Source: Phytophthora quininea
Lineage: Eukaryota; Oomycota; Peronosporomycetes; Peronosporales; Peronosporaceae
Length of the DNA: 64,000 nucleotides
NCBI GenBank assembly: GCA_011947345.1
Contig: JAAVTG010000618.1
Location: 177,510-241,509, forward strand
Reading direction: 5' to 3'
The translations under genes were made by a program, and so were the position numbers. The stretch's first letter is position 1; every line of letters starts with the position of its first letter. The notes under the pieces were generated by a model. The model did not search any database. It had not been told where the DNA came from and saw only the letters and a list, made by a program, of their open reading frames with translations. Positions 1 through 64,000 of the stretch are shown here, piece after piece.

Positions 1-1803
1 AGGGTGCGCCGGAGGTGCTCGAGCCCATATTCAGTAAGAAGCCGCCATACTACAACCGAGTTTACCGACACTACGCCTCGAAGGGGTGCCGCGTGTTAGC
101 ATTAGGCTTTCGTGTGCTACCCGGTCAGTCCTCCACTGATGAACTGCGAAAGAAGCCACGCCGCGAGCTGGAAAACGGACTGATATTTGCAGGTTTCCTT
201 GTTCTCGACTGCCCATTAAAAGACGATACGAAGCGAACTATTCGAGAGCTCATGGTTTCGAAGCACAAGGTCACTATGGTCACGGGTGACAACCCGCTCA
301 CTGCTTGCGATGTAGCTCGTCAGGTCGGAATTAACGCCGGATATTCGAAGCAGCCATTGGTATTGACGGCAAGCTCAGATAAAAAGACGGTGGAGTGGAA
401 ATCCATAGATGACGGGTCGCCTGAGGCAGAAGATGAGACGATTCCTTTTAACCCCGATGACGTGCAGAAGATGCAGGTTCAGTATGATCTCTGCGTCACT
501 GGTGAGGCTATGAGCACGCTCTACAAGCAACAGGAAGACCAGTGTAAAGACAACGCAGCTGCCTTGGAAGGATTTCTTAGTATCCTCGACAAGATTTGTC
601 TTCACACCACCGTATTTGCGCGTACATCGCCACAACAGAAGGAGCACCTCCTCATGGCGATTAATCGCTGTGGCAAGACGACTGCGATGTGTGGAGATGG
701 CACCAACGACGTGGGCGCCTTAAAGCAAGCCCACATTGGAATTTCCATTGTGAACTCACCCAGCTCCGACAGTACACCGCACGTGGTGGCCTCTGCAAAA
801 GGAGGCAACAGTGCTGCAGACCAAGAGGGGCTACGCCATCGTCGAAAGTCGGGGCTTCAAGGGCACTCGATGGAAGACTTGCAGTCTAGGTACGGCACTG
901 AGGACGCTCAAGTCGTGCGTTTGGGAGACGCTTCCATTGCGTCGCCCTTCACATCCAAAAGTTCGAGTATTCGTGTGCTTAAGAAGCTCATCCGCCAAGG
1001 TCGGTGTACGCTCGTCACGACCATTCAGATGTACAAAATCCTAGGCATCAACTGCTTGGTCACGGCGTACTATTTGAGCTCGCTGTTCATCCACGGCGTG
1101 AAGAATGGCGACCAGCAGCTTACGATTTCTGGGGTACGTCTCCTAATTGTTTTAGCTGGTGACGGGGTTAACCTTCTGTGTGCTGCGGTATCTGTGTAGC
1201 TGTCAATTGCAATGTTCTTCCTGTTTCTTTCACGCGCAAAGCCTGCTCGCAAACTTTCGCACCAACGTCCGCCGTCTGGCGTGTTCTGCTTGTCGGTGAT
1301 GGTGTCCATCTTTGGACAGTTTGTCATCCACTTGGCATTTTTGGCGGCAGCGCTTCGTGTGGCTCAGCCATTCATCGAGCCTGGCGACCCAGCGATGCAT
1401 CCCGATGGACAGTTTACTCCGAACGTGGTCAACAGCATCATGTTCCTGATGTCATCGATCATGCAGGTGAACACTTTCGTGGCCAATTACCGGGGACAGC
1501 CTTTCATGGAAGGGTTCTGGGAGAACAAGATGGTGTATCGCAGCGCGCTCGTCAACTATGCCATCTTGGCGGTTGTTATTGCCGAAGTGTTCACGCCGAT
1601 CAACGCCATGCTGGAGTTGGTGGCGATGCCCAACCAAGAGGTACGCGTGCAAAAAGAATGTTCATGTAGGTATGTAGGTGGGACTAATGTTTCCTTGTGT
1701 CTTGCAGACCCAACTGATCGTCGCTGCGTTAATGGCGGGAGACACGATCGTGACACTGGCGTTCGAGCAAGCCATTCAAATGACTGGCTTCAGGTCGTCC
1801 TAG
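1..1803 (+). CDS. SPF1: P5A-type P-type ATPase (Spf1/ATP13A1 family), 3' part
   Basis: This is the C-terminal part of a P5A ATPase. The family sits in the ER membrane and dislocates mis-inserted transmembrane helices. The gene enters from the left edge, in frame from base 3 with the family's GAPEVLE stretch. The hinge motif GDGTNDVGALK is at about 692-724. It is followed by a variable loop and then by LGDASIASPFTSK and QGRCTLVTTIQMYKI, both characteristic of P5A pumps. Two GT-AG introns fit: 1134-1199 (66 nt, removes an in-frame TAG) and 1641-1707 (67 nt). The joined exons restore the membrane helices with SRAKP and FMEGFWENK, and the stop is TAG at 1801-1803. The phosphorylation site lies outside the window. 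No frameshift is needed, unlike most other genes here. Confidence 0.93.
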
Positions 1804-2143
1804 TTGCAGCGACTTTAGATTACCGCGATCTTCCTACGTTTTGATTAGTTGACATTTCAACTCATGTCAGCACATGACGGCAAGCACAAAACCAACGATT
1901 CAGCACCCTGATTTCGTTAACCGTGAAAATCGTTTGTTTGTCTTGTGCTTGCAAAAAGCGCTGGGATCTCAACCAAAAGGCTCAAACCATAATCTTACGT
2001 TTAGCACAACACAGATATAAATCGGTGTACAGATGGCTAATTCGCACTCGCTGTCTGTACATTTCGACACTTCAGAAAACAAGACAGCTCGTATCGGTCT
2101 GTGCCAATGTACGCCGCTGAATTTCGGTAGCGCACAAATGTGT
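1804..2143. other. Intergenic stretch
   Basis: This lies between the ATPase stop and the hAT target duplication. No open frame resembles a known protein, and I see no RNA gene or repeat. Confidence 0.6.
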
Positions 2144-2151
2144 TTCTCAAC
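2144..2151. repeat. Left 8-bp target-site duplication of the hAT element
   Basis: The sequence TTCTCAAC is repeated exactly at 9750-9757, immediately outside the two inverted-repeat ends. Eight bases is the hAT duplication length. Confidence 0.95.
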
Positions 2152-2164
2152 TAGAGTTGGGTAA
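2152..2164 (+). repeat. Left terminal inverted repeat (hAT)
   Basis: TAGAGTTGGGTAA matches the reverse complement of 9737-9749 at all 13 positions. hAT ends commonly carry an AGNGTTGGG-like core. Confidence 0.93.
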
Positions 2165-2170
2165 CAAATA

Positions 2171-2285
2171 ATCCAATCGATTTATCTATCGGATCTGATC
2201 CGATCACAGTCGTTTCTAGTCGGATTGTGTTTGAATCGGGTCAAAAATCGATCCGATCCGATCCAAACCGATCCGATCGGATTGG
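2171..2285. repeat. Left subterminal repeat cluster
   Basis: Several overlapping copies of ATCCGATC/GATCGGAT on both strands lie just inside the left end. Short subterminal repeats like these are the usual transposase-binding sites of hAT elements. The role here is inference. Confidence 0.75.
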
Positions 2286-2453
2286 AGGGCGATAGAAAGC
2301 TATTGGGTAAAACATAGCAAAATTTCTACCAGTTAAAATGTCTCCGGGGCCGCTAGAGGACTCGATCTCGATGATATTCTGTCTTGAGCGATACCCCTAT
2401 CGTACAACGCGGGGAGCATCTGCTGCTACCTGTTGGCCGACTAGAAGACGACG

Positions 2454-4317
2454 GTGAGCCCCGTGGTGCCGACGGCTGTGCACGCCGCCCACAAGAACTA
2501 CACGACCCACGTGCTGCCGATCCTGTTCGACGGCCTGGACCGCTCCAAGAAGTGGCAGATGAAGAAGGGTGCGCTGGACCTGATCGTCGAGTGCCCGAAC
2601 CATGCCTGCCGGACATCGTCCCTCAGGTAACGGACTGCATGTGGGACACCTGCAAGGAGATCAAGGAGGCCGCCAAGGAGACGATGACCAAGGTTTGCAA
2701 CGTGGTGGGCAACCAGGACATTGAGTCCTGCATCCCGGCGCTGGTGAGCTGCCTGGCGAACCCGACGGAGGTGCCCGAGTGCACGCACAAGCTGGCGTCG
2801 ACGACGTTCGTCAAGACGGTGGAAGCGCCCGCCCTTGCCATCATGGAGCCGCTGCTGCAGCGCGCGCTGAAGGAGGGCAAGACGGCCGTGAAGCGCCAGG
2901 CCGCCGTCATCATCGACAACATGTGCAAGCTGATGGACGACCCGGCCGAGGCGCAGCTGTTCATCCCGAAGCTGCTGCCGGGCCTGAAGAAGGTGATCGA
3001 GACCCAGGCCGACCTGGAGTGCTGTGAGATCGCCACTCGCGCCCACGAGACGCTGTTCGTGACTGGTGGTTCCATGGAGGTGTCGGAGGACGAGCTGAAG
3101 GTGGACTACGCCAACGTCCACAAGGTGGTGGTGGAGTCGATCGCGGCCGCCCCCGCCGCCGTGAGGGCTGGCATCGACTCGTTCGCGGTGGACTTCGTGA
3201 CCCGCGTCTGCTTCTTCCTGGTGGCTGCTCGCAACTTTAACAAGACGATCTTCGAGAAGCAGATGACGGCTACTTCAAGGCGGTCATGAAGGCGGACGAC
3301 ATCAAGCCGCTGGTCAACGAGATCCGCGACCGGTGCTTCAAGGAGAACAAGAGCATCTTCATCGAGGACGTGGACTGCGACGAGGGCATCCCGTGCCTGT
3401 GCATCTGCGAGTTCTTGCTCGCCTACGGTGGTATGACCTGCTCAACAACGCCCGTCTCCGCCTGAAGCGCGGCCACCGCTACGGTTTGTGCGGCCCTAAC
3501 GGTTGCGGTAAGTCTACGCTAATGCGCGCCATCGCGAACGGCCAGCTTGACGGCTTCCCTGCGAAGGACGAGCTGAAGGCAGTGTTCGTGGAGCACAACG
3601 TGCAGGAGTCGGAGGTCGAGCTGTCGGTAGTGGACTTCATCCTTGCGGATGAGGACCTGAAGGTGACCCCGCGCCAGGAGGTCATGAACTCGCTGTCGAG
3701 CGTCGGCTTCACGCCGGAGATGCAGGCCCAGGCCGTGGCCACGCTGTCGGGTGGTTGCAAGATGAAACTGGAGCTACCTTCACTATGCTACAGAAGGCCG
3801 ACATCCTGCTGCTTGATGAGCCGACGAACCACTTGGACGTGAAAAACGTTGCGTGGCTGGAGAACTACCTGTTGAACTGCCGAACGTGACGAGCATCATG
3901 GTGTCGCACGACTCTGGTTTCCTGGACACGGTGTGCACGAACATCATTCACTACGAGACGCGCAAGCTGAAGATCTACAAGGGCAACCTGTCGAAGTTCG
4001 TGGAGGTGAAGCCGGAGGCCAAGGCGTACTACGAGCTGGACGCTGCGACGTTCAAGTTCACGTTCCCAGAGCCGAGTTTCCTTGCCGACATCAAGAACGA
4101 GGGTACGCCCATCGTTCGTCTGACGAACTGCTTGTACAAGTACCCTAGCACGGACAAGCCGTCGATCAGCAACATCTCTGTGACGTGCGCTATGACGAGC
4201 CGTATCGCCGTGCTCGGCCCGAACGGTGCCAGTAAGTCTACGATGATCAAGATGCTGACGGGCGAAGATCGCCGACGGCCGCGAAAACGGCACATCTGCT
4301 ACTGGACCAATGACTAG
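2454..4317 (+). pseudogene. Decayed eEF3 (translation elongation factor 3) fragment inside the hAT
   Basis: eEF3 is an ABC-type ATPase that helps release tRNA from the ribosomal E site. The fragment covers HEAT-repeat sequence (2454-3280), the first ABC domain with intact Walker A GPNGCGKST (about 3492-3518), and a signature altered to LSGGCKMKL where W is usual. It continues with the Walker B/D-loop [11 protein letters not shown] in another frame (about 3807-3839) and the start of the second ABC domain. The second Walker A reads GPNGASKST (normally GAGKST), and the frame stops about 25 codons later at 4317. Frame changes are needed near 2605, 3275, 3425, 3770 and 3880. No introns are seen. 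The N-terminus, most of the second ABC domain and the tail are absent, so it cannot encode a working factor. The sequence is more GC-rich than its surroundings, as expected for a captured host gene. Confidence 0.9.
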
Positions 4318-4394
4318 CTAAACAGCATCATAATGAAGTGAACCGCTGCTAGTAATTGAAAAAATGAATGATGGAAGGAGCTTCTGCTTCTGTA

Positions 4395-6440
4395 TTACCA
4401 GCGAAGGTCGACAGGATCAGCATGGACATCACCGGAGGTTGCATTGAATCCAAGAAATGCTTGCAACTCCAACATGGCTGAGATGGCATCGTCCTTAAGT
4501 CGAGCGCGTCGTTTGGTGATTGTAGTTCCTGATGCAGAAAATGCTTGTTCGCTAGGCACTGAGGTTGCCATTACAGCAAGATAATCTCGTGCCATCATCT
4601 GTACACGCGGGAACGACGACGCTTCATCTCTCATCCATCGGCATACGTTTCTGCTTGGTGTTTTCATGGCCATAGTCGTGTCTTTATGGTCAAGCCACCT
4701 ACTTAACTCACTTGCGAAAGATTCACCAATATCGCGTTCAGGCGTAACCAAGCCGAGGTGTTCATCCATAAGTGAGCCCAAAGCTTCCTCGTCTTCGACT
4801 TCTTCTTCTTGTTCTTGCGTTTGCATCATCGCTCTAGCGCTTGCTTCTCTTCTCTCGTGCTCATACCGATACTGGGATTCGAACTCTGCTTCGACGATAC
4901 GTTTCGCGTCGGCGATTTCAATGCCAATCTTGACTAGGTGGGACTTAACCCGTGGATCAAGGACGGCAGCAATCTGTGCCTCTCTAGTCTTGACGTGCGG
5001 TATGTACTCGTCAAGCTTCTGTTTGAAGGCGCGCGCAAAGTCTTTCGTATACCAAGAGGCAGCAGTATCTTTCGTCTTGGCCGCGTGTTTCGAGACGAGG
5101 TCAAAAACCAATAACGCGACGCCAAAGGTGGGGTAGTTTTTGCCAGACATCATTGTAGTTGCAGCCTTAATTGGTCTGAGGAACCTTGCGAGCTCCGCCA
5201 AGTACCCCCATGTTGCCTCTGGTATCGACTCAGCGAGCCGATCGCTTGGCCCAATGATGAATTCTTTGTAGCCTTCGTGTTTCCCCGAATTCTGCGTTGA
5301 AGCTCTTGAATTGCCTCCTTTAAAGAGCGTGCTGAAGCTAGCATCGTTAGCGTGCTGTTCCATCGCGTCACACAGTCTAGTGCTGGTGCTACAAACGCTA
5401 CATCTATAGATGTGCACACTTTTGTAGCGCCTCTAGAAGTGACGGCGAGTCCGATATCTTCTTCAGGATGTCACGGATTATACCCACGCCGTCGTCCATT
5501 ATTGGACATTGTTTGAGACCTTCTTTGACTGCCAGTTGAAACACATGAGCCAGGCAGCGCACTTGAACGACCTTTAAAGGATGCGTAGGGGTCTGTCCAG
5601 GCCCTGATGGCGGATCAGAAATCCTCAAACCTTCATTGCTAGCAACTTCGCCTTCCAGTTCCTTGTTAATTGCGGTAACCATTGTGCCATTGTTGCTAGC
5701 GTTGTCCGTTGTGATTGTCCACAATTTTGTAACGAGGGACTGATCCATCGCACGGACGGTGTCGAGCAGGTGCTGCGCGAGCCTATTGCCGGAGTGAGGG
5801 TATTCCACTCTCGTAAAGCCGACCATAACAGATCGGATATTCCAGTCGTCGTCAATAAAATGCATGGTGATAACCATGTACCCTTTGTTAGCCGCCGAAG
5901 TCCACATATCGGTGGTAAGTGCAGCACGGCAGTTTGCAACTCCTTGCAGTAATTCACGTCTCACGAGTGCCTTCTCACACGCCCAACGCTCCATAATCTT
6001 TTTACGCACAGTCTTGCGCGTCGGTGGCGTGTAGTCCGGATTGAGTGACTCGCAGAAGGAGCGAAACTCATCCTTCTCAACCAAGTTTAGTGGGAGTGAA
6101 GATTTCACGATTAAAGCTACCAACTCAGCATCGACAGCATCCTTGTCCAAAGTTCGCTGCTTCACGAAGCGCTCGAAGCCAAAGTCCAGTAAGTCAGGCT
6201 GTCGGGATTTCTTATTGACGCCGCCATAAACTTCTGGGTGCTTCTGTCTGAGATGGCGACGAAATGTAGAGTGCGCGCAAGTACTCCAGTGAGGCCCTGA
6301 GTCAGCAGAACAGAGTAGACAGGCATATGATCCCTTGTTGTTTTCGTGGATATATGTCCAGACGTCAGATCTTTTTGTGTTTGCGATCCCTGCGAGGTGC
6401 TAGAAGACATGTTTGTGCTTGAGTTCTCTTGCTCCTCCAT
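4395..6440 (-). pseudogene. hAT transposase with BED zinc finger, frame-broken
   Basis: This is the transposase of the surrounding element. A plausible start is at 6440 (MEEQENSS). A BED zinc finger follows in a neighbouring frame (about 6220-6365, CLLCSAD then HLRQKH). Next comes the hAT core, with TDMWTSAANKGY and TTDNASNNGTM in 5404-6165 and CVTRWNSTLTML near 5350. The C-terminal dimerisation domain has YLAVMATSVPSEQAFSASG near 4510-4570. Joining these needs a one-base change in an A-run near 6370, another near 5410, and at least one near 5280-5340. The order and spacing are otherwise complete for a roughly 680-residue hAT transposase. It lies antisense to the eEF3 fragment. Confidence 0.9.
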
Positions 6441-6555
6441 GTTGTGAAGTGATAGCTCCAGGAGAGGTAGAGAGAGGGGGGTGAACGGCTTCGCACTAGC
6501 TCGCAAATGCGAAAATGATTTTGATCGCCGCCAGCGGGAATATGAAGCCCGAGTC

Positions 6556-6589
6556 TGATCGGATCGGATCGGATCGGATCCGATTGGAT
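6556..6589. repeat. Internal GATCGGATC cluster
   Basis: Four or five head-to-tail GGATC-based copies sit about 115 bp upstream of the transposase start. The motif matches the clusters at both ends of the element, so this may mark an earlier end of the element before the right-hand passenger was acquired. Confidence 0.65.
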
Positions 6590-6820
6590 GCGCCGTATTT
6601 CATCTCGTCGCTGGGCTCCGTTAAACGTATGAAAGGCCAAACGACAGACAACTCGCTGACGCCGATCAAAAGTGTGCTCTGCTTCCTCCTTTCACCACCA
6701 ATAACGTCGTATCAGCGGCCAGTAGACGTCACCGCACCACGAATGTTACGATTCCATCTCTCAAACCACCTTACGACTGCACAAGCCGTACCACCAGCGC
6801 TGCCGGTCACCTTTCCAGAC

Positions 6821-6970
6821 GCCGCGCACGTTCACGTTGCCGCACCCACACTCTCTCTAGTGCTGCCACCGGCCTATGTCCACTACCCCGCCGCCGGCAC
6901 TTCGACGGACACCACTCACCAGGCTCACCACGCCATCCGGGCCGGATGACACAGACACGGAGCCTCCGCG
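6821..6970. repeat. Internal direct repeat, copy A
   Basis: About 150 bp closely matching 8718-8873, including the shared block CTCTCTCTAGTGCTGCCACC. After it the sequence jumps to a match with about 9152-9185, as if two parts of the repeat gene were fused. Confidence 0.7.
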
Positions 6971-9288
6971 TGCAGTCGCGTGTGCACCGACACAGAGCCA
7001 CCGCTGTCTGCAGCCACGGGTCCAGTCCTGCCGGCGGACCCTTCTCCACTCGTCAGAGATAGCGAAGCCCAGTCGCCAGCCGAGCTCAAACCAGCAGCCA
7101 CCGTCACGGTGCCGCCCGTTGCACTAGCACCTCCACTCAAACCGGTCACACCGCCGGACCCAGACGCGCCGGAGCTGCTGCCTCCAGACACGCTCACAGA
7201 CCCGCCAGAGTCGCCAGCGTCGCCACCGCCGACGCGCAACGGTCCACTGGGTCCTCTCATCGATGAGCCAGACGTGATCGAGACCAAGCCAGACGAACCG
7301 TCATCCGTCGGACCGCTCGACAGCGACACGGACCCACTGACGGCGCTGCCTGTGCCGGCGTGAGAACGCACTACCACCGTGCCGCTCTCGGTCGATACGC
7401 CCTCGCCGCTGACGATCGTCACATTGCCACCGGTCGACGCGTTGGACGCGCCGCCAACCACAGAAATGCCAGAGCCTTCTCCGCTTCCAGACGAACCCCT
7501 GGATACGTCGATGGACCCAGCACGAGTCTCGCCGGACCCGCTCGCGATTCCGACAGACCCACTCGAGACACTACTAGCACTCGTGCTCACAGCGACATCG
7601 CCACTCGATCCACCCGACACCACGCCGGTCGACACGATCACGTTGCCACTAGTCGAGGCGCCGACGCCGCTGGTCACAGACACAGACCCACCGGCACTCG
7701 CATCAGACGACCCGGCCTCAACCGACACATCGCCTCCGTCGCCTAGCGCGTTCGGAGACCCCACGATCTTCACTTTCTGTGCAGGAGACGAGCTCCTCAC
7801 AGCGCCGCCGCGCAGCTCCACATCGCTGCCAACCGCGACGCTGTCGCCTTGGATGATGCGCAGGCCACCGCCGGAGCCGCTACGGACGGCCACACTGCTT
7901 CCGGCAACACCACTCCCGGAAGCACCACTAGCGATTGTCACGTCACCTCCGGAGCCGTCCGTCGACGACCCGCCAGACACACTGACCGAGCCTCCCAAGC
8001 CGCTTGACTAAGATAATCCGCCGCTCACCTTAACGGAGCCGGCATCTCCCGTCAACGTGTTGCCACCGGCCACTGTGATGGTGCCTCCATCCCCAGCACC
8101 ACCACTAGACCCGCCGACCACATCCAGCGCGCCGCCGTTCGAGCTGGCGCTAGACCCGCTCGCCACACTCACAGCGCCGGACGCGCCAGCCACAGTTTCC
8201 CCAGACACCAACGACACCGCGCCAGAAACCGACGCGCCACTCGATGCAGCGCTACCAACAGACACAGCGCCGCTCGAGACGCCGCCGCTCGAGACGCCGC
8301 CGCTCACCACGGACACGACACCTCCCGTCGACGAGCTGCTAGAGCCTCCCGACACCGACACGTTGCCGGCCGTTCCGCCTGCAGAGCCAGACGCCACAGA
8401 CACATTTCCACTGAAGCTCGACGAAGAAGGCCCCGACGACACACTCACGTCGCCCGAAGCCGCGTCCGCGGACTCACCGCTACTGACCGACACGGCGCCG
8501 CTCGGACTATCCCCCGTCAAACTCACACCGGTCGCAACACGCACGGAACCACTTCCGAGCAAACCGGCGCTAGAAGAGATAGCCACACGGCCGCCCACAC
8601 CAGCGCCACTCATGCCGCCGTCGAGAGAAACACCTCCCCGATGGTCGGGCCAGACGAACCCACGCCGCCAGACAGAGAGACGCCGCCAGCTTCGCCCGAG
8701 GATCCACTCAAAGGCCCGCCGCGCACGTTCCGTTGCCGCCACCCACACTCTCTCTAGTGCTGCCACCGGCAGCTATGTCCACTACCCCGCCGCCAGCACT
8801 GCGACGAACACCACTCACCAGGCTCACCACGCCATCCGGGCCGGATGACATGAAGCCTCCGCGTGCATTCGCGCGGCCGGTTGAGCCGCCGCGGATGCAC
8901 GATGTCGAAAGACCGCTCGCGACGAGTATGTCGCCGCTTGAAGCGCTGGAGCTGTCCCCAGACACCACCGACAGTGTCCCTGACGCGCCGTACACCGCGC
9001 TGCCCTTGCAAACACTGATGTTGCCACTAGCGCCTGACCTTGCCGCAGCCCCGCTCCCAATATCGATAAAACCACTGGCAGCGTCTGCGGCACTCGAGCC
9101 ACTCTGCAACGTCACAGAGCCGCCCACAGAATCACCGCCACTGTGGCCACCATGCACCGACACAGAGCCGCCGCTGTCTGCAGCGCTGGAGCCGCCGACC
9201 ACAGCCACGGACCCAGACGTGCTGCTTGCAGAGCCACCGCTTCCCATCGTCACACTGCCAGACGCGCCGTTGACCGACGCACCAGGCT
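6925..9288 (-). pseudogene. Gly/Ser/Val repeat-protein fragment (beta-solenoid-like), captured in the hAT
   Basis: On the minus strand, about 2.3 kb encodes a degenerate repeat of roughly 15-20 residues of the type GGSVSVSGGSSS / GNVTIASG. Alternating short V-x-V strands and Gly/Ser turns suggest a parallel beta-helix or beta-solenoid, probably a surface or secreted adhesive protein (inference). The reading frame enters after a TAG at about 9289 without a start codon or signal peptide. It changes frame near 8710-8766, has one in-frame TAG near 8008, and ends at 6925. N- and C-terminal domains are missing. I do not recognise a named family. The complementary strand shows long Pro/Thr-rich open frames only as a by-product of the composition. 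Confidence 0.7.
8718..8873. repeat. Internal direct repeat, copy B
   Basis: Partner of 6821-6970 in the same orientation, about 1.9 kb away within the captured repeat-protein fragment. It sits where the minus-strand frame breaks. Confidence 0.7.
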
Positions 9289-9621
9289 AATTCGCATCCG
9301 CAGCAGACGTGCCCGCGCGACGCTAGCGTCACACCAGACTCCACATCACCCGCGTTCGGGCCACCTGAAGTGCCTCCCCCTCCCTCTCACTCGAGCGACG
9401 CTTGCTGCCGGGTCCATCGACACTGCCTGCCCAGTGGGCAGAAACTTTGTCGAAGGTCCGAGTCAGATGACTAGAACCTTTTGTTTTGAATGCGGAAGCT
9501 CGTTTAAAATTATATTAGAAATAGAAGGATGAACTCGCTGTCGTTGTAGTTCACACCTGTTATCCTTCGTATTCAAATGCAACACTGGATCTGTTTCTGC
9601 AGGATCAGTTAGATTTTTATA

Positions 9622-9736
9622 TCGAGTCGATCCGATCGAATCGGATCCGATCGGATTCAATCGATAAAAATCGATAATCGGTATGGACCAATCGAATCGG
9701 TCAGAAGGTACAGATCGATCAATCCGATCTGGTCGA
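9622..9736. repeat. Right subterminal repeat cluster
   Basis: Mixed-orientation TCCGATCGAATCGG motifs fill the last 115 bp before the right terminal repeat, mirroring the left cluster. Confidence 0.75.
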
Positions 9737-9749
9737 TTACCCAACTCTA
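9737..9749 (-). repeat. Right terminal inverted repeat (hAT)
   Basis: Reads TTACCCAACTCTA on the plus strand, the perfect complement of the left end. Confidence 0.93.
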
Positions 9750-9757
9750 TTCTCAAC
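9750..9757. repeat. Right 8-bp target-site duplication of the hAT element
   Basis: Exact second copy of TTCTCAAC abutting the right end. With no mismatch it implies a fairly recent insertion or chance preservation. Confidence 0.95.
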
Positions 9758-11799
9758 GCTTAGAACACGACAAATGGCCATGTTAATCTGAGAAAACAAT
9801 CCCAGAAACCGTTGTTTGATTAACGAGGACGTGAAGCAAACCACATTCAAAGCTTGTCATAATTTATCACTTCAGCAAGATCTCCAGCAGCAGAGAAGTG
9901 ACTTCAATCATGCTCAAAAAGGGATGTCAAGCTCATGGAAGGGATTTCTTTGCTGGACTTGAATTTGGCCCAGTGTTTGAAGGGTAGACTTCCAAAGCGT
10001 TTCTGCGGTTAATTGGCATGCCTTCTAGTATCGACAAGCAGAAAAATGTCAAGACTGTACACTGGTATCGAATTCGCGAGTCTGCAGAACAAGACTTCAA
10101 CAGGTGCGACAATGCACGCAACGACTGACACAAGTCGCCAGACCGATATCCAGAAGCCCGAATACTGTAATGAGAGCAGTGACTAGTATTTCATTAAAAC
10201 CTATTTCAGATGGAGTACAGGTACAGCGCTGATGTAGATCGCGCAGCACTGAAAACATAAATGAACGTCTGTTTTTCCAGGGGGCGGGGGTATTTGAGAC
10301 CGCTCGCCCTGAGGTATCAGGTTATATGGATGATTCACCGCCCCTGAGATGAAGAAAGGCGAAAGACTCCATTATCGCATTCTCCGCACCGCGAGATGTG
10401 GCTATCCCGGTCAGATAATTGGATCCAAGCGAGAGAGCACATTTAAGTAGTCGGCCGCGTGAAGCTGCTTGCGAGCTCCGTTGCAGGTCTTGTAGGTATA
10501 GCGGTAATCGGCTCCTTCGCCAAAGAACAAGATACCGGTTTCAATACTCGTGGGTGACGGCGTTTCCCTGGAAGACACCGCCTGTCGATGCGATCACAGA
10601 CACATCAGGACCAGGTTAGCCCCACAGAGCTTAACAAGATCGCTGATAACGTTGCTCAAGTGTAAGGGCTACAATAGCGAAATAATCGGGTGTGTCTGTT
10701 ATATACAGGCAGGGAGTGTGCTGTATATTCAATTTCTTATAAATGATATAACTAACCTGGTATGAATTTGCTTCGTGCACTACTGTTAGCTGCGTATTTC
10801 GAGTACTTGCCCAGTAAAACATTGCATGTCACCGACGAGAAGACGGTTTGGGTGCGTTGCAGTGGCAATAGCAAAGGACCATACTGCTAAGTATCTCGAG
10901 CAATAATAAATATCCGCCAGTTCTTGTTTTCAAGGCAAGCCATCGTCGATTTTAAATAACGCAAAGTTAACACGTATTCGCCATGATTGGCATAACCGTG
11001 TGAAATGCCACCTCGGTTGACATCGAACTTCACGATGTCTGTTTTGTTCTTGGTCGGTGTGGGAGTCGATGCACGCTGACGAAAGTCAGGAGCTAACATG
11101 CCATGAACTATTGGGCGCCAAAGCGTTGATGTTGTTACGTTCCTGTCGTCAAGGTTCTGTTGATGACCGTATCGCTGGTCACCGCCGCGAGATAGTGTAG
11201 TGTTTCGCATTCAAACACCGAGGAGTGCGGGAGTTCGAGTGCTCGATCGGCATGCCAGACACGTCGTTCATCTTGGTAGTTGGATGGCTTACGAAGTGCA
11301 ACCAAATGCAACAGGGCTCACCGTTACAGACATGCATTGTGTAGGAGGAAACAACTGTTACATTTATACTCCCGGCACCAAGTGTCGAGCCCGAGGCTAC
11401 TGTAGACCTATTGGTAGTCGTTCATACGGACGGCTACGTATGACGAGGGCCCTTCACAACGTCCACCCGTGATCGTGCCATTTGTAATGTCCAAAAGAGC
11501 TATCTATATCCGATATAGTATTTGGGTTTAGATTGCAAGTGACGTCATTCAGCACATCTACAAAGCGCTTTTGTCCCCCCACCACCACCACACACACACA
11601 CTTTTTTACCGCATTGAATGCATTTGAGTTCAAATGCGCAGTAACCCCATGAAGTAGCGGTACCGAATTTGGTTAGATAGCAATCACCGCTCTCGAAATC
11701 ATCCGAGAAATCGGATGTGTCATGAACACTTGATGCTGGAGGAGATCAGTGACCGTTCTGTCAATCCGAGCCCTTCGACTAAGAAGTTTAACGTGATCT
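9758..11799. other. Non-coding stretch between hAT and tRNA-repeat fragment
   Basis: Open frames of 60-107 codons on both strands (for example minus 10887-11210 and plus 11200-11472) match nothing I recognise and have no supporting context. A C/ACC/CA low-complexity run lies at 11574-11607. Confidence 0.5.
11574..11607. repeat. Low-complexity C/ACC/CA run followed by T-run
   Basis: Poly-C, then CCA repeats, then (CA)n, then a T-run. Confidence 0.85.
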
Positions 11800-12518
11800 C
11801 AACGGCGCGCCAGAGAATTCCAATGTTTGCCCAAATCGACCCGCCAAGGGCTCGGGAATTTGCCTTCTCCACACACCTCACCACGCCGCCACAGAAAGCC
11901 CCCGCAGGGCCCACTCCGCCGCACACGCCACCTCGATCGGAGAGCGCCCAGTGGCTTGGACGGAGCGTTCTTTCTTCATCGACAACTGCGGTAGGCGTCA
12001 CAGCGCACGAATCGATTGCAGCGTGACATCTTTCCTCTCTTCCCTGCGGCTGAGAGACCTAACCAATAGCACCGTCGGCGCACTGTCTCAAACAACTACA
12101 CGACCCGCCGGGACGCAGGAACAGCGGCAAACAGAATCGTAGTTAGACTCGGGCAACGGTGTCTCGCGCTTCGGCTTTGCGGCACGCTTGGTGCGAGAGA
12201 CGCCACCTGGATGGAAGAGATTGCAAACGTCTCGAGCACTTGTGCACATGCTAATACGCAGCAGAATTTGCTTCTTGCTGCGTGTGGTGACAACGCCGAT
12301 TTGTCTTCTACCAGCGCATTCTGCTGGAAAGGCCTGACGGATCGAGGATTGTGAGCTAAGCGGCAGGCGGGTCGTGGTGTGGTGTGGTGTGATATATGGC
12401 GGCGACGCGGAAGCAAGTGTGTGGCTCAGATCGCGTTTTTGTCGGCGAACACGAGCAAAGTTGCGCCGTCGGGGAATCGAACCCCGACCTCATCCTTGGA
12501 AGGGATGAATCCTAACCA
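11800..12518 (-). repeat. Inverted partial copy of the tRNA-Gly array unit
   Basis: Reverse-complement match to the stretch of the 1.88-kb unit running from inside tRNA-Gly(UCC) to the first bases of tRNA-Gly(CCC) (compare 31330-32046). Identity is high but visibly below that between array units (several substitutions and small indels). Both edges break inside the two tRNA genes. Confidence 0.9.
12462..12518 (-). pseudogene. Truncated tRNA-Gly(UCC)
   Basis: The 3' part of the gene is intact (anticodon arm with CTTCCAA loop, T arm with GGTTCGATTCC, 3' strand of the acceptor). The 5' acceptor strand and most of the D arm are replaced by unrelated sequence. The A box is lost, so it should not be transcribed or folded as a tRNA. 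Confidence 0.88.
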
Positions 12519-13131
12519 CCAATTCAACTCGACTCAGTTTTTAGCAGTGAAACCTCGTGTTGTTAGTCTTGTAGATAGTTCTGATAGAAATGTGCTATCG
12601 TAAAAATACGCACCTGCCGCGGAGCACGCTGCTGCTACCGGAGAAGTCCAAAATATTATGTGCATATTCGGTGAATTTCTGTTGGATTCCGGTTAGTATG
12701 GAGAGCCGGATTCTGGTCGGTAAGGAAAATAAACTCTGCTCCTGTGTGGTGCACACAAATCTCTTAATCACAGATTTTCGAAACTTGGATAGCATTCGTC
12801 GTTCTCCCCTGCAGCAGCAGCCAGCGCGACTACAAGAAGCAACTCTTAGCGATGCAGGTGGGTGATTCCCTTGCTTGTGCGGGTCACGTGCACGCTAACA
12901 TTTGCGTGACTGGAACACATAGCACTCAGAGCAATATGAGCGAGTCGAGCAGAGTGCTCCGGATGCAGAGCTAAGTCTGAGAGCGGAAGCTTACCGTCAC
13001 GACCGTCGTGAGCGTCATCGAGAGCGCGTTGAGGCCGCAAGACGGTCATGGTTACAGGCTGTCGTGCCACCAGTTGACGATCAGTCATTAGAGAATTTTT
13101 CAAGCAGAGAAGGCGGCTGCATCAGAAACTT
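12519..13131. other. Region upstream of MULE relic; possible degraded coding
   Basis: From about 12930 to 13135 a plus-strand frame without a start codon reads Arg/Glu-rich sequence (AEAYRHDRRERHRERVEAAR). It may be the degraded N-terminal part of the neighbouring element. I do not recognise it. Confidence 0.35.
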
Positions 13132-15987
13132 GTGGTGGTGAGCAGAAAGCTCGTGCTTGGCGTAAGGATATGGCCCTGCATATGGACATTCGCGGGAGTG
13201 CGAGGAATACACGCGCAGCACAGGGTGCTTTTGCTGCAACACCAAACTGACGAAGACGTTCTTGCCGAGGTACTCCATCAACTAGATGAAGAGGATGATG
13301 AAGAACCCCCCTCATATAATGATGACTCTGATTACAAGGAATCCTGCAGCTGTGAAGATAACGAGAACGATGCTGACGACAAGTGTAGCGATAGCGACCC
13401 CAACATCTTCACAGTCAGCGGCGCCGCTGACTGTGAAGATGTTTATTCCGGTGTGGCACCGGAAACAAACCGGAAATTGACAGCAACGCCAAAGACCATC
13501 GCTGACTCAATTAGTGATGACTCGAGCTCAGAATTCATTGACTTTTTGGATGGATTTCCAATGCGCTGGTCTACATGGGAAGATTTTGACAAAGCTTTTG
13601 CTGTCTTTCAAGAAAAGACCTTTCAGCAGTTCTCCAGCCTGACAAGCACATCAGTCGCCAGTCGAAACGATCAGGTTCGCGTCTTGCGCGCGAGAAGAAA
13701 CTCAAAGCTGCCAAGAAAAACAAGAACGTTTCCTTAGTGGGCCCCGAGTTGGACGATGAGTCTTTGAATCTCATTCCAAAGAAGATGGATATATGTTGCA
13801 AAACGCTGTGCACACGCGGACACAAATTCAAGAAGCGCGGGGTGGGTGAGGGGAGCACCACTTGTTTCATGCTACAGGATGTACGGCTCGTGTGAATGCG
13901 CGTGTGACGAGAACACGAGGTTCGGATTGGTTTGTGGCATTGAAGGCTAGCGGCAGTCACAACCACCGGGTTACAAAATACCAATGGGGAAATTACGCGG
14001 AGAACCGGACGATTAAGAACCCGCAGCTTGAGAACGACGTTACAACGCTCCATAAAACTGGAGCTCCGGTGCAAGGGATCTTGCAATATCTTCGAAGTCG
14101 CACTGGTACATCCAGCGCTTATTTTGTGCATATCTGGTGTTGTTTCTGTATAAGCTAATTGTTGTGCCGATGTCCCAGACAAGAAAACAACATTGCGAGA
14201 CGTTCACAACATGGTCCAGATCATTATTCAGCGAAATTATAAAGGTTTGACGGATTCGCAGCGCACTCAAAGGCTTCTGGACGAGTTTTGCGCTCATGCC
14301 GCTGAGGACTCCGCAGAGATACTGGTTGATAAGAAATCCGCCAAAGCCCAAGTTGTTTTCCAGAGTGCACGGATGAAGCACTTGTTCCGAGCGTTTCCGG
14401 AGGTGTTATTAGTCGTTGCAACACACAACACAAATTCCAATCGCTACAAGCTTTTCAGATTTGCAGTTTACGATGTCTTCGGGAAGGTGAAGTTGAGTTT
14501 GGATATGGATTGGGAATACATCTAGCTAACATTGTGCATCGATGTGTGTTCTCGCAGGGACAGTACGTGCAACATGCGTTAGTGCAAAATGAGGAGAAGC
14601 AGAATCTGCGTAAGGCGGTGAAGATTTTCGCCACCATAATCCTGCCTGCAAACACATTCAAGTTATAGTCACGGACAAGGCAATATATGAAAAGACGTAC
14701 TCCGGGAAGCCTTTCCTCAAGCTCGCCAGTTGTTGTGCCAGTGGCATGTTGCGACTTGGTTGAAGAAACAGGTCGCGCGGCTTGCTCCTCCAGCTGCCAA
14801 GAAAGCTATCAAAGGACTCATCAGCGCGTTGATTTACGTTCGAAGTCGGCAAGAGTATGCTGATGCAAAGGCAGCCGTTCTCTAGAAGCTCGGTGGAAAT
14901 GCAGAGCACTCGTTGTTTAAGTTTTTTCTCGCCAACTGGGATTGCAATCAAGACGAATGGGTTGCGTACAGACGTGGAAATGTGGCCCACCTGAATAGCA
15001 ACACCAACAACCGACTTGAGACCAAATGGGGCAAGATCAAGCTTGTCGTGAATCCTCATTAACCATTGACGCCCTCACAAGCACCCTGATCACCCTACAA
15101 AACTACGCGGAGGAGCGGTACATCGCGAAATACCACATGGCTGGAAGCCGACCTCAAACGGATAAGACCCCAAGGCTGTCAGCGGTTGCACTGCAGCTGA
15201 GCAACTACGCGTTCGATTTAGTTGCAGAACAGTACAAATATGCGACTGGGCCAGATGTAGCGTATGAAGTCGACATTACAACACCTGGAAGAGATGTGCT
15301 GACGAACCAAGCTACGCAAACCACGTACACGATTAATGCCTCGGTAAGGTGAATTTCCGGTACATTCTGTGGAAATATGGTGTGATCACTAACAGATTAT
15401 TGTGCTTGGCAAAATAGATGCGACTGCATGTTCAGAAAAACCTGTTTGCTTCCGTGTCGTCATGTGATGTTTTTCCGGCGTCGATACAATTATGAGTCTG
15501 TCATACCGCCGATGCAGACGATCTCCAGTCGGTGGGTGACTCACATCTTCGTGAATGACATCACGCAAGGTGATGTAGGGCCGGGTGGTGTTGTTTAGAT
15601 CTTCTCCAGCTAAGACCACGCGCAGCCTGCAGTCCATTATAGTGACAAGTGCATCCATGCAAAGGCGATTGCAGACAAAATTGTGGATTGCCTGACACTC
15701 CAGTTAGCGCCTACGTTTCAAGTGTCGATGGAGTGAATGGAGAGTTTCTATCAGTCTCTACAGAATGGAATTATTCCCGAGTTTGCGATGTATCCCTGCC
15801 AAGTGGAGTTTCCAGGTCTTTCGCAAGCATCGTCCGTAGGCGCTATACGTCTGTCGCAAGTATCTTTTGCGGTTTGGAATCGACAACACAAACCTCTCGT
15901 GCATCGCCGCTTAAATGTGAACCACGCAACAAAAAGCCACTTGAAGAGAAGCATGAGGTGCCTGCCAAGACTGAGTTGAAGGCATAA
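13132..15987 (+). pseudogene. MULE-type transposase relic with FLYWCH/FAR1-like and SWIM zinc fingers
   Basis: Pieces in order: an acidic N-terminal region and PMRWSTWEDFDKAF (13132-13737); a zinc-binding segment with GCTARVNARV and SGSHNHRV (about 13870-13970) typical of MULE/FAR1 proteins; and core pieces at 14193-14525 and 14680-15060 (LLCQWHVATWLK, NTNNRLETKWGKIK). A SWIM zinc finger with C-x-C and C-x-H spacing lies near 15415-15470. Several stops and frame changes separate the pieces (near 13735, 14155, 14525, 14665, 14885, 15060 and 15350). This is a dead Mutator-like transposase. Protease-like sequence follows on the same strand. Confidence 0.82.
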
Positions 15988-15997
15988 TCTGGCGAAG

Positions 15998-17353
15998 ATG
16001 ACAAACGTTGTTACTTCTATACCACAAAACTCACGGCACCAAATCTACACCGGACGCCAACCGAACAGCACCAAACGATCTACAACTCGGAACGAAGGAT
16101 GCTCCGTTCACATTTACTCCTCCATCACGTACTCCGGGCCTCTCGCGGCGAGACAAAAGCGTATTGCTGCTGCGAGGGAGATTAAAGCCGCCCGTCAACT
16201 GGCAATTCAAATTCGAGACGGCAACAAGACGCAGAAGGTTGAATTTAAAGATGTGGCTGCGTTGCTTGAGATGTCGTACAACACTAGCGATACTCAGGGC
16301 ATCGTTAATGCTCTGGATCTGCCTGACGTTGAGGTTGACGGCACACCAGTGCTCAGACCGTTCAATACTGGACAAAGTGCTCTCGTTATCAGTTCTATTC
16401 CTTAGTTAGACAAATTGCACCAAGCCATTGACGCGACCAAAGCTACTGGATACTACGAGCAGCTGGCGTATTGGCCAAACCACGGATATGCTACTTTGGA
16501 TCAGTTGGTGGCGATGGCGAATATTTGTGACGCCCGCAGCAACTTTCGACTGGTTCAATTTACGGTACAATGGATTGATACCGTTGAGTGGTACGTGGGT
16601 GATCTTTGCAGTCCGTTCAATGATACAAGTGATGTCACAAAGGTAGGCACTGCAACTTCATGATACATGATATGAGCGAATTGTCTAATCCCTGATGCTC
16701 ACTTTGTTTACAGAAATACACAAGGAGACTGTTTTGAACATGAACTTAAAGGAATCAGTCAGTATTGGTGGTGAAGTGACCGCAGGACATAGATTACTCG
16801 CGTATAGAGAAAATGTGTGGTTGAACACCACATCTATCATTGCCGGAATGATGACACTGAAAGAGCGATACGCTGGCGTGGGAGTGGTGAATTCAAGCTA
16901 CCACGATTTGGCTGGTTTAGAACAGAGGTGACGAACTGCTGGAGGGTTCGGAGCAGGCGATCCGAATCGGGATCGTGTGATCGGCACCATAAATACTGGG
17001 GGACACTGATGTGCCTTTTTATCGACAAACCGGCCAAAGTTTGTCGTTTGTTTGATCCACTGCAGCTCTGTTCGAATTACAAAGAGCTCACGACAAGTGT
17101 GAGCTACACCATCGCACCGATGCTAGGCATGGAAAACGCTCTCGAGTTTGTGAATTTTGACAAGTGCAAGCAAAACGACTACCATTCCTGTGGTGTTTGG
17201 TGTCTTGCTGTCCTCGAGATCAAACTGGCCGGTACCAAGTCGGATGACGCGCTCTGTCAAATCGTGCCATACTTGCGCTTACGCTACATGTATAAAGCAA
17301 TTACCCGAGTCAACGCTATCGATTTTGTGACACCAACACAAAGGTCAATGTAG
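15998..17353 (+). pseudogene. Ulp1-like (C48) cysteine-protease region downstream of MULE transposase
   Basis: The same-strand continuation of the MULE contains linker sequence (15998-16642), a plausible GT-AG intron at 16643-16713, then ENVWLNTTSIIAG and GVVNSSYHD (16695-16931). In another frame follow MCLFIDKPAKVCRLFDPLQ and NDYHSCGVWCLAVLE (16817-17353). The D-x-x-SCG-x-W stretch is the hallmark of Ulp1-type SUMO-protease folds, and some eukaryotic MULEs carry such a domain. The usual His-Trp pair reads Tyr-Trp here (KYWGTL), so activity is doubtful. Frames do not join without corrections. Confidence 0.75.
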
Positions 17354-18339
17354 ATAACATCATAACCCATCCATTGAACTTTTGTCGTGCGATACTAGAG
17401 CGCACCGGAAATGCACAGTGCTACAGGAAAGCAACCGAGTCGTCCACAACTGTCCTTATTTCACAAATATAGACTAGTGTTGACCACACAGCTTAACACG
17501 GTCGTCATTTATCTAGATGTCCCCATCCGATGGAAATAATCACGCCATCTGGAATGCATTATCGTAGGTTTTCACTGGTCGAATATAATTACCCGAATCT
17601 CTTTCCGGTATCTCTAACATCGTCCCACCTGCCGCCCTCAAACACAAACTGGCTTGAATACACACGAGTCGTACAACTGTACACACACACACACACACGT
17701 ACGACTCTACACGCAAGCGTGTGACAACACACTTTGGTTTTGCCCTCAGCGATTGACACTGTCGAAGCAGCAACCCATATGCTATAACATTTCTGAATTC
17801 TTAGACGTCCTTAGTGGCAGAATCGCTCCCGTCCTTGCACGGTGGGACTAAAGGAGCGGGATTGTCAGTCAGCAACAATGGTGATCAAAATTGATAGTGG
17901 TATCGGCTTCGCGAGCCAGAAAGACCGTTAGTTGCAACACTAACAGCGGTAGAATTTGGCGCCAATTCATACTGTTTGCCGTACAAGGCTTCTGGTTGTA
18001 TATTTCGGCAAATATCTCACAGCTCGTTGTTTTTATTTTGTGTTTGCCTAAACGTTCGTGACGTGTGGCTGCAACAACGCCGACAACCACTTTTTATAGC
18101 AGTTCGTACCAATTACCATTTCATTAACGCTATTGCGGCCAAAATTTCTCTTGGGATTTGTAAGGTCCAACCTCCGTACAAAGCTATAAATAAAGGGTTC
18201 AAGGTTGGAACAGAGCGCGGTTTTTGACATAACGCATAAACAAATTGAAATGACAAAGTAGCGACTCAGAGAGAGGGCCGTAAAGCCCCGCCGTCTCGTC
18301 AACCAGAGCACCAGCACCAGCAACACCAACAAACAGTAC
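17354..18339. other. Non-coding stretch
   Basis: No recognisable gene; contains one (AC)n microsatellite. Confidence 0.6.
17681..17698. repeat. (AC)9 microsatellite
   Basis: Uninterrupted AC dinucleotides. Confidence 0.95.
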
Positions 18340-19438
18340 ATGATGCAGGTCTCGTGTGTCAGCGCTGTTTGCAACGCGGAATCCGAGCTGCTGTACTCAC
18401 CGAATGTGCTGCATGGATTTTTAGCAACGCTCGATGATGACAATGACATAGTGATGAAGTTTATTGATGCCTACTGGACAATCAACAGGGCTCGTTACCT
18501 AAACACACGCGAGCCTGTGCCTCGTGCTCCGGATTCACTCATCTTTCACCTCAATAAGGTTGATGATAAGGGGTTTAAAGAAGACTTCCGAGTTACAACA
18601 TTGCAGTTTACGGAAATTGTAGAGTTGGTCCAGCATAACCCAGTCTTCTACAACGTGCTCCAGACGCCGGCATGGTGCCAGTTGATGGTAACTCTGTATC
18701 TCTCCAGTTGTGATGGGAGCGATGCGTCAATTGGGAAGCTGGCTCGACCTTTTAGCTGTGCAGAAGGCACGGTCAAGCTCTTCACGAATCGCTGTATTTC
18801 AACTTTTGTTGAGCTCGTGCTGTGGTGTGGCCGGATGCTGACGAGTGCGAGGGATAAAAGCTCGGATAGAAGAGGTTTCAGGATTGTGGCAGTGCGTCGG
18901 GTTTGTCGATGGCACGTTATTCCCGTTCGCCATCAAACCCATTCCTGATGGTGCCGACTGCTACAGTCACAAAGGGTACTATGGTATGGCAGAACCCATT
19001 GTTTGTTATGATCACAAGCGTATTCAATATCTCTACAATGAGTGGGCTGATTAATAACACGATACCAGATTAAAGAGTTCCATCTCTACAAGCATGAGGT
19101 GTTTAACAGTGATCACTAAATTTTGGCAGACTGTGCGTTTGCACCTGACACAGTCGTTGTTTTTGGTGTTTAAGCGGTCACCTTACCAGAGTTCACGGAA
19201 CCTTCAACAAGGAGCTCAGTAAAATTCGTGTTTGCAATGGGCATTGCATCGGGATTTTAGAAGGACCATTTTGAGCTTGAAAGGACTACGGCTGCGGTTT
19301 CGAGATGAACGTGATGGAGAACGGATTGTGGCGTGGATTCGAGCGTACGTCGTGGTGCACAATTTGTTCCTATTTGTCTCGATCCTGAGTGACTCGGAAA
19401 AGAATGGTCCCAACGCATGGATTCCTATTGCAAAATAA
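18340..19438 (+). pseudogene. PIF/Harbinger transposase relic (DDE_Tnp_4)
   Basis: The N-terminal part is at 18340-18948, with QLMVTLYLSSCDG and SIGKLARPFSCAEGTVKLF, the helix-turn-helix-like region of PIF transposases. The catalytic core continues in another frame at 18845-19054: CVGFVDGTLFPFAIKP (first Asp), DCYSHKGYYGM, and IVCYDHKRIQYLYNEW (second Asp). The C-terminal part at 19200-19438 has RVCNGHCIGIL and VHNLFLFV. The first of these reads Gly where the family's catalytic Glu is expected. At least three frame breaks are present, so the copy is inactive. Confidence 0.82.
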
Positions 19439-19612
19439 CTTTCCGGTCTGATTGACGACGGTAACTTAGATAACTCGCTGCTTAGAGATGCTGATACTGA
19501 GGGCAAACTCAACGTCTGCGCGTAGTGCAAATTTTGCTAGATCACTTCGCTAGCAACTGAATAAAACGAAAGCACGTACGCCACGATGTTTCCCTTCACC
19601 TTTCACTTAAAA
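19439..19612. other. Short non-coding gap
   Basis: Nothing recognised between the PIF relic and the inverted-repeat element. Confidence 0.5.
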
Positions 19613-19840
19613 CAGAGTTAGACCAAATTCCTACACTTCCGATCTCTAGCGCATCATCTGCCAGTAATGAACGTGCTATACGTTAGGTCCAAATGGTCTG
19701 TGTGGATTCAGACGTCTTGGCCCAACAGTATCGTACGGCATTCGCGCAGCACAAGGACAATGCTCAGCAACTTCAATTTGTTTGCAGGATGCTTCCACTG
19801 TCTGTTGTTGCTTTTCTTCGACCAGAACGCGATCGGTCGG
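19613..19840 (+). repeat. Left long inverted-repeat arm
   Basis: Matches the reverse complement of 22303-22529. The shared inner edge is CGATCGGTCGG. Confidence 0.88.
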
Positions 19841-20000
19841 TCTTCCCCACCTAGACCGCGAGATATCAGCACTGGGCTGAAAGCATGACGTATCGGTGTA
19901 CACGTCGAAGTGAATAGAGTAGTCAGAAAAACGCGAGCTCGACAGCCTGGGCCATCGCTTCCTTCATATCATCAAATGCCTTGCTTCAGCTCGTTCCCAA

Positions 20001-20566
20001 TCAAAGTGACGCTGCGGCGATGTCAAAGCAGTTAGCGTGTGAGCAGATATGTTTGCTTCGGCAGCATATTACGGTAATAACTACTATTTCAATAAAGCGC
20101 CGCAGCTCGCGGCAATTGCACGGCGGCACTGTCTGCAAAATGGCTTCCACCTTGGACTGCAGCGGCGACATGCCATCGCGGCTAATCCTGTAGTCTAAAC
20201 ACTCAACGGCAGTGGTTAAAGCTTTGACTTCACCGAATGTGTCGTCAGTCCATCGACCTCCAAACGTTCCAATACCATGCACACATGCTGCACATGCTTC
20301 ACAAAACTACTTGACATAATTAAAATAAACCCAGCAAAAGTTCAGGTGCCCTAGACACCGATTCATCACCATTTGGAATTCGTCCGGCGCGGTGCCAACC
20401 CCATAGGGAGACGATCGAACACGAACTTTCCAAACGGAAATACTGTTGCCGTCGCTTGCTCGCTGGAGTCATCCAACTTTCTGGTGTAATATCTCATCAG
20501 GACATTGCACGCCGAGATGGATTTCGCCTTGTGGAGCTGGCGTAGGATCTCTATCATCTCGGGCAT
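20001..20566 (-). pseudogene. Ty3-type reverse transcriptase fragments
   Basis: Two minus-strand pieces. 20366-20566 (PMPEMIEILRQLHKA, then FGKFVFDRLPMGLAP) corresponds to the upstream RT palm region. 20001-20282 (CLDYRISRDGMSP, KVEAILQTVPP, RELRRFI) corresponds to the end of RT leading into RNase H. The catalytic YxDD block between them is missing and frames are interrupted. No LTRs are visible nearby. The copy is dead and apparently nested inside the inverted-repeat element. Confidence 0.78.
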
Positions 20567-20763
20567 CAGGTAAAATTGCCGAGCAAACGAATAACTCAGC
20601 GGAGCAGTTTAACTTCGGTCACGCCTCGAGATGGAGGGTCCTCTTAATACTAGTTCCTTGCATATCGCAGTCACGCCTCGAAAAACGTTCTTGTGTTGTG
20701 TGATATCATCGAGCCGACCACTTCTTTGAAAACCTGTGTCATCGAGTTGAAAAGGCAAACAAC

Positions 20764-21099
20764 TTGGACGAAGTCGTTCCAAGCCTCTGGTCTGGTCTAG
20801 AATTGTTGGTGCAGCAAGGAATGAAGTCCGTCGTGGCAGGAAAGGTTCCATGTATCTTCGTGCCATGGAAGGAGCGCACAGAGGAAGGAGGTGGCGGTGT
20901 CTGCCAACTAAGCAAGATGGAAGTCGAAGGGCAGTCCGAGTGGGTTTGGCTTGTTGATCTTCCACGGCGTACATGTGCATGCAAGTACCTGTTGAAAATC
21001 GGTCTTTGCATTAACCTGCTGCTTGTCATGAATAACTATGGCGTAGTTGAGGTTACTGGTAAGCGAATCTCAGTGTACCGAGGACTATCAAAGCGATGA
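20764..21099 (+). pseudogene. SWIM zinc-finger fragment, probably from a MULE transposase
   Basis: The frame contains WVWLVDLPRRTCACKYLLK followed by IGLCIN. This is the C-x-C...C-x-H layout of a SWIM finger, with Asn in place of the last His. SWIM domains follow the catalytic core in MULE transposases. Nothing else of that protein is recognisable next to it. Confidence 0.5.
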
Positions 21100-22302
21100 G
21101 CTAAGGAAGCAAACCGAGCGGTTATTGAAGAGAGTCCGCACCGAGGAATGCCGTCGGGACGATCACCTTCGAATGGTCATGATCTGTCATTTCGGCAGAC
21201 GTTGCGGTCCTCTCTCACCGTCAACATCACGTTTCAGGAAATGGAACATCCACGATACAATTGTTGCGGTCACTTCCCGCAATGCTGTCTACCGGGGTTT
21301 TAGTACAGCGACCATTTTAGAAACTTGGAGGGAAACCAATACAGATCATGAATTTTCAGACCATCTCTCACAGTCAATCATGCTTGTTTGGTAACAAGAC
21401 ATGTGAATATGTACACTGGCGTCATGCAGTTGTACTACTGCTTATATGTATCGCGAAGTTCTGAATCTAAAACTGTGCATCTCATCATCAATACTCCGTC
21501 ATCACGTAGTACGCTCATTGTGACTTACTGTAAGATTCTTGTGCTCCTCGTCAGCTACCAAATTTCTCTTCAATCGCTCTCTCACTCTCCGTTTTCCTTA
21601 TTGGGTAAATTAAAAACTCGAATTAGAGTGAACAGACAGTTGCACACATCACCAATTACCGAGTTTGCCCAGAATCGTTTCAACAGAACAAAATCAATCT
21701 CTCGTAACTGAAATGTCATGTTAAGAATTTAAAAATGTTACTGAACTACTTGATAAGCGCTGCCGAAAGGCGCCGACTACCGCTTACTGCTCAGAAGCTG
21801 TCTGGTCTTGAGCATCTTCAACCTTACGGTCGACATAAGTTTTAGCCCCACACATGCACGTAAATCAGAAATCGCAATGGTAGTCCCCAGAAACTTCTCT
21901 CGACCAACCGTGCGCTTGGTGACAACGACAACTTTTACGCTCCGACGATAATGGAGCTCCACGAATTGGCAAGCCGCGTCATTAATCATTCTTGTAATAT
22001 TTTCCACAGGGTTGGGCGTCAATGAAATTTCGCTTGCCGCGGTTATTGCGTTGTACCTCAATATTATCTGCTCTGTGGCGCACTTATACGACCAGAGCAG
22101 ACCCTATTGGGTCTACAAGTGGGGCTACACAGAGCGGTTTCTAGAGCGCACAAGAGAGGATCGCATGCTCTACACAATGGGAAGTGTCCACTTGATGTGT
22201 GGTACATTCTTATGCACGGCGCTACGAAGAAACAACCGCGGAAAGCCGAGCGTGTCATCCGTCGCCGCTTCTTTATGTATGGAGTGTGGTTTTCTGCGCT
22301 TG
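21100..22302. other. Interior of inverted-repeat element without recognisable gene
   Basis: Short open frames on both strands (for example plus 22012-22335 and minus 22064-22450) that I cannot assign. Confidence 0.45.
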
Positions 22303-22529
22303 CCGACCGATCGCGTTCTGGTCGAAGAAAAGTAACAACAGACAGTGGAAGCATCCTGCAAACAAATTGAAGTTGCTGAGCATTGTCCTTGTGCTGCGCG
22401 AATGCCGTACGATACTGTTGGGCCAAGACGTCTGAATCCACACAGACCATTTAGACTTAACGTATAGCACGTTCATTACTGGCAGATGATGCGCTAGAGA
22501 TCGGAAGTGGGGAATTCGGCCCAACTCTA
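22303..22529 (-). repeat. Right long inverted-repeat arm
   Basis: Inverted partner of 19613-19840. Confidence 0.88.
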
Positions 22530-23374
22530 TCCAAAAGCTGAACGACATTCAAGATTACTACAGCACAACATCAGATCTACAGCGGCAGTCAGAGGAAGGA
22601 ATCACAGACGAAAGCAAAACCAAGAGCTTTCACGGTAAGCTGTGCTATCGAAATTACTAAATTTATCTTTACTGGCACCATTTTCGCGCGTAGACAAACT
22701 CGTCGGAGTCTTCAAGCACTGGAATATCCTTGACCCAGTTTTTCATGCCCGCGCTTCGGCGAAACCAATAGTTTGCACGGGGACGTTCAAGCCTCCACCA
22801 AGTTCCAGAGTTGCAGTCTGTTCGGATGCTGGCAAGTCTGACGAAGAAGAAGCTGAAGCTGACTATGACTTCCCTTTCGTCGATCAAGACTACCCAAAAA
22901 GTGATGAAGAGGGAACGGGAAACACTGGAGGGTGCAACGAAGGCGAGAGAGGTGTAGCTGCAATTGAATCCGCCGCTGCTCCTGTTACGACCACACATCT
23001 TGAACGAGGGAGAGGCGCCCCGTTGCAAGCGCCACGGAGTCGACCTCAGCTGGCTCGACGTCATCACCTCCTCGGTCCAGCAGCAGCAAGAAGTCCAGCG
23101 GTAAACCTGCAAAGCGCGGCAAACCATTGACACTTGCGATCAAACCTCCCAAAAAAGAAGCAAAGAGCTTAGGTGATGTGATGTACGACTTAATTTGCGA
23201 GAGTAGGTTGCTAGCGCAGAAGCGCACGTACATTGACCGTGCTCAAGCGAGGGTGAAGTCTACCAAGGACTTCCTGGAGCTGGGGATCTACACAACGAAC
23301 GAAGCGGAGTCAGTTACGAACCTGATCAGGGTCAGGGGGCAGAGTTTATTAAGTTGCAATTGTGATATAGTCTG
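22530..23374 (+). pseudogene. Unrecognised coding relic, acidic then Lys-rich
   Basis: Coding-like sequence starts directly after the right arm (KLNDIQDYYSTTSDLQ). It crosses a plausible GT-AG intron (about 22635-22693), continues with KLVGVFKHWNILDPVFHARAS and an Asp/Glu-rich stretch (about 22830-22920), and changes frame near 23000-23120 to a Lys-rich tail (LTLAIKPPKKEAK, SLGDVMYDLICESR). Layout and neighbourhood resemble transposon-associated DNA-binding proteins, but I do not recognise a family. The 5' end appears cut by the inverted-repeat element. Confidence 0.4.
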
Positions 23375-23751
23375 ACGAAAGGATCTGATCCCAAAAAGTA
23401 AACACGGGCTTTATGAGACACTACTTTTTAGACTTAAATTACATTCAATATACGTCTGGAGCAGCTGTTAAACCTTGTGGCGGGTTCTTTAAACGCCATC
23501 CTAATTACCAGCTTATGATAATTTTTAAGATAGTACGCTAGTTGAGCTTTTGCGGCCGCTTTCGGGCCTGGCATCATTGTATTTTACAACTTTCCTCGTA
23601 CAACGTCTATGAGCGACACGGAGAGAGTCACGCCATTCCGAACAACAATTCATTGGAATGGGTTCCAACCGATCGAGCGTTACCCATCTGACGTCAAGAC
23701 AACTTATCGCTGCAGTTTTTACCGCGGCGGACGCAAGGTGAAGCTCCATCA
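23375..23751. other. Non-coding stretch
   Basis: Nothing recognised. Confidence 0.5.
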
Positions 23752-24726
23752 TTGAATCGACGGTACTGTGGTGGAGAAACAGCTTCCACACACCTGTATC
23801 GCACAGGTGGCCGCGCTGCCCACACACAAAACGTGCCAGAGGTGATTGAGAGCTCTGACGACTCAGAAAGTGGCGAATCGTCGACTTCAACTGTGATCGT
23901 TCAAGGTGTGAGTCAGCATATGGCTGTAGAAACAGACAAGAGAGCGATTCTATGGATGACACGCCGTCACAGGTCTGGGATCTGGTGCATGAGGAATTTA
24001 CAGCTAACGCTGTTACCAGAGACATCACCGGGAATCAAGTCATCAGTCGGGTCTACCGTGCCCGAAACCGTCATTTCGATGCTTCAACTAGTGGACAAGT
24101 CAAGGTGCCACCCCAGACACGTGCGCGAGATGACTCTAATTTTTTCAGTCCAACTTCACGTACGCTGGAGAAGATGGTCCCGAACGCGTCATCGGCTGGA
24201 GTCATCCTGCTCTCATCCGACTTCTGAGCTACAACTGTCCCACTGTTTATAGATAGAATATTTCGCTGTGATCCTGCACCATTCTATCAGTGTCTGCTCG
24301 TGATGGCATACGATTGCGTGTCGAGATGCTGCGTTTCCTATCTCTACGTGCCATCGACTAGCAAGACGGAATGGAGCTATTGTCACTGTCTGCATTGTCT
24401 AGGTCACTACCGGAATGAACATTCAACCAGGGACAATCACCTGCGATTTCGAGCGAGCGCTTGTCAACGCTGTCAAGGATCAGTTTCCAGGCACCACAAT
24501 CGTCGGTTGCCTGTTTCACTTCAAACAGGCAACTCGTCGTAGGATGCAAAATTATCGCATACCCACAGAGGAAATTGCAACAGCAATGAGTCGTGGTATG
24601 CTAGGTGTGCTCACGGTTTTTCTCATAACCAAATCGATCCTCGAGGGATTGATTACGTTGTCGAACGTAGGGATGGTTTTGTATTGGACGAGTAAAGAAT
24701 GTCTAAAATATTCTTTACTGTTTTGA
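23752..24726 (+). pseudogene. MULE transposase fragment
   Basis: Frame-broken pieces in order: an acidic Ser-rich start (about 23836-23900); TPSQVWDLVHEEF (23952-24227); GWSHPALIRLLS and FRCDPAPFYQCLLVMAYD (about 24195-24310), matching the catalytic-core entry of MULEs; and ITCDFERALVNAVKDQFPG with VGCLFHFKQATRRRMQNY (24415-24600), the conserved Asp and C-x2-H region. It ends abruptly near 24690 with no SWIM finger. It is inactive, and distinct from the MULE at 13.1-17.4 kb. Confidence 0.8.
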
Positions 24727-25138
24727 ACAGTTCAGAAGTATCCAAAATGTCCAAAAGTCCAGGCTTTTGTTGAGTATGCACTCGTAGTGTTGAAGAAGAT
24801 CGCCATGGAACCAGTGACTCCACCCCCTGCCATCACCAGCACCACCTGTTCCTCCCGACTCTTCGCACGGAAGATCAACGGCGTTCCGATCACCTCCTGG
24901 GTCAGCATTGCGTTGATCTCCACGATACAGCCCTTATCAGGCTGGTGCCTCGTATGCCAGCACACCAGATCAGCACTCAAGGGCTTCAATAGCAACGAGG
25001 CAGATTGTTTTCTCGCCTTAACTGACATCATCAACGCCTTAGCGACCTCAGCCGGCATCAGCGACACCTCCGAGACCGCCAAGGTCACCAGCACCTCGTT
25101 CACACCCCAGGACATCACCAGTAAAACTCGGACGCCCC
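24727..25138. other. Region with overlapping open frames on both strands, not assigned
   Basis: Open frames of 118 codons (plus 24787-25143) and 128 codons (minus 24732-25118) overlap almost fully. Neither resembles a family I know, and both are probably composition-driven. Confidence 0.4.
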
Positions 25139-26693
25139 GTTGACGACATATGGCGACACTACGACATCGAGAGAGAAGGAGGAAAGAAGCATGGGCGATG
25201 TAAGTACTGTGGCTCTCTCAAGAAGAACGGAAAGCCGAGCGGTAACCTTTTAAAGCATTTCACAAAGGCAAGACAATGTCCCAACGTTCCAGGAGATGTC
25301 CGAGCTTTGTTACAGCCGTCCGAACCACCTCTCTTTGCTGCAAACAACCAGCAGGCTTCGTAACCTCCGCCTACAGAGCTAGACCAAGAAACCTTTGAGA
25401 TGGCTTTAGCACAGGTGTTTTTTGTGCGCCCTACCATTTATCTTGGTCGAAGCGCCAATTTTCCGGGAGTTTGTCGCCATGGTCGCTCCAACCATGAAGC
25501 TGCCGTCACGCCACAAGCTGAGCGGTGTGCTTCTGAAACGTGTACGAGACGAGCTGCATCACAGCCACGTGGTCAAGCTGATTAATCAGCACAAATTCGT
25601 ATTACTCGTCACGGACGGCTGGACAGACGCAAATAGCTCGAGCATTATGAATTTTATGGTCGTCGCTCCAGGAATGCCTTCCGTGTTCTGGTCCTCGTGG
25701 TCAACGAGGTCAAATCAACACACAGCCGAATATGTTACCAGTGATATTGACAAAGTTATCGCAGAAATCGAGGTGGAGACGGAGGCTAAAGTAATTGCTG
25801 TTGTCACTGACAATGCCAGCAACATACGGAGTGCAACAGGAAGTATACACAGTCGTCATTATGTTATAAGCGGCGGGTGCTCAGCGCACGTATTAAACTT
25901 ACTCATGCAAGGAGTGTGCCGATTTCTAGCCGTTAAAGCCGTCCATTTGAGAGCGGCTGCCGTCACTCGTTTCGTTCGAGACCATCTCGCTTTGCTTGAC
26001 GAATTCAAGATGCTACAGAGAGGAGTGTGTGGCGAAGGTGTGAAGGCCAGAATTTTATCTCTTCCAGTGCCAACACGCTGGTACTCTGTTCACAATTGCA
26101 TGAGGTGCGTGCTGGATAACGCACAGCTTCTTGAGAAATTGTTTTTGATCCCTGAATACGAGCAATTTTGTGACCGATATCGCGGCACTCCAGCGCGCCG
26201 TCAGAAACTTTATTATATTATGGCGCTGGTTCGAGATGATCAATTTTGGAATAACTTGCGCACTGTAGTTCGTATGTTGGGCTCAATGATCGAAACACCG
26301 AGAAACCTGGAAGTCGATAACATATATGTTTCAGCAGTTTATAAGTGGTTTAGATGGCTGCGCTACCACGCGACGTATGGTGTCGCATCACCTGAGCAAG
26401 AAGCAGAGCTCGACAATGCTCATCCCGATCGAACACAAGGTATGGAGCTGCTTAGTAACACAGCGAGTCGAATTACAGAAGTTGCCCCTGAAAATGCTGC
26501 TGGGCCTGACGAGGATGAGCTCCAGAGTACATCGCCAGATGATGAGAGGTTCCTTGAGGGAGGTAGATACAAGAGTGTTGCTGAACTTGGTATTGCCGAG
26601 CTTCAAAAGTTCATTCGCGAAAGGATTAAAAACGATGGCAGTACGTGCACACAAACGCGATGGCAATCGCGTTCATGCTCGACCAATGACTGA
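25139..26693 (+). pseudogene. hAT-family transposase relic (BED finger + DUF659), C-terminus missing
   Basis: The BED zinc finger at about 25139-25290 has DDIWRHYDIERE, CKYCGSLKK and GNLLKHF. After a TAA near 25362 and a frame change near 25440, a long frame (25422-26693) carries the DUF659-type core: LLVTDGWTDANSSSIMNFMV, VVTDNASNIRSAT, GCSAHVLNLLM and VPTRWYSVHNCM. This layout is common in oomycete hAT elements. The conserved C-terminal dimerisation motif is not found downstream, and the frame degrades after 26640. Terminal repeats were not identified. Confidence 0.85.
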
Positions 26694-27129
26694 CCTCGAC
26701 GACTTTGTCGGTTCCGACAACAGCAACGTCGACAAGCAAATTCGCGAATTCCGCACTTGCATGGTGAGCGTCTGCGAAGCCCAGAGGGTTCTCGTCTGGC
26801 GGAAATGCAGCATCAGTGTGGTTGTAAAGGTACGCTAGCGCATCATATCCTCGCCTGGACGGAAATCCGTGGTGTGTGCTGTGTATTTAGTTGTGATATA
26901 ATCGGCTACAAATGAACTGACTGTTATTTCTATCAGGTCTGTACAGACAACGACGGAATTAGTCGGCGCGTTGCATAAAAATACGGCAACGAAAAAACCC
27001 GGCATGTTCATTTATTCACTAAAATTCGAACGTTATTCATAGACAAAAAGCAGACGGTTAACAGAAATGTGCTGTATTGTCAAATCGTTGCTTCTGAGTA
27101 CCTAGGAATAGCATTCTCGAAGCTACGAA
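26694..27129. other. Tail of hAT relic and spacer
   Basis: Residual coding-like sequence to about 26840, then AT-rich spacer. Confidence 0.45.
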
Positions 27130-27875
27130 TTACCGTGTCCGCGGAAATATCCTCCCAGGCGGCAATGGTGGCCTTGATAGCGCGTATGTGCTTTCCTTTG
27201 CAGTACCTCCCGTAATTCCACTAAATTTTGAACTAATTTTAGCTTTTAGTGGTTCTATTACACCAATATCAAGCGGCTGGCACACCGAAGTGCTGTTTGG
27301 TGGTAATGGGGCCACTGTGGTGCTCGCAGGTTCAGCAACAATATGGTGGCCCTCCTCAGAGACATGGCTCTCAAAATTGTCAAGGAGAAGGATTGACGGA
27401 TCAGATATTTCGTGTTGTGGCTGATGTGGTACATGAAGCCTATCATGCCGTTCGTTGTCAATGCCTATTGTTCACAAAAATAAGGCAACGTTTAGTGATT
27501 TAGCTACATCGTAGTAAAAGTTAGCCTTTGATCGAAAAAGCGAAAACCAAACGACCCCTTCCGTCGTTCATCCTTCATGTAAGTTACCAGGGCTGGAACG
27601 CACGGATACAGCTCCTTTCGCCCTTGACCCTTCAGCGTTTATGTTTTTGCGCACCCTTTATACGCTAAAATCTCGTTTCGCTGTCTCCACCACCCTTCCA
27701 CAGTTCTGCGCGGGCAGCCCAGATTGCGTGCGACCGTGGGAACACCAACGACGACGATTTCTTGTATCGCCTGCCGCTTTTCCTTGATGGTGTAGCTGCG
27801 TTGCCTCTGTGGCATCTCGCGAAATGAGCTGAAAATTAGCTTGTAACTCACAGTAATTTCCTGTAAGCCAGTCAA
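27130..27875 (-). pseudogene. pogo/Tigger-like (DDE_1) transposase, internally deleted
   Basis: On the minus strand the N-terminal helix-turn-helix is at 27639-27875 (YTIKEKRQAI, then GVPTVARNLGCPRRTVEGWW). A short bridge follows near 27540-27600 (VTYMKDERR in another frame). The end of the catalytic domain is at 27130-27440, with ILLLDNFESHVSEEG and LPPNSTSVCQPLDIGVIEPLK, both standard for the DDE_1 superfamily. The intervening catalytic core, some 200 residues, is missing, so this is a deletion derivative. Confidence 0.8.
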
Positions 27876-28502
27876 ATCTTAACATCTATGATTGGTTTAA
27901 AAATTGTTTTTCGAGAGTTTTCTATTGGCCAATATCTTGCAGCAAACCTCTATGTCAGCTTCAATGCCGGCTTTTGCGTTGCCGGCTAATTTCGTCGTTG
28001 TCTGTATGTCTATACAAACTCTGACACAGCGGTGGGGCTAATTACCCTTCATTATCGACGAAGAAGGCCTAAATTCTTATCCGGAATAAGGCGTACGATA
28101 CATTTTCCGCGGGCGAGAAAACCGTTTTCGAAATGACTCCTGGGTAGTTATATGGTTAGAAACGTCCATTTCTATTTCTAAACGTTAGAAATACTCGATC
28201 CATTAGAAATGAAATACATTAAGAAAGCAGCAAGCGCTGGAACCAGATACGATTTAGCCAGCCCACCCATGACCTTGGACTTTCAAGAATATTAAGCATT
28301 TGCACGCAGAGCCTCAACCCTGACGCTGGGCGATCAGCAGGAAGCCAGTTCCATGCGGAATTACCGACCCCGGTGTGATCGCTGAGGTGGGTCATTACAG
28401 CGAGTTTGTCCCTGTGTTTCCGCCTACCGACACGCGGACAATGGACGGGGCCTCATGGCTACGACAGAGCTGAAACTTCGCGTGGTTGTAGCACTGTTCA
28501 TT
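27876..28502. other. Non-coding stretch
   Basis: AT-rich sequence without a recognisable gene. Confidence 0.5.
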
Positions 28503-28913
28503 CTAACGTTGACATTCTGGAACGCTGCACAGGATTCCAACGCGATGTTTGAGACACGTTCCTCCACCTCCTCTTGCGGCCTTGCTGCACCCTTCTGTCG
28601 AGCAAAGCTTGGATCCACCGTGAGCTGGGCACAAGCCTCGGTTCGTCGCCTTGCATTTGCACCCCTCTACATTGCACAGCTTCCGTGGTCCATGGCGCTG
28701 GCAGACCCCAAGCTTCTTGTTAACAGCAAGGGCAGTGCAGCCATCGACAGAACATCGCATCAATTCAGGTCGTGATGCTTGCACAGTCCTCTCGCTTGAT
28801 CCACTCTGTTGCAGCCTTCCGCCGAGCACAGCGCGTGCTACAGGCATCGCTCCCGGCATGTTGCGCTTTGGCTGGTTGCGGGCATACACAGTGCAAGTAC
28901 CTATCACATACAA
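28503..28913 (-). pseudogene. WRKY19-like zinc-finger repeat protein, fragment
   Basis: The minus-strand frame contains at least three tandem Cys/His repeats of about 24 residues: CSVDGCTALAVNKKLGVCQRH, CNVEGCKCKATNRGLCPAHG, and CSTEGCSKAARGGGGTCLKH. The C-x4-C...C-x2-H pattern is the WRKY19-like zinc finger, which is abundant in oomycetes and of unclear function. The frame ends just as a fourth repeat begins (CSVPEC), so the protein looks truncated. No usable upstream exon is obvious, and it sits among transposon relics. Confidence 0.65.
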
Positions 28914-29478
28914 TATGGATACACTTTAGCATGTCAAAAGGTAACAAAGGCAACTAGTACATACCTTGACGGTGATTGAAGGAGCGACGAGATCGACTTG
29001 CGCGGCTCCGTGCTCTGGACAGAAACGGAGAGTGGCTACCATCAGACGTTTGCAGGAGCGCCGTCCTTGTTCTTATTCGTCGAGGCAGCTACTGCGTCCT
29101 TACCCTTCTCCTGCTGAGCTCGCTGGATCGCTGGATCGGAGTGAGATCGGAGCTGAGATCGGAGCCTTCTCGTCATCACTACCTGCTATTCCGTCCAGAA
29201 GATCCCCGTCCCCACCACTCTCGAAATAGTCCTTCTCTGCAACTTTCAGCTAGATTTGTCTGAGCAACTAGCTCCTTCTCTGCACAGCTCGTCGCATTTG
29301 CGCTTCGCGGAAGGTGGGAAAACCCTCTCAAGAAAGGTGCGAATTTCGTCTTGCAAAAAGCGGAACAGCTGAACGACGTTTATAAGGGCTTCTGGTAAAC
29401 ATCAGCTGATGCCAGTTGACAAAATCAGTATTACACGCCGAAACGAAGCACTCGACGCTTTCAAAATGGGCCACGGCT
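28914..29478. other. Non-coding stretch
   Basis: Short frames only. Contains a small GATCGGA-type direct repeat near 29130-29165. Confidence 0.45.
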
Positions 29479-30743
29479 TTATTGATGGAGTGCAGTAACG
29501 CAAGAATTCAAGAATCGCGTCAAGTTTTGTCCAAAAGTTGTAGTCAGTGGCAAGTTTTCGCGCTTAAGCAAGCTTGGTACGTCTTTTCTTGTCTTTGTGC
29601 ATCTTGTCCAGTGCTCCGTCTTCCAATACGGTTTGAATGACGTGCTTGACATGGCTTCGGGTATATACCAGCGTGTCGGCACCTGTAACCAAAGCCTACG
29701 ACGTTTCTCTGGAGTCAATCCAATTTGATGTTGTTCAAATCGATCTAACAAAATTTACCATTTCGGGATGTACTTAGACAACCAAGTGGCGCTCTCAAGC
29801 ACTGTTTTCACGGGTTGAGTTGCAGGGCGTCCTTCATGACAAGATTCATCATGTGGCGCCGCATCCATTGCAGAACATGTATGGTTTTCTCTCTTCCAAG
29901 ATGTCCCAGACTGCCCTCCTATTGCTGGCGTTGTCTGTCGCGACGCTGCGGACTGCATCTGCGTCCATGATGTCTTCAATTTCTTGAATCATCATGTCAA
30001 TTTTGTTCGCCATATAATCCCCGTGTGATGATTATCGGCCGTGGCTATCGACGACCAAAACATTGGCTTTATAGGAAGTGAGGTGATCATGAAATTAATA
30101 ATGCTCTGCGTCTTTGGGTTCGCCCACTCATCATTGACAATCACCACGTATGGCTCATCCTTGATAGCCTCGAATACGTTTTGCTTCTCACGCGAGAAGG
30201 TGGTTTCTAGCAGTGGGCTAGAAAGCTTGTAGCGAGTCGGAATCTCAAGGTCCGGCCGTAGATGCTTGAAGAGCAACTGCATCTGGGGATCTCTAGGACT
30301 CGAAAGGATATCCCAGTCGTGTACAACGTCACCGCCAAGTCAAGTTCCAGTTCAGCTTGTCCATGCTCGTGGACAAAAGTACTGGAGGAAGGCTTCCGCA
30401 CACTGGGGGGCATAGTGCTTCTTGTGAACGACGCTTTTTCTTCGTTGGTGTCGAACTGAGCGGTGGAGATGCAATCCTCTGCTTGGCCTCCGCTGAGAAC
30501 GAGCAGCTGCGCACATCCTGCTTTAAGTGCTTCCCAACTTGGGCGCAACGGAAGACGCGGTTTCAGTGCGGGCAGCACACATCTGGATGAGCCTTCCCTG
30601 ACCTTTGGCGTCAACTCGAAGAAGAGTTTCCATATCGGCGACGAAGGCTTGCCTTTCGCAGGCATCGCGACAAGCCGAGGTGGCGAGAATCGACGCTCCG
30701 AGTCTTCAAAGAGAGATTCTGTTGCGAGGTCCAACTTAAACAT
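29479..30743 (-). pseudogene. Second DUF659-type hAT transposase relic
   Basis: Minus-strand pieces from 5' to 3': a BED-like N-terminus with SPIWKLFFELTPKVREG (30600-30690, frame-broken); the DUF659 region with YKLSSPLLETTF, YVVIVNDEWANPKTQSIINF and MFWSSIATADNHHTG (29992-30282); a segment equivalent to VATDNASNR/C-HDESCHEG (29755-29979); and the end with LQVPTRWYIPEAM (about 29650-29700). Related to, but clearly diverged from, the copy at 25.1-26.7 kb. Several frame breaks; inactive. Confidence 0.8.
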
Positions 30744-31313
30744 ATTGCGCGCATAAAAATATTCGATCAGAATATTCCCAATGATCTACTGTTTAGTCCT
30801 AATTATTAAGGCATAGTTAGTGCGACTAATTAGTTTTGCCAATTTAGATATTAATTTTTTCCGTCATCAAGTAGCGATCCCCAGGAGCACTAGGGCCGTG
30901 TGAAATGCAGTGTCTTGTTCGGTGTTTCCCTGTATGGGATGGAAGGCGTCCGTGTGGAAGCTGCAGCGTGGTCCGAGAGTGTAACAGGTAGCGTGACAAC
31001 CACTTCTGTATAGCTCCGGCGGGCACGGATGGCGTCGCCCTCGAGAAATGACGTCGCCCTCGAGAAATGACGTCGCTCTCGACAAATGGCGTCACTCTGG
31101 ATGACGACAGGTACTGCTTGTGTTGTAGCTGTGTGGTTTCGTGCGTGTTTCTCGCGCTACTCTGTGCGAACGCAACGGACTGCGGGGCAGCAGGAAGGAA
31201 CCATTAGATGATACGCGTAACGTGTGTTGGGTAGGAGGCTGGTGGGTTGCAGCGAGTGGTGGTGGCAGTGTCTTGGCGGTGTGATTTTTGCGTGGTGTGT
31301 TGCAAAGCCGTGT

Positions 31314-31385
31314 GCACCGTTGGTCTAATGGTTAGGATTCATCCCTTCCAAGGATGAGGTCGGGGTTCGATTCCCCGACGGCGCA
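31314..31385 (+). tRNA. tRNA-Gly(UCC), array copy 1
   Basis: A 72-nt cloverleaf. The anticodon loop CTTCCAA sits on a CATCC/GGATG stem, the A box is TGGTCTAATGG, the B box GGTTCGATTCC, and the discriminator base is A. The acceptor stem GCACCGT/ACGGCGC has an A3-C70 mismatch. CCA is not encoded. Confidence 0.94.
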
Positions 31386-32037
31386 ACTTTGCTCGTGTTC
31401 GCCGACAAAAACGCGATCTGAGCCACACACTTGCTTCCGCGTCGCCGCCATATATCACACCACACCACACCACGACCCGCCTGCCGCTTAGCTCACAATC
31501 CTCGACCCGTCAGGCCTTTCCAGCAGAATGCGCTGGTAGAAGACAAATCGGCGTTGTCACCACACGCAGCAAGAAGCAAATTCTGCTGCGTATTAGCATG
31601 TGCACAAGTGCTCGAGACGTTTGCAATCTCTTCCATCCAGGTGGCGTCTCTCGCACCAAGCGTGCCGCAAAGCCGAAGCGCGAGACACCGTTGCCCGAGT
31701 CTAACTACGATTCTGTTTGCCGCTGTTCCTGCGTCCCGGCGGGTCGTGTAGTTGTTTGAGACAGTGCGCCGACGGTGCTATTGGTTAGGTCTCTCAGCCG
31801 CAGGGAAGAGAGGAAAGATGTCACGCTGCAATCGATTCGTGCGCTGTGACGCCTACCGCAGTTGTCGATGAAGAAAGAACGCTCCGTCCAAGCCACTGGG
31901 CGCTCTCCGATCGAGGAGGCGTGTGCGGCGGAGTGGGCCCTGCGGGGGCTTTCTGTGGCGGCGTGGTGAGGTGTGTGGAGAAGGCAAATTCCCGAGCCCT
32001 TGGGGGTCGATTTGGGCAAACATTGGAATTCTCTGGC

Positions 32038-32109
32038 GCGCCGTTGGTCTAATGGTTAGGATTCATCCCTCCCACGGATGAGGTCGGGGTTCGATTCCCC
32101 GGCGGCGCA
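32038..32109 (+). tRNA. tRNA-Gly(CCC), array copy 1
   Basis: A 72-nt cloverleaf with anticodon loop CTCCCAC on the CATCC/GGATG stem. The acceptor GCGCCGT/GCGGCGC is fully paired apart from a T-G wobble at 7-66. It lies about 650 bp downstream of the UCC gene in the same unit. Confidence 0.94.
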
Positions 32110-32126
32110 CGCCTTATTATTCCTTG

Positions 32127-32160
32127 CGACCTGGTCGACCTGGTCGACCTGGTCGACCTG
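32127..32160. repeat. (GGTCGACCT)n minisatellite in the array unit
   Basis: Palindromic 9-mers follow tRNA-Gly(CCC) by about 18 bp. The same block recurs in every full unit, with about four copies in most and two in the unit at 37.78 kb. Confidence 0.9.
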
Positions 32161-33199
32161 CTCGGTCGCAGAAGCCACATAGGCACGTTTTGTCAAATTC
32201 GCTCACGTCATCCCACATGGCCTCTCGTCGCTCTACAAGATGCACAAGCTATTCTGTCTTGTCCTTCCGCGCTGTAACGCCTGCGTTGCACCACGAGTAT
32301 CCATTCCAGCCGCCGAAAAGATGTGTGTTCCGAAGCGACCGTTCCGACTATTCGCCTCACGGTTTCAATAAATGGGCTAGACAGTAACGCTGCCGTGGCT
32401 TTCTAGCTGTCTAGTCGCGTGCATAGCTTTGTTTGTTTGTGTGCATGCGCGTGGGTTTGTTCTTGTTCCACCAACGATCCCCAGGAGCAATAGGGCCGTG
32501 TGAAATGCAGTGTCTTGTTCGGTGTTTCCCTGTATGGGATGGAAGGCGTCCGTGTGGAAGCTGCAGCGCGGTCCGAGAGTGTAACAGGTAGCGTGACAAC
32601 CACTTCTGTATAGCTCCGGCGGGCACGGATGGCGTCGCCCTCGAGAAATGACGTCGCCCTCGAGAAATGGCGTCGCTCTCTGTGAAACCAGCACTGCAGA
32701 CCAGCGATGCAGATCTCGTGATCTGCCATCGGCAAGCAAGCAAACAAACCAAGTTAGTGCCAACCAGTCATTTAATACATTAGCAGGGTTGAGCGGGCGG
32801 GGGACTGGTCACTATTCAATCCTCCTTCCAACGTACAGGAAGAACTCCCCGTCCGCAAGTCCCGTTGTGGCGATTAGCGCCCAACAACGTTCTGGGTTTG
32901 AGTGCTATCTATGACGAGGAGGTCAAGGTCGGTCGACACGACCTCGTCTCCAAGTCTCTTTCTCTCGACAAATGGCGTCACTCTGGATGACGACAGGTAC
33001 TGCTTGTGTTGTAGCTGTGTGGTTTCGTGCGTGCTTCTCGCGCTACTCTGTGCGAACGCAACGGACTGCGGGGCAGCAGGAAGGAACCATTAGATGATAC
33101 GCGTAACGTGTGTTGGGTAGGAGGCTGGTGGGTTGCAGCGAGTGGTGGTGGCAGTGTCTTGGCGGTGTGATTTTTGCGTGGTGTGTTGCAAAGCCGTGT

Positions 33200-33271
33200 G
33201 CACCGTTGGTCTAATGGTTAGGATTCATCCCTTCCAAGGATGAGGTCGGGGTTCGATTCCCCGACGGCGCA
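33200..33271 (+). tRNA. tRNA-Gly(UCC), array copy 2
   Basis: Identical to the copy at 31314, including the A3-C70 mismatch. Confidence 0.94.
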
Positions 33272-33923
33272 ACTTTGCTCGTGTTCGCCGACAAAAACGC
33301 GATCTGAGCCACACACTTGCTTCCGCGTCGCCGCCATATATCACACCACACCACACCACGACCCGCCTGCCGCTTAGCTCACAATCCTCGACCCGTCAGG
33401 CCTTTCCAGTAGAATGCGCTGGTAGAAGACAAATCGGCGTTGTCACCACACGCAGCAAGAAGCAAATTCTGCTGCGTATTAGCATGTGCACAAGTGCTCG
33501 AGACGTTTGCAATCTCTTCCATCCAGGTGGCGTCTCTCGCACCAAGCGTGCCGCAAAGCCGAAGCGCGAGACACCGTTGCCCGAGTCTAACTACGATTCT
33601 GTTTGCCGCTGTTCCTGCGTCCCGGCGGGTCGTGTAGTTGTTTGAGACAGTGCGCCGACGGTGCTATTGGTTAGGTCTCTCAGCCGCAGGGAAGAGAGGA
33701 AAGATGTCACGCTGCAATCGATTCGTGCGCTGTGACGCCTACCGCAGTTGTCGATGAAGAAAGAACGCTCCGTCCAAGCCACTGGGCGCTCTCCGATCGA
33801 GGAGGCGTGTGCGGCGGAGTGGGCCCTGCGGGGGCTTTCTGTGGCGGCGTGGTGAGGTGTGTGGAGAAGGCAAATTCCCGAGCCCTTGGGGGTCGATTTG
33901 GGCAAACATTGGAATTCTCTGGC

Positions 33924-33995
33924 GCGCCGTTGGTCTAATGGTTAGGATTCATCCCTCCCACGGATGAGGTCGGGGTTCGATTCCCCGGCGGCGCA
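33924..33995 (+). tRNA. tRNA-Gly(CCC), array copy 2
   Basis: Identical to the copy at 32038. Confidence 0.94.
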
Positions 33996-35079
33996 CGCCT
34001 TATTATTCCTTGCGACCTGGTCGACCTGGTCGACCTGGTCGACCTGCTCGGTCGCAGAAGCCACATAGGCACGTTTTGTCAAATTCGCTCACGTCATCCC
34101 ACATGGCCTCTCGTCGCTCTACAAGATGCACAAGCTATTCTGTCTTGTCCTTCCGCGCTGTAACGCCTGCGTTGCACCACGAGTATCCATTCCAGCCGCC
34201 GAAAAGATGTGTGTTCCGAAGCGACCGTTCCGACTATTCGCCTCACGGTTTCAATAAATGGGCTAGACAGTAACGCTGCCGTGGCTTTCTAGCTGTCTAG
34301 TCGCGTGCATAGCTTTGTGTTTGCATGCGCGTGGGTTTGTTCTTGTTCCACCAACGATCCCCAGGAGCAATAGGGCCGTGTGAAATGCAGTGTCTTGTTC
34401 GGTGTTTCCCTGTATGGGATGGAAGGCGTCCGTGTGGAAGCTGCAGCGCGGTCCGAGAGTGTAACAGGTAGCGTGACAACCACTTCTGTATAGCTCCGGC
34501 GGGCACGGATGGCGTCGCCCTCGAGAAATGACGTCGCCCTCGAGAAATGGCGTCGCTCTCTGTGAAGCCAGCACTGCAGACCAGCGATGCAGATCTCGTG
34601 ATCTGCCATCGGCAAGCAAGCAAACAAACCAAGTTAGTGCCAACCAGTCATTTAATACATTAGCAGGGTTGAGCGGGCGGGGGACTGGTCACTATTCAAT
34701 CCTCCTTCCAACGTACAGGAAGAACTCCCCGTCCGCAAGTCCCGTTGTGGCGATTAGCGCCCAACAACGTTCTGGGTTTGAGTGCTATCTATGACGAGGA
34801 GGTCAAGGTCGGTCGACACGACCTCGTCTCCAAGTCTCTTTCTCTCGACAAATGGCGTCACTCTGGATGACGACAGGTACTGCTTGTGTTGTAGCTGTGT
34901 GGTTTCGTGCGTGCTTCTCGCGCTACTCTGTGCGAACGCAACGGACTGCGGGGCAGCAGGAAGGAACCATTAGATGATACGCGTAACGTGTGTTGGGTAG
35001 GAGGCTGGTGGGTTGCAGCGAGTGGTGGTGGCAGTGTCTTGGCGGTGTGATTTTTGCGTGGTGTGTTGCAAAGCCGTGT

Positions 35080-35151
35080 GCACCGTTGGTCTAATGGTTA
35101 GGATTCATCCCTTCCAAGGATGAGGTCGGGGTTCGATTCCCCGACGGCGCA
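35080..35151 (+). tRNA. tRNA-Gly(UCC), array copy 3
   Basis: Identical to the copy at 31314. Confidence 0.94.
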
Positions 35152-35803
35152 ACTTTGCTCGTGTTCGCCGACAAAAACGCGATCTGAGCCACACACTTGC
35201 TTCCGCGTCGCCGCCATATATCACACCACACCACACCACGACCCGCCTGCCGCTTAGCTCACAATCCTCGACCCGTCAGGCCTTTCCAGCAGAATGCGCT
35301 GGTAGAAGACAAATCGGCGTTGTCACCACACGCAGCAAGAAGCAAATTCTGCTGCGTATTAGCATGTGCACAAGTGCTCGAGACGTTTGCAATCTCTTCC
35401 ATCCAGGTGGCGTCTCTCGCACCAAGCGTGCCGCAAAGCCGAAGCGCGAGACACCGTTGCCCGAGTCTAACTACGATTCTGTTTGCCGCTGTTCCTGCGT
35501 CCCGGCGGGTCGTGTAGTTGTTTGAGACAGTGCGCCGACGGTGCTATTGGTTAGGTCTCTCAGCCGCAGGGAAGAGAGGAAAGATGTCACGCTGCAATCG
35601 ATTCGTGCGCTGTGACGCCTACCGCAGTTGTCGATGAAGAAAGAACGCTCCGTCCAAGCCACTGGGCGCTCTCCGATCGAGGAGGCGTGTGCGGCGGAGT
35701 GGGCCCTGCGGGGGCTTTCTGTGGCGGCGTGGTGAGGTGTGTGGAGAAGGCAAATTCCCGAGCCCTTGGGGGTCGATTTGGGCAAACATTGGAATTCTCT
35801 GGC

Positions 35804-35875
35804 GCGCCGTTGGTCTAATGGTTAGGATTCATCCCTCCCACGGATGAGGTCGGGGTTCGATTCCCCGGCGGCGCA
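35804..35875 (+). tRNA. tRNA-Gly(CCC), array copy 3
   Basis: Identical to the copy at 32038. Confidence 0.94.
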
Positions 35876-36965
35876 CGCCTTATTATTCCTTGCGACCTGG
35901 TCGACCTGGTCGACCTGGTCGACCTGCTCGGTCGCAGAAGCCACATAGGCACGTTTTGTCAAATTCGCTCACGTCATCCCACATGGCCTCTCGTCGCTCT
36001 ACAAGATGCACAAGCTATTCTGTCTTGTCCTTCCGCGCTGTAACGCCTGCGTTGCACCACGAGTATCCATTCCAGCCGCCGAAAAGATGTGTGTTCCGAA
36101 GCGACCGTTCCGACTATTCGCCTCACGGTTTCAATAAATGGGCTAGACAGTAACGCTGCCGTGGCTTTCTAGCTGTCTAGTCGCGTGCATAGCTTTGTTT
36201 GTTTGTGTGCATGCGCGTGGGTTTGTTCTTGTTCCACCAACGATCCCCAGGAGCAATAGGGCCGTGTGAAATGCAGTGTCTTGTTCGGTGTTTCCCTGTA
36301 TGGGATGGAAGGCGTCCGTGTGGAAGCTGCAGCGCGGTCCGAGAGTGTAACAGGTAGCGTGACAACCACTTCTGTATAGCTCCGGCGGGCACGGATGGCG
36401 TCGCCCTCGAGAAATGACGTCGCCCTCGAGAAATGGCGTCGCTCTCTGTGAAGCCAGCACTGCAGACCAGCGATGCAGATCTCGTGATCTGCCATCGGCA
36501 AGCAAGCAAACAAACCAAGTTAGTGCCAACCAGTCATTTAATACATTAGCAGGGTTGAGCGGGCGGGGGACTGGTCACTATTCAATCCTCCTTCCAACGT
36601 ACAGGAAGAACTCCCCGTCCGCAAGTCCCGTTGTGGCGATTAGCGCCCAACAACGTTCTGGGTTTGAGTGCTATCTATGACGAGGAGGTCAAGGTCGGTC
36701 GACACGACCTCGTCTCCAAGTCTCTTTCTCTCGACAAATGGCGTCACTCTGGATGACGACAGGTACTGCTTGTGTTGTAGCTGTGTGGTTTCGTGCGTGC
36801 TTCTCGCGCTACTCTGTGCGAACGCAACGGACTGCGGGGCAGCAGGAAGGAACCATTAGATGATACGCGTAACGTGTGTTGGGTAGGAGGCTGGTGGGTT
36901 GCAGCGAGTGGTGGTGGCAGTGTCTTGGCGGTGTGATTTTTGCGTGGTGTGTTGCAAAGCCGTGT

Positions 36966-37037
36966 GCACCGTTGGTCTAATGGTTAGGATTCATCCCTTC
37001 CAAGGATGAGGTCGGGGTTCGATTCCCCGACGGCGCA
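36966..37037 (+). tRNA. tRNA-Gly(UCC), array copy 4
   Basis: Identical to the copy at 31314. Confidence 0.94.
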
Positions 37038-37689
37038 ACTTTGCTCGTGTTCGCCGACAAAAACGCGATCTGAGCCACACACTTGCTTCCGCGTCGCCGC
37101 CATATATCACACCACACCACACCACGACCCGCCTGCCGCTTAGCTCACAATCCTCGACCCGTCAGGCCTTTCCAGCAGAATGCGCTGGTAGAAGACAAAT
37201 CGGCGTTGTCACCACACGCAGCAAGAAGCAAATTCTGCTGCGTATTAGCATGTGCACAAGTGCTCGAGACGTTTGCAATCTCTTCCATCCAGGTGGCGTC
37301 TCTCGCACCAAGCGTGCCGCAAAGCCGAAGCGCGAGACACCGTTGCCCGAGTCTAACTACGATTCTGTTTGCCGCTGTTCCTGCGTCCCGGCGGGTCGTG
37401 TAGTTGTTTGAGACAGTGCGCCGACGGTGCTATTGGTTAGGTCTCTCAGCCGCAGGGAAGAGAGGAAAGATGTCACGCTGCAATCGATTCGTGCGCTGTG
37501 ACGCCTACCGCAGTTGTCGATGAAGAAAGAACGCTCCGTCCAAGCCACTGGGCGCTCTCCGATCGAGGAGGCGTGTGCGGCGGAGTGGGCCCTGCGGGGG
37601 CTTTCTGTGGCGGCGTGGTGAGGTGTGTGGAGAAGGCAAATTCCCGAGCCCTTGGGGGTCGATTTGGGCAAACATTGGAATTCTCTGGC

Positions 37690-37761
37690 GCGCCGTTGGT
37701 CTAATGGTTAGGATTCATCCCTCCCACGGATGAGGTCGGGGTTCGATTCCCCGGCGGCGCA
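37690..37761 (+). tRNA. tRNA-Gly(CCC), array copy 4
   Basis: Identical to the copy at 32038. The adjacent minisatellite is two 9-mers shorter here. Confidence 0.94.
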
Positions 37762-38833
37762 CGCCTTATTATTCCTTGCGACCTGGTCGACCTGCTCGGT
37801 CGCAGAAGCCACATAGGCACGTTTTGTCAAATTCGCTCACGTCATCCCACATGGCCTCTCGTCGCTCTACAAGATGCACAAGCTATTCTGTCTTGTCCTT
37901 CCGCGCTGTAACGCCTGCGTTGCACCACGAGTATCCATTCCAGCCGCCGAAAAGATGTGTGTTCCGAAGCGACCGTTCCGACTATTCGCCTCACGGTTTC
38001 AATAAATGGGCTAGACAGTAACGCTGCCGTGGCTTTCTAGCTGTCTAGTCGCGTGCATAGCTTTGTTTGTTTGTGTGCATGCGCGTGGGTTTGTTCTTGT
38101 TCCACCAACGATCCCCAGGAGCAATAGGGCCGTGTGAAATGCAGTGTCTTGTTCGGTGTTTCCCTGTATGGGATGGAAGGCGTCCGTGTGGAAGCTGCAG
38201 CGCGGTCCGAGAGTGTAACAGGTAGCGTGACAACCACTTCTGTATAGCTCCGGCGGGCACGGATGGCGTCGCCCTCGAGAAATGACGTCGCCCTCGAGAA
38301 ATGGCGTCGCTCTCTGTGAAGCCAGCACTGCAGACCAGCGATGCAGATCTCGTGATCTGCCATCGGCAAGCAAGCAAACAAACCAAGTTAGTGCCAACCA
38401 GTCATTTAATACATTAGCAGGGTTGAGCGGGCGGGGGACTGGTCACTATTCAATCCTCCTTCCAACGTACAGGAAGAACTCCCCGTCCGCAAGTCCCGTT
38501 GTGGCGATTAGCGCCCAACAACGTTCTGGGTTTGAGTGCTATCTATGACGAGGAGGTCAAGGTCGGTCGACACGACCTCGTCTCCAAGTCTCTTTCTCTC
38601 GACAAATGGCGTCACTCTGGATGACGACAGGTACTGCTTGTGTTGTAGCTGTGTGGTTTCGTGCGTGCTTCTCGCGCTACTCTGTGCGAACGCAACGGAC
38701 TGCGGGGCAGCAGGAAGGAACCATTAGATGATACGCGTAACGTGTGTTGGGTAGGAGGCTGGTGGGTTGCAGCGAGTGGTGGTGGCAGTGTCTTGGCGGT
38801 GTGATTTTTGCGTGGTGTGTTGCAAAGCCGTGT

Positions 38834-38905
38834 GCACCGTTGGTCTAATGGTTAGGATTCATCCCTTCCAAGGATGAGGTCGGGGTTCGATTCCCCGACG
38901 GCGCA
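38834..38905 (+). tRNA. tRNA-Gly(UCC), array copy 5
   Basis: Identical to the copy at 31314. Confidence 0.94.
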
Positions 38906-39552
38906 ACTTTGCTCGTGTTCGCCGACAAAAACGCGATCTGAGCCACACACTTGCTTCCGCGTCGCCGCCATATATCACACCACACCACGACCCGCCTGCC
39001 GCTTAGCTCACAATCCTCGACCCGTCAGGCCTTTCCAGCAGAATGCGCTGGTAGAAGACAAATCGGCGTTGTCACCACACGCAGCAAGAAGCAAATTCTG
39101 CTGCGTATTAGCATGTGCACAAGTGCTCGAGACGTTTGCAATCTCTTCCATCCAGGTGGCGTCTCTCGCACCAAGCGTGCCGCAAAGCCGAAGCGCGAGA
39201 CACCGTTGCCCGAGTCTAACTACGATTCTGTTTGCCGCTGTTCCTGCGTCCCGGCGGGTCGTGTAGTTGTTTGAGACAGTGCGCCGACGGTGCTATTGGT
39301 TAGGTCTCTCAGCCGCAGGGAAGAGAGGAAAGATGTCACGCTGCAATCGATTCGTGCGCTGTGACGCCTACCGCAGTTGTCGATGAAGAAAGAACGCTCC
39401 GTCCAAGCCACTGGGCGCTCTCCGATCGAGGAGGCGTGTGCGGCGGAGTGGGCCCTGCGGGGGCTTTCTGTGGCGGCGTGGTGAGGTGTGTGGAGAAGGC
39501 AAATTCCCGAGCCCTTGGGGGTCGATTTGGGCAAACATTGGAATTCTCTGGC

Positions 39553-39624
39553 GCGCCGTTGGTCTAATGGTTAGGATTCATCCCTCCCACGGATGAGGTC
39601 GGGGTTCGATTCCCCGGCGGCGCA
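39553..39624 (+). tRNA. tRNA-Gly(CCC), array copy 5
   Basis: Identical to the copy at 32038. Confidence 0.94.
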
Positions 39625-40714
39625 CGCCTTATTATTCCTTGCGACCTGGTCGACCTGGTCGACCTGGTCGACCTGCTCGGTCGCAGAAGCCACATAGGCA
39701 CGTTTTGTCAAATTCGCTCACGTCATCCCACATGGCCTCTCGTCGCTCTACAAGATGCACAAGCTATTCTGTCTTGTCCTTCCGCGCTGTAACGCCTGCG
39801 TTGCACCACGAGTATCCATTCCAGCCGCCGAAAAGATGTGTGTTCCGAAGCGACCGTTCCGACTATTCGCCTCACGGTTTCAATAAATGGGCTAGACAGT
39901 AACGCTGCCGTGGCTTTCTAGCTGTCTAGTCGCGTGCATAGCTTTGTTTGTTTGTGTGCATGCGCGTGGGTTTGTTCTTGTTCCACCAACGATCCCCAGG
40001 AGCAATAGGGCCGTGTGAAATGCAGTGTCTTGTTCGGTGTTTCCCTGTATGGGATGGAAGGCGTCCGTGTGGAAGCTGCAGCGCGGTCCGAGAGTGTAAC
40101 AGGTAGCGTGACAACCACTTCTGTATAGCTCCGGCGGGCACGGATGGCGTCGCCCTCGAGAAATGACGTCGCCCTCGAGAAATGGCGTCGCTCTCTGTGA
40201 AGCCAGCACTGCAGACCAGCGATGCAGATCTCGTGATCTGCCATCGGCAAGCAAGCAAACAAACCAAGTTAGTGCCAACCAGTCATTTAATACATTAGCA
40301 GGGTTGAGCGGGCGGGGGACTGGTCACTATTCAATCCTCCTTCCAACGTACAGGAAGAACTCCCCGTCCGCAAGTCCCGTTGTGGCGATTAGCGCCCAAC
40401 AACGTTCTGGGTTTGAGTGCTATCTATGACGAGGAGGTCAAGGTCGGTCGACACGACCTCGTCTCCAAGTCTCTTTCTCTCGACAAATGGCGTCACTCTG
40501 GATGACGACAGGTACTGCTTGTGTTGTAGCTGTGTGGTTTCGTGCGTGCTTCTCGCGCTACTCTGTGCGAACGCAACGGACTGCGGGGCAGCAGGAAGGA
40601 ACCATTAGATGATACGCGTAACGTGTGTTGGGTAGGAGGCTGGTGGGTTGCAGCGAGTGGTGGTGGCAGTGTCTTGGCGGTGTGATTTTTGCGTGGTGTG
40701 TTGCAAAGCCGTGT

Positions 40715-40786
40715 GCACCGTTGGTCTAATGGTTAGGATTCATCCCTTCCAAGGATGAGGTCGGGGTTCGATTCCCCGACGGCGCA
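40715..40786 (+). tRNA. tRNA-Gly(UCC), array copy 6
   Basis: Identical to the copy at 31314. Confidence 0.94.
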
Positions 40787-41438
40787 ACTTTGCTCGTGTT
40801 CGCCGACAAAAACGCGATCTGAGCCACACACTTGCTTCCGCGTCGCCGCCATATATCACACCACACCACACCACGACCCGCCTGCCGCTTAGCTCACAAT
40901 CCTCGACCCGTCAGGCCTTTCCAGCAGAATGCGCTGGTAGAAGACAAATCGGCGTTGTCACCACACGCAGCAAGAAGCAAATTCTGCTGCGTATTAGCAT
41001 GTGCACAAGTGCTCGAGACGTTTGCAATCTCTTCCATCCAGGTGGCGTCTCTCGCACCAAGCGTGCCGCAAAGCCGAAGCGCGAGACACCGTTGCCCGAG
41101 TCTAACTACGATTCTGTTTGCCGCTGTTCCTGCGTCCCGGCGGGTCGTGTAGTTGTTTGAGACAGTGCGCCGACGGTGCTATTGGTTAGGTCTCTCAGCC
41201 GCAGGGAAGAGAGGAAAGATGTCACGCTGCAATCGATTCGTGCGCTGTGACGCCTACCGCAGTTGTCGATGAAGAAAGAACGCTCCGTCCAAGCCACTGG
41301 GCGCTCTCCGATCGAGGAGGCGTGTGCGGCGGAGTGGGCCCTGCGGGGGCTTTCTGTGGCGGCGTGGTGAGGTGTGTGGAGAAGGCAAATTCCCGAGCCC
41401 TTGGGGGTCGATTTGGGCAAACATTGGAATTCTCTGGC

Positions 41439-41510
41439 GCGCCGTTGGTCTAATGGTTAGGATTCATCCCTCCCACGGATGAGGTCGGGGTTCGATTCCC
41501 CGGCGGCGCA
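41439..41510 (+). tRNA. tRNA-Gly(CCC), array copy 6
   Basis: Identical to the copy at 32038. Confidence 0.94.
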
Positions 41511-42599
41511 CGCCTTATTATTCCTTGCGACCTGGTCGACCTGGTCGACCTGGTCGACCTGCTCGGTCGCAGAAGCCACATAGGCACGTTTTGTCAAATT
41601 CGCTCACGTCATCCCACATGGCCTCTCGTCGCTCTACAAGATGCACAAGCTATTCTGTCTTGTCCTTCCGCGCTGTAACGCCTGCGTTGCACCACGAGTA
41701 TCCATTCCAGCCGCCGAAAAGATGTGTGTTCCGAAGCGACCGTTCCGACTATTCGCCTCACGGTTTCAATAAATGGGCTAGACAGTAACGCTGCCGTGGC
41801 TTTCTAGCTGTCTAGTCGCGTGCATAGCTTTGTTTGTTTGTGTGCATGCGCGTGGGTTTGTTCTTGTTCCACCAACGATCCCCAGGAGCAATAGGGCCGT
41901 GTGAAATGCAGTGTCTTGTTCGGTGTTTCCTGTATGGGATGGAAGGCGTCCGTGTGGAAGCTGCAGCGCGGTCCGAGAGTGTAACAGGTAGCGTGACAAC
42001 CACTTCTGTATAGCTCCGGCGGGCACGGATGGCGTCGCCCTCGAGAAATGACGTCGCCCTCGAGAAATGGCGTCGCTCTCTGTGAAGCCAGCACTGCAGA
42101 CCAGCGATGCAGATCTCGTGATCTGCCATCGGCAAGCAAGCAAACAAACCAAGTTAGTGCCAACCAGTCATTTAATACATTAGCAGGGTTGAGCGGGCGG
42201 GGGACTGGTCACTATTCAATCCTCCTTCCAACGTACAGGAAGAACTCCCCGTCCGCAAGTCCCGTTGTGGCGATTAGCGCCCAACAACGTTCTGGGTTTG
42301 AGTGCTATCTATGACGAGGAGGTCAAGGTCGGTCGACACGACCTCGTCTCCAAGTCTCTTTCTCTCGACAAATGGCGTCACTCTGGATGACGACAGGTAC
42401 TGCTTGTGTTGTAGCTGTGTGGTTTCGTGCGTGCTTCTCGCGCTACTCTGTGCGAACGCAACGGACTGCGGGGCAGCAGGAAGGAACCATTAGATGATAC
42501 GCGTAACGTGTGTTGGGTAGGAGGCTGGTGGGTTGCAGCGAGTGGTGGTGGCAGTGTCTTGGCGGTGTGATTTTTGCGTGGTGTGTTGCAAAGCCGTGT

Positions 42600-42671
42600 G
42601 CACCGTTGGTCTAATGGTTAGGATTCATCCCTTCCAAGGATGAGGTCGGGGTTCGATTCCCCGACGGCGCA
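42600..42671 (+). tRNA. tRNA-Gly(UCC), array copy 7 (last)
   Basis: Identical to the copy at 31314. The unit is interrupted 100 bp downstream by the inverted segment, so no CCC partner follows. Confidence 0.94.
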
Positions 42672-42771
42672 ACTTTGCTCGTGTTCGCCGACAAAAACGC
42701 GATCTGAGCCACACACTTGCTTCCGCGTCGCCGCCATATATCACACCACACCACGACCCGCCTGCCGCTTA

Positions 42772-43247
42772 ACCACGCCGCCACAGAAAGTCCCCCGCAG
42801 GGCCCTCCGCCGCACACGCCTCCTCGATCGGAGAGCGCCCAGTGGCTTGGACGGAGCGTTCTTTCTTCATCGACAACTGCGGTAGGCGTCACAGCGCACG
42901 AATCGATTGCAGCGTGACATCTTTCCTCTCTTCCCTGCGGCTGAGAGACCTAACCAATAGCACCGTCGGCGCACTGTCTCAAACAACTACACGACCCGCC
43001 GGGACGCAGGAACAGCGGCAAACAGAATCGTAGTTAGACTCGGGCAACGGTGTCTCGCGCTTCGGCTTTGCGGCACGCTTGGTGCGAGAGACGCCACCTG
43101 GATGGAAGAGATTGCAAACGTCTCGAGCACTTGTGCACATGCTAATACGCAGCAGAATTTGCTTCTTGCTGCGTGTGGTGGCAACGCCGATTTGTCTTCT
43201 ACCAGCGCATTCTGCTGGAAAGGCCTGACGTATCGAGAATTGTGAGC
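42772..43247 (-). repeat. Fold-back: inverted partial array unit at the right edge
   Basis: At 42771/42772 the direct unit stops at CCGCCGCTTA and switches to the reverse complement of a later part of the unit (from the TTCTGTGGCGGCGTGGT side back to the CACAATCC side). The orientation matches that of the isolated fragment at 11800-12518. It holds no tRNA gene and ends at 43247. Confidence 0.9.
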
Positions 43248-43440
43248 CACCATTGGTGATTTTGTGCTCTATGCTGGGGTTTGAGCCAGTACCAGAACCA
43301 AGCTTAGTGTGCGTTGGTTTGGACCTGCTCGAATTATTGCCACCGTTTTCACAACTCGATTCTCTGGATCGAGCACGCGATAACAGGGCACACACGTGTC
43401 TCGGCTAAAATTTTATGCGAACGCCTTCCTAAATATTTCA

Positions 43441-43706
43441 GGAGCCTTGCTACAGCATGTGGCGCACAATAGCGAAGGCCACGTGGAGGGCGACCTGCGC
43501 GACGTTTGCCACAAAATCACTTGCAATTTCAGTGTCCTGTTCGTTGCTGAAGCTTGTACGAGCTCGAGGACTCGTGGGAGCCAGCCGTCACGCTGTTTGA
43601 GGACGTCTCGGTGTTAGTCAAGGTTCACGTGTGTCAACACGCCGCTGATCCCACTGTGGCGCGACTGGCCAAAGCACTATGGATTCCAGTAAAAGAATGG
43701 CCTTAA
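43441..43706 (+). pseudogene. Ty3-type (chromovirus) integrase chromodomain tail
   Basis: The first part reads LLQHVAHNSEGHVEGDLRDVC. In a shifted frame it continues as YELEDSWEPAVTLFEDVSVLVK and ends at TAA 43704-43706. The ELEDSWEP stretch is the C-terminal half of the chromodomain that ends Ty3-like polyproteins in oomycetes. Upstream integrase is absent and no LTR is recognised. Confidence 0.7.
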
Positions 43707-44948
43707 AAATTTTAAATTAGTTTCGTCAACATGGCTGTGCTTCACGAGTGATGACTACAACAATATCTATTATCACAGCTTAGCTGTCTAGACGGAACAA
43801 TATTAGCACTTTTTAGAGACGTTTTGTGTGAAATATCTTTTAGATAAGACATTCGGCAGGACCAGCCCAGCAACTCCTCACTGTCAGTGACCAAAGCCAT
43901 CGACGCCCATGTGGACTGTCCTCGATGTTCAAGAGCGCAGGGATTCAAAGCGAAGAGCCTGGTCGTAGAGCTTGCCTCGTCGTTCATGTCTTCAATAAAG
44001 GGATTTTCATGAAAGCTACTGTCGCCTTAAAATCATAGTAGCATCTTCGATTGTTTACCATAATTTTGATCTGCGACCATAATGCTTGTGTTGAAACCGG
44101 ATGCATTCTGGTCTGGCATGACAGAGGCTATGATGGCAATAAAATCGCCCTTATTAACCTCCCTTACCTCTGCACGCTCCCTTACGCAAAAGTTGCAACG
44201 AGACCCGTCATCGTCGTATTCGTAGTCTTCATAGCTGAATTGGCGGTACCGTAAATTCGGATCGAATGGAACACTTAGATTTAACAAACACCCGTAAAAC
44301 CTAGAACACAAAAAGGGCACACAACTACTTTCTGTGGGATATTGCCTCTTCTTTAACTTTATTGGCCATATAATTATTCAGTGCGTCGTCAAACGCCTCG
44401 GGAACACGAAAGCGCTCCACAACATCGGAAGGGACATTAGGGACTCTGTCTGCTTTGACAAAACTACGAGTTGTTATTTTGTCGTGACACTTTCTCCCAA
44501 GTTTCACCTACAAAGCGTGATATTACCGCTCTTTTTTCTGTTGTGCAAGATGAAAAGGACTTTCCGTGTGATTCTTCAGTCTGTAAACAAATTACAACGC
44601 ATTATTAACATATTTTACTCGAGTGTCGTATTATTCCACTCAAAATTCAACCGAATCCATCTTCCTAAGAAAGTAGACCAAGCAAAACCCAGCAAGGCTC
44701 GCAGTTTTTCTTCTGTAGCAGAGGCAGTTAGCAATGTATACATCTCCTGCGTTTGTGATAATGCTGTGATCTCCAGACGCTGACGTGTGATAGCAGACAA
44801 TCATAAACGCCAGAAATCTTGTGCGAATCTAGCTGATTACACTTGTACTCAGTATGGTGCGAACTTAATGCAGCAGATTAACGGCGTTTGTGATAACAAG
44901 ATTATCACGGCCACATTGCGACCTTTCACCATAATTTTCGTAGCAAAA
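43707..44948. other. Region upstream of Crypton; nothing assigned
   Basis: Minus-strand frames at 43742-43987, 44033-44320 and 44325-44507 are open but not recognisable. One (44325-44507) reads like the end of a globular protein (VPSDVVERFRVPEAFDDAL), which may be transposon-derived. Confidence 0.4.
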
Positions 44949-47017
44949 ATGGCACGCGGCGACAAGAGACAGCTCGAGAGACAAACCGATGGGGTCGCTG
45001 TGGCGGAGTCGCTGCAGTCCAAGAGGACGAAGACCAGCACTAAAAGGACGTACTCGTCTAAGATCAACACGATGACATCGTGGCTCTCGTCTCACTACCC
45101 CGACACAGTAGACAGCGAAGCGAAGGTAATGCGAATTCCTCTGCCTAAAGAAGCGCTCTTGTCCTTTTTGGACACATCTGCAGCCCTGCACACGCGCGCG
45201 ACCGTGACAACGTGGACTCAAGTCAGTCGCGGGCCGTTCCTCTATCAGCCTCATGTGTTTGGGGATACCGCAGCGCTTTAGTGGACGTTTACCGCAGTCG
45301 ACTTCTTGAATTGGACCCACAACTCGACACAGAGCTTCACAGGGTGCTGGAAGGATATGAAAAAGTGATTAACAACCTTAAAAAACGTGGCTTGATGAAG
45401 ATTAATGAGGGAAACGGCAGCTGAAGCCAACGGATTCGAAATGCTGACGAAAAAGTTTATGACTCTCGAACCAACTACTAAGGGCCAAGCCTGGTCTACA
45501 GTGCTGTTTGACTGGGGATTTTTCGTTTTAATGTGGATCTTGATGAGCCGACTCTGTAGACACAATAATGTTGCAACACATGGAGTGGGTAGATGACTGT
45601 CTTGTTGTTGAAGAGCAAGGTCACAAAGGTGACCAGACAGGAGCGGAAAAGTTCGGCAAGCACGTGTACGCGAACCCGTATCAGCCATCCCAATGTACAA
45701 TTCTTGCTCTTGCTGTGCACTTGTTTTCGTGCCCAGAACGCTCTGTTGGTGGGAAACAGTAACCTTTTATTGGCGGTGATAACAAAGATCGTTTTGGCGT
45801 ATCTTGCGCCGCGTTATCAAGTCGTTGACAGAGGACGAGCTGTATGAACTTAGCTGCACTCCAGAAGATATCGGTACACACAGTCTGCGTAAAGGGAGTA
45901 GTTCCTATGCTCTCGGTCGAGTCAATGGCCCCACCCCTGTGTCGGTGTATTTGCGCATGGGCCAAAGCCTTGGCAAATTGAAGGATCGGTATATTCACTT
46001 TGGAGAGGGTGCAGATCAGCTCTGCGGGCGCATGGTAGCAGGTTTGTCGTTTGACTCAGAGCGTTTTGGGGTGTTGCCGCCGCATTTCCCCCAGAAATCA
46101 GCAGTCTTCTGACTGTTAATTGTTGGAACCAAAGAGTTAGTGGCTTTTCCAACTACCCTCACGGTGTACAGTCGGCGTTCCCATTTCTATTGGCATCTGT
46201 CATTTTCCACGAGCAATTCCTCCGCAACAACCTGAGTGGCAATCACCCGATATTCAAATCTCGCGTCTTCTCGGCCAACCCGCTTCTGGAAAAGCAGCGC
46301 GGTGCGGCCATAATTGCAATTGGTACATCGCCACTGTGTGAGTTAAAAGCAACCGGGATTCCTGCACATCTCGCAGTCGCCAAGCAGGTCTGTGAACTGA
46401 GAGGAGAAGTCTACAATCTCCGCAACAAGATCAACAGTCTAGAGGCTAAGCTACCCAATGAAGTAGCAAATACGGTAGTCAGTGAGTTACGCCAGCATTT
46501 CGTTGTGAATGACGTCGCACCAATTTCGCTGCACGATTTGGACTCAAATATCGCAGACCTGGAAACACGGATGGCAGCACAATTTTCCAGCGCACTGCGT
46601 GCCGTTCAACTGCCCAGTGTTAGTCCTGACACCGCTTCAACGAGCAACCATTCGAGCTGGCGGTCATGGTCTTGGAATGACGGTAAACTATCTCATTCGG
46701 GGCCTAAAGACTGGGAATTTCCTGCTAGAGCGAAAGTAAAAACAATCTGGAATTTATGGTTCTTCGGGGATAAGGATACTGGGGTCCGTCCGTACAGATT
46801 ACTCAGGAAACACCACGACATAATGCCGCAGCATCGAATGCGGCATTCTCGAGTCAGAATAGTGATGGAATACATGGAGAGTCTTGCCGACAAAGCTGAA
46901 CTATTTCCTGTTGGCTCGAGGGGAGTATCAATGATGCAAATACCAGTCGCAGACAAGGTATTCGACGTTGTTTTGACTGCAATGCTTTCTCAACTGTACT
47001 CAAAGATGCCGAAATGA
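44949..47017 (+). pseudogene. Crypton: tyrosine recombinase plus GCR1_C domain, frame-broken
   Basis: Cryptons are DNA transposons that move with a tyrosine recombinase. From the ATG at 44949 the N-terminal SAM-like region reads TYSSKINTMTSWLSSHYPD and LPKEALLSFLD. After a frame change near 45215 it continues with CVWGYRSALVDVYRSRLLELD, then MEWVDDCLVVEEQGHKGDQ and GKHVYANPYQPSQC (about 45570-45700). The catalytic end at 45804-46112 has THSLRKGSSSYALG (H-x-x-R) and LKDRYIHF (candidate nucleophile Tyr). The C-terminal part (46190-47017) contains the GCR1_C DNA-binding domain, with WSWNDGKLSHSGPKDWEFP and IWNLWFFGDKDTGVRPYRLL. Four or more frame breaks or stops are present, but every domain is in order. 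Confidence 0.87.
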
Positions 47018-48226
47018 GCAGAGGACTTGTCTTGTGGAACGCTATACAACAAACTTTGCCAGTATCGTAAAACTCATTCACAACATAAGAAATAGCGAAG
47101 AACTATGAGTCACCAACAATACAGCCAATCATTAGCGACTACCTCGTTGTGATCTGATTCCTATCACAAACGCCGTCATTATATACGTTCTAAACTCATT
47201 GTTTCACTTCCTGATATTAATATACAATACACGACGTTAAAACAAAATATTATTATTAATAAATGTGCACATGGTTTATACGTACCTTGGTGCATGTCTA
47301 TCATAGAGATCGAGAAGGTTGCAAGGTATAATAAAGCGTGTGCCACTGGCGAACCGAATTCCGACCTCACCCATGGGAGAGACGAATCTGCACACGGCTC
47401 TGCAACACGCTGCTCAAAAACGACCCCGTCATACGGGCAAGCTCACTCGCCACAAATCGCCACCTCCATCAGAAACCTAATCGCTGTCGCTGCTACCATT
47501 AAGTTCCACACGAGCGCTAGCTTTAGTGCTCTCCAAGTTTGCGGTTTGGGATTCCGCGAAATACGAACAAAATACTCCTCAAGGCAATACGGAGCGCCGA
47601 AGGAAAGGCTAAAGCACAAGCTAAACGACTATACGCAACGAGCCACCTTATGGAGGCGGATAAGAGTTGAAAAGGCTAGAATCAGCCGTAATGAGTAGCC
47701 CTAACAGACACATCTGTCTACGTTGCATCTGGATACACGGTAAGTTTTGCTAGTTTTTATACGTAACAATTTCACATTTATTTAGGCCTTTTAGATTGGA
47801 TGATAGCTGCGTTGCGTCGGGATAACACTCGGTGGCGTCGCTGAGGACCAGATCGAAGCAGATACGGTCCGTTATACAAACATATCGCATTTTCTCGATA
47901 AAAAGGAGTTACCGGGGATTATCACATTGCCCAGACAGCGAAGGGATCATAGAGGATGTTTGTCACACATCACAAAAGTTTATCGGTTCTGTCTGAGAAA
48001 GCCTTGTTCAGGATTGTACGCAGGTGTAGTATTCCAGGACGATAACTAACAAATCGGATGACAATTGTATCAGAATTGCGTTCATATTCTTTATTATAGT
48101 TTTTATAATAAATTGATGTTATCTGCTAAAAATGCGACGGATGTGGCACAAGCTCTCAGCCACGACCTTCACGCGCAGCGCGCGTAATGATCGCCTACTC
48201 AAGACCCGAATTAACCAAACCGCTGC
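47018..48226. other. Spacer between transposon island and gene island
   Basis: Mostly AT-rich non-coding sequence. The only item recognised is the tRNA-repeat relic at 47338-47412. Confidence 0.6.
47338..47412 (-). pseudogene. Degenerate relic of the tRNA-Gly repeat
   Basis: On the minus strand, a flank like GTGTTGCAGAGCCGTGTGCA matches the sequence just 5' of the array's tRNA-Gly(UCC) genes (one difference). It is followed by a diverged tRNA 3' part with a CTCCCAT loop and GGTTCGCC. The segment with the D arm is deleted and several stems are mispaired, so it is non-functional and older than the array. Confidence 0.65.
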
Positions 48227-49995
48227 ATGCAACGCAGTCTTTCACCGCAGCTTCGCTGCGGGTCTGATAGCTTCCGATGTCAGAGCTGCGGCCAAGCGTT
48301 CGCTAAGTGGCAGGGCCAATGCTCTGCCTGCTCCGAATGGGGATCTGTCGCACCCGTTAAAGCATCGGCGCCACTCTACCGCCAGTCGAACGCTGAGTCC
48401 TTTAGCAAACTCAAGAACAAGCGAACTGCGGCCTGGTCCAGGACCAATCAGGATGATGAAGCTCCTCCTCACGCGCTACGGATGAATGAGGTTCAACTGG
48501 ACACGTTCACAGAGAGAATCGAACTACCTGAGAGAGAATTGGTGCTGTAGTAACTGAAGTTTTACTAGACTTGATGAGGAGAGCTGACAGTGACGATTAA
48601 AATACGCAGAACTGGGTGCTTGGAGGTGGCCTCGTGGCAGGATCGTTAACGCTGGTGGCAGGCAACCCAGGAGTGGGAAAGAGCACGGTATTATAAGCCA
48701 GTGGAAATTCCCCAGTGAATAATCGAGCTGATGATTTTGTTATTGTTGTGCTCAGCTTGCGTTGCAGATGGCGAACATGCTGGCGAAGGGCACAGCGATG
48801 CACAAGCGCGGAGTGTTGTATGTCTCCGGAGAGGAGAGTGTAGTACAGGTGCGAATGCGTGCTGAGCGACTTGGGTCAGTGAGCGACAGTCTGTACGTGG
48901 CGAGCGAGACCAACTTGGACTTGGTGTTCCAGTTAGTGGAAGGAGGAGATAGATATTCCGACGAACAAAGCTTCGGCGCAGTGGTGGTTGATTCTATCCA
49001 GACAGTATATGCTGAAGACGTAGCGTCGCCGGCGGGCACAGTCTCTCAGGTGAAAGAATGCACACTCCGTCTCTTACGGTTGGCCAAGTCGCGCAACGTG
49101 CCCGTTATCCTGATCGGACATGTGACCAAGAGTGGAGATATCGCTGGTCCGAAAGTACTGGAGCATATTGTTGATACAGTTGTCCAACTTGAAGGCGATC
49201 CACAAAGTGCGCGACGATTTCTGCGGTGTCAGAAGAATCGATTTGGCAATACGAGCGAGGTTGGCGTATTTAACATGACTGACGAAGGACTGCAGCCACT
49301 TCCAAATCCCTTGATGGCCTTTGTATCATCACGTGACGATGACGAGGGTGACGAATATTTGGATGAAGATGACACCGTTGAGCCACTTGACGGCTGCTCT
49401 ATAACCATTGCTATGGAAGGTAAACGACCGATTCCGCTCGAGATCAAGCGTTGGCGAATCGTTCTCAATACAGCGGCGACCCAGCTCGTGGTGGAGGGGA
49501 TCGTTCTCACGAGTTCGAGGCGTAGGAGTGGGTTTTGATAAACTCCTTCTGCTGTTCGCTGTCCTGGAGAAGCGCGCCAAAGTGTCTTTTCAAAATCAGA
49601 GTGTGTTCGTGAATATTGCGGAAGGCTACACCATTCAGGAACCCGCTGCGGACTTGGCGCTAGCGGTGGCGTTAGCCAGTTCTGTACTTGGCCGTCCTGT
49701 ATTGGAGCGGGCAGCATTTCTCGGAGAGGTGTCGCTGTCAGGCCACCTGCGACCGGTCAAGATGCTTGAATCGCGTCTCACAGCTGCTCAGAAAATTGGC
49801 ATCGAGATTTGTGTGATTCCGAAAGAGCACGATCAGACCACGCGCCGTGCGCTCCGCAAGAAATTCGCGGACACCATGATGGTCGTTGAGGCGTCAACGC
49901 TACTTCAAGCGTTGAAAATAGCGTTCCGTGTGGATACAACATCGTCGCTCTTGTCTCGTGGGCTATCTGCCGTCGAAGACGACGGGAACTTGTAA
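48227..49995 (+). CDS. radA: RadA/Sms-like DNA repair ATPase
   Basis: RadA is a RecA-like ATPase that processes recombination intermediates. In eukaryotes it is usually organellar. The start at 48227 is the first ATG after an in-frame TAA. The N-terminal zinc ribbon reads RCQSCGQAFAKWQGQCSAC. Two 68-nt introns (48542-48609 and 48688-48755) join to give LGGGLVAGSLTLVAGNPG and then VGKST, the Walker A. Further on are VSGEES, the RadA hallmark KNRFG (about 49234-49248), and a Lon-like C-terminal domain with EPAADLALAVALAS and FLGEVSLSGHLRPVK. One base appears lost near 49440 (EIQAL expected) and a compensating shift is needed near 49525, so the frame is broken twice. Domain preservation favours sequencing or assembly errors over decay. 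The stop is TAA at 49993-49995. Confidence 0.88.
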
Positions 49996-50172
49996 TTCCA
50001 AATCGAAGCAGCATCATGTGAGTGACTGTTTCAAACGGTCTCTGAGAGCTTGAGGACATGTGACCGACACTGACGCCGCTTCCGTGCCGGAAGAACGGGG
50101 ATCCCAAGTTTCCTCAGCGAGCTCAATCAGATTTATCGGTGAGCTCGAGGAGCAAACGGCAACGACCAAGCG

Positions 50173-50466
50173 ATGCTGAATGCATACAACAAGTTTCGAA
50201 CAGTAAGTGTAGACTCATCCACGACGTACAACCAGCTTTACGAGATGCTTCTTCGGGTCAAGTACGGAGACACTCCGGTCACTGTTTACGATAAGCTTCG
50301 GATCGGTGCTTATCGGGATGCGTCTTCATCGCCAAATTACCCCCAAATACGAGTTATTCCTCAATGTTTACAGGTCTATCTCGCGCTAGCCTTGGATTTG
50401 AAGATGGTTTATCCCGTCCGGCAGACCGAAAGCAAAATACGACTGGTTTTTGAGATTTCGAGCTGA
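50173..50466 (+). CDS. Hypothetical protein, 97 codons
   Basis: An open frame starting at an ATG 178 bp after the RadA stop. It has mixed composition, no recognised domain and no obvious signal peptide. It could be a small gene, an exon or chance. Its central part (VKYGDTPVTVYDKLRIGAY) reads like globular protein. Confidence 0.3.
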   Translation: MLNAYNKFRTVSVDSSTTYNQLYEMLLRVKYGDTPVTVYDKLRIGAYRDASSSPNYPQIRVIPQCLQVYLALALDLKMVYPVRQTESKIRLVFEISS

Positions 50467-50918
50467 GTTATTGTTTCTTGCAATGAGAATTTGAGCCAAA
50501 GTGATCATATTTTTTGGCAATTTGACATTCTTGCTTGACGAGAGTCGAGGTAAATCCGTTGGGTCAGCCCGTACGAAAGTCAAAACTCTGCTTCGTGGAG
50601 CTTCGGTTTTAACATGGAATGAATGACAATGCGTAACTTCGTGGACCACGAATGGTAGTCCCGGATTGCACATGTCGATACAACAGTTTGGCACCTGAGC
50701 CACAGTGGCATATTAACTTTCTCTAATGATCAATGCGAGAGGCAGTCTTTTGGACGCTCGAATACAGCAGGTTTCACCCCACTCTTGCCTCGAAACTTCA
50801 CGCGAAAAATACAATTCATGCATTTATTCCGTCACACCGCAGCGATGACGGCCGTGGGTTTCTCTTTCTTTCCTCGCCTCAGTTTCCTCTCTGCTTCACT
50901 CCATCGCTTCGATCTATT
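50467..50918. other. Intergenic stretch
   Basis: No recognisable gene. Presumably holds the 3' region of the minus-strand gene at 50919-51538. Confidence 0.5.
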
Positions 50919-51538
50919 TCACCTCCGCTTGGCGTTACCTCGCTTGGTTTTATTCTGGCCGCCCATCAGCGCGTCTAAGGACAGCCCCAGCTTGTCTTCG
51001 AGCGAGATGGATGCGGTCTCCACTTCCGCCTTCTTCTGTGTCTTCCCCACCGCCTTCGGTCGTCGTGCATCCTGTAGTTTGCCCGCCTTCTTCATTTGTT
51101 TAGTTGTCGTCCCCACCTTCGGTCCTAATACTCGCCCAGTCTTCAGTACAGTGCGTCCTCCGCTCACTTTGTGCGACTTGTGCGTCCCAATCTTCTTCAA
51201 ATTACCCAACAGCAGCACAATAAAAGACAATTAAATATCATACTTCTTTCCATAAATATCTATAATATAAAACGCACCGTCTCATTGCCTTCCTTTTTCA
51301 GCGCCGCTTTGACCTGCTGCGCCGACATGTGGTCGCCGGCCTTGAGCTTGCGCTGCAGGAACTTCTGGAGCGCCTCCTGCTTGTTGGAAGAGATCTTGCC
51401 GCCCTGCCACGCGATGCGCCGCACGCCGCTGCTGTGAAGGCTCGGCGGGATGCTGCTGGCCTTGACGTGGGACAGCACCGCCACGCGCTCCATGACTGAA
51501 CTTGCTAAATGAGACTTTCCCTTAGAGGCGTCGCTCAT
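50919..51538 (-). CDS. Small basic conserved-looking protein, two exons
   Basis: The start is ATG at 51538 (MSDASKGKSHLASSVM). Exon 1 runs to 51278 and ends in KKEGNET. An 83-nt GT-AG intron (51195-51277) joins in phase to exon 2 at 51194 (KIGTHKSHKVSGGRTVLKTG), which ends at 50919. The product is about 180 residues, rich in Lys/Arg with a basic tail (NKTKRGNAKRR). This suggests a nuclear, nucleolar or RNA-associated protein (inference from composition only). I do not recognise a named family. It is divergent from the MutY gene, with 130 bp between the two starts, so they may share a promoter region. No frame correction is needed. Confidence 0.72.
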
Positions 51539-51667
51539 ACAAATGCCAAGTCAAATACCACCATACTATCGTCACCAAATACGCCGTGTACAGGTATATA
51601 AGATTGTACATGTAACGTCCCGATTCGGTTCCCGCCTTATTTTTAATAAAAAGTTGGTGGCTACTTG

Positions 51668-53651
51668 ATGAAGAGGTCGACTGCTCCAAGTGAGCCCGAT
51701 ATCGAGGACTTGGTCAAGGACGAAGGTGTGGATGACGTGAGGAAGCCGTCTTCAACGCAACACGTGTCAGATCGCCATGACTTTGCTCCGAAAGAGCTGA
51801 GGACCACCAGAACGGAGCTGCTCGAGTGGTACGACGCCCATAGACGCAAACTCCCGTGGCGAGGAGACCCGCCGCCGTATTTGACAACAGCGACGCACGA
51901 GTCGGAAGAAGAAGGAACATGCAGACAAGAAGGGACTGGCAGCATTCTTGCTGCCTAAGGAGGAGCCTGAACTGAAACAAGAAGTAGTTGAGGAGGAGAT
52001 TGACACGACGCCCAGGAAGGTGTCGCCTTACGAGACGTGGGTGTCTGAGATTATGCTGCAACAAACCAGGGTGGACACGGTGGTGGACTACTTTTTACGT
52101 TGGATCGACAAGTTTCCGACGGTGGCTGCATTGGCGGAAGCGAACGAGGAGGTGAGTGAGGTCTAAGAAGGTTCTTGATCTTGGAGGTGCTGATTTCAAT
52201 GGTTGATGCGAACAGGACGTCAACGCTTTGTGGGCGGGACTTGGATACTACCGCCGTGCGAGGATGTTGCATGCCGGTGCCAAGTTTGTGGTTGAAAACT
52301 TTAGTGGCGAACTGCCATCCACAGTCGATCAATTGCTGACGATTCCGGGGATCGGACCATACACTGCAGGTTTGCTGCAGCGGTCTAACATCGTGCAAAG
52401 CCATATTTAACTAACAGAGTGTTTACTAATTGGATCGCCAGGTGCTATCGCGTCCATTGCTTTTGGGAATTGTGAGCCACTTGTGGATGGCAACGTCATT
52501 CGTGTGATGGCCCGAATGCGCGCAGTGGGGGCTGACCCGAAGAACAAGCAATTGATCAGCTTCTCCTGGAAAGCGGCAAAAGAACTCGTGGGGGAATGCG
52601 AACGCCCCGGTGCTCTGAATCAGGCTCTGATGGAATTGGGAGCGACAGTCTGCACAGTTCAGGTAGTGCGATTAGCTAGGCCTTGAGCGGCGGACCTTGG
52701 GCTGATCTGTTTTTTTTTGCTACGCCAGAACCCTCAATGTTCTGAATGCCCAGTGAGATCGGTATGCTTAGCGTACGAAGAAGCACAGGCTTCAAGTGTG
52801 AAGCAGAAACAGGAGAGCCCGCTTCCGGAGGAGGAATCCAACGACTGCTCCATTTGCGATTACACCCGTGTTTCAGAATGGGACGAAACACAGACAGAGG
52901 TAGGATGTTGATGGTTATCTTGCCATCGGAGTCCCATTTAAGCACTTGTGTTGATATTTCCGGGGCAGGTCACGAAGTACCCTCTGAAGGCAAAGAAGAA
53001 CGACTCGAAAAATGAGGTCATCTGTGTCTCGGTGGTGTCTTCACCCCAGATCCCTTGAACAAAACTCCGGTAGCAACTAGAGGCAAGCGCAAAATCTCCA
53101 AAAGCATTGAATCCGACTGGAGCTTCCTAATGTCCAAGCGCCCTGACGGTGGTCTGTTGGCTGGGCAGTGGGAATTTCTCCACAGCAAGGTATGCCTTCA
53201 AATACGATATTGATAGACGACATTCTAACAACTCTTTCTTACTGCACAGATGAGCGACGGAGACAAAATCCCACCATTCGCCAAACGGAAGACATTCATG
53301 GACACCCGTCTGACTGACATACTGGGCAAGTCGGCACTCACCAAGTCCAAGCCGGAGCGACGCGACCTCGGCGAGCTCACACATTTTCTCTCACGTGAAG
53401 CACCACATGGGCATCGAGCACTTGCACTTCCAGTGTCAACCTGACCTTCTACCTTCTGCCGAGTCGGACGGACTGCGATGGATGACAGTCGAAGAAATGC
53501 AGCAATTGGGCATCACCACGGGCGTCAAGAAGATCTTGCACGTCGTGCTCAATCCCGACAAAGCCAAGAAGAAAAGACAAGTGCTGCAATCAAAGGTAAA
53601 GGCAAAGTCGTCTCACACGTCGCGGATGGCATTGCTAAGTTTTTCAAATAG
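51668..53651 (+). CDS. MUTYH: MutY-type A/G-specific adenine DNA glycosylase
   Basis: MutY removes adenine mispaired with 8-oxoguanine. From ATG 51668: a short N-terminus, [14 protein letters not shown], then [20 protein letters not shown] (catalytic Glu), [16 protein letters not shown] and [12 protein letters not shown] (helix-hairpin-helix and catalytic Asp). The [4Fe-4S] loop is C-x6-C-x2-C-x5-C, joined across an intron ([17 protein letters not shown]). The C-terminal NUDIX-like 8-oxoG recognition domain includes [16 protein letters not shown] and [14 protein letters not shown]. Introns: 52152-52215, 52370-52441, 52663-52728, 52900-52978 and 53190-53249. Frame corrections are needed near 51880, 53035, 53382 and 53600. 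After the last, the frame ends at TAG 53649-53651 with IAKFFK, a possible PCNA-binding motif. Without it the frame runs to 53715. Confidence 0.9.
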
Positions 53652-53727
53652 ACTACAATTTCTATACAAAACGCAAGTCAGAGAGCAACGACACACACAA
53701 AAACTCACCCTGTAAAAGTAAACCGCG

Positions 53728-54766
53728 ATGAACGTGGCGGTAGACGAGTTGATCCCCAAGGTGGTAGCGCTGGACATCGACGACTGCACGGCCGCCTCCT
53801 TGGACCAGGACATGCACGAGGATTTCCAGTCGCAGACGTCACCGGAGCGCGTCATCTACTTCCGGGACTTGGTCTCTTCGGACATCCCGCAGGTGCGGGA
53901 ACTGCACGAGCAGTGGTTCCCCATCCGCTACAACCAGGCGTTTTACGACGGCGCGGCTCAGGGGCTTTGGATGGAAACGGGCGGCCCTCTATTCGCTCGT
54001 CTAGCGGTCGAGTTGAAGCCCTCACGTGATCAACAACAGCTCGAGCGACCAACTGCAACCGACAGGGGAAGAACACATTCTAGGAGCCGTCACGGCCAGC
54101 ACCTTGCCACTAAGTAAAGTGGACGACCCAGATTTAATCCCCCAGACGACTGGGAGCACTCGTACATCATGTACATTTTGACATTGGGGACGAAGTCCTC
54201 GGTTAGAAGGATGGGCATTGCGTCTGCCTTGTTGCAAGAGTGTATTGAGCAAACGGTTCGTCAACCGCAGTGTGGAGCGGTGTATCTGCATGTCAAGGCC
54301 GACAATATCAGTGCGAGACATTTCTACGAGAAGAACGGGTTTCAGAATTTACGCTACTTGAAAGGTGAGGTAATTATTGTATTGGATGGTTTAATTTTTT
54401 ATTGATGAAGTGATACGTGTGCAGATTACTACATGATAGACGGTGTGCGGCATGACGCTTTTCTGTATATTCGCTATGTAAACGGCGCTGCTCCTCAGAG
54501 TGGCTGGTTCGATCTCCTTACAAGGTGCGCGAGTGAGTTTACTGGAGGAAATTGCCTTGCGACTGAATGGAATTCTTTGGGTTTGTTGGCACGTGATGTT
54601 GTATGTACAGACCGCTGTACGCTCTGTTTTCGATTGCTTCTTTCGGCTGGAAAAAGATTTTGAAGGGTTCACGGTCGAGGAACTCGAGGACGACGCGACA
54701 GAAAAGTCCGTCCGACCTCAAACTTCAGCACCGGTTGTTGATTCAGCAACCTTAGTTCCAGTATGA
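53728..54766 (+). CDS. NAA60: NAA60-like N-alpha-acetyltransferase
   Basis: NAA60 (NatF) acetylates N-termini of membrane proteins at the Golgi. The ATG at 53728 is followed by YFRDLVSSDIPQVRELHEQWFPIRY, close to the family start. After frame changes near 54010 and 54150 come MYILTLGTKSSVRRMGIASALL (the acetyl-CoA loop R-x-x-G-I-A), AVYLHVKADNISARHFYEKNGF and, across the intron 54365-54424 (60 nt), DYYMIDGVRHDAFLYIRYVNG. The C-terminal part in a shifted frame (about 54510-54766) has an amphipathic or hydrophobic helix (LNGILWVCWHVMLYVQTAV), consistent with NAA60's membrane-associated tail. The gene starts 76 bp after the likely MutY stop on the same strand. Confidence 0.87.
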
Positions 54767-54927
54767 CTATTGGGCTGTAAACTTGAGCGAAATGTATGCT
54801 AATTCACCTACTCGAAAAGTGTTACATTTCTGCCAAGGATAGACCGATGGAGAAACCCCAAGATTTTGAAACCGTTGCAGGCCAAGTCGAAGGGGATCAA
54901 TAGTTGCTTTTCCAACAAGGAGTTAAC

Positions 54928-55881
54928 ATGAACTTCCAAGATCTGTTGGACGAGGTGGAAGATGCGATGAAAAGCCCTCACGCTGGAGGCGCAGCAGGTG
55001 GAGCAAAATATGCCAGCACGAAGGATATCGGAAGCAGCGTTAGCCAACCTGTTTCGAAAGCTCTGGTACGTTTGATGCATGTATCTCAAGGTAACATGCG
55101 GGTTAACTTCGATGCATTAGCCTATTGAAAAGAGCAAAAATGAGCTGGACGACTTGCTGGATATGCTGGGAGATGATGAAGACACGAAACCAGCAGCCGT
55201 CCACCCACAACCAACGTCTTCACGAGCAGGAGCCTACAACTCATCAATTACGAAAAGTACGCGCAGCGAGTTTCAAGCTGGAGGCACCAAAAGTACGTAT
55301 TGTTTTTGTCGCGACTCCATGCCACCTTCTTGTACTTATCCATGCTCGCTTTCATATTTTCCCAGGTGCCCTCAAGCTCTAATGGATGGAGGACGAGCTA
55401 ACCGTGGTCTTAGCACCGCTTTTTCACGAAAGTACGTAGCGTTTGGAACTTAACTTACTGGCGTACAGATCATTCATCCAATTGATGTTTCTGCGATTAG
55501 CGTGTGCTCCAACCTTCGCTGCAACGATTGCGACTTTACTGTCATCCAGTTCCCCGGCAAGTAAGTTTATTTCCTTCACGTGGTACTAAAAAGTGACGAA
55601 CTTTTCACTAACATTTCGTTTTTCGGTAGGAAATGGGATGATAGCGCGGACTATATGTTTTTCCGCGAGAACGTGCCCAGTGAAACGAAACTTCGTGCGA
55701 AAATGGAGATTGCTCCAGGTGAGTACGGGTGGCCCTCGCGATAATATTGACGACTTTATTCTAAAGTTATCGACTTGCTGCAGAGTTCGCCGCTTACGCT
55801 TGCCAATGCAAGTGGCTTTCAATCAGCTCGCAAACACGACCCGATCTTTGCCAGGTGAAATGGTCCTGTGCTGGGCATTAG
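54928..55881 (+). CDS. CFAP418: CFAP418 (C8orf37)-like ciliary protein
   Basis: CFAP418 is a small protein of the ciliary base, linked in humans to retinal dystrophy. The ATG at 54928 gives MNFQDLLDEVEDAM, matching the family's acidic start. Exons: 54928-55065, 55121-55292, about 55377-55431, 55469-55560, 55630-55718 and 55784-55881. The conserved C-terminal domain is clear: SNLRCNDCDFTVIQFPGKKW, DSADYMFFRENVP, and finally AAYACQCKWLSISS with a short end resembling the human CGKH terminus. The stop is TAG at 55879-55881. The 37-nt gap between exons 3 and 4 is too short for a normal intron and the phases do not agree, so one boundary is wrong or a base is missing. Confidence 0.85.
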
Positions 55882-55987
55882 TAGATAAACCCCATCGGTA
55901 TTAAGAGAAGTATGTACAAGATCACATTACCGGTGTATTTTACCTTCGAGGAGCGAATAAATATGGACTAAGTACATTTCTCCTCGA

Positions 55988-58540
55988 TCATGATCGTAGC
56001 TGCAGCTTCGGCTGTGATTTGATTTCACCCTCGAGCTGGACCTGAAAACTCCGAAGTCCGTCTAGCGCTGTAATACTTTCTCTGTTACTGACACTAGCGC
56101 TGATTCCAATACGAAATAAGTGCTTCCACACGGTAATTGCAGCGTCTGGGGAGAGCTGGGACCCAAGAACACACTGCGAAAGTAATGCCTCGATTATCTG
56201 CAAGGAAAACCAAAGTTAGCAATCGTTCGGATCACTTTTTACACGATACCTACCGCCATTCCAGCTCGGCAGGATACAGTCCAAGTAAATAATCGATATG
56301 CCCAATACACGACCAAAAGAGGATGCAGGTATTGGTTCTCTATCAGGAACTTCTGAATGTCGTTCCAGTAGAAATCTTTCGTGCGTGCGCTTTCCAGCTC
56401 ATATGGATCATACAAAGCAGCGACTGGTTGTTCTCCATCAGTGTGGCCATCAAGAGAAGCATTGCTAAAAGCCCAAGCAGGCACAAGGTGCCGATATGCG
56501 TCACTAGCATTAAAGCAAAATACAAGTCAGTTCTCATATTTAAAATCACTAGCACAGCAAACTTACAGCGACGACAGGCGAGGTGAAGAGCTTCTTAAAC
56601 CGAGCAATGTCTCGCTTGTAGACAGTAGTGTGGCATCAACCTGATTGGGCTCAACCAACTCATTACCTTCACTTTGAACGGACGCCCACAACGCAAGATA
56701 CAAAGCGTAGTCCCGTTCCTTACACAGATGATTCATCACTCGAGATCGCATAACCTGCACTCGTCAAATGATTAAAACAGAGGATATCGCCGCAAGCTTC
56801 AATAACAGTTACCTTTCGCATCGCAAGCGCTTTCCGCTCCTCTGGAGAAGTTGGTACTGGGCTTGAAGAAATTGCCGCAGTTATTCGCCGCAGGACGTAG
56901 CCAGCAAACAGTGTCCCATGACGGATAAATGGTAGCAGACTCAGCACTCCACCACCTTGCAATTCTGCTTGAATTGCTGGCAGATGACTTGAATCGGACA
57001 GCAGCTGACTTAACAGTTGAAGCCCCTCTGCTTCGCCGAATCGTCGCATCTGTGGGCTTGATTGGGAGGTTTCAGCTTTTACAACTTTCCAGTTGACTTC
57101 TTCCAAGCAAAGGCGGCGCAGCACCTCTGTACATTCCTGATGCTGGTTGCCACCTTCAGAACGAGGTAAAGAACTAAACACATACGTTCCGTTGCGCGGC
57201 TGAGCGAGTGCTGCGTATTCCGCCCCGAACTGTCCCTCACTAGCAAAGCCAACTCCAACCTTCAGTGTATTCTGTAGCTTGGTTGACAGTTGATACGCGG
57301 GATAGGACGTAGTAGAATCCATTGTCAGAAGGGACCACAAGCAAGATGCTCGGTTCATCTCTAAATACCGAGCCAAGCGAGTCGTATCGCTTCTGCTTGG
57401 CATGTCAAATGCCGCATCTGTCACCACCGCGTGCGGAGAGAAACAATCCAGTAGCTCGAATAGCGGATTAGGTTGCAGCCCGTAATTCTTGTCGTTGTCC
57501 GTAGGGGCTAATCCATCTTCTTTAGCTGTGAATCCGTAAAACGGAATCCCTGCATGCTTGAACTGATCGTACAGTGCAGCGTAAGTGAACCGAGCGTACG
57601 CGTCGCTGGCTGTAGTCGCGTGACAAGCCGGATAGACAATCGAAGACGGAATAAGGCATACGACCACTAGTGCTGCAGATAATCGTCGGGAAAGCAAAAT
57701 CGCCGCTTCTAACCCAAAGTTCCCATGCGTCACTCGCAATGTATTTCGCATCCAATACACCACAGGTTGGGGTATCATTCTCCCCGATTTCCTCTCTGAT
57801 GGTTTAGGTAAATACCATATTTGTCTTCGTTCTTCAAGCTGAGGTGGCCACTGCTCAAACAAAGTTGGGTGGTCTATAGCCGATGGAAGACGTTCAACCC
57901 CAGCGTCATCATCACATTGCATCTCCACATCCTTCTCCATCGCCACTAATTCATTGTCCTCTTCTTTCGCTGATGTCTTTGTCAGCCACTCACTTGCACG
58001 CAAATTTTGGATGAGTAACTCCTTTGGTGTCCTCGTCGAACTTACTGTCTCCCATGGAGCAGCCATCTTCACATCAGCTCGTGCATCCGTAGCAACACCA
58101 GCTCCACGCACAATTGAATTATCATCCACCGATCTCTCTCTAGATTGGTCACCATCACCAACACAGTTGTCTTCGTCCTGCCGCTGCTCAGCGGCTTCCA
58201 CCTCTAGAATGTGCTCGGCTGCAGGTTTCTCCTCTGATAGAAGATCGTTTCTCTCGCGTTTACCGATAAACTTGTTGATCGCTTCCAGCTACGTCCACCA
58301 CAACAGCAAAATAAAAAAATGATTAGCGACAACAAGAAAGATTTAACGTTTTAGCTCGTACCATGCCCGGGAAATCGGCTCTGGGTGGCTGTCCAGCACC
58401 CGCACGAAGCCGCCAGTTCCCACGCGATACAGACGCAGTGGGGTGTCTTGATGCGGCAGATCTCCCTCTGCATGCTGCTGCATCAGCGTCTCCAGCTGCG
58501 CAGAGATCTGCCTCGCCTCGGCAGCGTCAGGCAGCGACAT
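55988..58540 (-). CDS. Photolyase/cryptochrome-like protein, diverged C-terminus
   Basis: The main exon (58288 to 56813) encodes an acidic N-terminal region, then a photolyase-type alpha/beta domain. This has QPVVYWMRNTLRVTHGNFGLEA, SDAYARFTYAALYDQF and HAVVTDAAFDMPSRSDTTRLAR, closest in style to class II enzymes. An intron at 56755-56812 (58 nt) leads to VMRSRVMNHLCKERDYAL. After a frame change near 56660 follow KRDIARFKKLFTSPVVA, PYELESARTKDFYWNDIQKFL and LHPLLVVYWAYRLFTW. The DGRDPNGY/GVLW region expected next in class II photolyases is absent and is replaced by unrelated sequence ending at 55988. FAD binding and repair activity are therefore doubtful. An upstream frame (58540-58364, MSLPDAAEARQISAQLE) may be the first exon, but the splice phase does not fit without a correction. 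Confidence 0.72.
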
Positions 58541-58907
58541 AACCTACGAAAACGATAAATTAGTTAAAACATTTTATGGGTGTTTATTGAAATTGCGGGA
58601 TGACAACAATTTTTTAAAATTGTTGTCTAAATAATTTGAATGCGCAATTACGGTTAAAAATTAAAAATACAGGATATAAAAGTGCATTTGACTTTACAAA
58701 GATGAAGTGTAATGAATCGCTTCTCTGCGAGGACAATTTCTATAAATAAATAAAAATCCACAATACGGCCGATCGAAATGACTGTGCCAATTGCAGGTTG
58801 TTAAGTAAATTTGTGTGGGCTGCAACAGCAATTTTCCTTATTTACCGAACCCTTTTTTGATAGAACTTGGTCAATCTTTCAGTCAAACAATCCAATACCC
58901 GATTATC
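58541..58907. other. AT-rich intergenic region between divergent genes
   Basis: AT-rich spacer between the minus-strand photolyase-like gene and the plus-strand zinc-ribbon/GNAT gene. Probably contains both promoters. No specific motif identified. Confidence 0.5.
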
Positions 58908-59983
58908 ATGGAAGTCGAAGAAGACAACGGCAACGCGCCGCGCTGCGGGTCTGCGGGCACAACCACGAGCAAGTACGTGGCGATCTCTCGCTTCCTCCAG
59001 CACTGCACTTATCTCGCCTTGCATGTGCCGAAAATTCTCGTCCCGCAACGCTCTGGGAGGCGACTAACGGCCTGCTTTTCCTTGCGCTAGGGCATCAAAT
59101 GTCCAGTATGCGGACACACGGGCAGAAGTCGCGTGTTCAACTGCTTTAAGGTAACGTGGAAGTCCTGCTAGCAGCAGCAATTAAATGCTGGCGTCGAGAC
59201 CCTTCACTGACGGTTGTATGTGCTGCTGCAACCGGCCAGAACAAGTCGCTGGCCTTCGCATTCACGGTGCAGCACTTTGACTGCTTCGCGGAGAGCAAGG
59301 GGGCAACAACGACCCCAGCGCTCTGTCGAGAGCGAATCTGGGGCTGTGGACGTTCACTAAGATCCTGCGCGGCCGGATCTTCCCTCGATGGCGGCGGAGC
59401 TGCAGGACGACACGAACGCGCGGCATCTGGTCGCGTTCGGTGCGCACGCTGCTGTTGAAAGTCTTACGGGCAATGACTGAGCTGATCCACTGTTGTTGTT
59501 GGTGCCACTGTGGCTGCTGTGCTTACAAACTGCAGTTGGCGATGCGCCCGTGGGCGTCTCGCGGTGGCGGCCGGTGGTCGAGGAGAGCGGCAGTCGCGTG
59601 GTGGTGATCGAGCAGTTCGGTATCTGGGGGCCCAAGCGGAGGCAGGGCTTCGGCAAGAAGTTCCTGCAGCTGGTCGTCGGGGTGAGTGCGTGTGACGCAT
59701 CTCGAAATGAGTGCTTGTCGACGGCCTGTGGCTCGCTCGGTTTTGGTGGCTGACAAAGACACTTGTCGGCTGTTGCGTTCCTCCGTAGGACATCGAGTCG
59801 CTCTTCGGCCAGCAGGCCTCGCACCCCGCGGCGCTTGTCGCGTACGTGCCCCAGAGCGACTCGTTCGCGGCGATCAAGCTGTTCCAGTCACTGGGCTTCC
59901 AGCCCGAGTCGCAGGTGCACGTCGTGGAGCAGAGCGCGTTCGTGCGCATGCGTCTGGCGTGGGGCTACGGCACTGCCGTCTAG
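58908..59983 (+). CDS. Zinc-ribbon plus GNAT acetyltransferase-like protein
   Basis: The ATG at 58908 (MEVEEDNGNAPRCGSAG) is followed by an intron ending at 59090, then GIKCPVCGHTGRSRVFNCFK (one half of a zinc ribbon). A second intron (59151 to about 59239) leads to NKSLAFAFTVQHFDCFAESKG. The middle part needs frame changes (GNNDPSALSRANLGLWTF, then MAAELQDDTNARHLVAFGAH). The GNAT core follows: VGVSRWRPVVEES, VVVIEQFGIWGPKRRQGFGKKF (acetyl-CoA loop R-R-x-G-F-G), an intron (about 59682-59789), VAYVPQSDSFAAIKLFQSLGF and a stop at 59981-59983. The acceptor substrate is unknown. Exon joins are approximate, and two adjacent genes cannot be excluded. Confidence 0.6.
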
Positions 59984-60695
59984 GCCAAGGCTGCCCGCGG
60001 CAGCAAGTATGGATAGAGGTAGAACTAATGGCGAACGCCAAGGAAGGCACGATGGCCGAGGGGGATGCGAAGCAACTTGAGTGTCGTTTTCAGCAGCAGC
60101 GTTTGGACCCGTCTGATTTAGTCGCGGGCGACTTGTCCTCGCGGTCTTCAAGCATAAGGTTTCGTCGGTGAGCCAGCACACCCAAGTGCAGGGGCGATCT
60201 AAAACCAAGATGTGTATCGGATAGAAGCGCAGCATGGCAATAGGAGAGAGCGTCAAATATTCACCCTCCAGGATGGAGTTGACGGCAGACGACGCTGACT
60301 GCTTGCTTGGGGAGTCAGTCCGCTTGGAGGATCCAGCGCCGTGGATTGACGACTGCAGCAGAGGCTCTGCGTGTGGGTCGCAGCCGTGTTCCCGCCGCTC
60401 TCTAGCAACAAGGGGCCAAGGTCGTCGCGATCCATCACGCCTTCTCGGCGGCGAGACCGTTGCGGCGGTGACCAGATCCAAGCGGAGGGCGGTCAGGCAA
60501 CGTCCATCGCATTCCATGCAGCTGGTTGGCGCTGTCCGGGGTTCATATAAGAACTTTGCTCGTTGAAGTTGCTGGGGATGGACACCGGTTCACGCAGTGG
60601 TTTCGTTTTTCAGATACCCCCAGCCATTGTGGCCTCACTTCGCCTTCTTCTCCGCGGCAGCCAAGTCTCCGACAGACCTCACCTCAATCCAAGCG
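59984..60695. other. Intergenic/5' region of the kinase gene
   Basis: GC-rich sequence with overlapping open frames on both strands (for example plus 60234-60566 and minus 59888-60517). None resembles a known protein. Confidence 0.45.
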
Positions 60696-62168
60696 ATGGC
60701 GTCGGCGTCCAGACGGCGCGGCAGTCTCGGCGACCGCCGCGGCTTCTTCCACCTCTGCGGCTCGCCCATCCGCACGCGCAAGCTCGAGCTCGACTACGTG
60801 CACGGCAAGGCCCACTCGCCCACGCAGGTGCGCGACCCGGAGTTGACGGTGCCCATGGCGGACGTGGCTACGCCCGTGCTGCACCGTCGCCCCGTGCGCA
60901 AGAACCTCAAGGCGAAGCAGCGCCAGGCAGAGGCCGACGCGGCCATGGAGCTGCTGGCCAGACAGCTCGGACAGGAAGGCGGCGGTTACTACACCGACCT
61001 GCTGGACATCCGCGACGGCAACAAGCCCGTGGACAGCGACGAACCCATGTCCTGTGCGGCCGACGAGGGCAGTAACAACTCCATGCGACTAGAGGGCGCT
61101 CGCCAGGCGGGCATCCCGCTGTACCTGTCGGACTGGTTCGCCCCCAACAAGGACAACAACCAGCGCCACCGCCAGACCAACATCGCCATTCAGACCCGAG
61201 AGGAGCCAGAGTCGGAAAATAGCGCGGTTAGTTCTTGTAGCGATACATCGGAGACCAAGGAGCAGCACCAGTTTCTCAAACCCCATCAGAACGTCGACAT
61301 GAACGACGTCGTGCTAGGGCGGGTCATTGGCGAGGGAGCGTTCGGCAAAGTGTTCAAAGCCTCGTGGAAGGGGCGAGACGTCGCCGTCAAGGTGCTCATC
61401 CGACAGAACTTAAGCGCAGAGGTTGTGCGGGAGTTCGAGACGGAGGTCAAGATCATGAGCTTCCTGCACCACCCCAACATCTGCATGCTGCTGGGGGCGT
61501 GTCTAGCACCCGAGAACCGGGCGCTTTGATCGAGCTCGTGGACCAGGGATCACTCTGGGCAGTACTGCGCACTCGGCGGCGGCAGCTAACGGACGAGATG
61601 CGCGCTCGGTTTGTGCTGGACACGGCGCGTGGCATGAGCTACTTGCACCACTTCGAGTTGCCGATCCTGCACCGAGACATGAAGAGCCCCAACCTGCTCG
61701 TGGAGCGCGACTTTTCCATCAAGATCTCGGACTTTGGGCTGTCACGTGTTAAGGCCCAGATCCAGACCATGACCGGCAACTGTGGCACGGTGCAGTGGAT
61801 GGCGTACGTGCGGCTATTGCAGTTACCTTGTTTGGGTCTTGAAAGGACACTGACATATCTCACTGTTTCTACTGCTCTTATCACGCAGACCGGAGGTGCT
61901 AGGCAACCGCAAGTACACGGAGAAGGCCGATGTCTTCTCCTTCGGCATCGTGGTTTGGGAAATCTTCACGGGCTTGTGCCCGTACGACGGCATGACACAG
62001 ATCCAGGTCGCGTTGGGCGTACTCAACCACGACCTGCGCCCTGCCATCCCGCGCTCATGCCCCCGTTTCTTCGCGCGGCTGATCCGGTCCTGTTGGATGC
62101 GCGAGCCAAGTCTGCGGCCGTCCTTCTCGGAGCTCGTACGCGCGTTCGAGCAGTACTCGACCCACTGA
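60696..62168 (+). CDS. Raf-like (TKL-group) serine/threonine protein kinase
   Basis: The ATG at 60696 (MASASRRRGSLGDRR) begins a basic, low-complexity N-terminal region of about 200 residues without membrane segments. The kinase domain starts near 61310: GRVIGEGAFGKVFKASW (Gly loop), VAVKVL (ATP-anchoring Lys), HRDMKSPNLLV (catalytic loop), KISDFGLSR (DFG), GTVQWMA-PEVLGN (activation segment, joined across the intron 61804-61888), then ADVFSFGIVVWEIFTG and a normal C-lobe ending SFSELVRAFEQYSTH. All catalytic residues are present. A frame change of one or two bases is needed near 61525 (after PENRAL, before IELVDQGSLW). The closest relatives should be the large oomycete TKL family; the pathway is unknown. 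Confidence 0.88.
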
Positions 62169-63841
62169 AAGCCGCCACCTCCTTTGGCAAAGGGATCAAA
62201 GGTGTGTCAAGCATTGTGCCCAGTATCACTGCGAAACAAGCAAGGCCAACGGCACGGCGGCCAAAGGCTGGACGAGACCCCGGAAGCGGAGCCCCCTTCA
62301 TCAACTGTAACGCCGCTATACCTATTTACAAAGTAAATGTCATTGCGTGGGCAGCTCAACAGCTCGTGATCGTAATACATGTACACATGCAGCATAACAA
62401 CAAGCATTGTATTCGTCGCTGAGCTAGCGCGAAGGCTGCATATTGTATGAAGTGCGTTCTTCACCTAGGTTACGACCTCTGTATTGATGATGAATATTGC
62501 TCTTTTGATTTCTACTTTGACAGCAGCATCTCGTTGCGGAACAAGCCGATAGTTGTTCTCATATACCTTCATGTCTATCGAGCGCTCTACCGCTAGGATT
62601 GCAGATGAAGAAGTCCAGCCAGCGACAACGACCGCCGCTCTCGGCAACACTGCTTCATACCAGACCGATGGCCAGCACTCCAGCGCCGAAAAACGAATGG
62701 AGCACAAACTTGGGACGCTCCGGCCGGCAGCACATTTTCACAAGACAGGCAGTGCTGTCGACCTTGAACGACCGGAATAAGTGAGAGCACGCCAAGATCT
62801 CGGTGCCGTTCGGCCTGGCAAAATGAACCGAGACCCACACTCAAGGACGGCGCGTGGATGATTTTCAATCCAGCAGACATTCAGCCAGAGCTGGAGCATC
62901 GACCAGATGTGAAGCCATCTATGAGATGGGCTCGCTGGATGCAATGGAGAGTCCGAGAAGCTGCTGCATCGAGCTGCGTCTATACAACGAGAGCGCCAGG
63001 TGGGTCAAGCACTGCATCACCAAGCTCGACAACCAGCGGCTCCACGAGCCACGCGTGACCCACACACACAACTTGTCTCCGTTAACGGCCCGATCTTGAA
63101 ACGACTATACGACGCTTCGCGCGCCAATCGGCACGGGAATAAGTGTTGGCGCGCTTTGCCATTGTGGCATTGCACTGCGCGCGCGCCGTCCTTGTAACTT
63201 GCTTTGCTACAGGACCGCGTGTCCGTCGGACACTGTCCGACTCGAACATAGAGCTCCGGAGCTCATCCACGCGAAAAACATTTGCTTGCATTGCTTTCCT
63301 GCAAGGTGCAGCTCAGTGAGCTTGCACTATATTTTCAGTGTTTACGTAAGTAATTTATTTATGGATAGTGCTACAATCATATTATCCATTTACGGATGTT
63401 GGTGTTTTGGTACACAACATTCATTGGGTCAACGAAAAAGCGATCCTGTCACGACAAGACGTCAAAGTTACAACATATCCCTTACAATCACAAGTATCAC
63501 TGACACATGTAAAACGCCAACTCTTGGCACTGCCATTTATTTCCCATCACAAAACGATTAAGGTGACCACGAGATTTTACTGGCAAACACAAGCTAGAGT
63601 ATTCAGCAGTAATACCCAATCAGATATCGTCTCTTTTGTCCAATCATCGTCAATGGCAATGACTGGCCCCAAAATGTTCGTTGTTGCCACCCACTTCAAA
63701 AGAAACTCACCACCTGAAACACTACGTTCGCTCCCGCCCCGAATGCCCTACTCCCGTTCGTGAAACCTGCTCTATAGCAGCCTGAGCAACGCACGCAGCG
63801 TTGCTACTCCAAGGAACGAAGACATGGAAGACTGCCAAGAG
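62169..63841. other. Non-coding 3' region
   Basis: Many short frames on both strands (for example plus 62553-62780 and 63368-63763, minus 62593-62880). I do not recognise any, and none continues across plausible introns. Confidence 0.45.
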
Positions 63842-64000
63842 TCAGCGCATATCCCGCACGACTTGCAGCGTGAGAGCCCTCATGTCATACAAACTTTTGC
63901 GCTGCTCGTGCCACCATTGCGCCATGGTGACCCCTACTTGCAGTGCCGCTGGCGGTTGAAGGTACTGGTCTGCCAGAAATTGTAGGCAGTGGACATCTAC
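63842..64000 (-). CDS. Possible C-terminal end of a gene entering from the right
   Basis: A minus-strand frame is open from the window edge for 52 codons to TGA at 63842-63844. It reads like ordinary protein (FLADQYLQPPAALQVG, MAQWWHEQRKSLYDMRALTL). It is too short to name. Confidence 0.35.
   Translation of the reverse strand, partial: VDVHCLQFLADQYLQPPAALQVGVTMAQWWHEQRKSLYDMRALTLQVVRDMR

Follow-up and report, generated by a model that had tools for sequence, protein, structure and literature searches.

How did pieces of two unrelated host genes come to lie between the ends of one transposon, and have they stayed apart from their source genes since? The window considered here, the whole stretch of Phytophthora quininea DNA that was analysed (64,000 nucleotides; GenBank assembly GCA_011947345.1), corresponds to C610:177510-241509 of an 87.2-Mb assembly of 993 contigs, which are given below as C numbers; unless stated otherwise, positions follow the numbering of the window. 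We put a probability of about 0.85 on the following reading: a hAT family captured host pieces, these were amplified as a 7.6-kb composite, and the passengers have repeatedly been overwritten by their parent genes. All comparisons were drawn from one assembly, in which the copies show many indel differences of 1-2 bases.

Structure, transposase and copies of the element

The hAT element occupies positions 2152-9749, with perfect 13-bp terminal inverted repeats (TIRs) and a perfect 8-bp target site duplication (TSD). The perfect TIRs and identical flanking 8-mers had been reported in the first-pass annotation, and both were exact on re-check. The TIR, 13 bp and exact, starts with TAGAG, which fits the YARNG-like consensus start of hAT TIRs. 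The features of the element are as follows.

2144..2151, no strand: left TSD TTCTCAAC, same letters as 9750-9757
2152..2164, plus: left 13-bp TIR TAGAGTTGGGTAA, exact reverse complement of 9737-9749
2184..2293, plus: left subterminal GATCGG/CCGATC repeats (repeat family D1; more members at 6554-6590 and 9621-9667)
2422..4265, plus: captured eEF3 fragment with frameshifts and deletions, from alignment to the full-length gene at C3:606700-610400; Pfam EF3 and ABC domains
3883..4026, plus: host-like eEF3 stretch in the window subfamily (9 diagnostic sites and 3 indels)
4395..5432, minus: transposase ORF, C-terminal part (Dimer_Tnp_hAT, PF05699; hAT-like RNase-H, PF14372)
5404..6399, minus: transposase ORF, N-terminal part (11 homologues at E <= 1e-3)
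6554..6590, plus: internal GATCGG repeat block upstream of the transposase, from repeat comparison
6820..7014, minus: repeat-protein fragment, pieces fitting the next donor-array unit (6820-6980 matches L077 4829-4666 and 6982-7014 matches L077 4369-4337, as well as the corresponding positions of the preceding unit)
7028..9284, minus: repeat-protein fragment, main piece (94.2% over 2283 columns to a C691 unit)
9312..9420, minus: repeat-protein fragment, edge piece (76% identical to the donor)
9621..9667, plus: right subterminal GATCGG/CCGATC repeats (repeat family D1)
9737..9749, minus: right 13-bp TIR TTACCCAACTCTA, exact reverse complement of the left TIR
9750..9757, no strand: right TSD TTCTCAAC, same letters as 2144-2151

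From left to right, the interior consists of GATCGG repeats, the eEF3 fragment (plus strand), the transposase (minus), a second GATCGG block and the repeat-protein fragment (minus), the last of which (about 6820-9420) is Ser/Gly-rich and coded on the minus strand. By this layout, a transcript from the right end would run through the repeat piece and the transposase in the sense direction and through eEF3 in the antisense direction.

The transposase of the window copy is split into two overlapping ORFs (5404-6399 and 4395-5432) rather than being a single open frame. The C-terminal ORF matches PF05699, the hAT dimerisation domain (E 4.2e-14, 52.5 bits against a cut-off of 21.4), and PF14372 (E 4.6e-6, 27.2 bits against a cut-off of 27). 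No Pfam match was obtained for the N-terminal ORF; it is 63% identical over 98% to an unnamed protein and 53% identical over 56% to a Phytophthora citrophthora 'putative AC transposase', the Ac-like transposases of this species and of Nothophytophthora both being like the N-terminal piece, at 53% identity over 56% and 60%. The 8-bp TSD, the short TIR and the dimerisation domain in the transposase place the element in the hAT superfamily. An open frame through the sampled transposase half was found in none of 21 rows (the window copy being counted twice), the copies differing by indels of 1-2 bases that resemble read error. In a hand count of this half, omitting the stretch 5279-5429, 11 of the 21 changes between copies are replacements and 10 are silent, where a share of 75% replacements was assumed for no constraint (P 0.023), and constraint on the transposase is modest.

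The check proposed in the first-pass annotation, a genome search with paired ends and a comparison of interiors, recovered the element many times. A left probe of 179 bp gave 23 matches in the assembly, 14 of them at 100% identity, and a right probe of 310 bp gave 27; pairing these per contig yielded 21 element-length pairs, with both TIRs intact in 19 and the left end damaged in C206 and C780. Identical 8-mers lie outside both ends in 12 of the 19 two-TIR copies. When flanks of 600 bp were compared, the 19 copies fell at 17 distinct sites, as C825 is a repeat of C826 and C553 is a repeat of one C552 copy. Swapped flanks were seen in the C552 pair and in C23/C461. The eEF3 fragment is present in every one of the 19 (and in 22 element copies in total), while the repeat fragment is whole or nearly so in 17 and partial, through internal deletions, in C558 and C610:68164.

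To look for empty sites, the two flanks of each of 11 insertions were fused at a single TSD and run against the genome, 40 of 194 candidates being scored, so that some empty sites may have been missed. Among these 40, related sites without the element and with one TSD were found for five of the 11 (C435, C752, C216, C826 and C963), matching at 92-96% across the junction over the full 180 bases and agreeing in length within 3 bases; the C636 site had weaker matches (80-85%). For the window's own site, the 40 scored candidates held no empty allele, only its own right half. The related empty sites may be paralogues rather than alleles. The whole 7.6 kb moves as one unit, since the two-ended copies all hold both passengers, the repeat fragment at least in part, and related empty sites lack the whole element. 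This had been claimed from the window sequence, and 19 two-ended copies with the same ends and passengers, at 17 sites, together with the empty sites at five of 11, now confirm it; neither ends belonging to separate elements nor an empty-site allele lacking only part of the 7.6 kb was seen.

Parent genes and host-like tracts

The passengers had been described as host-type sequences on opposite strands, and parents for both were found elsewhere in the genome. The eEF3 passenger carries the domains PF24984 (E 2.5e-33), PF24987 and PF00005, and its donor is a full-length gene on C3 that consists of one exon and occurs in two inverted copies, between which the aligned part shows 0 differences. The passenger differs from this gene by 109 substitutions in 1847 aligned bases, in addition to deletions and frameshifts. 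Because the C3 gene is without an intron, an RNA intermediate in the capture is possible. The donor of the repeat passenger is a giant tandem-repeat gene on C691 (about 206.8-242.4 kb), for which the protein search gave 12 strong matches and one split match. Its unit is about 2.71 kb long, and neighbouring units are 99.7% identical in the stretch read. The passenger covers most of one unit at 94.2%, and its other pieces correspond to the unit that comes next; probably, therefore, more than a single unit was captured and parts of it were lost later. This donor was absent from the DNA-search matches of the repeat passenger, perhaps because common words were skipped, and it was the protein search that found it; a protein search with the repeat ORF of C732 gave no match at E <= 1e-3 among the best 7996 candidates scored. 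ORFs beside the C691 array contain Peptidase_S74 domains, and the repeat itself has no Pfam match. With gene fragments inside its TIRs, parents elsewhere and multiplication at 17 distinct sites, the element is of the transduplicating, or Pack-type, kind. In the eEF3 piece 569 of 1831 21-mers, and in the repeat piece 1057 of 2581, have an exact match in the parent sequences read, and small-RNA cross-talk between passengers and parents would be possible in principle.

Each passenger was compared with its donor in seven lineages, giving 14 tests, in which the window subfamily counts as one lineage, its tract being common to its 13 identical copies. Sites at which most of the other lineages have a base unlike that of the donor were taken as diagnostic, and the longest donor-like run was set against 20,000 shuffles (floor P 5e-5). 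In the alignment to the host gene, passenger-specific eEF3 differences are common to the seven lineages, and in four of them one block carries the host bases instead. The block is a run of 44 donor-like sites in C636 (2944-3664; 45 of 115 diagnostic sites donor-like), of 15 in C558 (3265-3497) with a further 3 (in all 18 of 115), of 9 in the window subfamily (3883-4026; 18 of 115) and of 6 in C610:68164, hereafter C610:68k (3548-3607; 6 of 113); no donor-like eEF3 run was found in C216, C206 or C639. Indels track these blocks, two in C636 and in C558 and three in the window subfamily. In the repeat passenger, tested over the sampled part 7945-9417, C216 has a run of 8 donor-like sites (8571-8738; 8 of 90) and C610:68k a run of 12 (8957-9074) with two isolated ones (14 of 63), while this part holds no run in C636, C558, C206 or C639 and one isolated site in the window subfamily. 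Six of the 14 tests thus lie at the permutation floor of P 5e-5 and eight are without a run; in the same six, donor-identical runs are flanked by diverged sequence, as expected of gene conversion. For C636 the comparison of the repeat passenger also took in 7020-7920, whereas for the other five older lineages it covered 7945-9417. This added part of C636 has no clear tract: C636 and the window copy have 32 sites in common, 3 are found in C636 alone and 1 in the window copy alone. The two donors lie on different contigs (C3 and C691), and both contribute to C610:68k. A simple tree is excluded as the cause of the mosaic, because outside its run C636 is derived at 70 of 71 diagnostic sites, and inside it at 0 of 44. 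The host-like tracts had no place in the first-pass annotation.

The direction of transfer was read from the codons inside the eEF3 tracts at which the unconverted copy C639 differs from the host, with three other eEF3 proteins as relatives. Two or more of these relatives match the host at 21 of 23 codons in the C636 tract (of the other two codons, one has the relatives agreeing with the copy and one is mixed), at 7 of 7 in C558, at 4 of 4 in C610:68k and at 7 of 7 in the window subfamily, the codons of C558 and C610:68k being a subset of those of C636. Since the host state is ancestral, the tracts of these four lineages show, as judged by sequence comparison, a transfer from host to transposon.

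On the reading that we prefer, a recently active Ac-like hAT took up part of the single-exon eEF3 gene together with slightly more than one unit of the giant tandem-repeat gene, and the resulting 7.6-kb composite was then amplified by transposition, a part of the scheme that we regard as shown. The passengers would be pseudogene fragments evolving close to the neutral rate, which is partly shown, and the chromosomal parent genes would have overwritten segments of them repeatedly, at different places in different copies, with one overwritten version becoming the founder of the present burst; of this last part, the tracts themselves are shown, as is their direction for eEF3. As to mechanism, breaks in the element, or those left by its excision, may be repaired by copying, during which the copying strand might leave its template where the passenger is similar to the parent gene and then return, which is the template switching also proposed for the capture of genes. 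The tracts are best read as the result of recurrent gene conversion by the parental genes, or of template switching to them.

An improbable alternative is that exchange with the host does not continue, and that the mosaic arose by recombination among transposon copies, some of them unsampled and with passengers that are younger and host-like, such as a second capture would supply. The swapped flanks of the C552 pair and of C23/C461 do suggest exchange between copies, but the tracts are differently placed in each lineage and hold few private changes, the 36 genomic matches of the eEF3 passenger include no element that is host-like throughout, and the abrupt change of state in C636 (70 of 71 sites derived outside the run, 0 of 44 inside) also speaks against it. 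We consider it very improbable that the host-like tracts are an artefact of assembly or polishing, even though the window-subfamily copies, with many 1-2 base indels and 0 substitutions, resemble the product of long-read error and the swapped TSDs could be mis-joins. The C636 run extends over about 720 bp and takes in two indels besides its 44 substitutions, in a copy with a perfect TSD on a 188-kb contig; there are six separate runs from two donors, that of the window subfamily being alike in 13 copies on 13 contigs; and reads from many element copies would presumably draw a polisher away from the host sequence.

Origin and age of the passengers

The eEF3 protein of the host shares 91% identity with its counterpart in Nothophytophthora sp. 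and 90% with a cluster represented by Peronospora matthiolae. The origin of the passenger was examined at 15 residues at which the host eEF3 differs from two agreeing relatives. The passenger of C216 has the host residue at 11 of these, that of the relatives at 2 and neither at 2, and the window copy, over 13 residues, has 10, 1 and 2, respectively. Because the diagnostic residues mostly equal those of the host, the eEF3 piece was most likely captured within its own host lineage. A recent horizontal transfer of the element, with an eEF3 piece from another species, would be one way to view the zero substitutions among many copies, but it is highly unlikely given these residue counts and the presence in the genome of degraded relatives of the element and of the repeat passenger (C578 and C732). 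The idea that two solo ends or nested elements came to form the 7.6 kb by accident, without ever moving as one, can be rejected as having a negligible chance of being right, since, for all the likeness of the internal GATCGG block (6554-6590) to the subterminal repeats, eEF3 and repeat sequence occur in all 19 two-ended copies and related empty sites exist.

The copies fall into a young and an older set. Thirteen copies on 13 contigs, that of the window among them, have eEF3 passengers of 100% identity, and the left end and sampled transposase half of these copies differ by indels of 1-2 bases with 0 substitutions; the burst of the window subfamily would appear to be recent. Relative to this subfamily, four older copies have diverged by 1.9-2.6% in eEF3 but by 0.85-1.2% in the transposase half, a difference that is significant in three of the four comparisons (P 0.012, 0.005 and 0.0012; 0.066 in the fourth). 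The faster divergence of eEF3 fits a constrained transposase and nearly neutral passengers. Changes in the eEF3 passenger between the older copies and the window subfamily comprise 46 replacement and 27 silent ones, against an expectation of 76% replacement calculated without transition bias (P 0.012), which points to an evolution that is near neutral but not exactly so.

Known elements, wider meaning and degraded relatives

Transposons of the hAT superfamily with captured genes are known from several groups, as described in the available portions of the papers cited here. A hAT element with transposase and histone H3, referred to as transduplication, occurs in Pyrenophora tritici-repentis (PMC3538342), and a hAT with a captured histone H3 in Pseudocercospora fijiensis (PMC6710886), while Pack-hATs have been reported from maize (PMC8903248) and from frog, including the multicopy Pack-hAT-N8_XT (PMC8277862). 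The first-pass annotation was right to see gene capture by a hAT element, as the parents on C3 and C691 bear out, but its remark that such capture is rarely described for hATs was too strong in view of these four reports. The present element adds a further host group to a known kind, since both hATs with transposase and captured genes and Pack-hATs have already been described; its mosaicism is the unexpected part. The fungal elements, amplified to tens or hundreds of copies, share with it a transposase domain and a captured housekeeping gene (PMC3538342; PMC6710886). It differs from these histone-H3 hATs, as far as their available text goes, in carrying other genes, in having two unrelated passengers on opposite strands, in its oomycete host and in the host-to-element tracts; the term 'gene conversion' has 0 occurrences in PMC3538342. 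Plant Pack-TYPE elements and Pack-hATs are similar in holding host gene fragments between hAT ends, with a TSD and a parent elsewhere, but are described in the available text as non-autonomous (PMC8903248), whereas the present element keeps a transposase region, although frame-broken in the assembly, and with this transposase domain it falls outside the strict plant Pack-TYPE definition, which calls for no transposase match. Animal Pack-TIRs such as the frog Pack-hAT-N8_XT are alike in multicopy capture, and gap filling with fork switching has been proposed for their birth (PMC8277862). Switching in that model, as its available text has it, belongs to the birth of the element, whereas the passengers here seem to have been rewritten again later; fork switching into the parent gene and back could therefore make host-like blocks. 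'Gene conversion' has 0 occurrences in PMC8277862 also. Conversion of captured fragments by their parents was not found in the titles and abstract openings of the literature searched, the coverage of which is partial, and no priority is claimed.

Divergence from the parent gene is the common basis on which captured fragments are dated and judged. If parents overwrite such fragments, their ages will come out too young, and apparent conservation need not mean selection. If the tracts are rewriting by host genes, a captured piece is not cut off genetically from the gene that it came from, and several tracts from two donors in one genome would make the repair model of capture, by template switching in gap repair, directly testable. 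A more tentative and rather doubtful extension is that captured fragments evolve in concert with their parents, repair keeping the element near-identical to the essential eEF3 gene whatever the age of capture. If true, this refreshed identity could shelter the element from small-RNA silencing, since silencing would strike an essential gene, and the element would carry current host alleles around the genome. An siRNA conflict between captured fragments and essential donor genes in maize, with 'camouflaging' of the element, is described in a review (PMC13317346), and the present element would provide an example from an oomycete of the conflict that has been proposed between silencing a transposon and leaving the host gene on it unharmed.

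Divergence is also uneven along the repeat passenger. Over 7028-9284, in bins of 92 bases, the window copy departs unevenly from the donor (chi-square 88.9, 25 d.f., P 4e-9), and at its outer edge (9285-9420) 28 of 129 sites differ; for eEF3 the unevenness is weak (P 0.02 in the window copy, 0.19 in C216 and 0.17 in C639). The degraded relative C578, which by eye has the same right junction as the element, is 86.5-87.7% identical to it in the transposase region and 68-72% in the repeat region, and its repeat region is 69-78% identical to the C691 unit. Such a pattern would follow from older conversions that refreshed the interior of the live lineage, and also from faster decay of C578. In C732, repeat pieces and a right end lie in the same order as in the window element, but the likeness of the transposase match found on this contig is no more than 66%.

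Flanking sequences of the element copies

Recombination between copies of the 7.6-kb hAT element, or alternatively mis-joins in the assembly, would be expected to leave the pattern seen in two pairs of copies, in which the 8-mers directly outside the left and right ends are swapped between partners (C552:232396-239990 versus C552:244595-252179, and C23:274994-282589 versus C461:6370-13956). For the pair on C552, the recombination reading carries the expectation that the 4.6-kb spacer between the copies was inverted.

At the copy C27:57598-65188 the left flank closes with AGCCTCAATGAGGCT and the right flank opens with AGCCTCAT, together forming a palindromic target, which resembles a hairpin-type hAT footprint. 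The older copy at C636:156949 probably lies inside an intron, judging from its flanking sequence, since GTAAGT is found on one side and a T-rich stretch with a terminal ACAG on the other.

Passenger donors and divergent copies

The host has its eEF3 gene twice, in inverted orientation and separated by ~5.4 kb (C3:606969-608842 and C3:614281-616154), with 0 differences between the two copies in the aligned part. The repeat passenger derives from one of the giant tandem-repeat genes of SGxVxxSSG type:

C691:204300-245400, giant tandem-repeat gene (donor)
C185:193109-227477, giant tandem-repeat gene
C88, giant tandem-repeat gene

Such genes possibly encode long fibrous proteins, and the ORFs adjoining the C691 array contain Peptidase_S74 (chaperone of endosialidase) domains. 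When a related ORF, from C732, was used as the query against proteins, no relatives at E <= 1e-3 were found among the best 7996 candidates.

In the older copy at C610:68164-74749, the transposase region contains ~0.9 kb of additional sequence and the repeat passenger carries a deletion. The relative at C732:51900-56900 is 92.7% identical in its repeat fragment, yet 76% at its right end. By eye, two further ORFs were recognised there, one of them RING-like and the other nested and transposase-like.

Other features of the window

25410-26693, a second ORF resembling a transposase, containing DUF659 (PF04937, E 1.4e-20)
30000-43000, tandem array, period ~1.88 kb, GC ~0.56
32127, 34013, 35893, 39642 and 41528, sub-repeats of this array

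No ORF of 150 aa occurs between 30786 and 44297. DUF659 is among the domains that occur in hAT transposases (PMC6710886).
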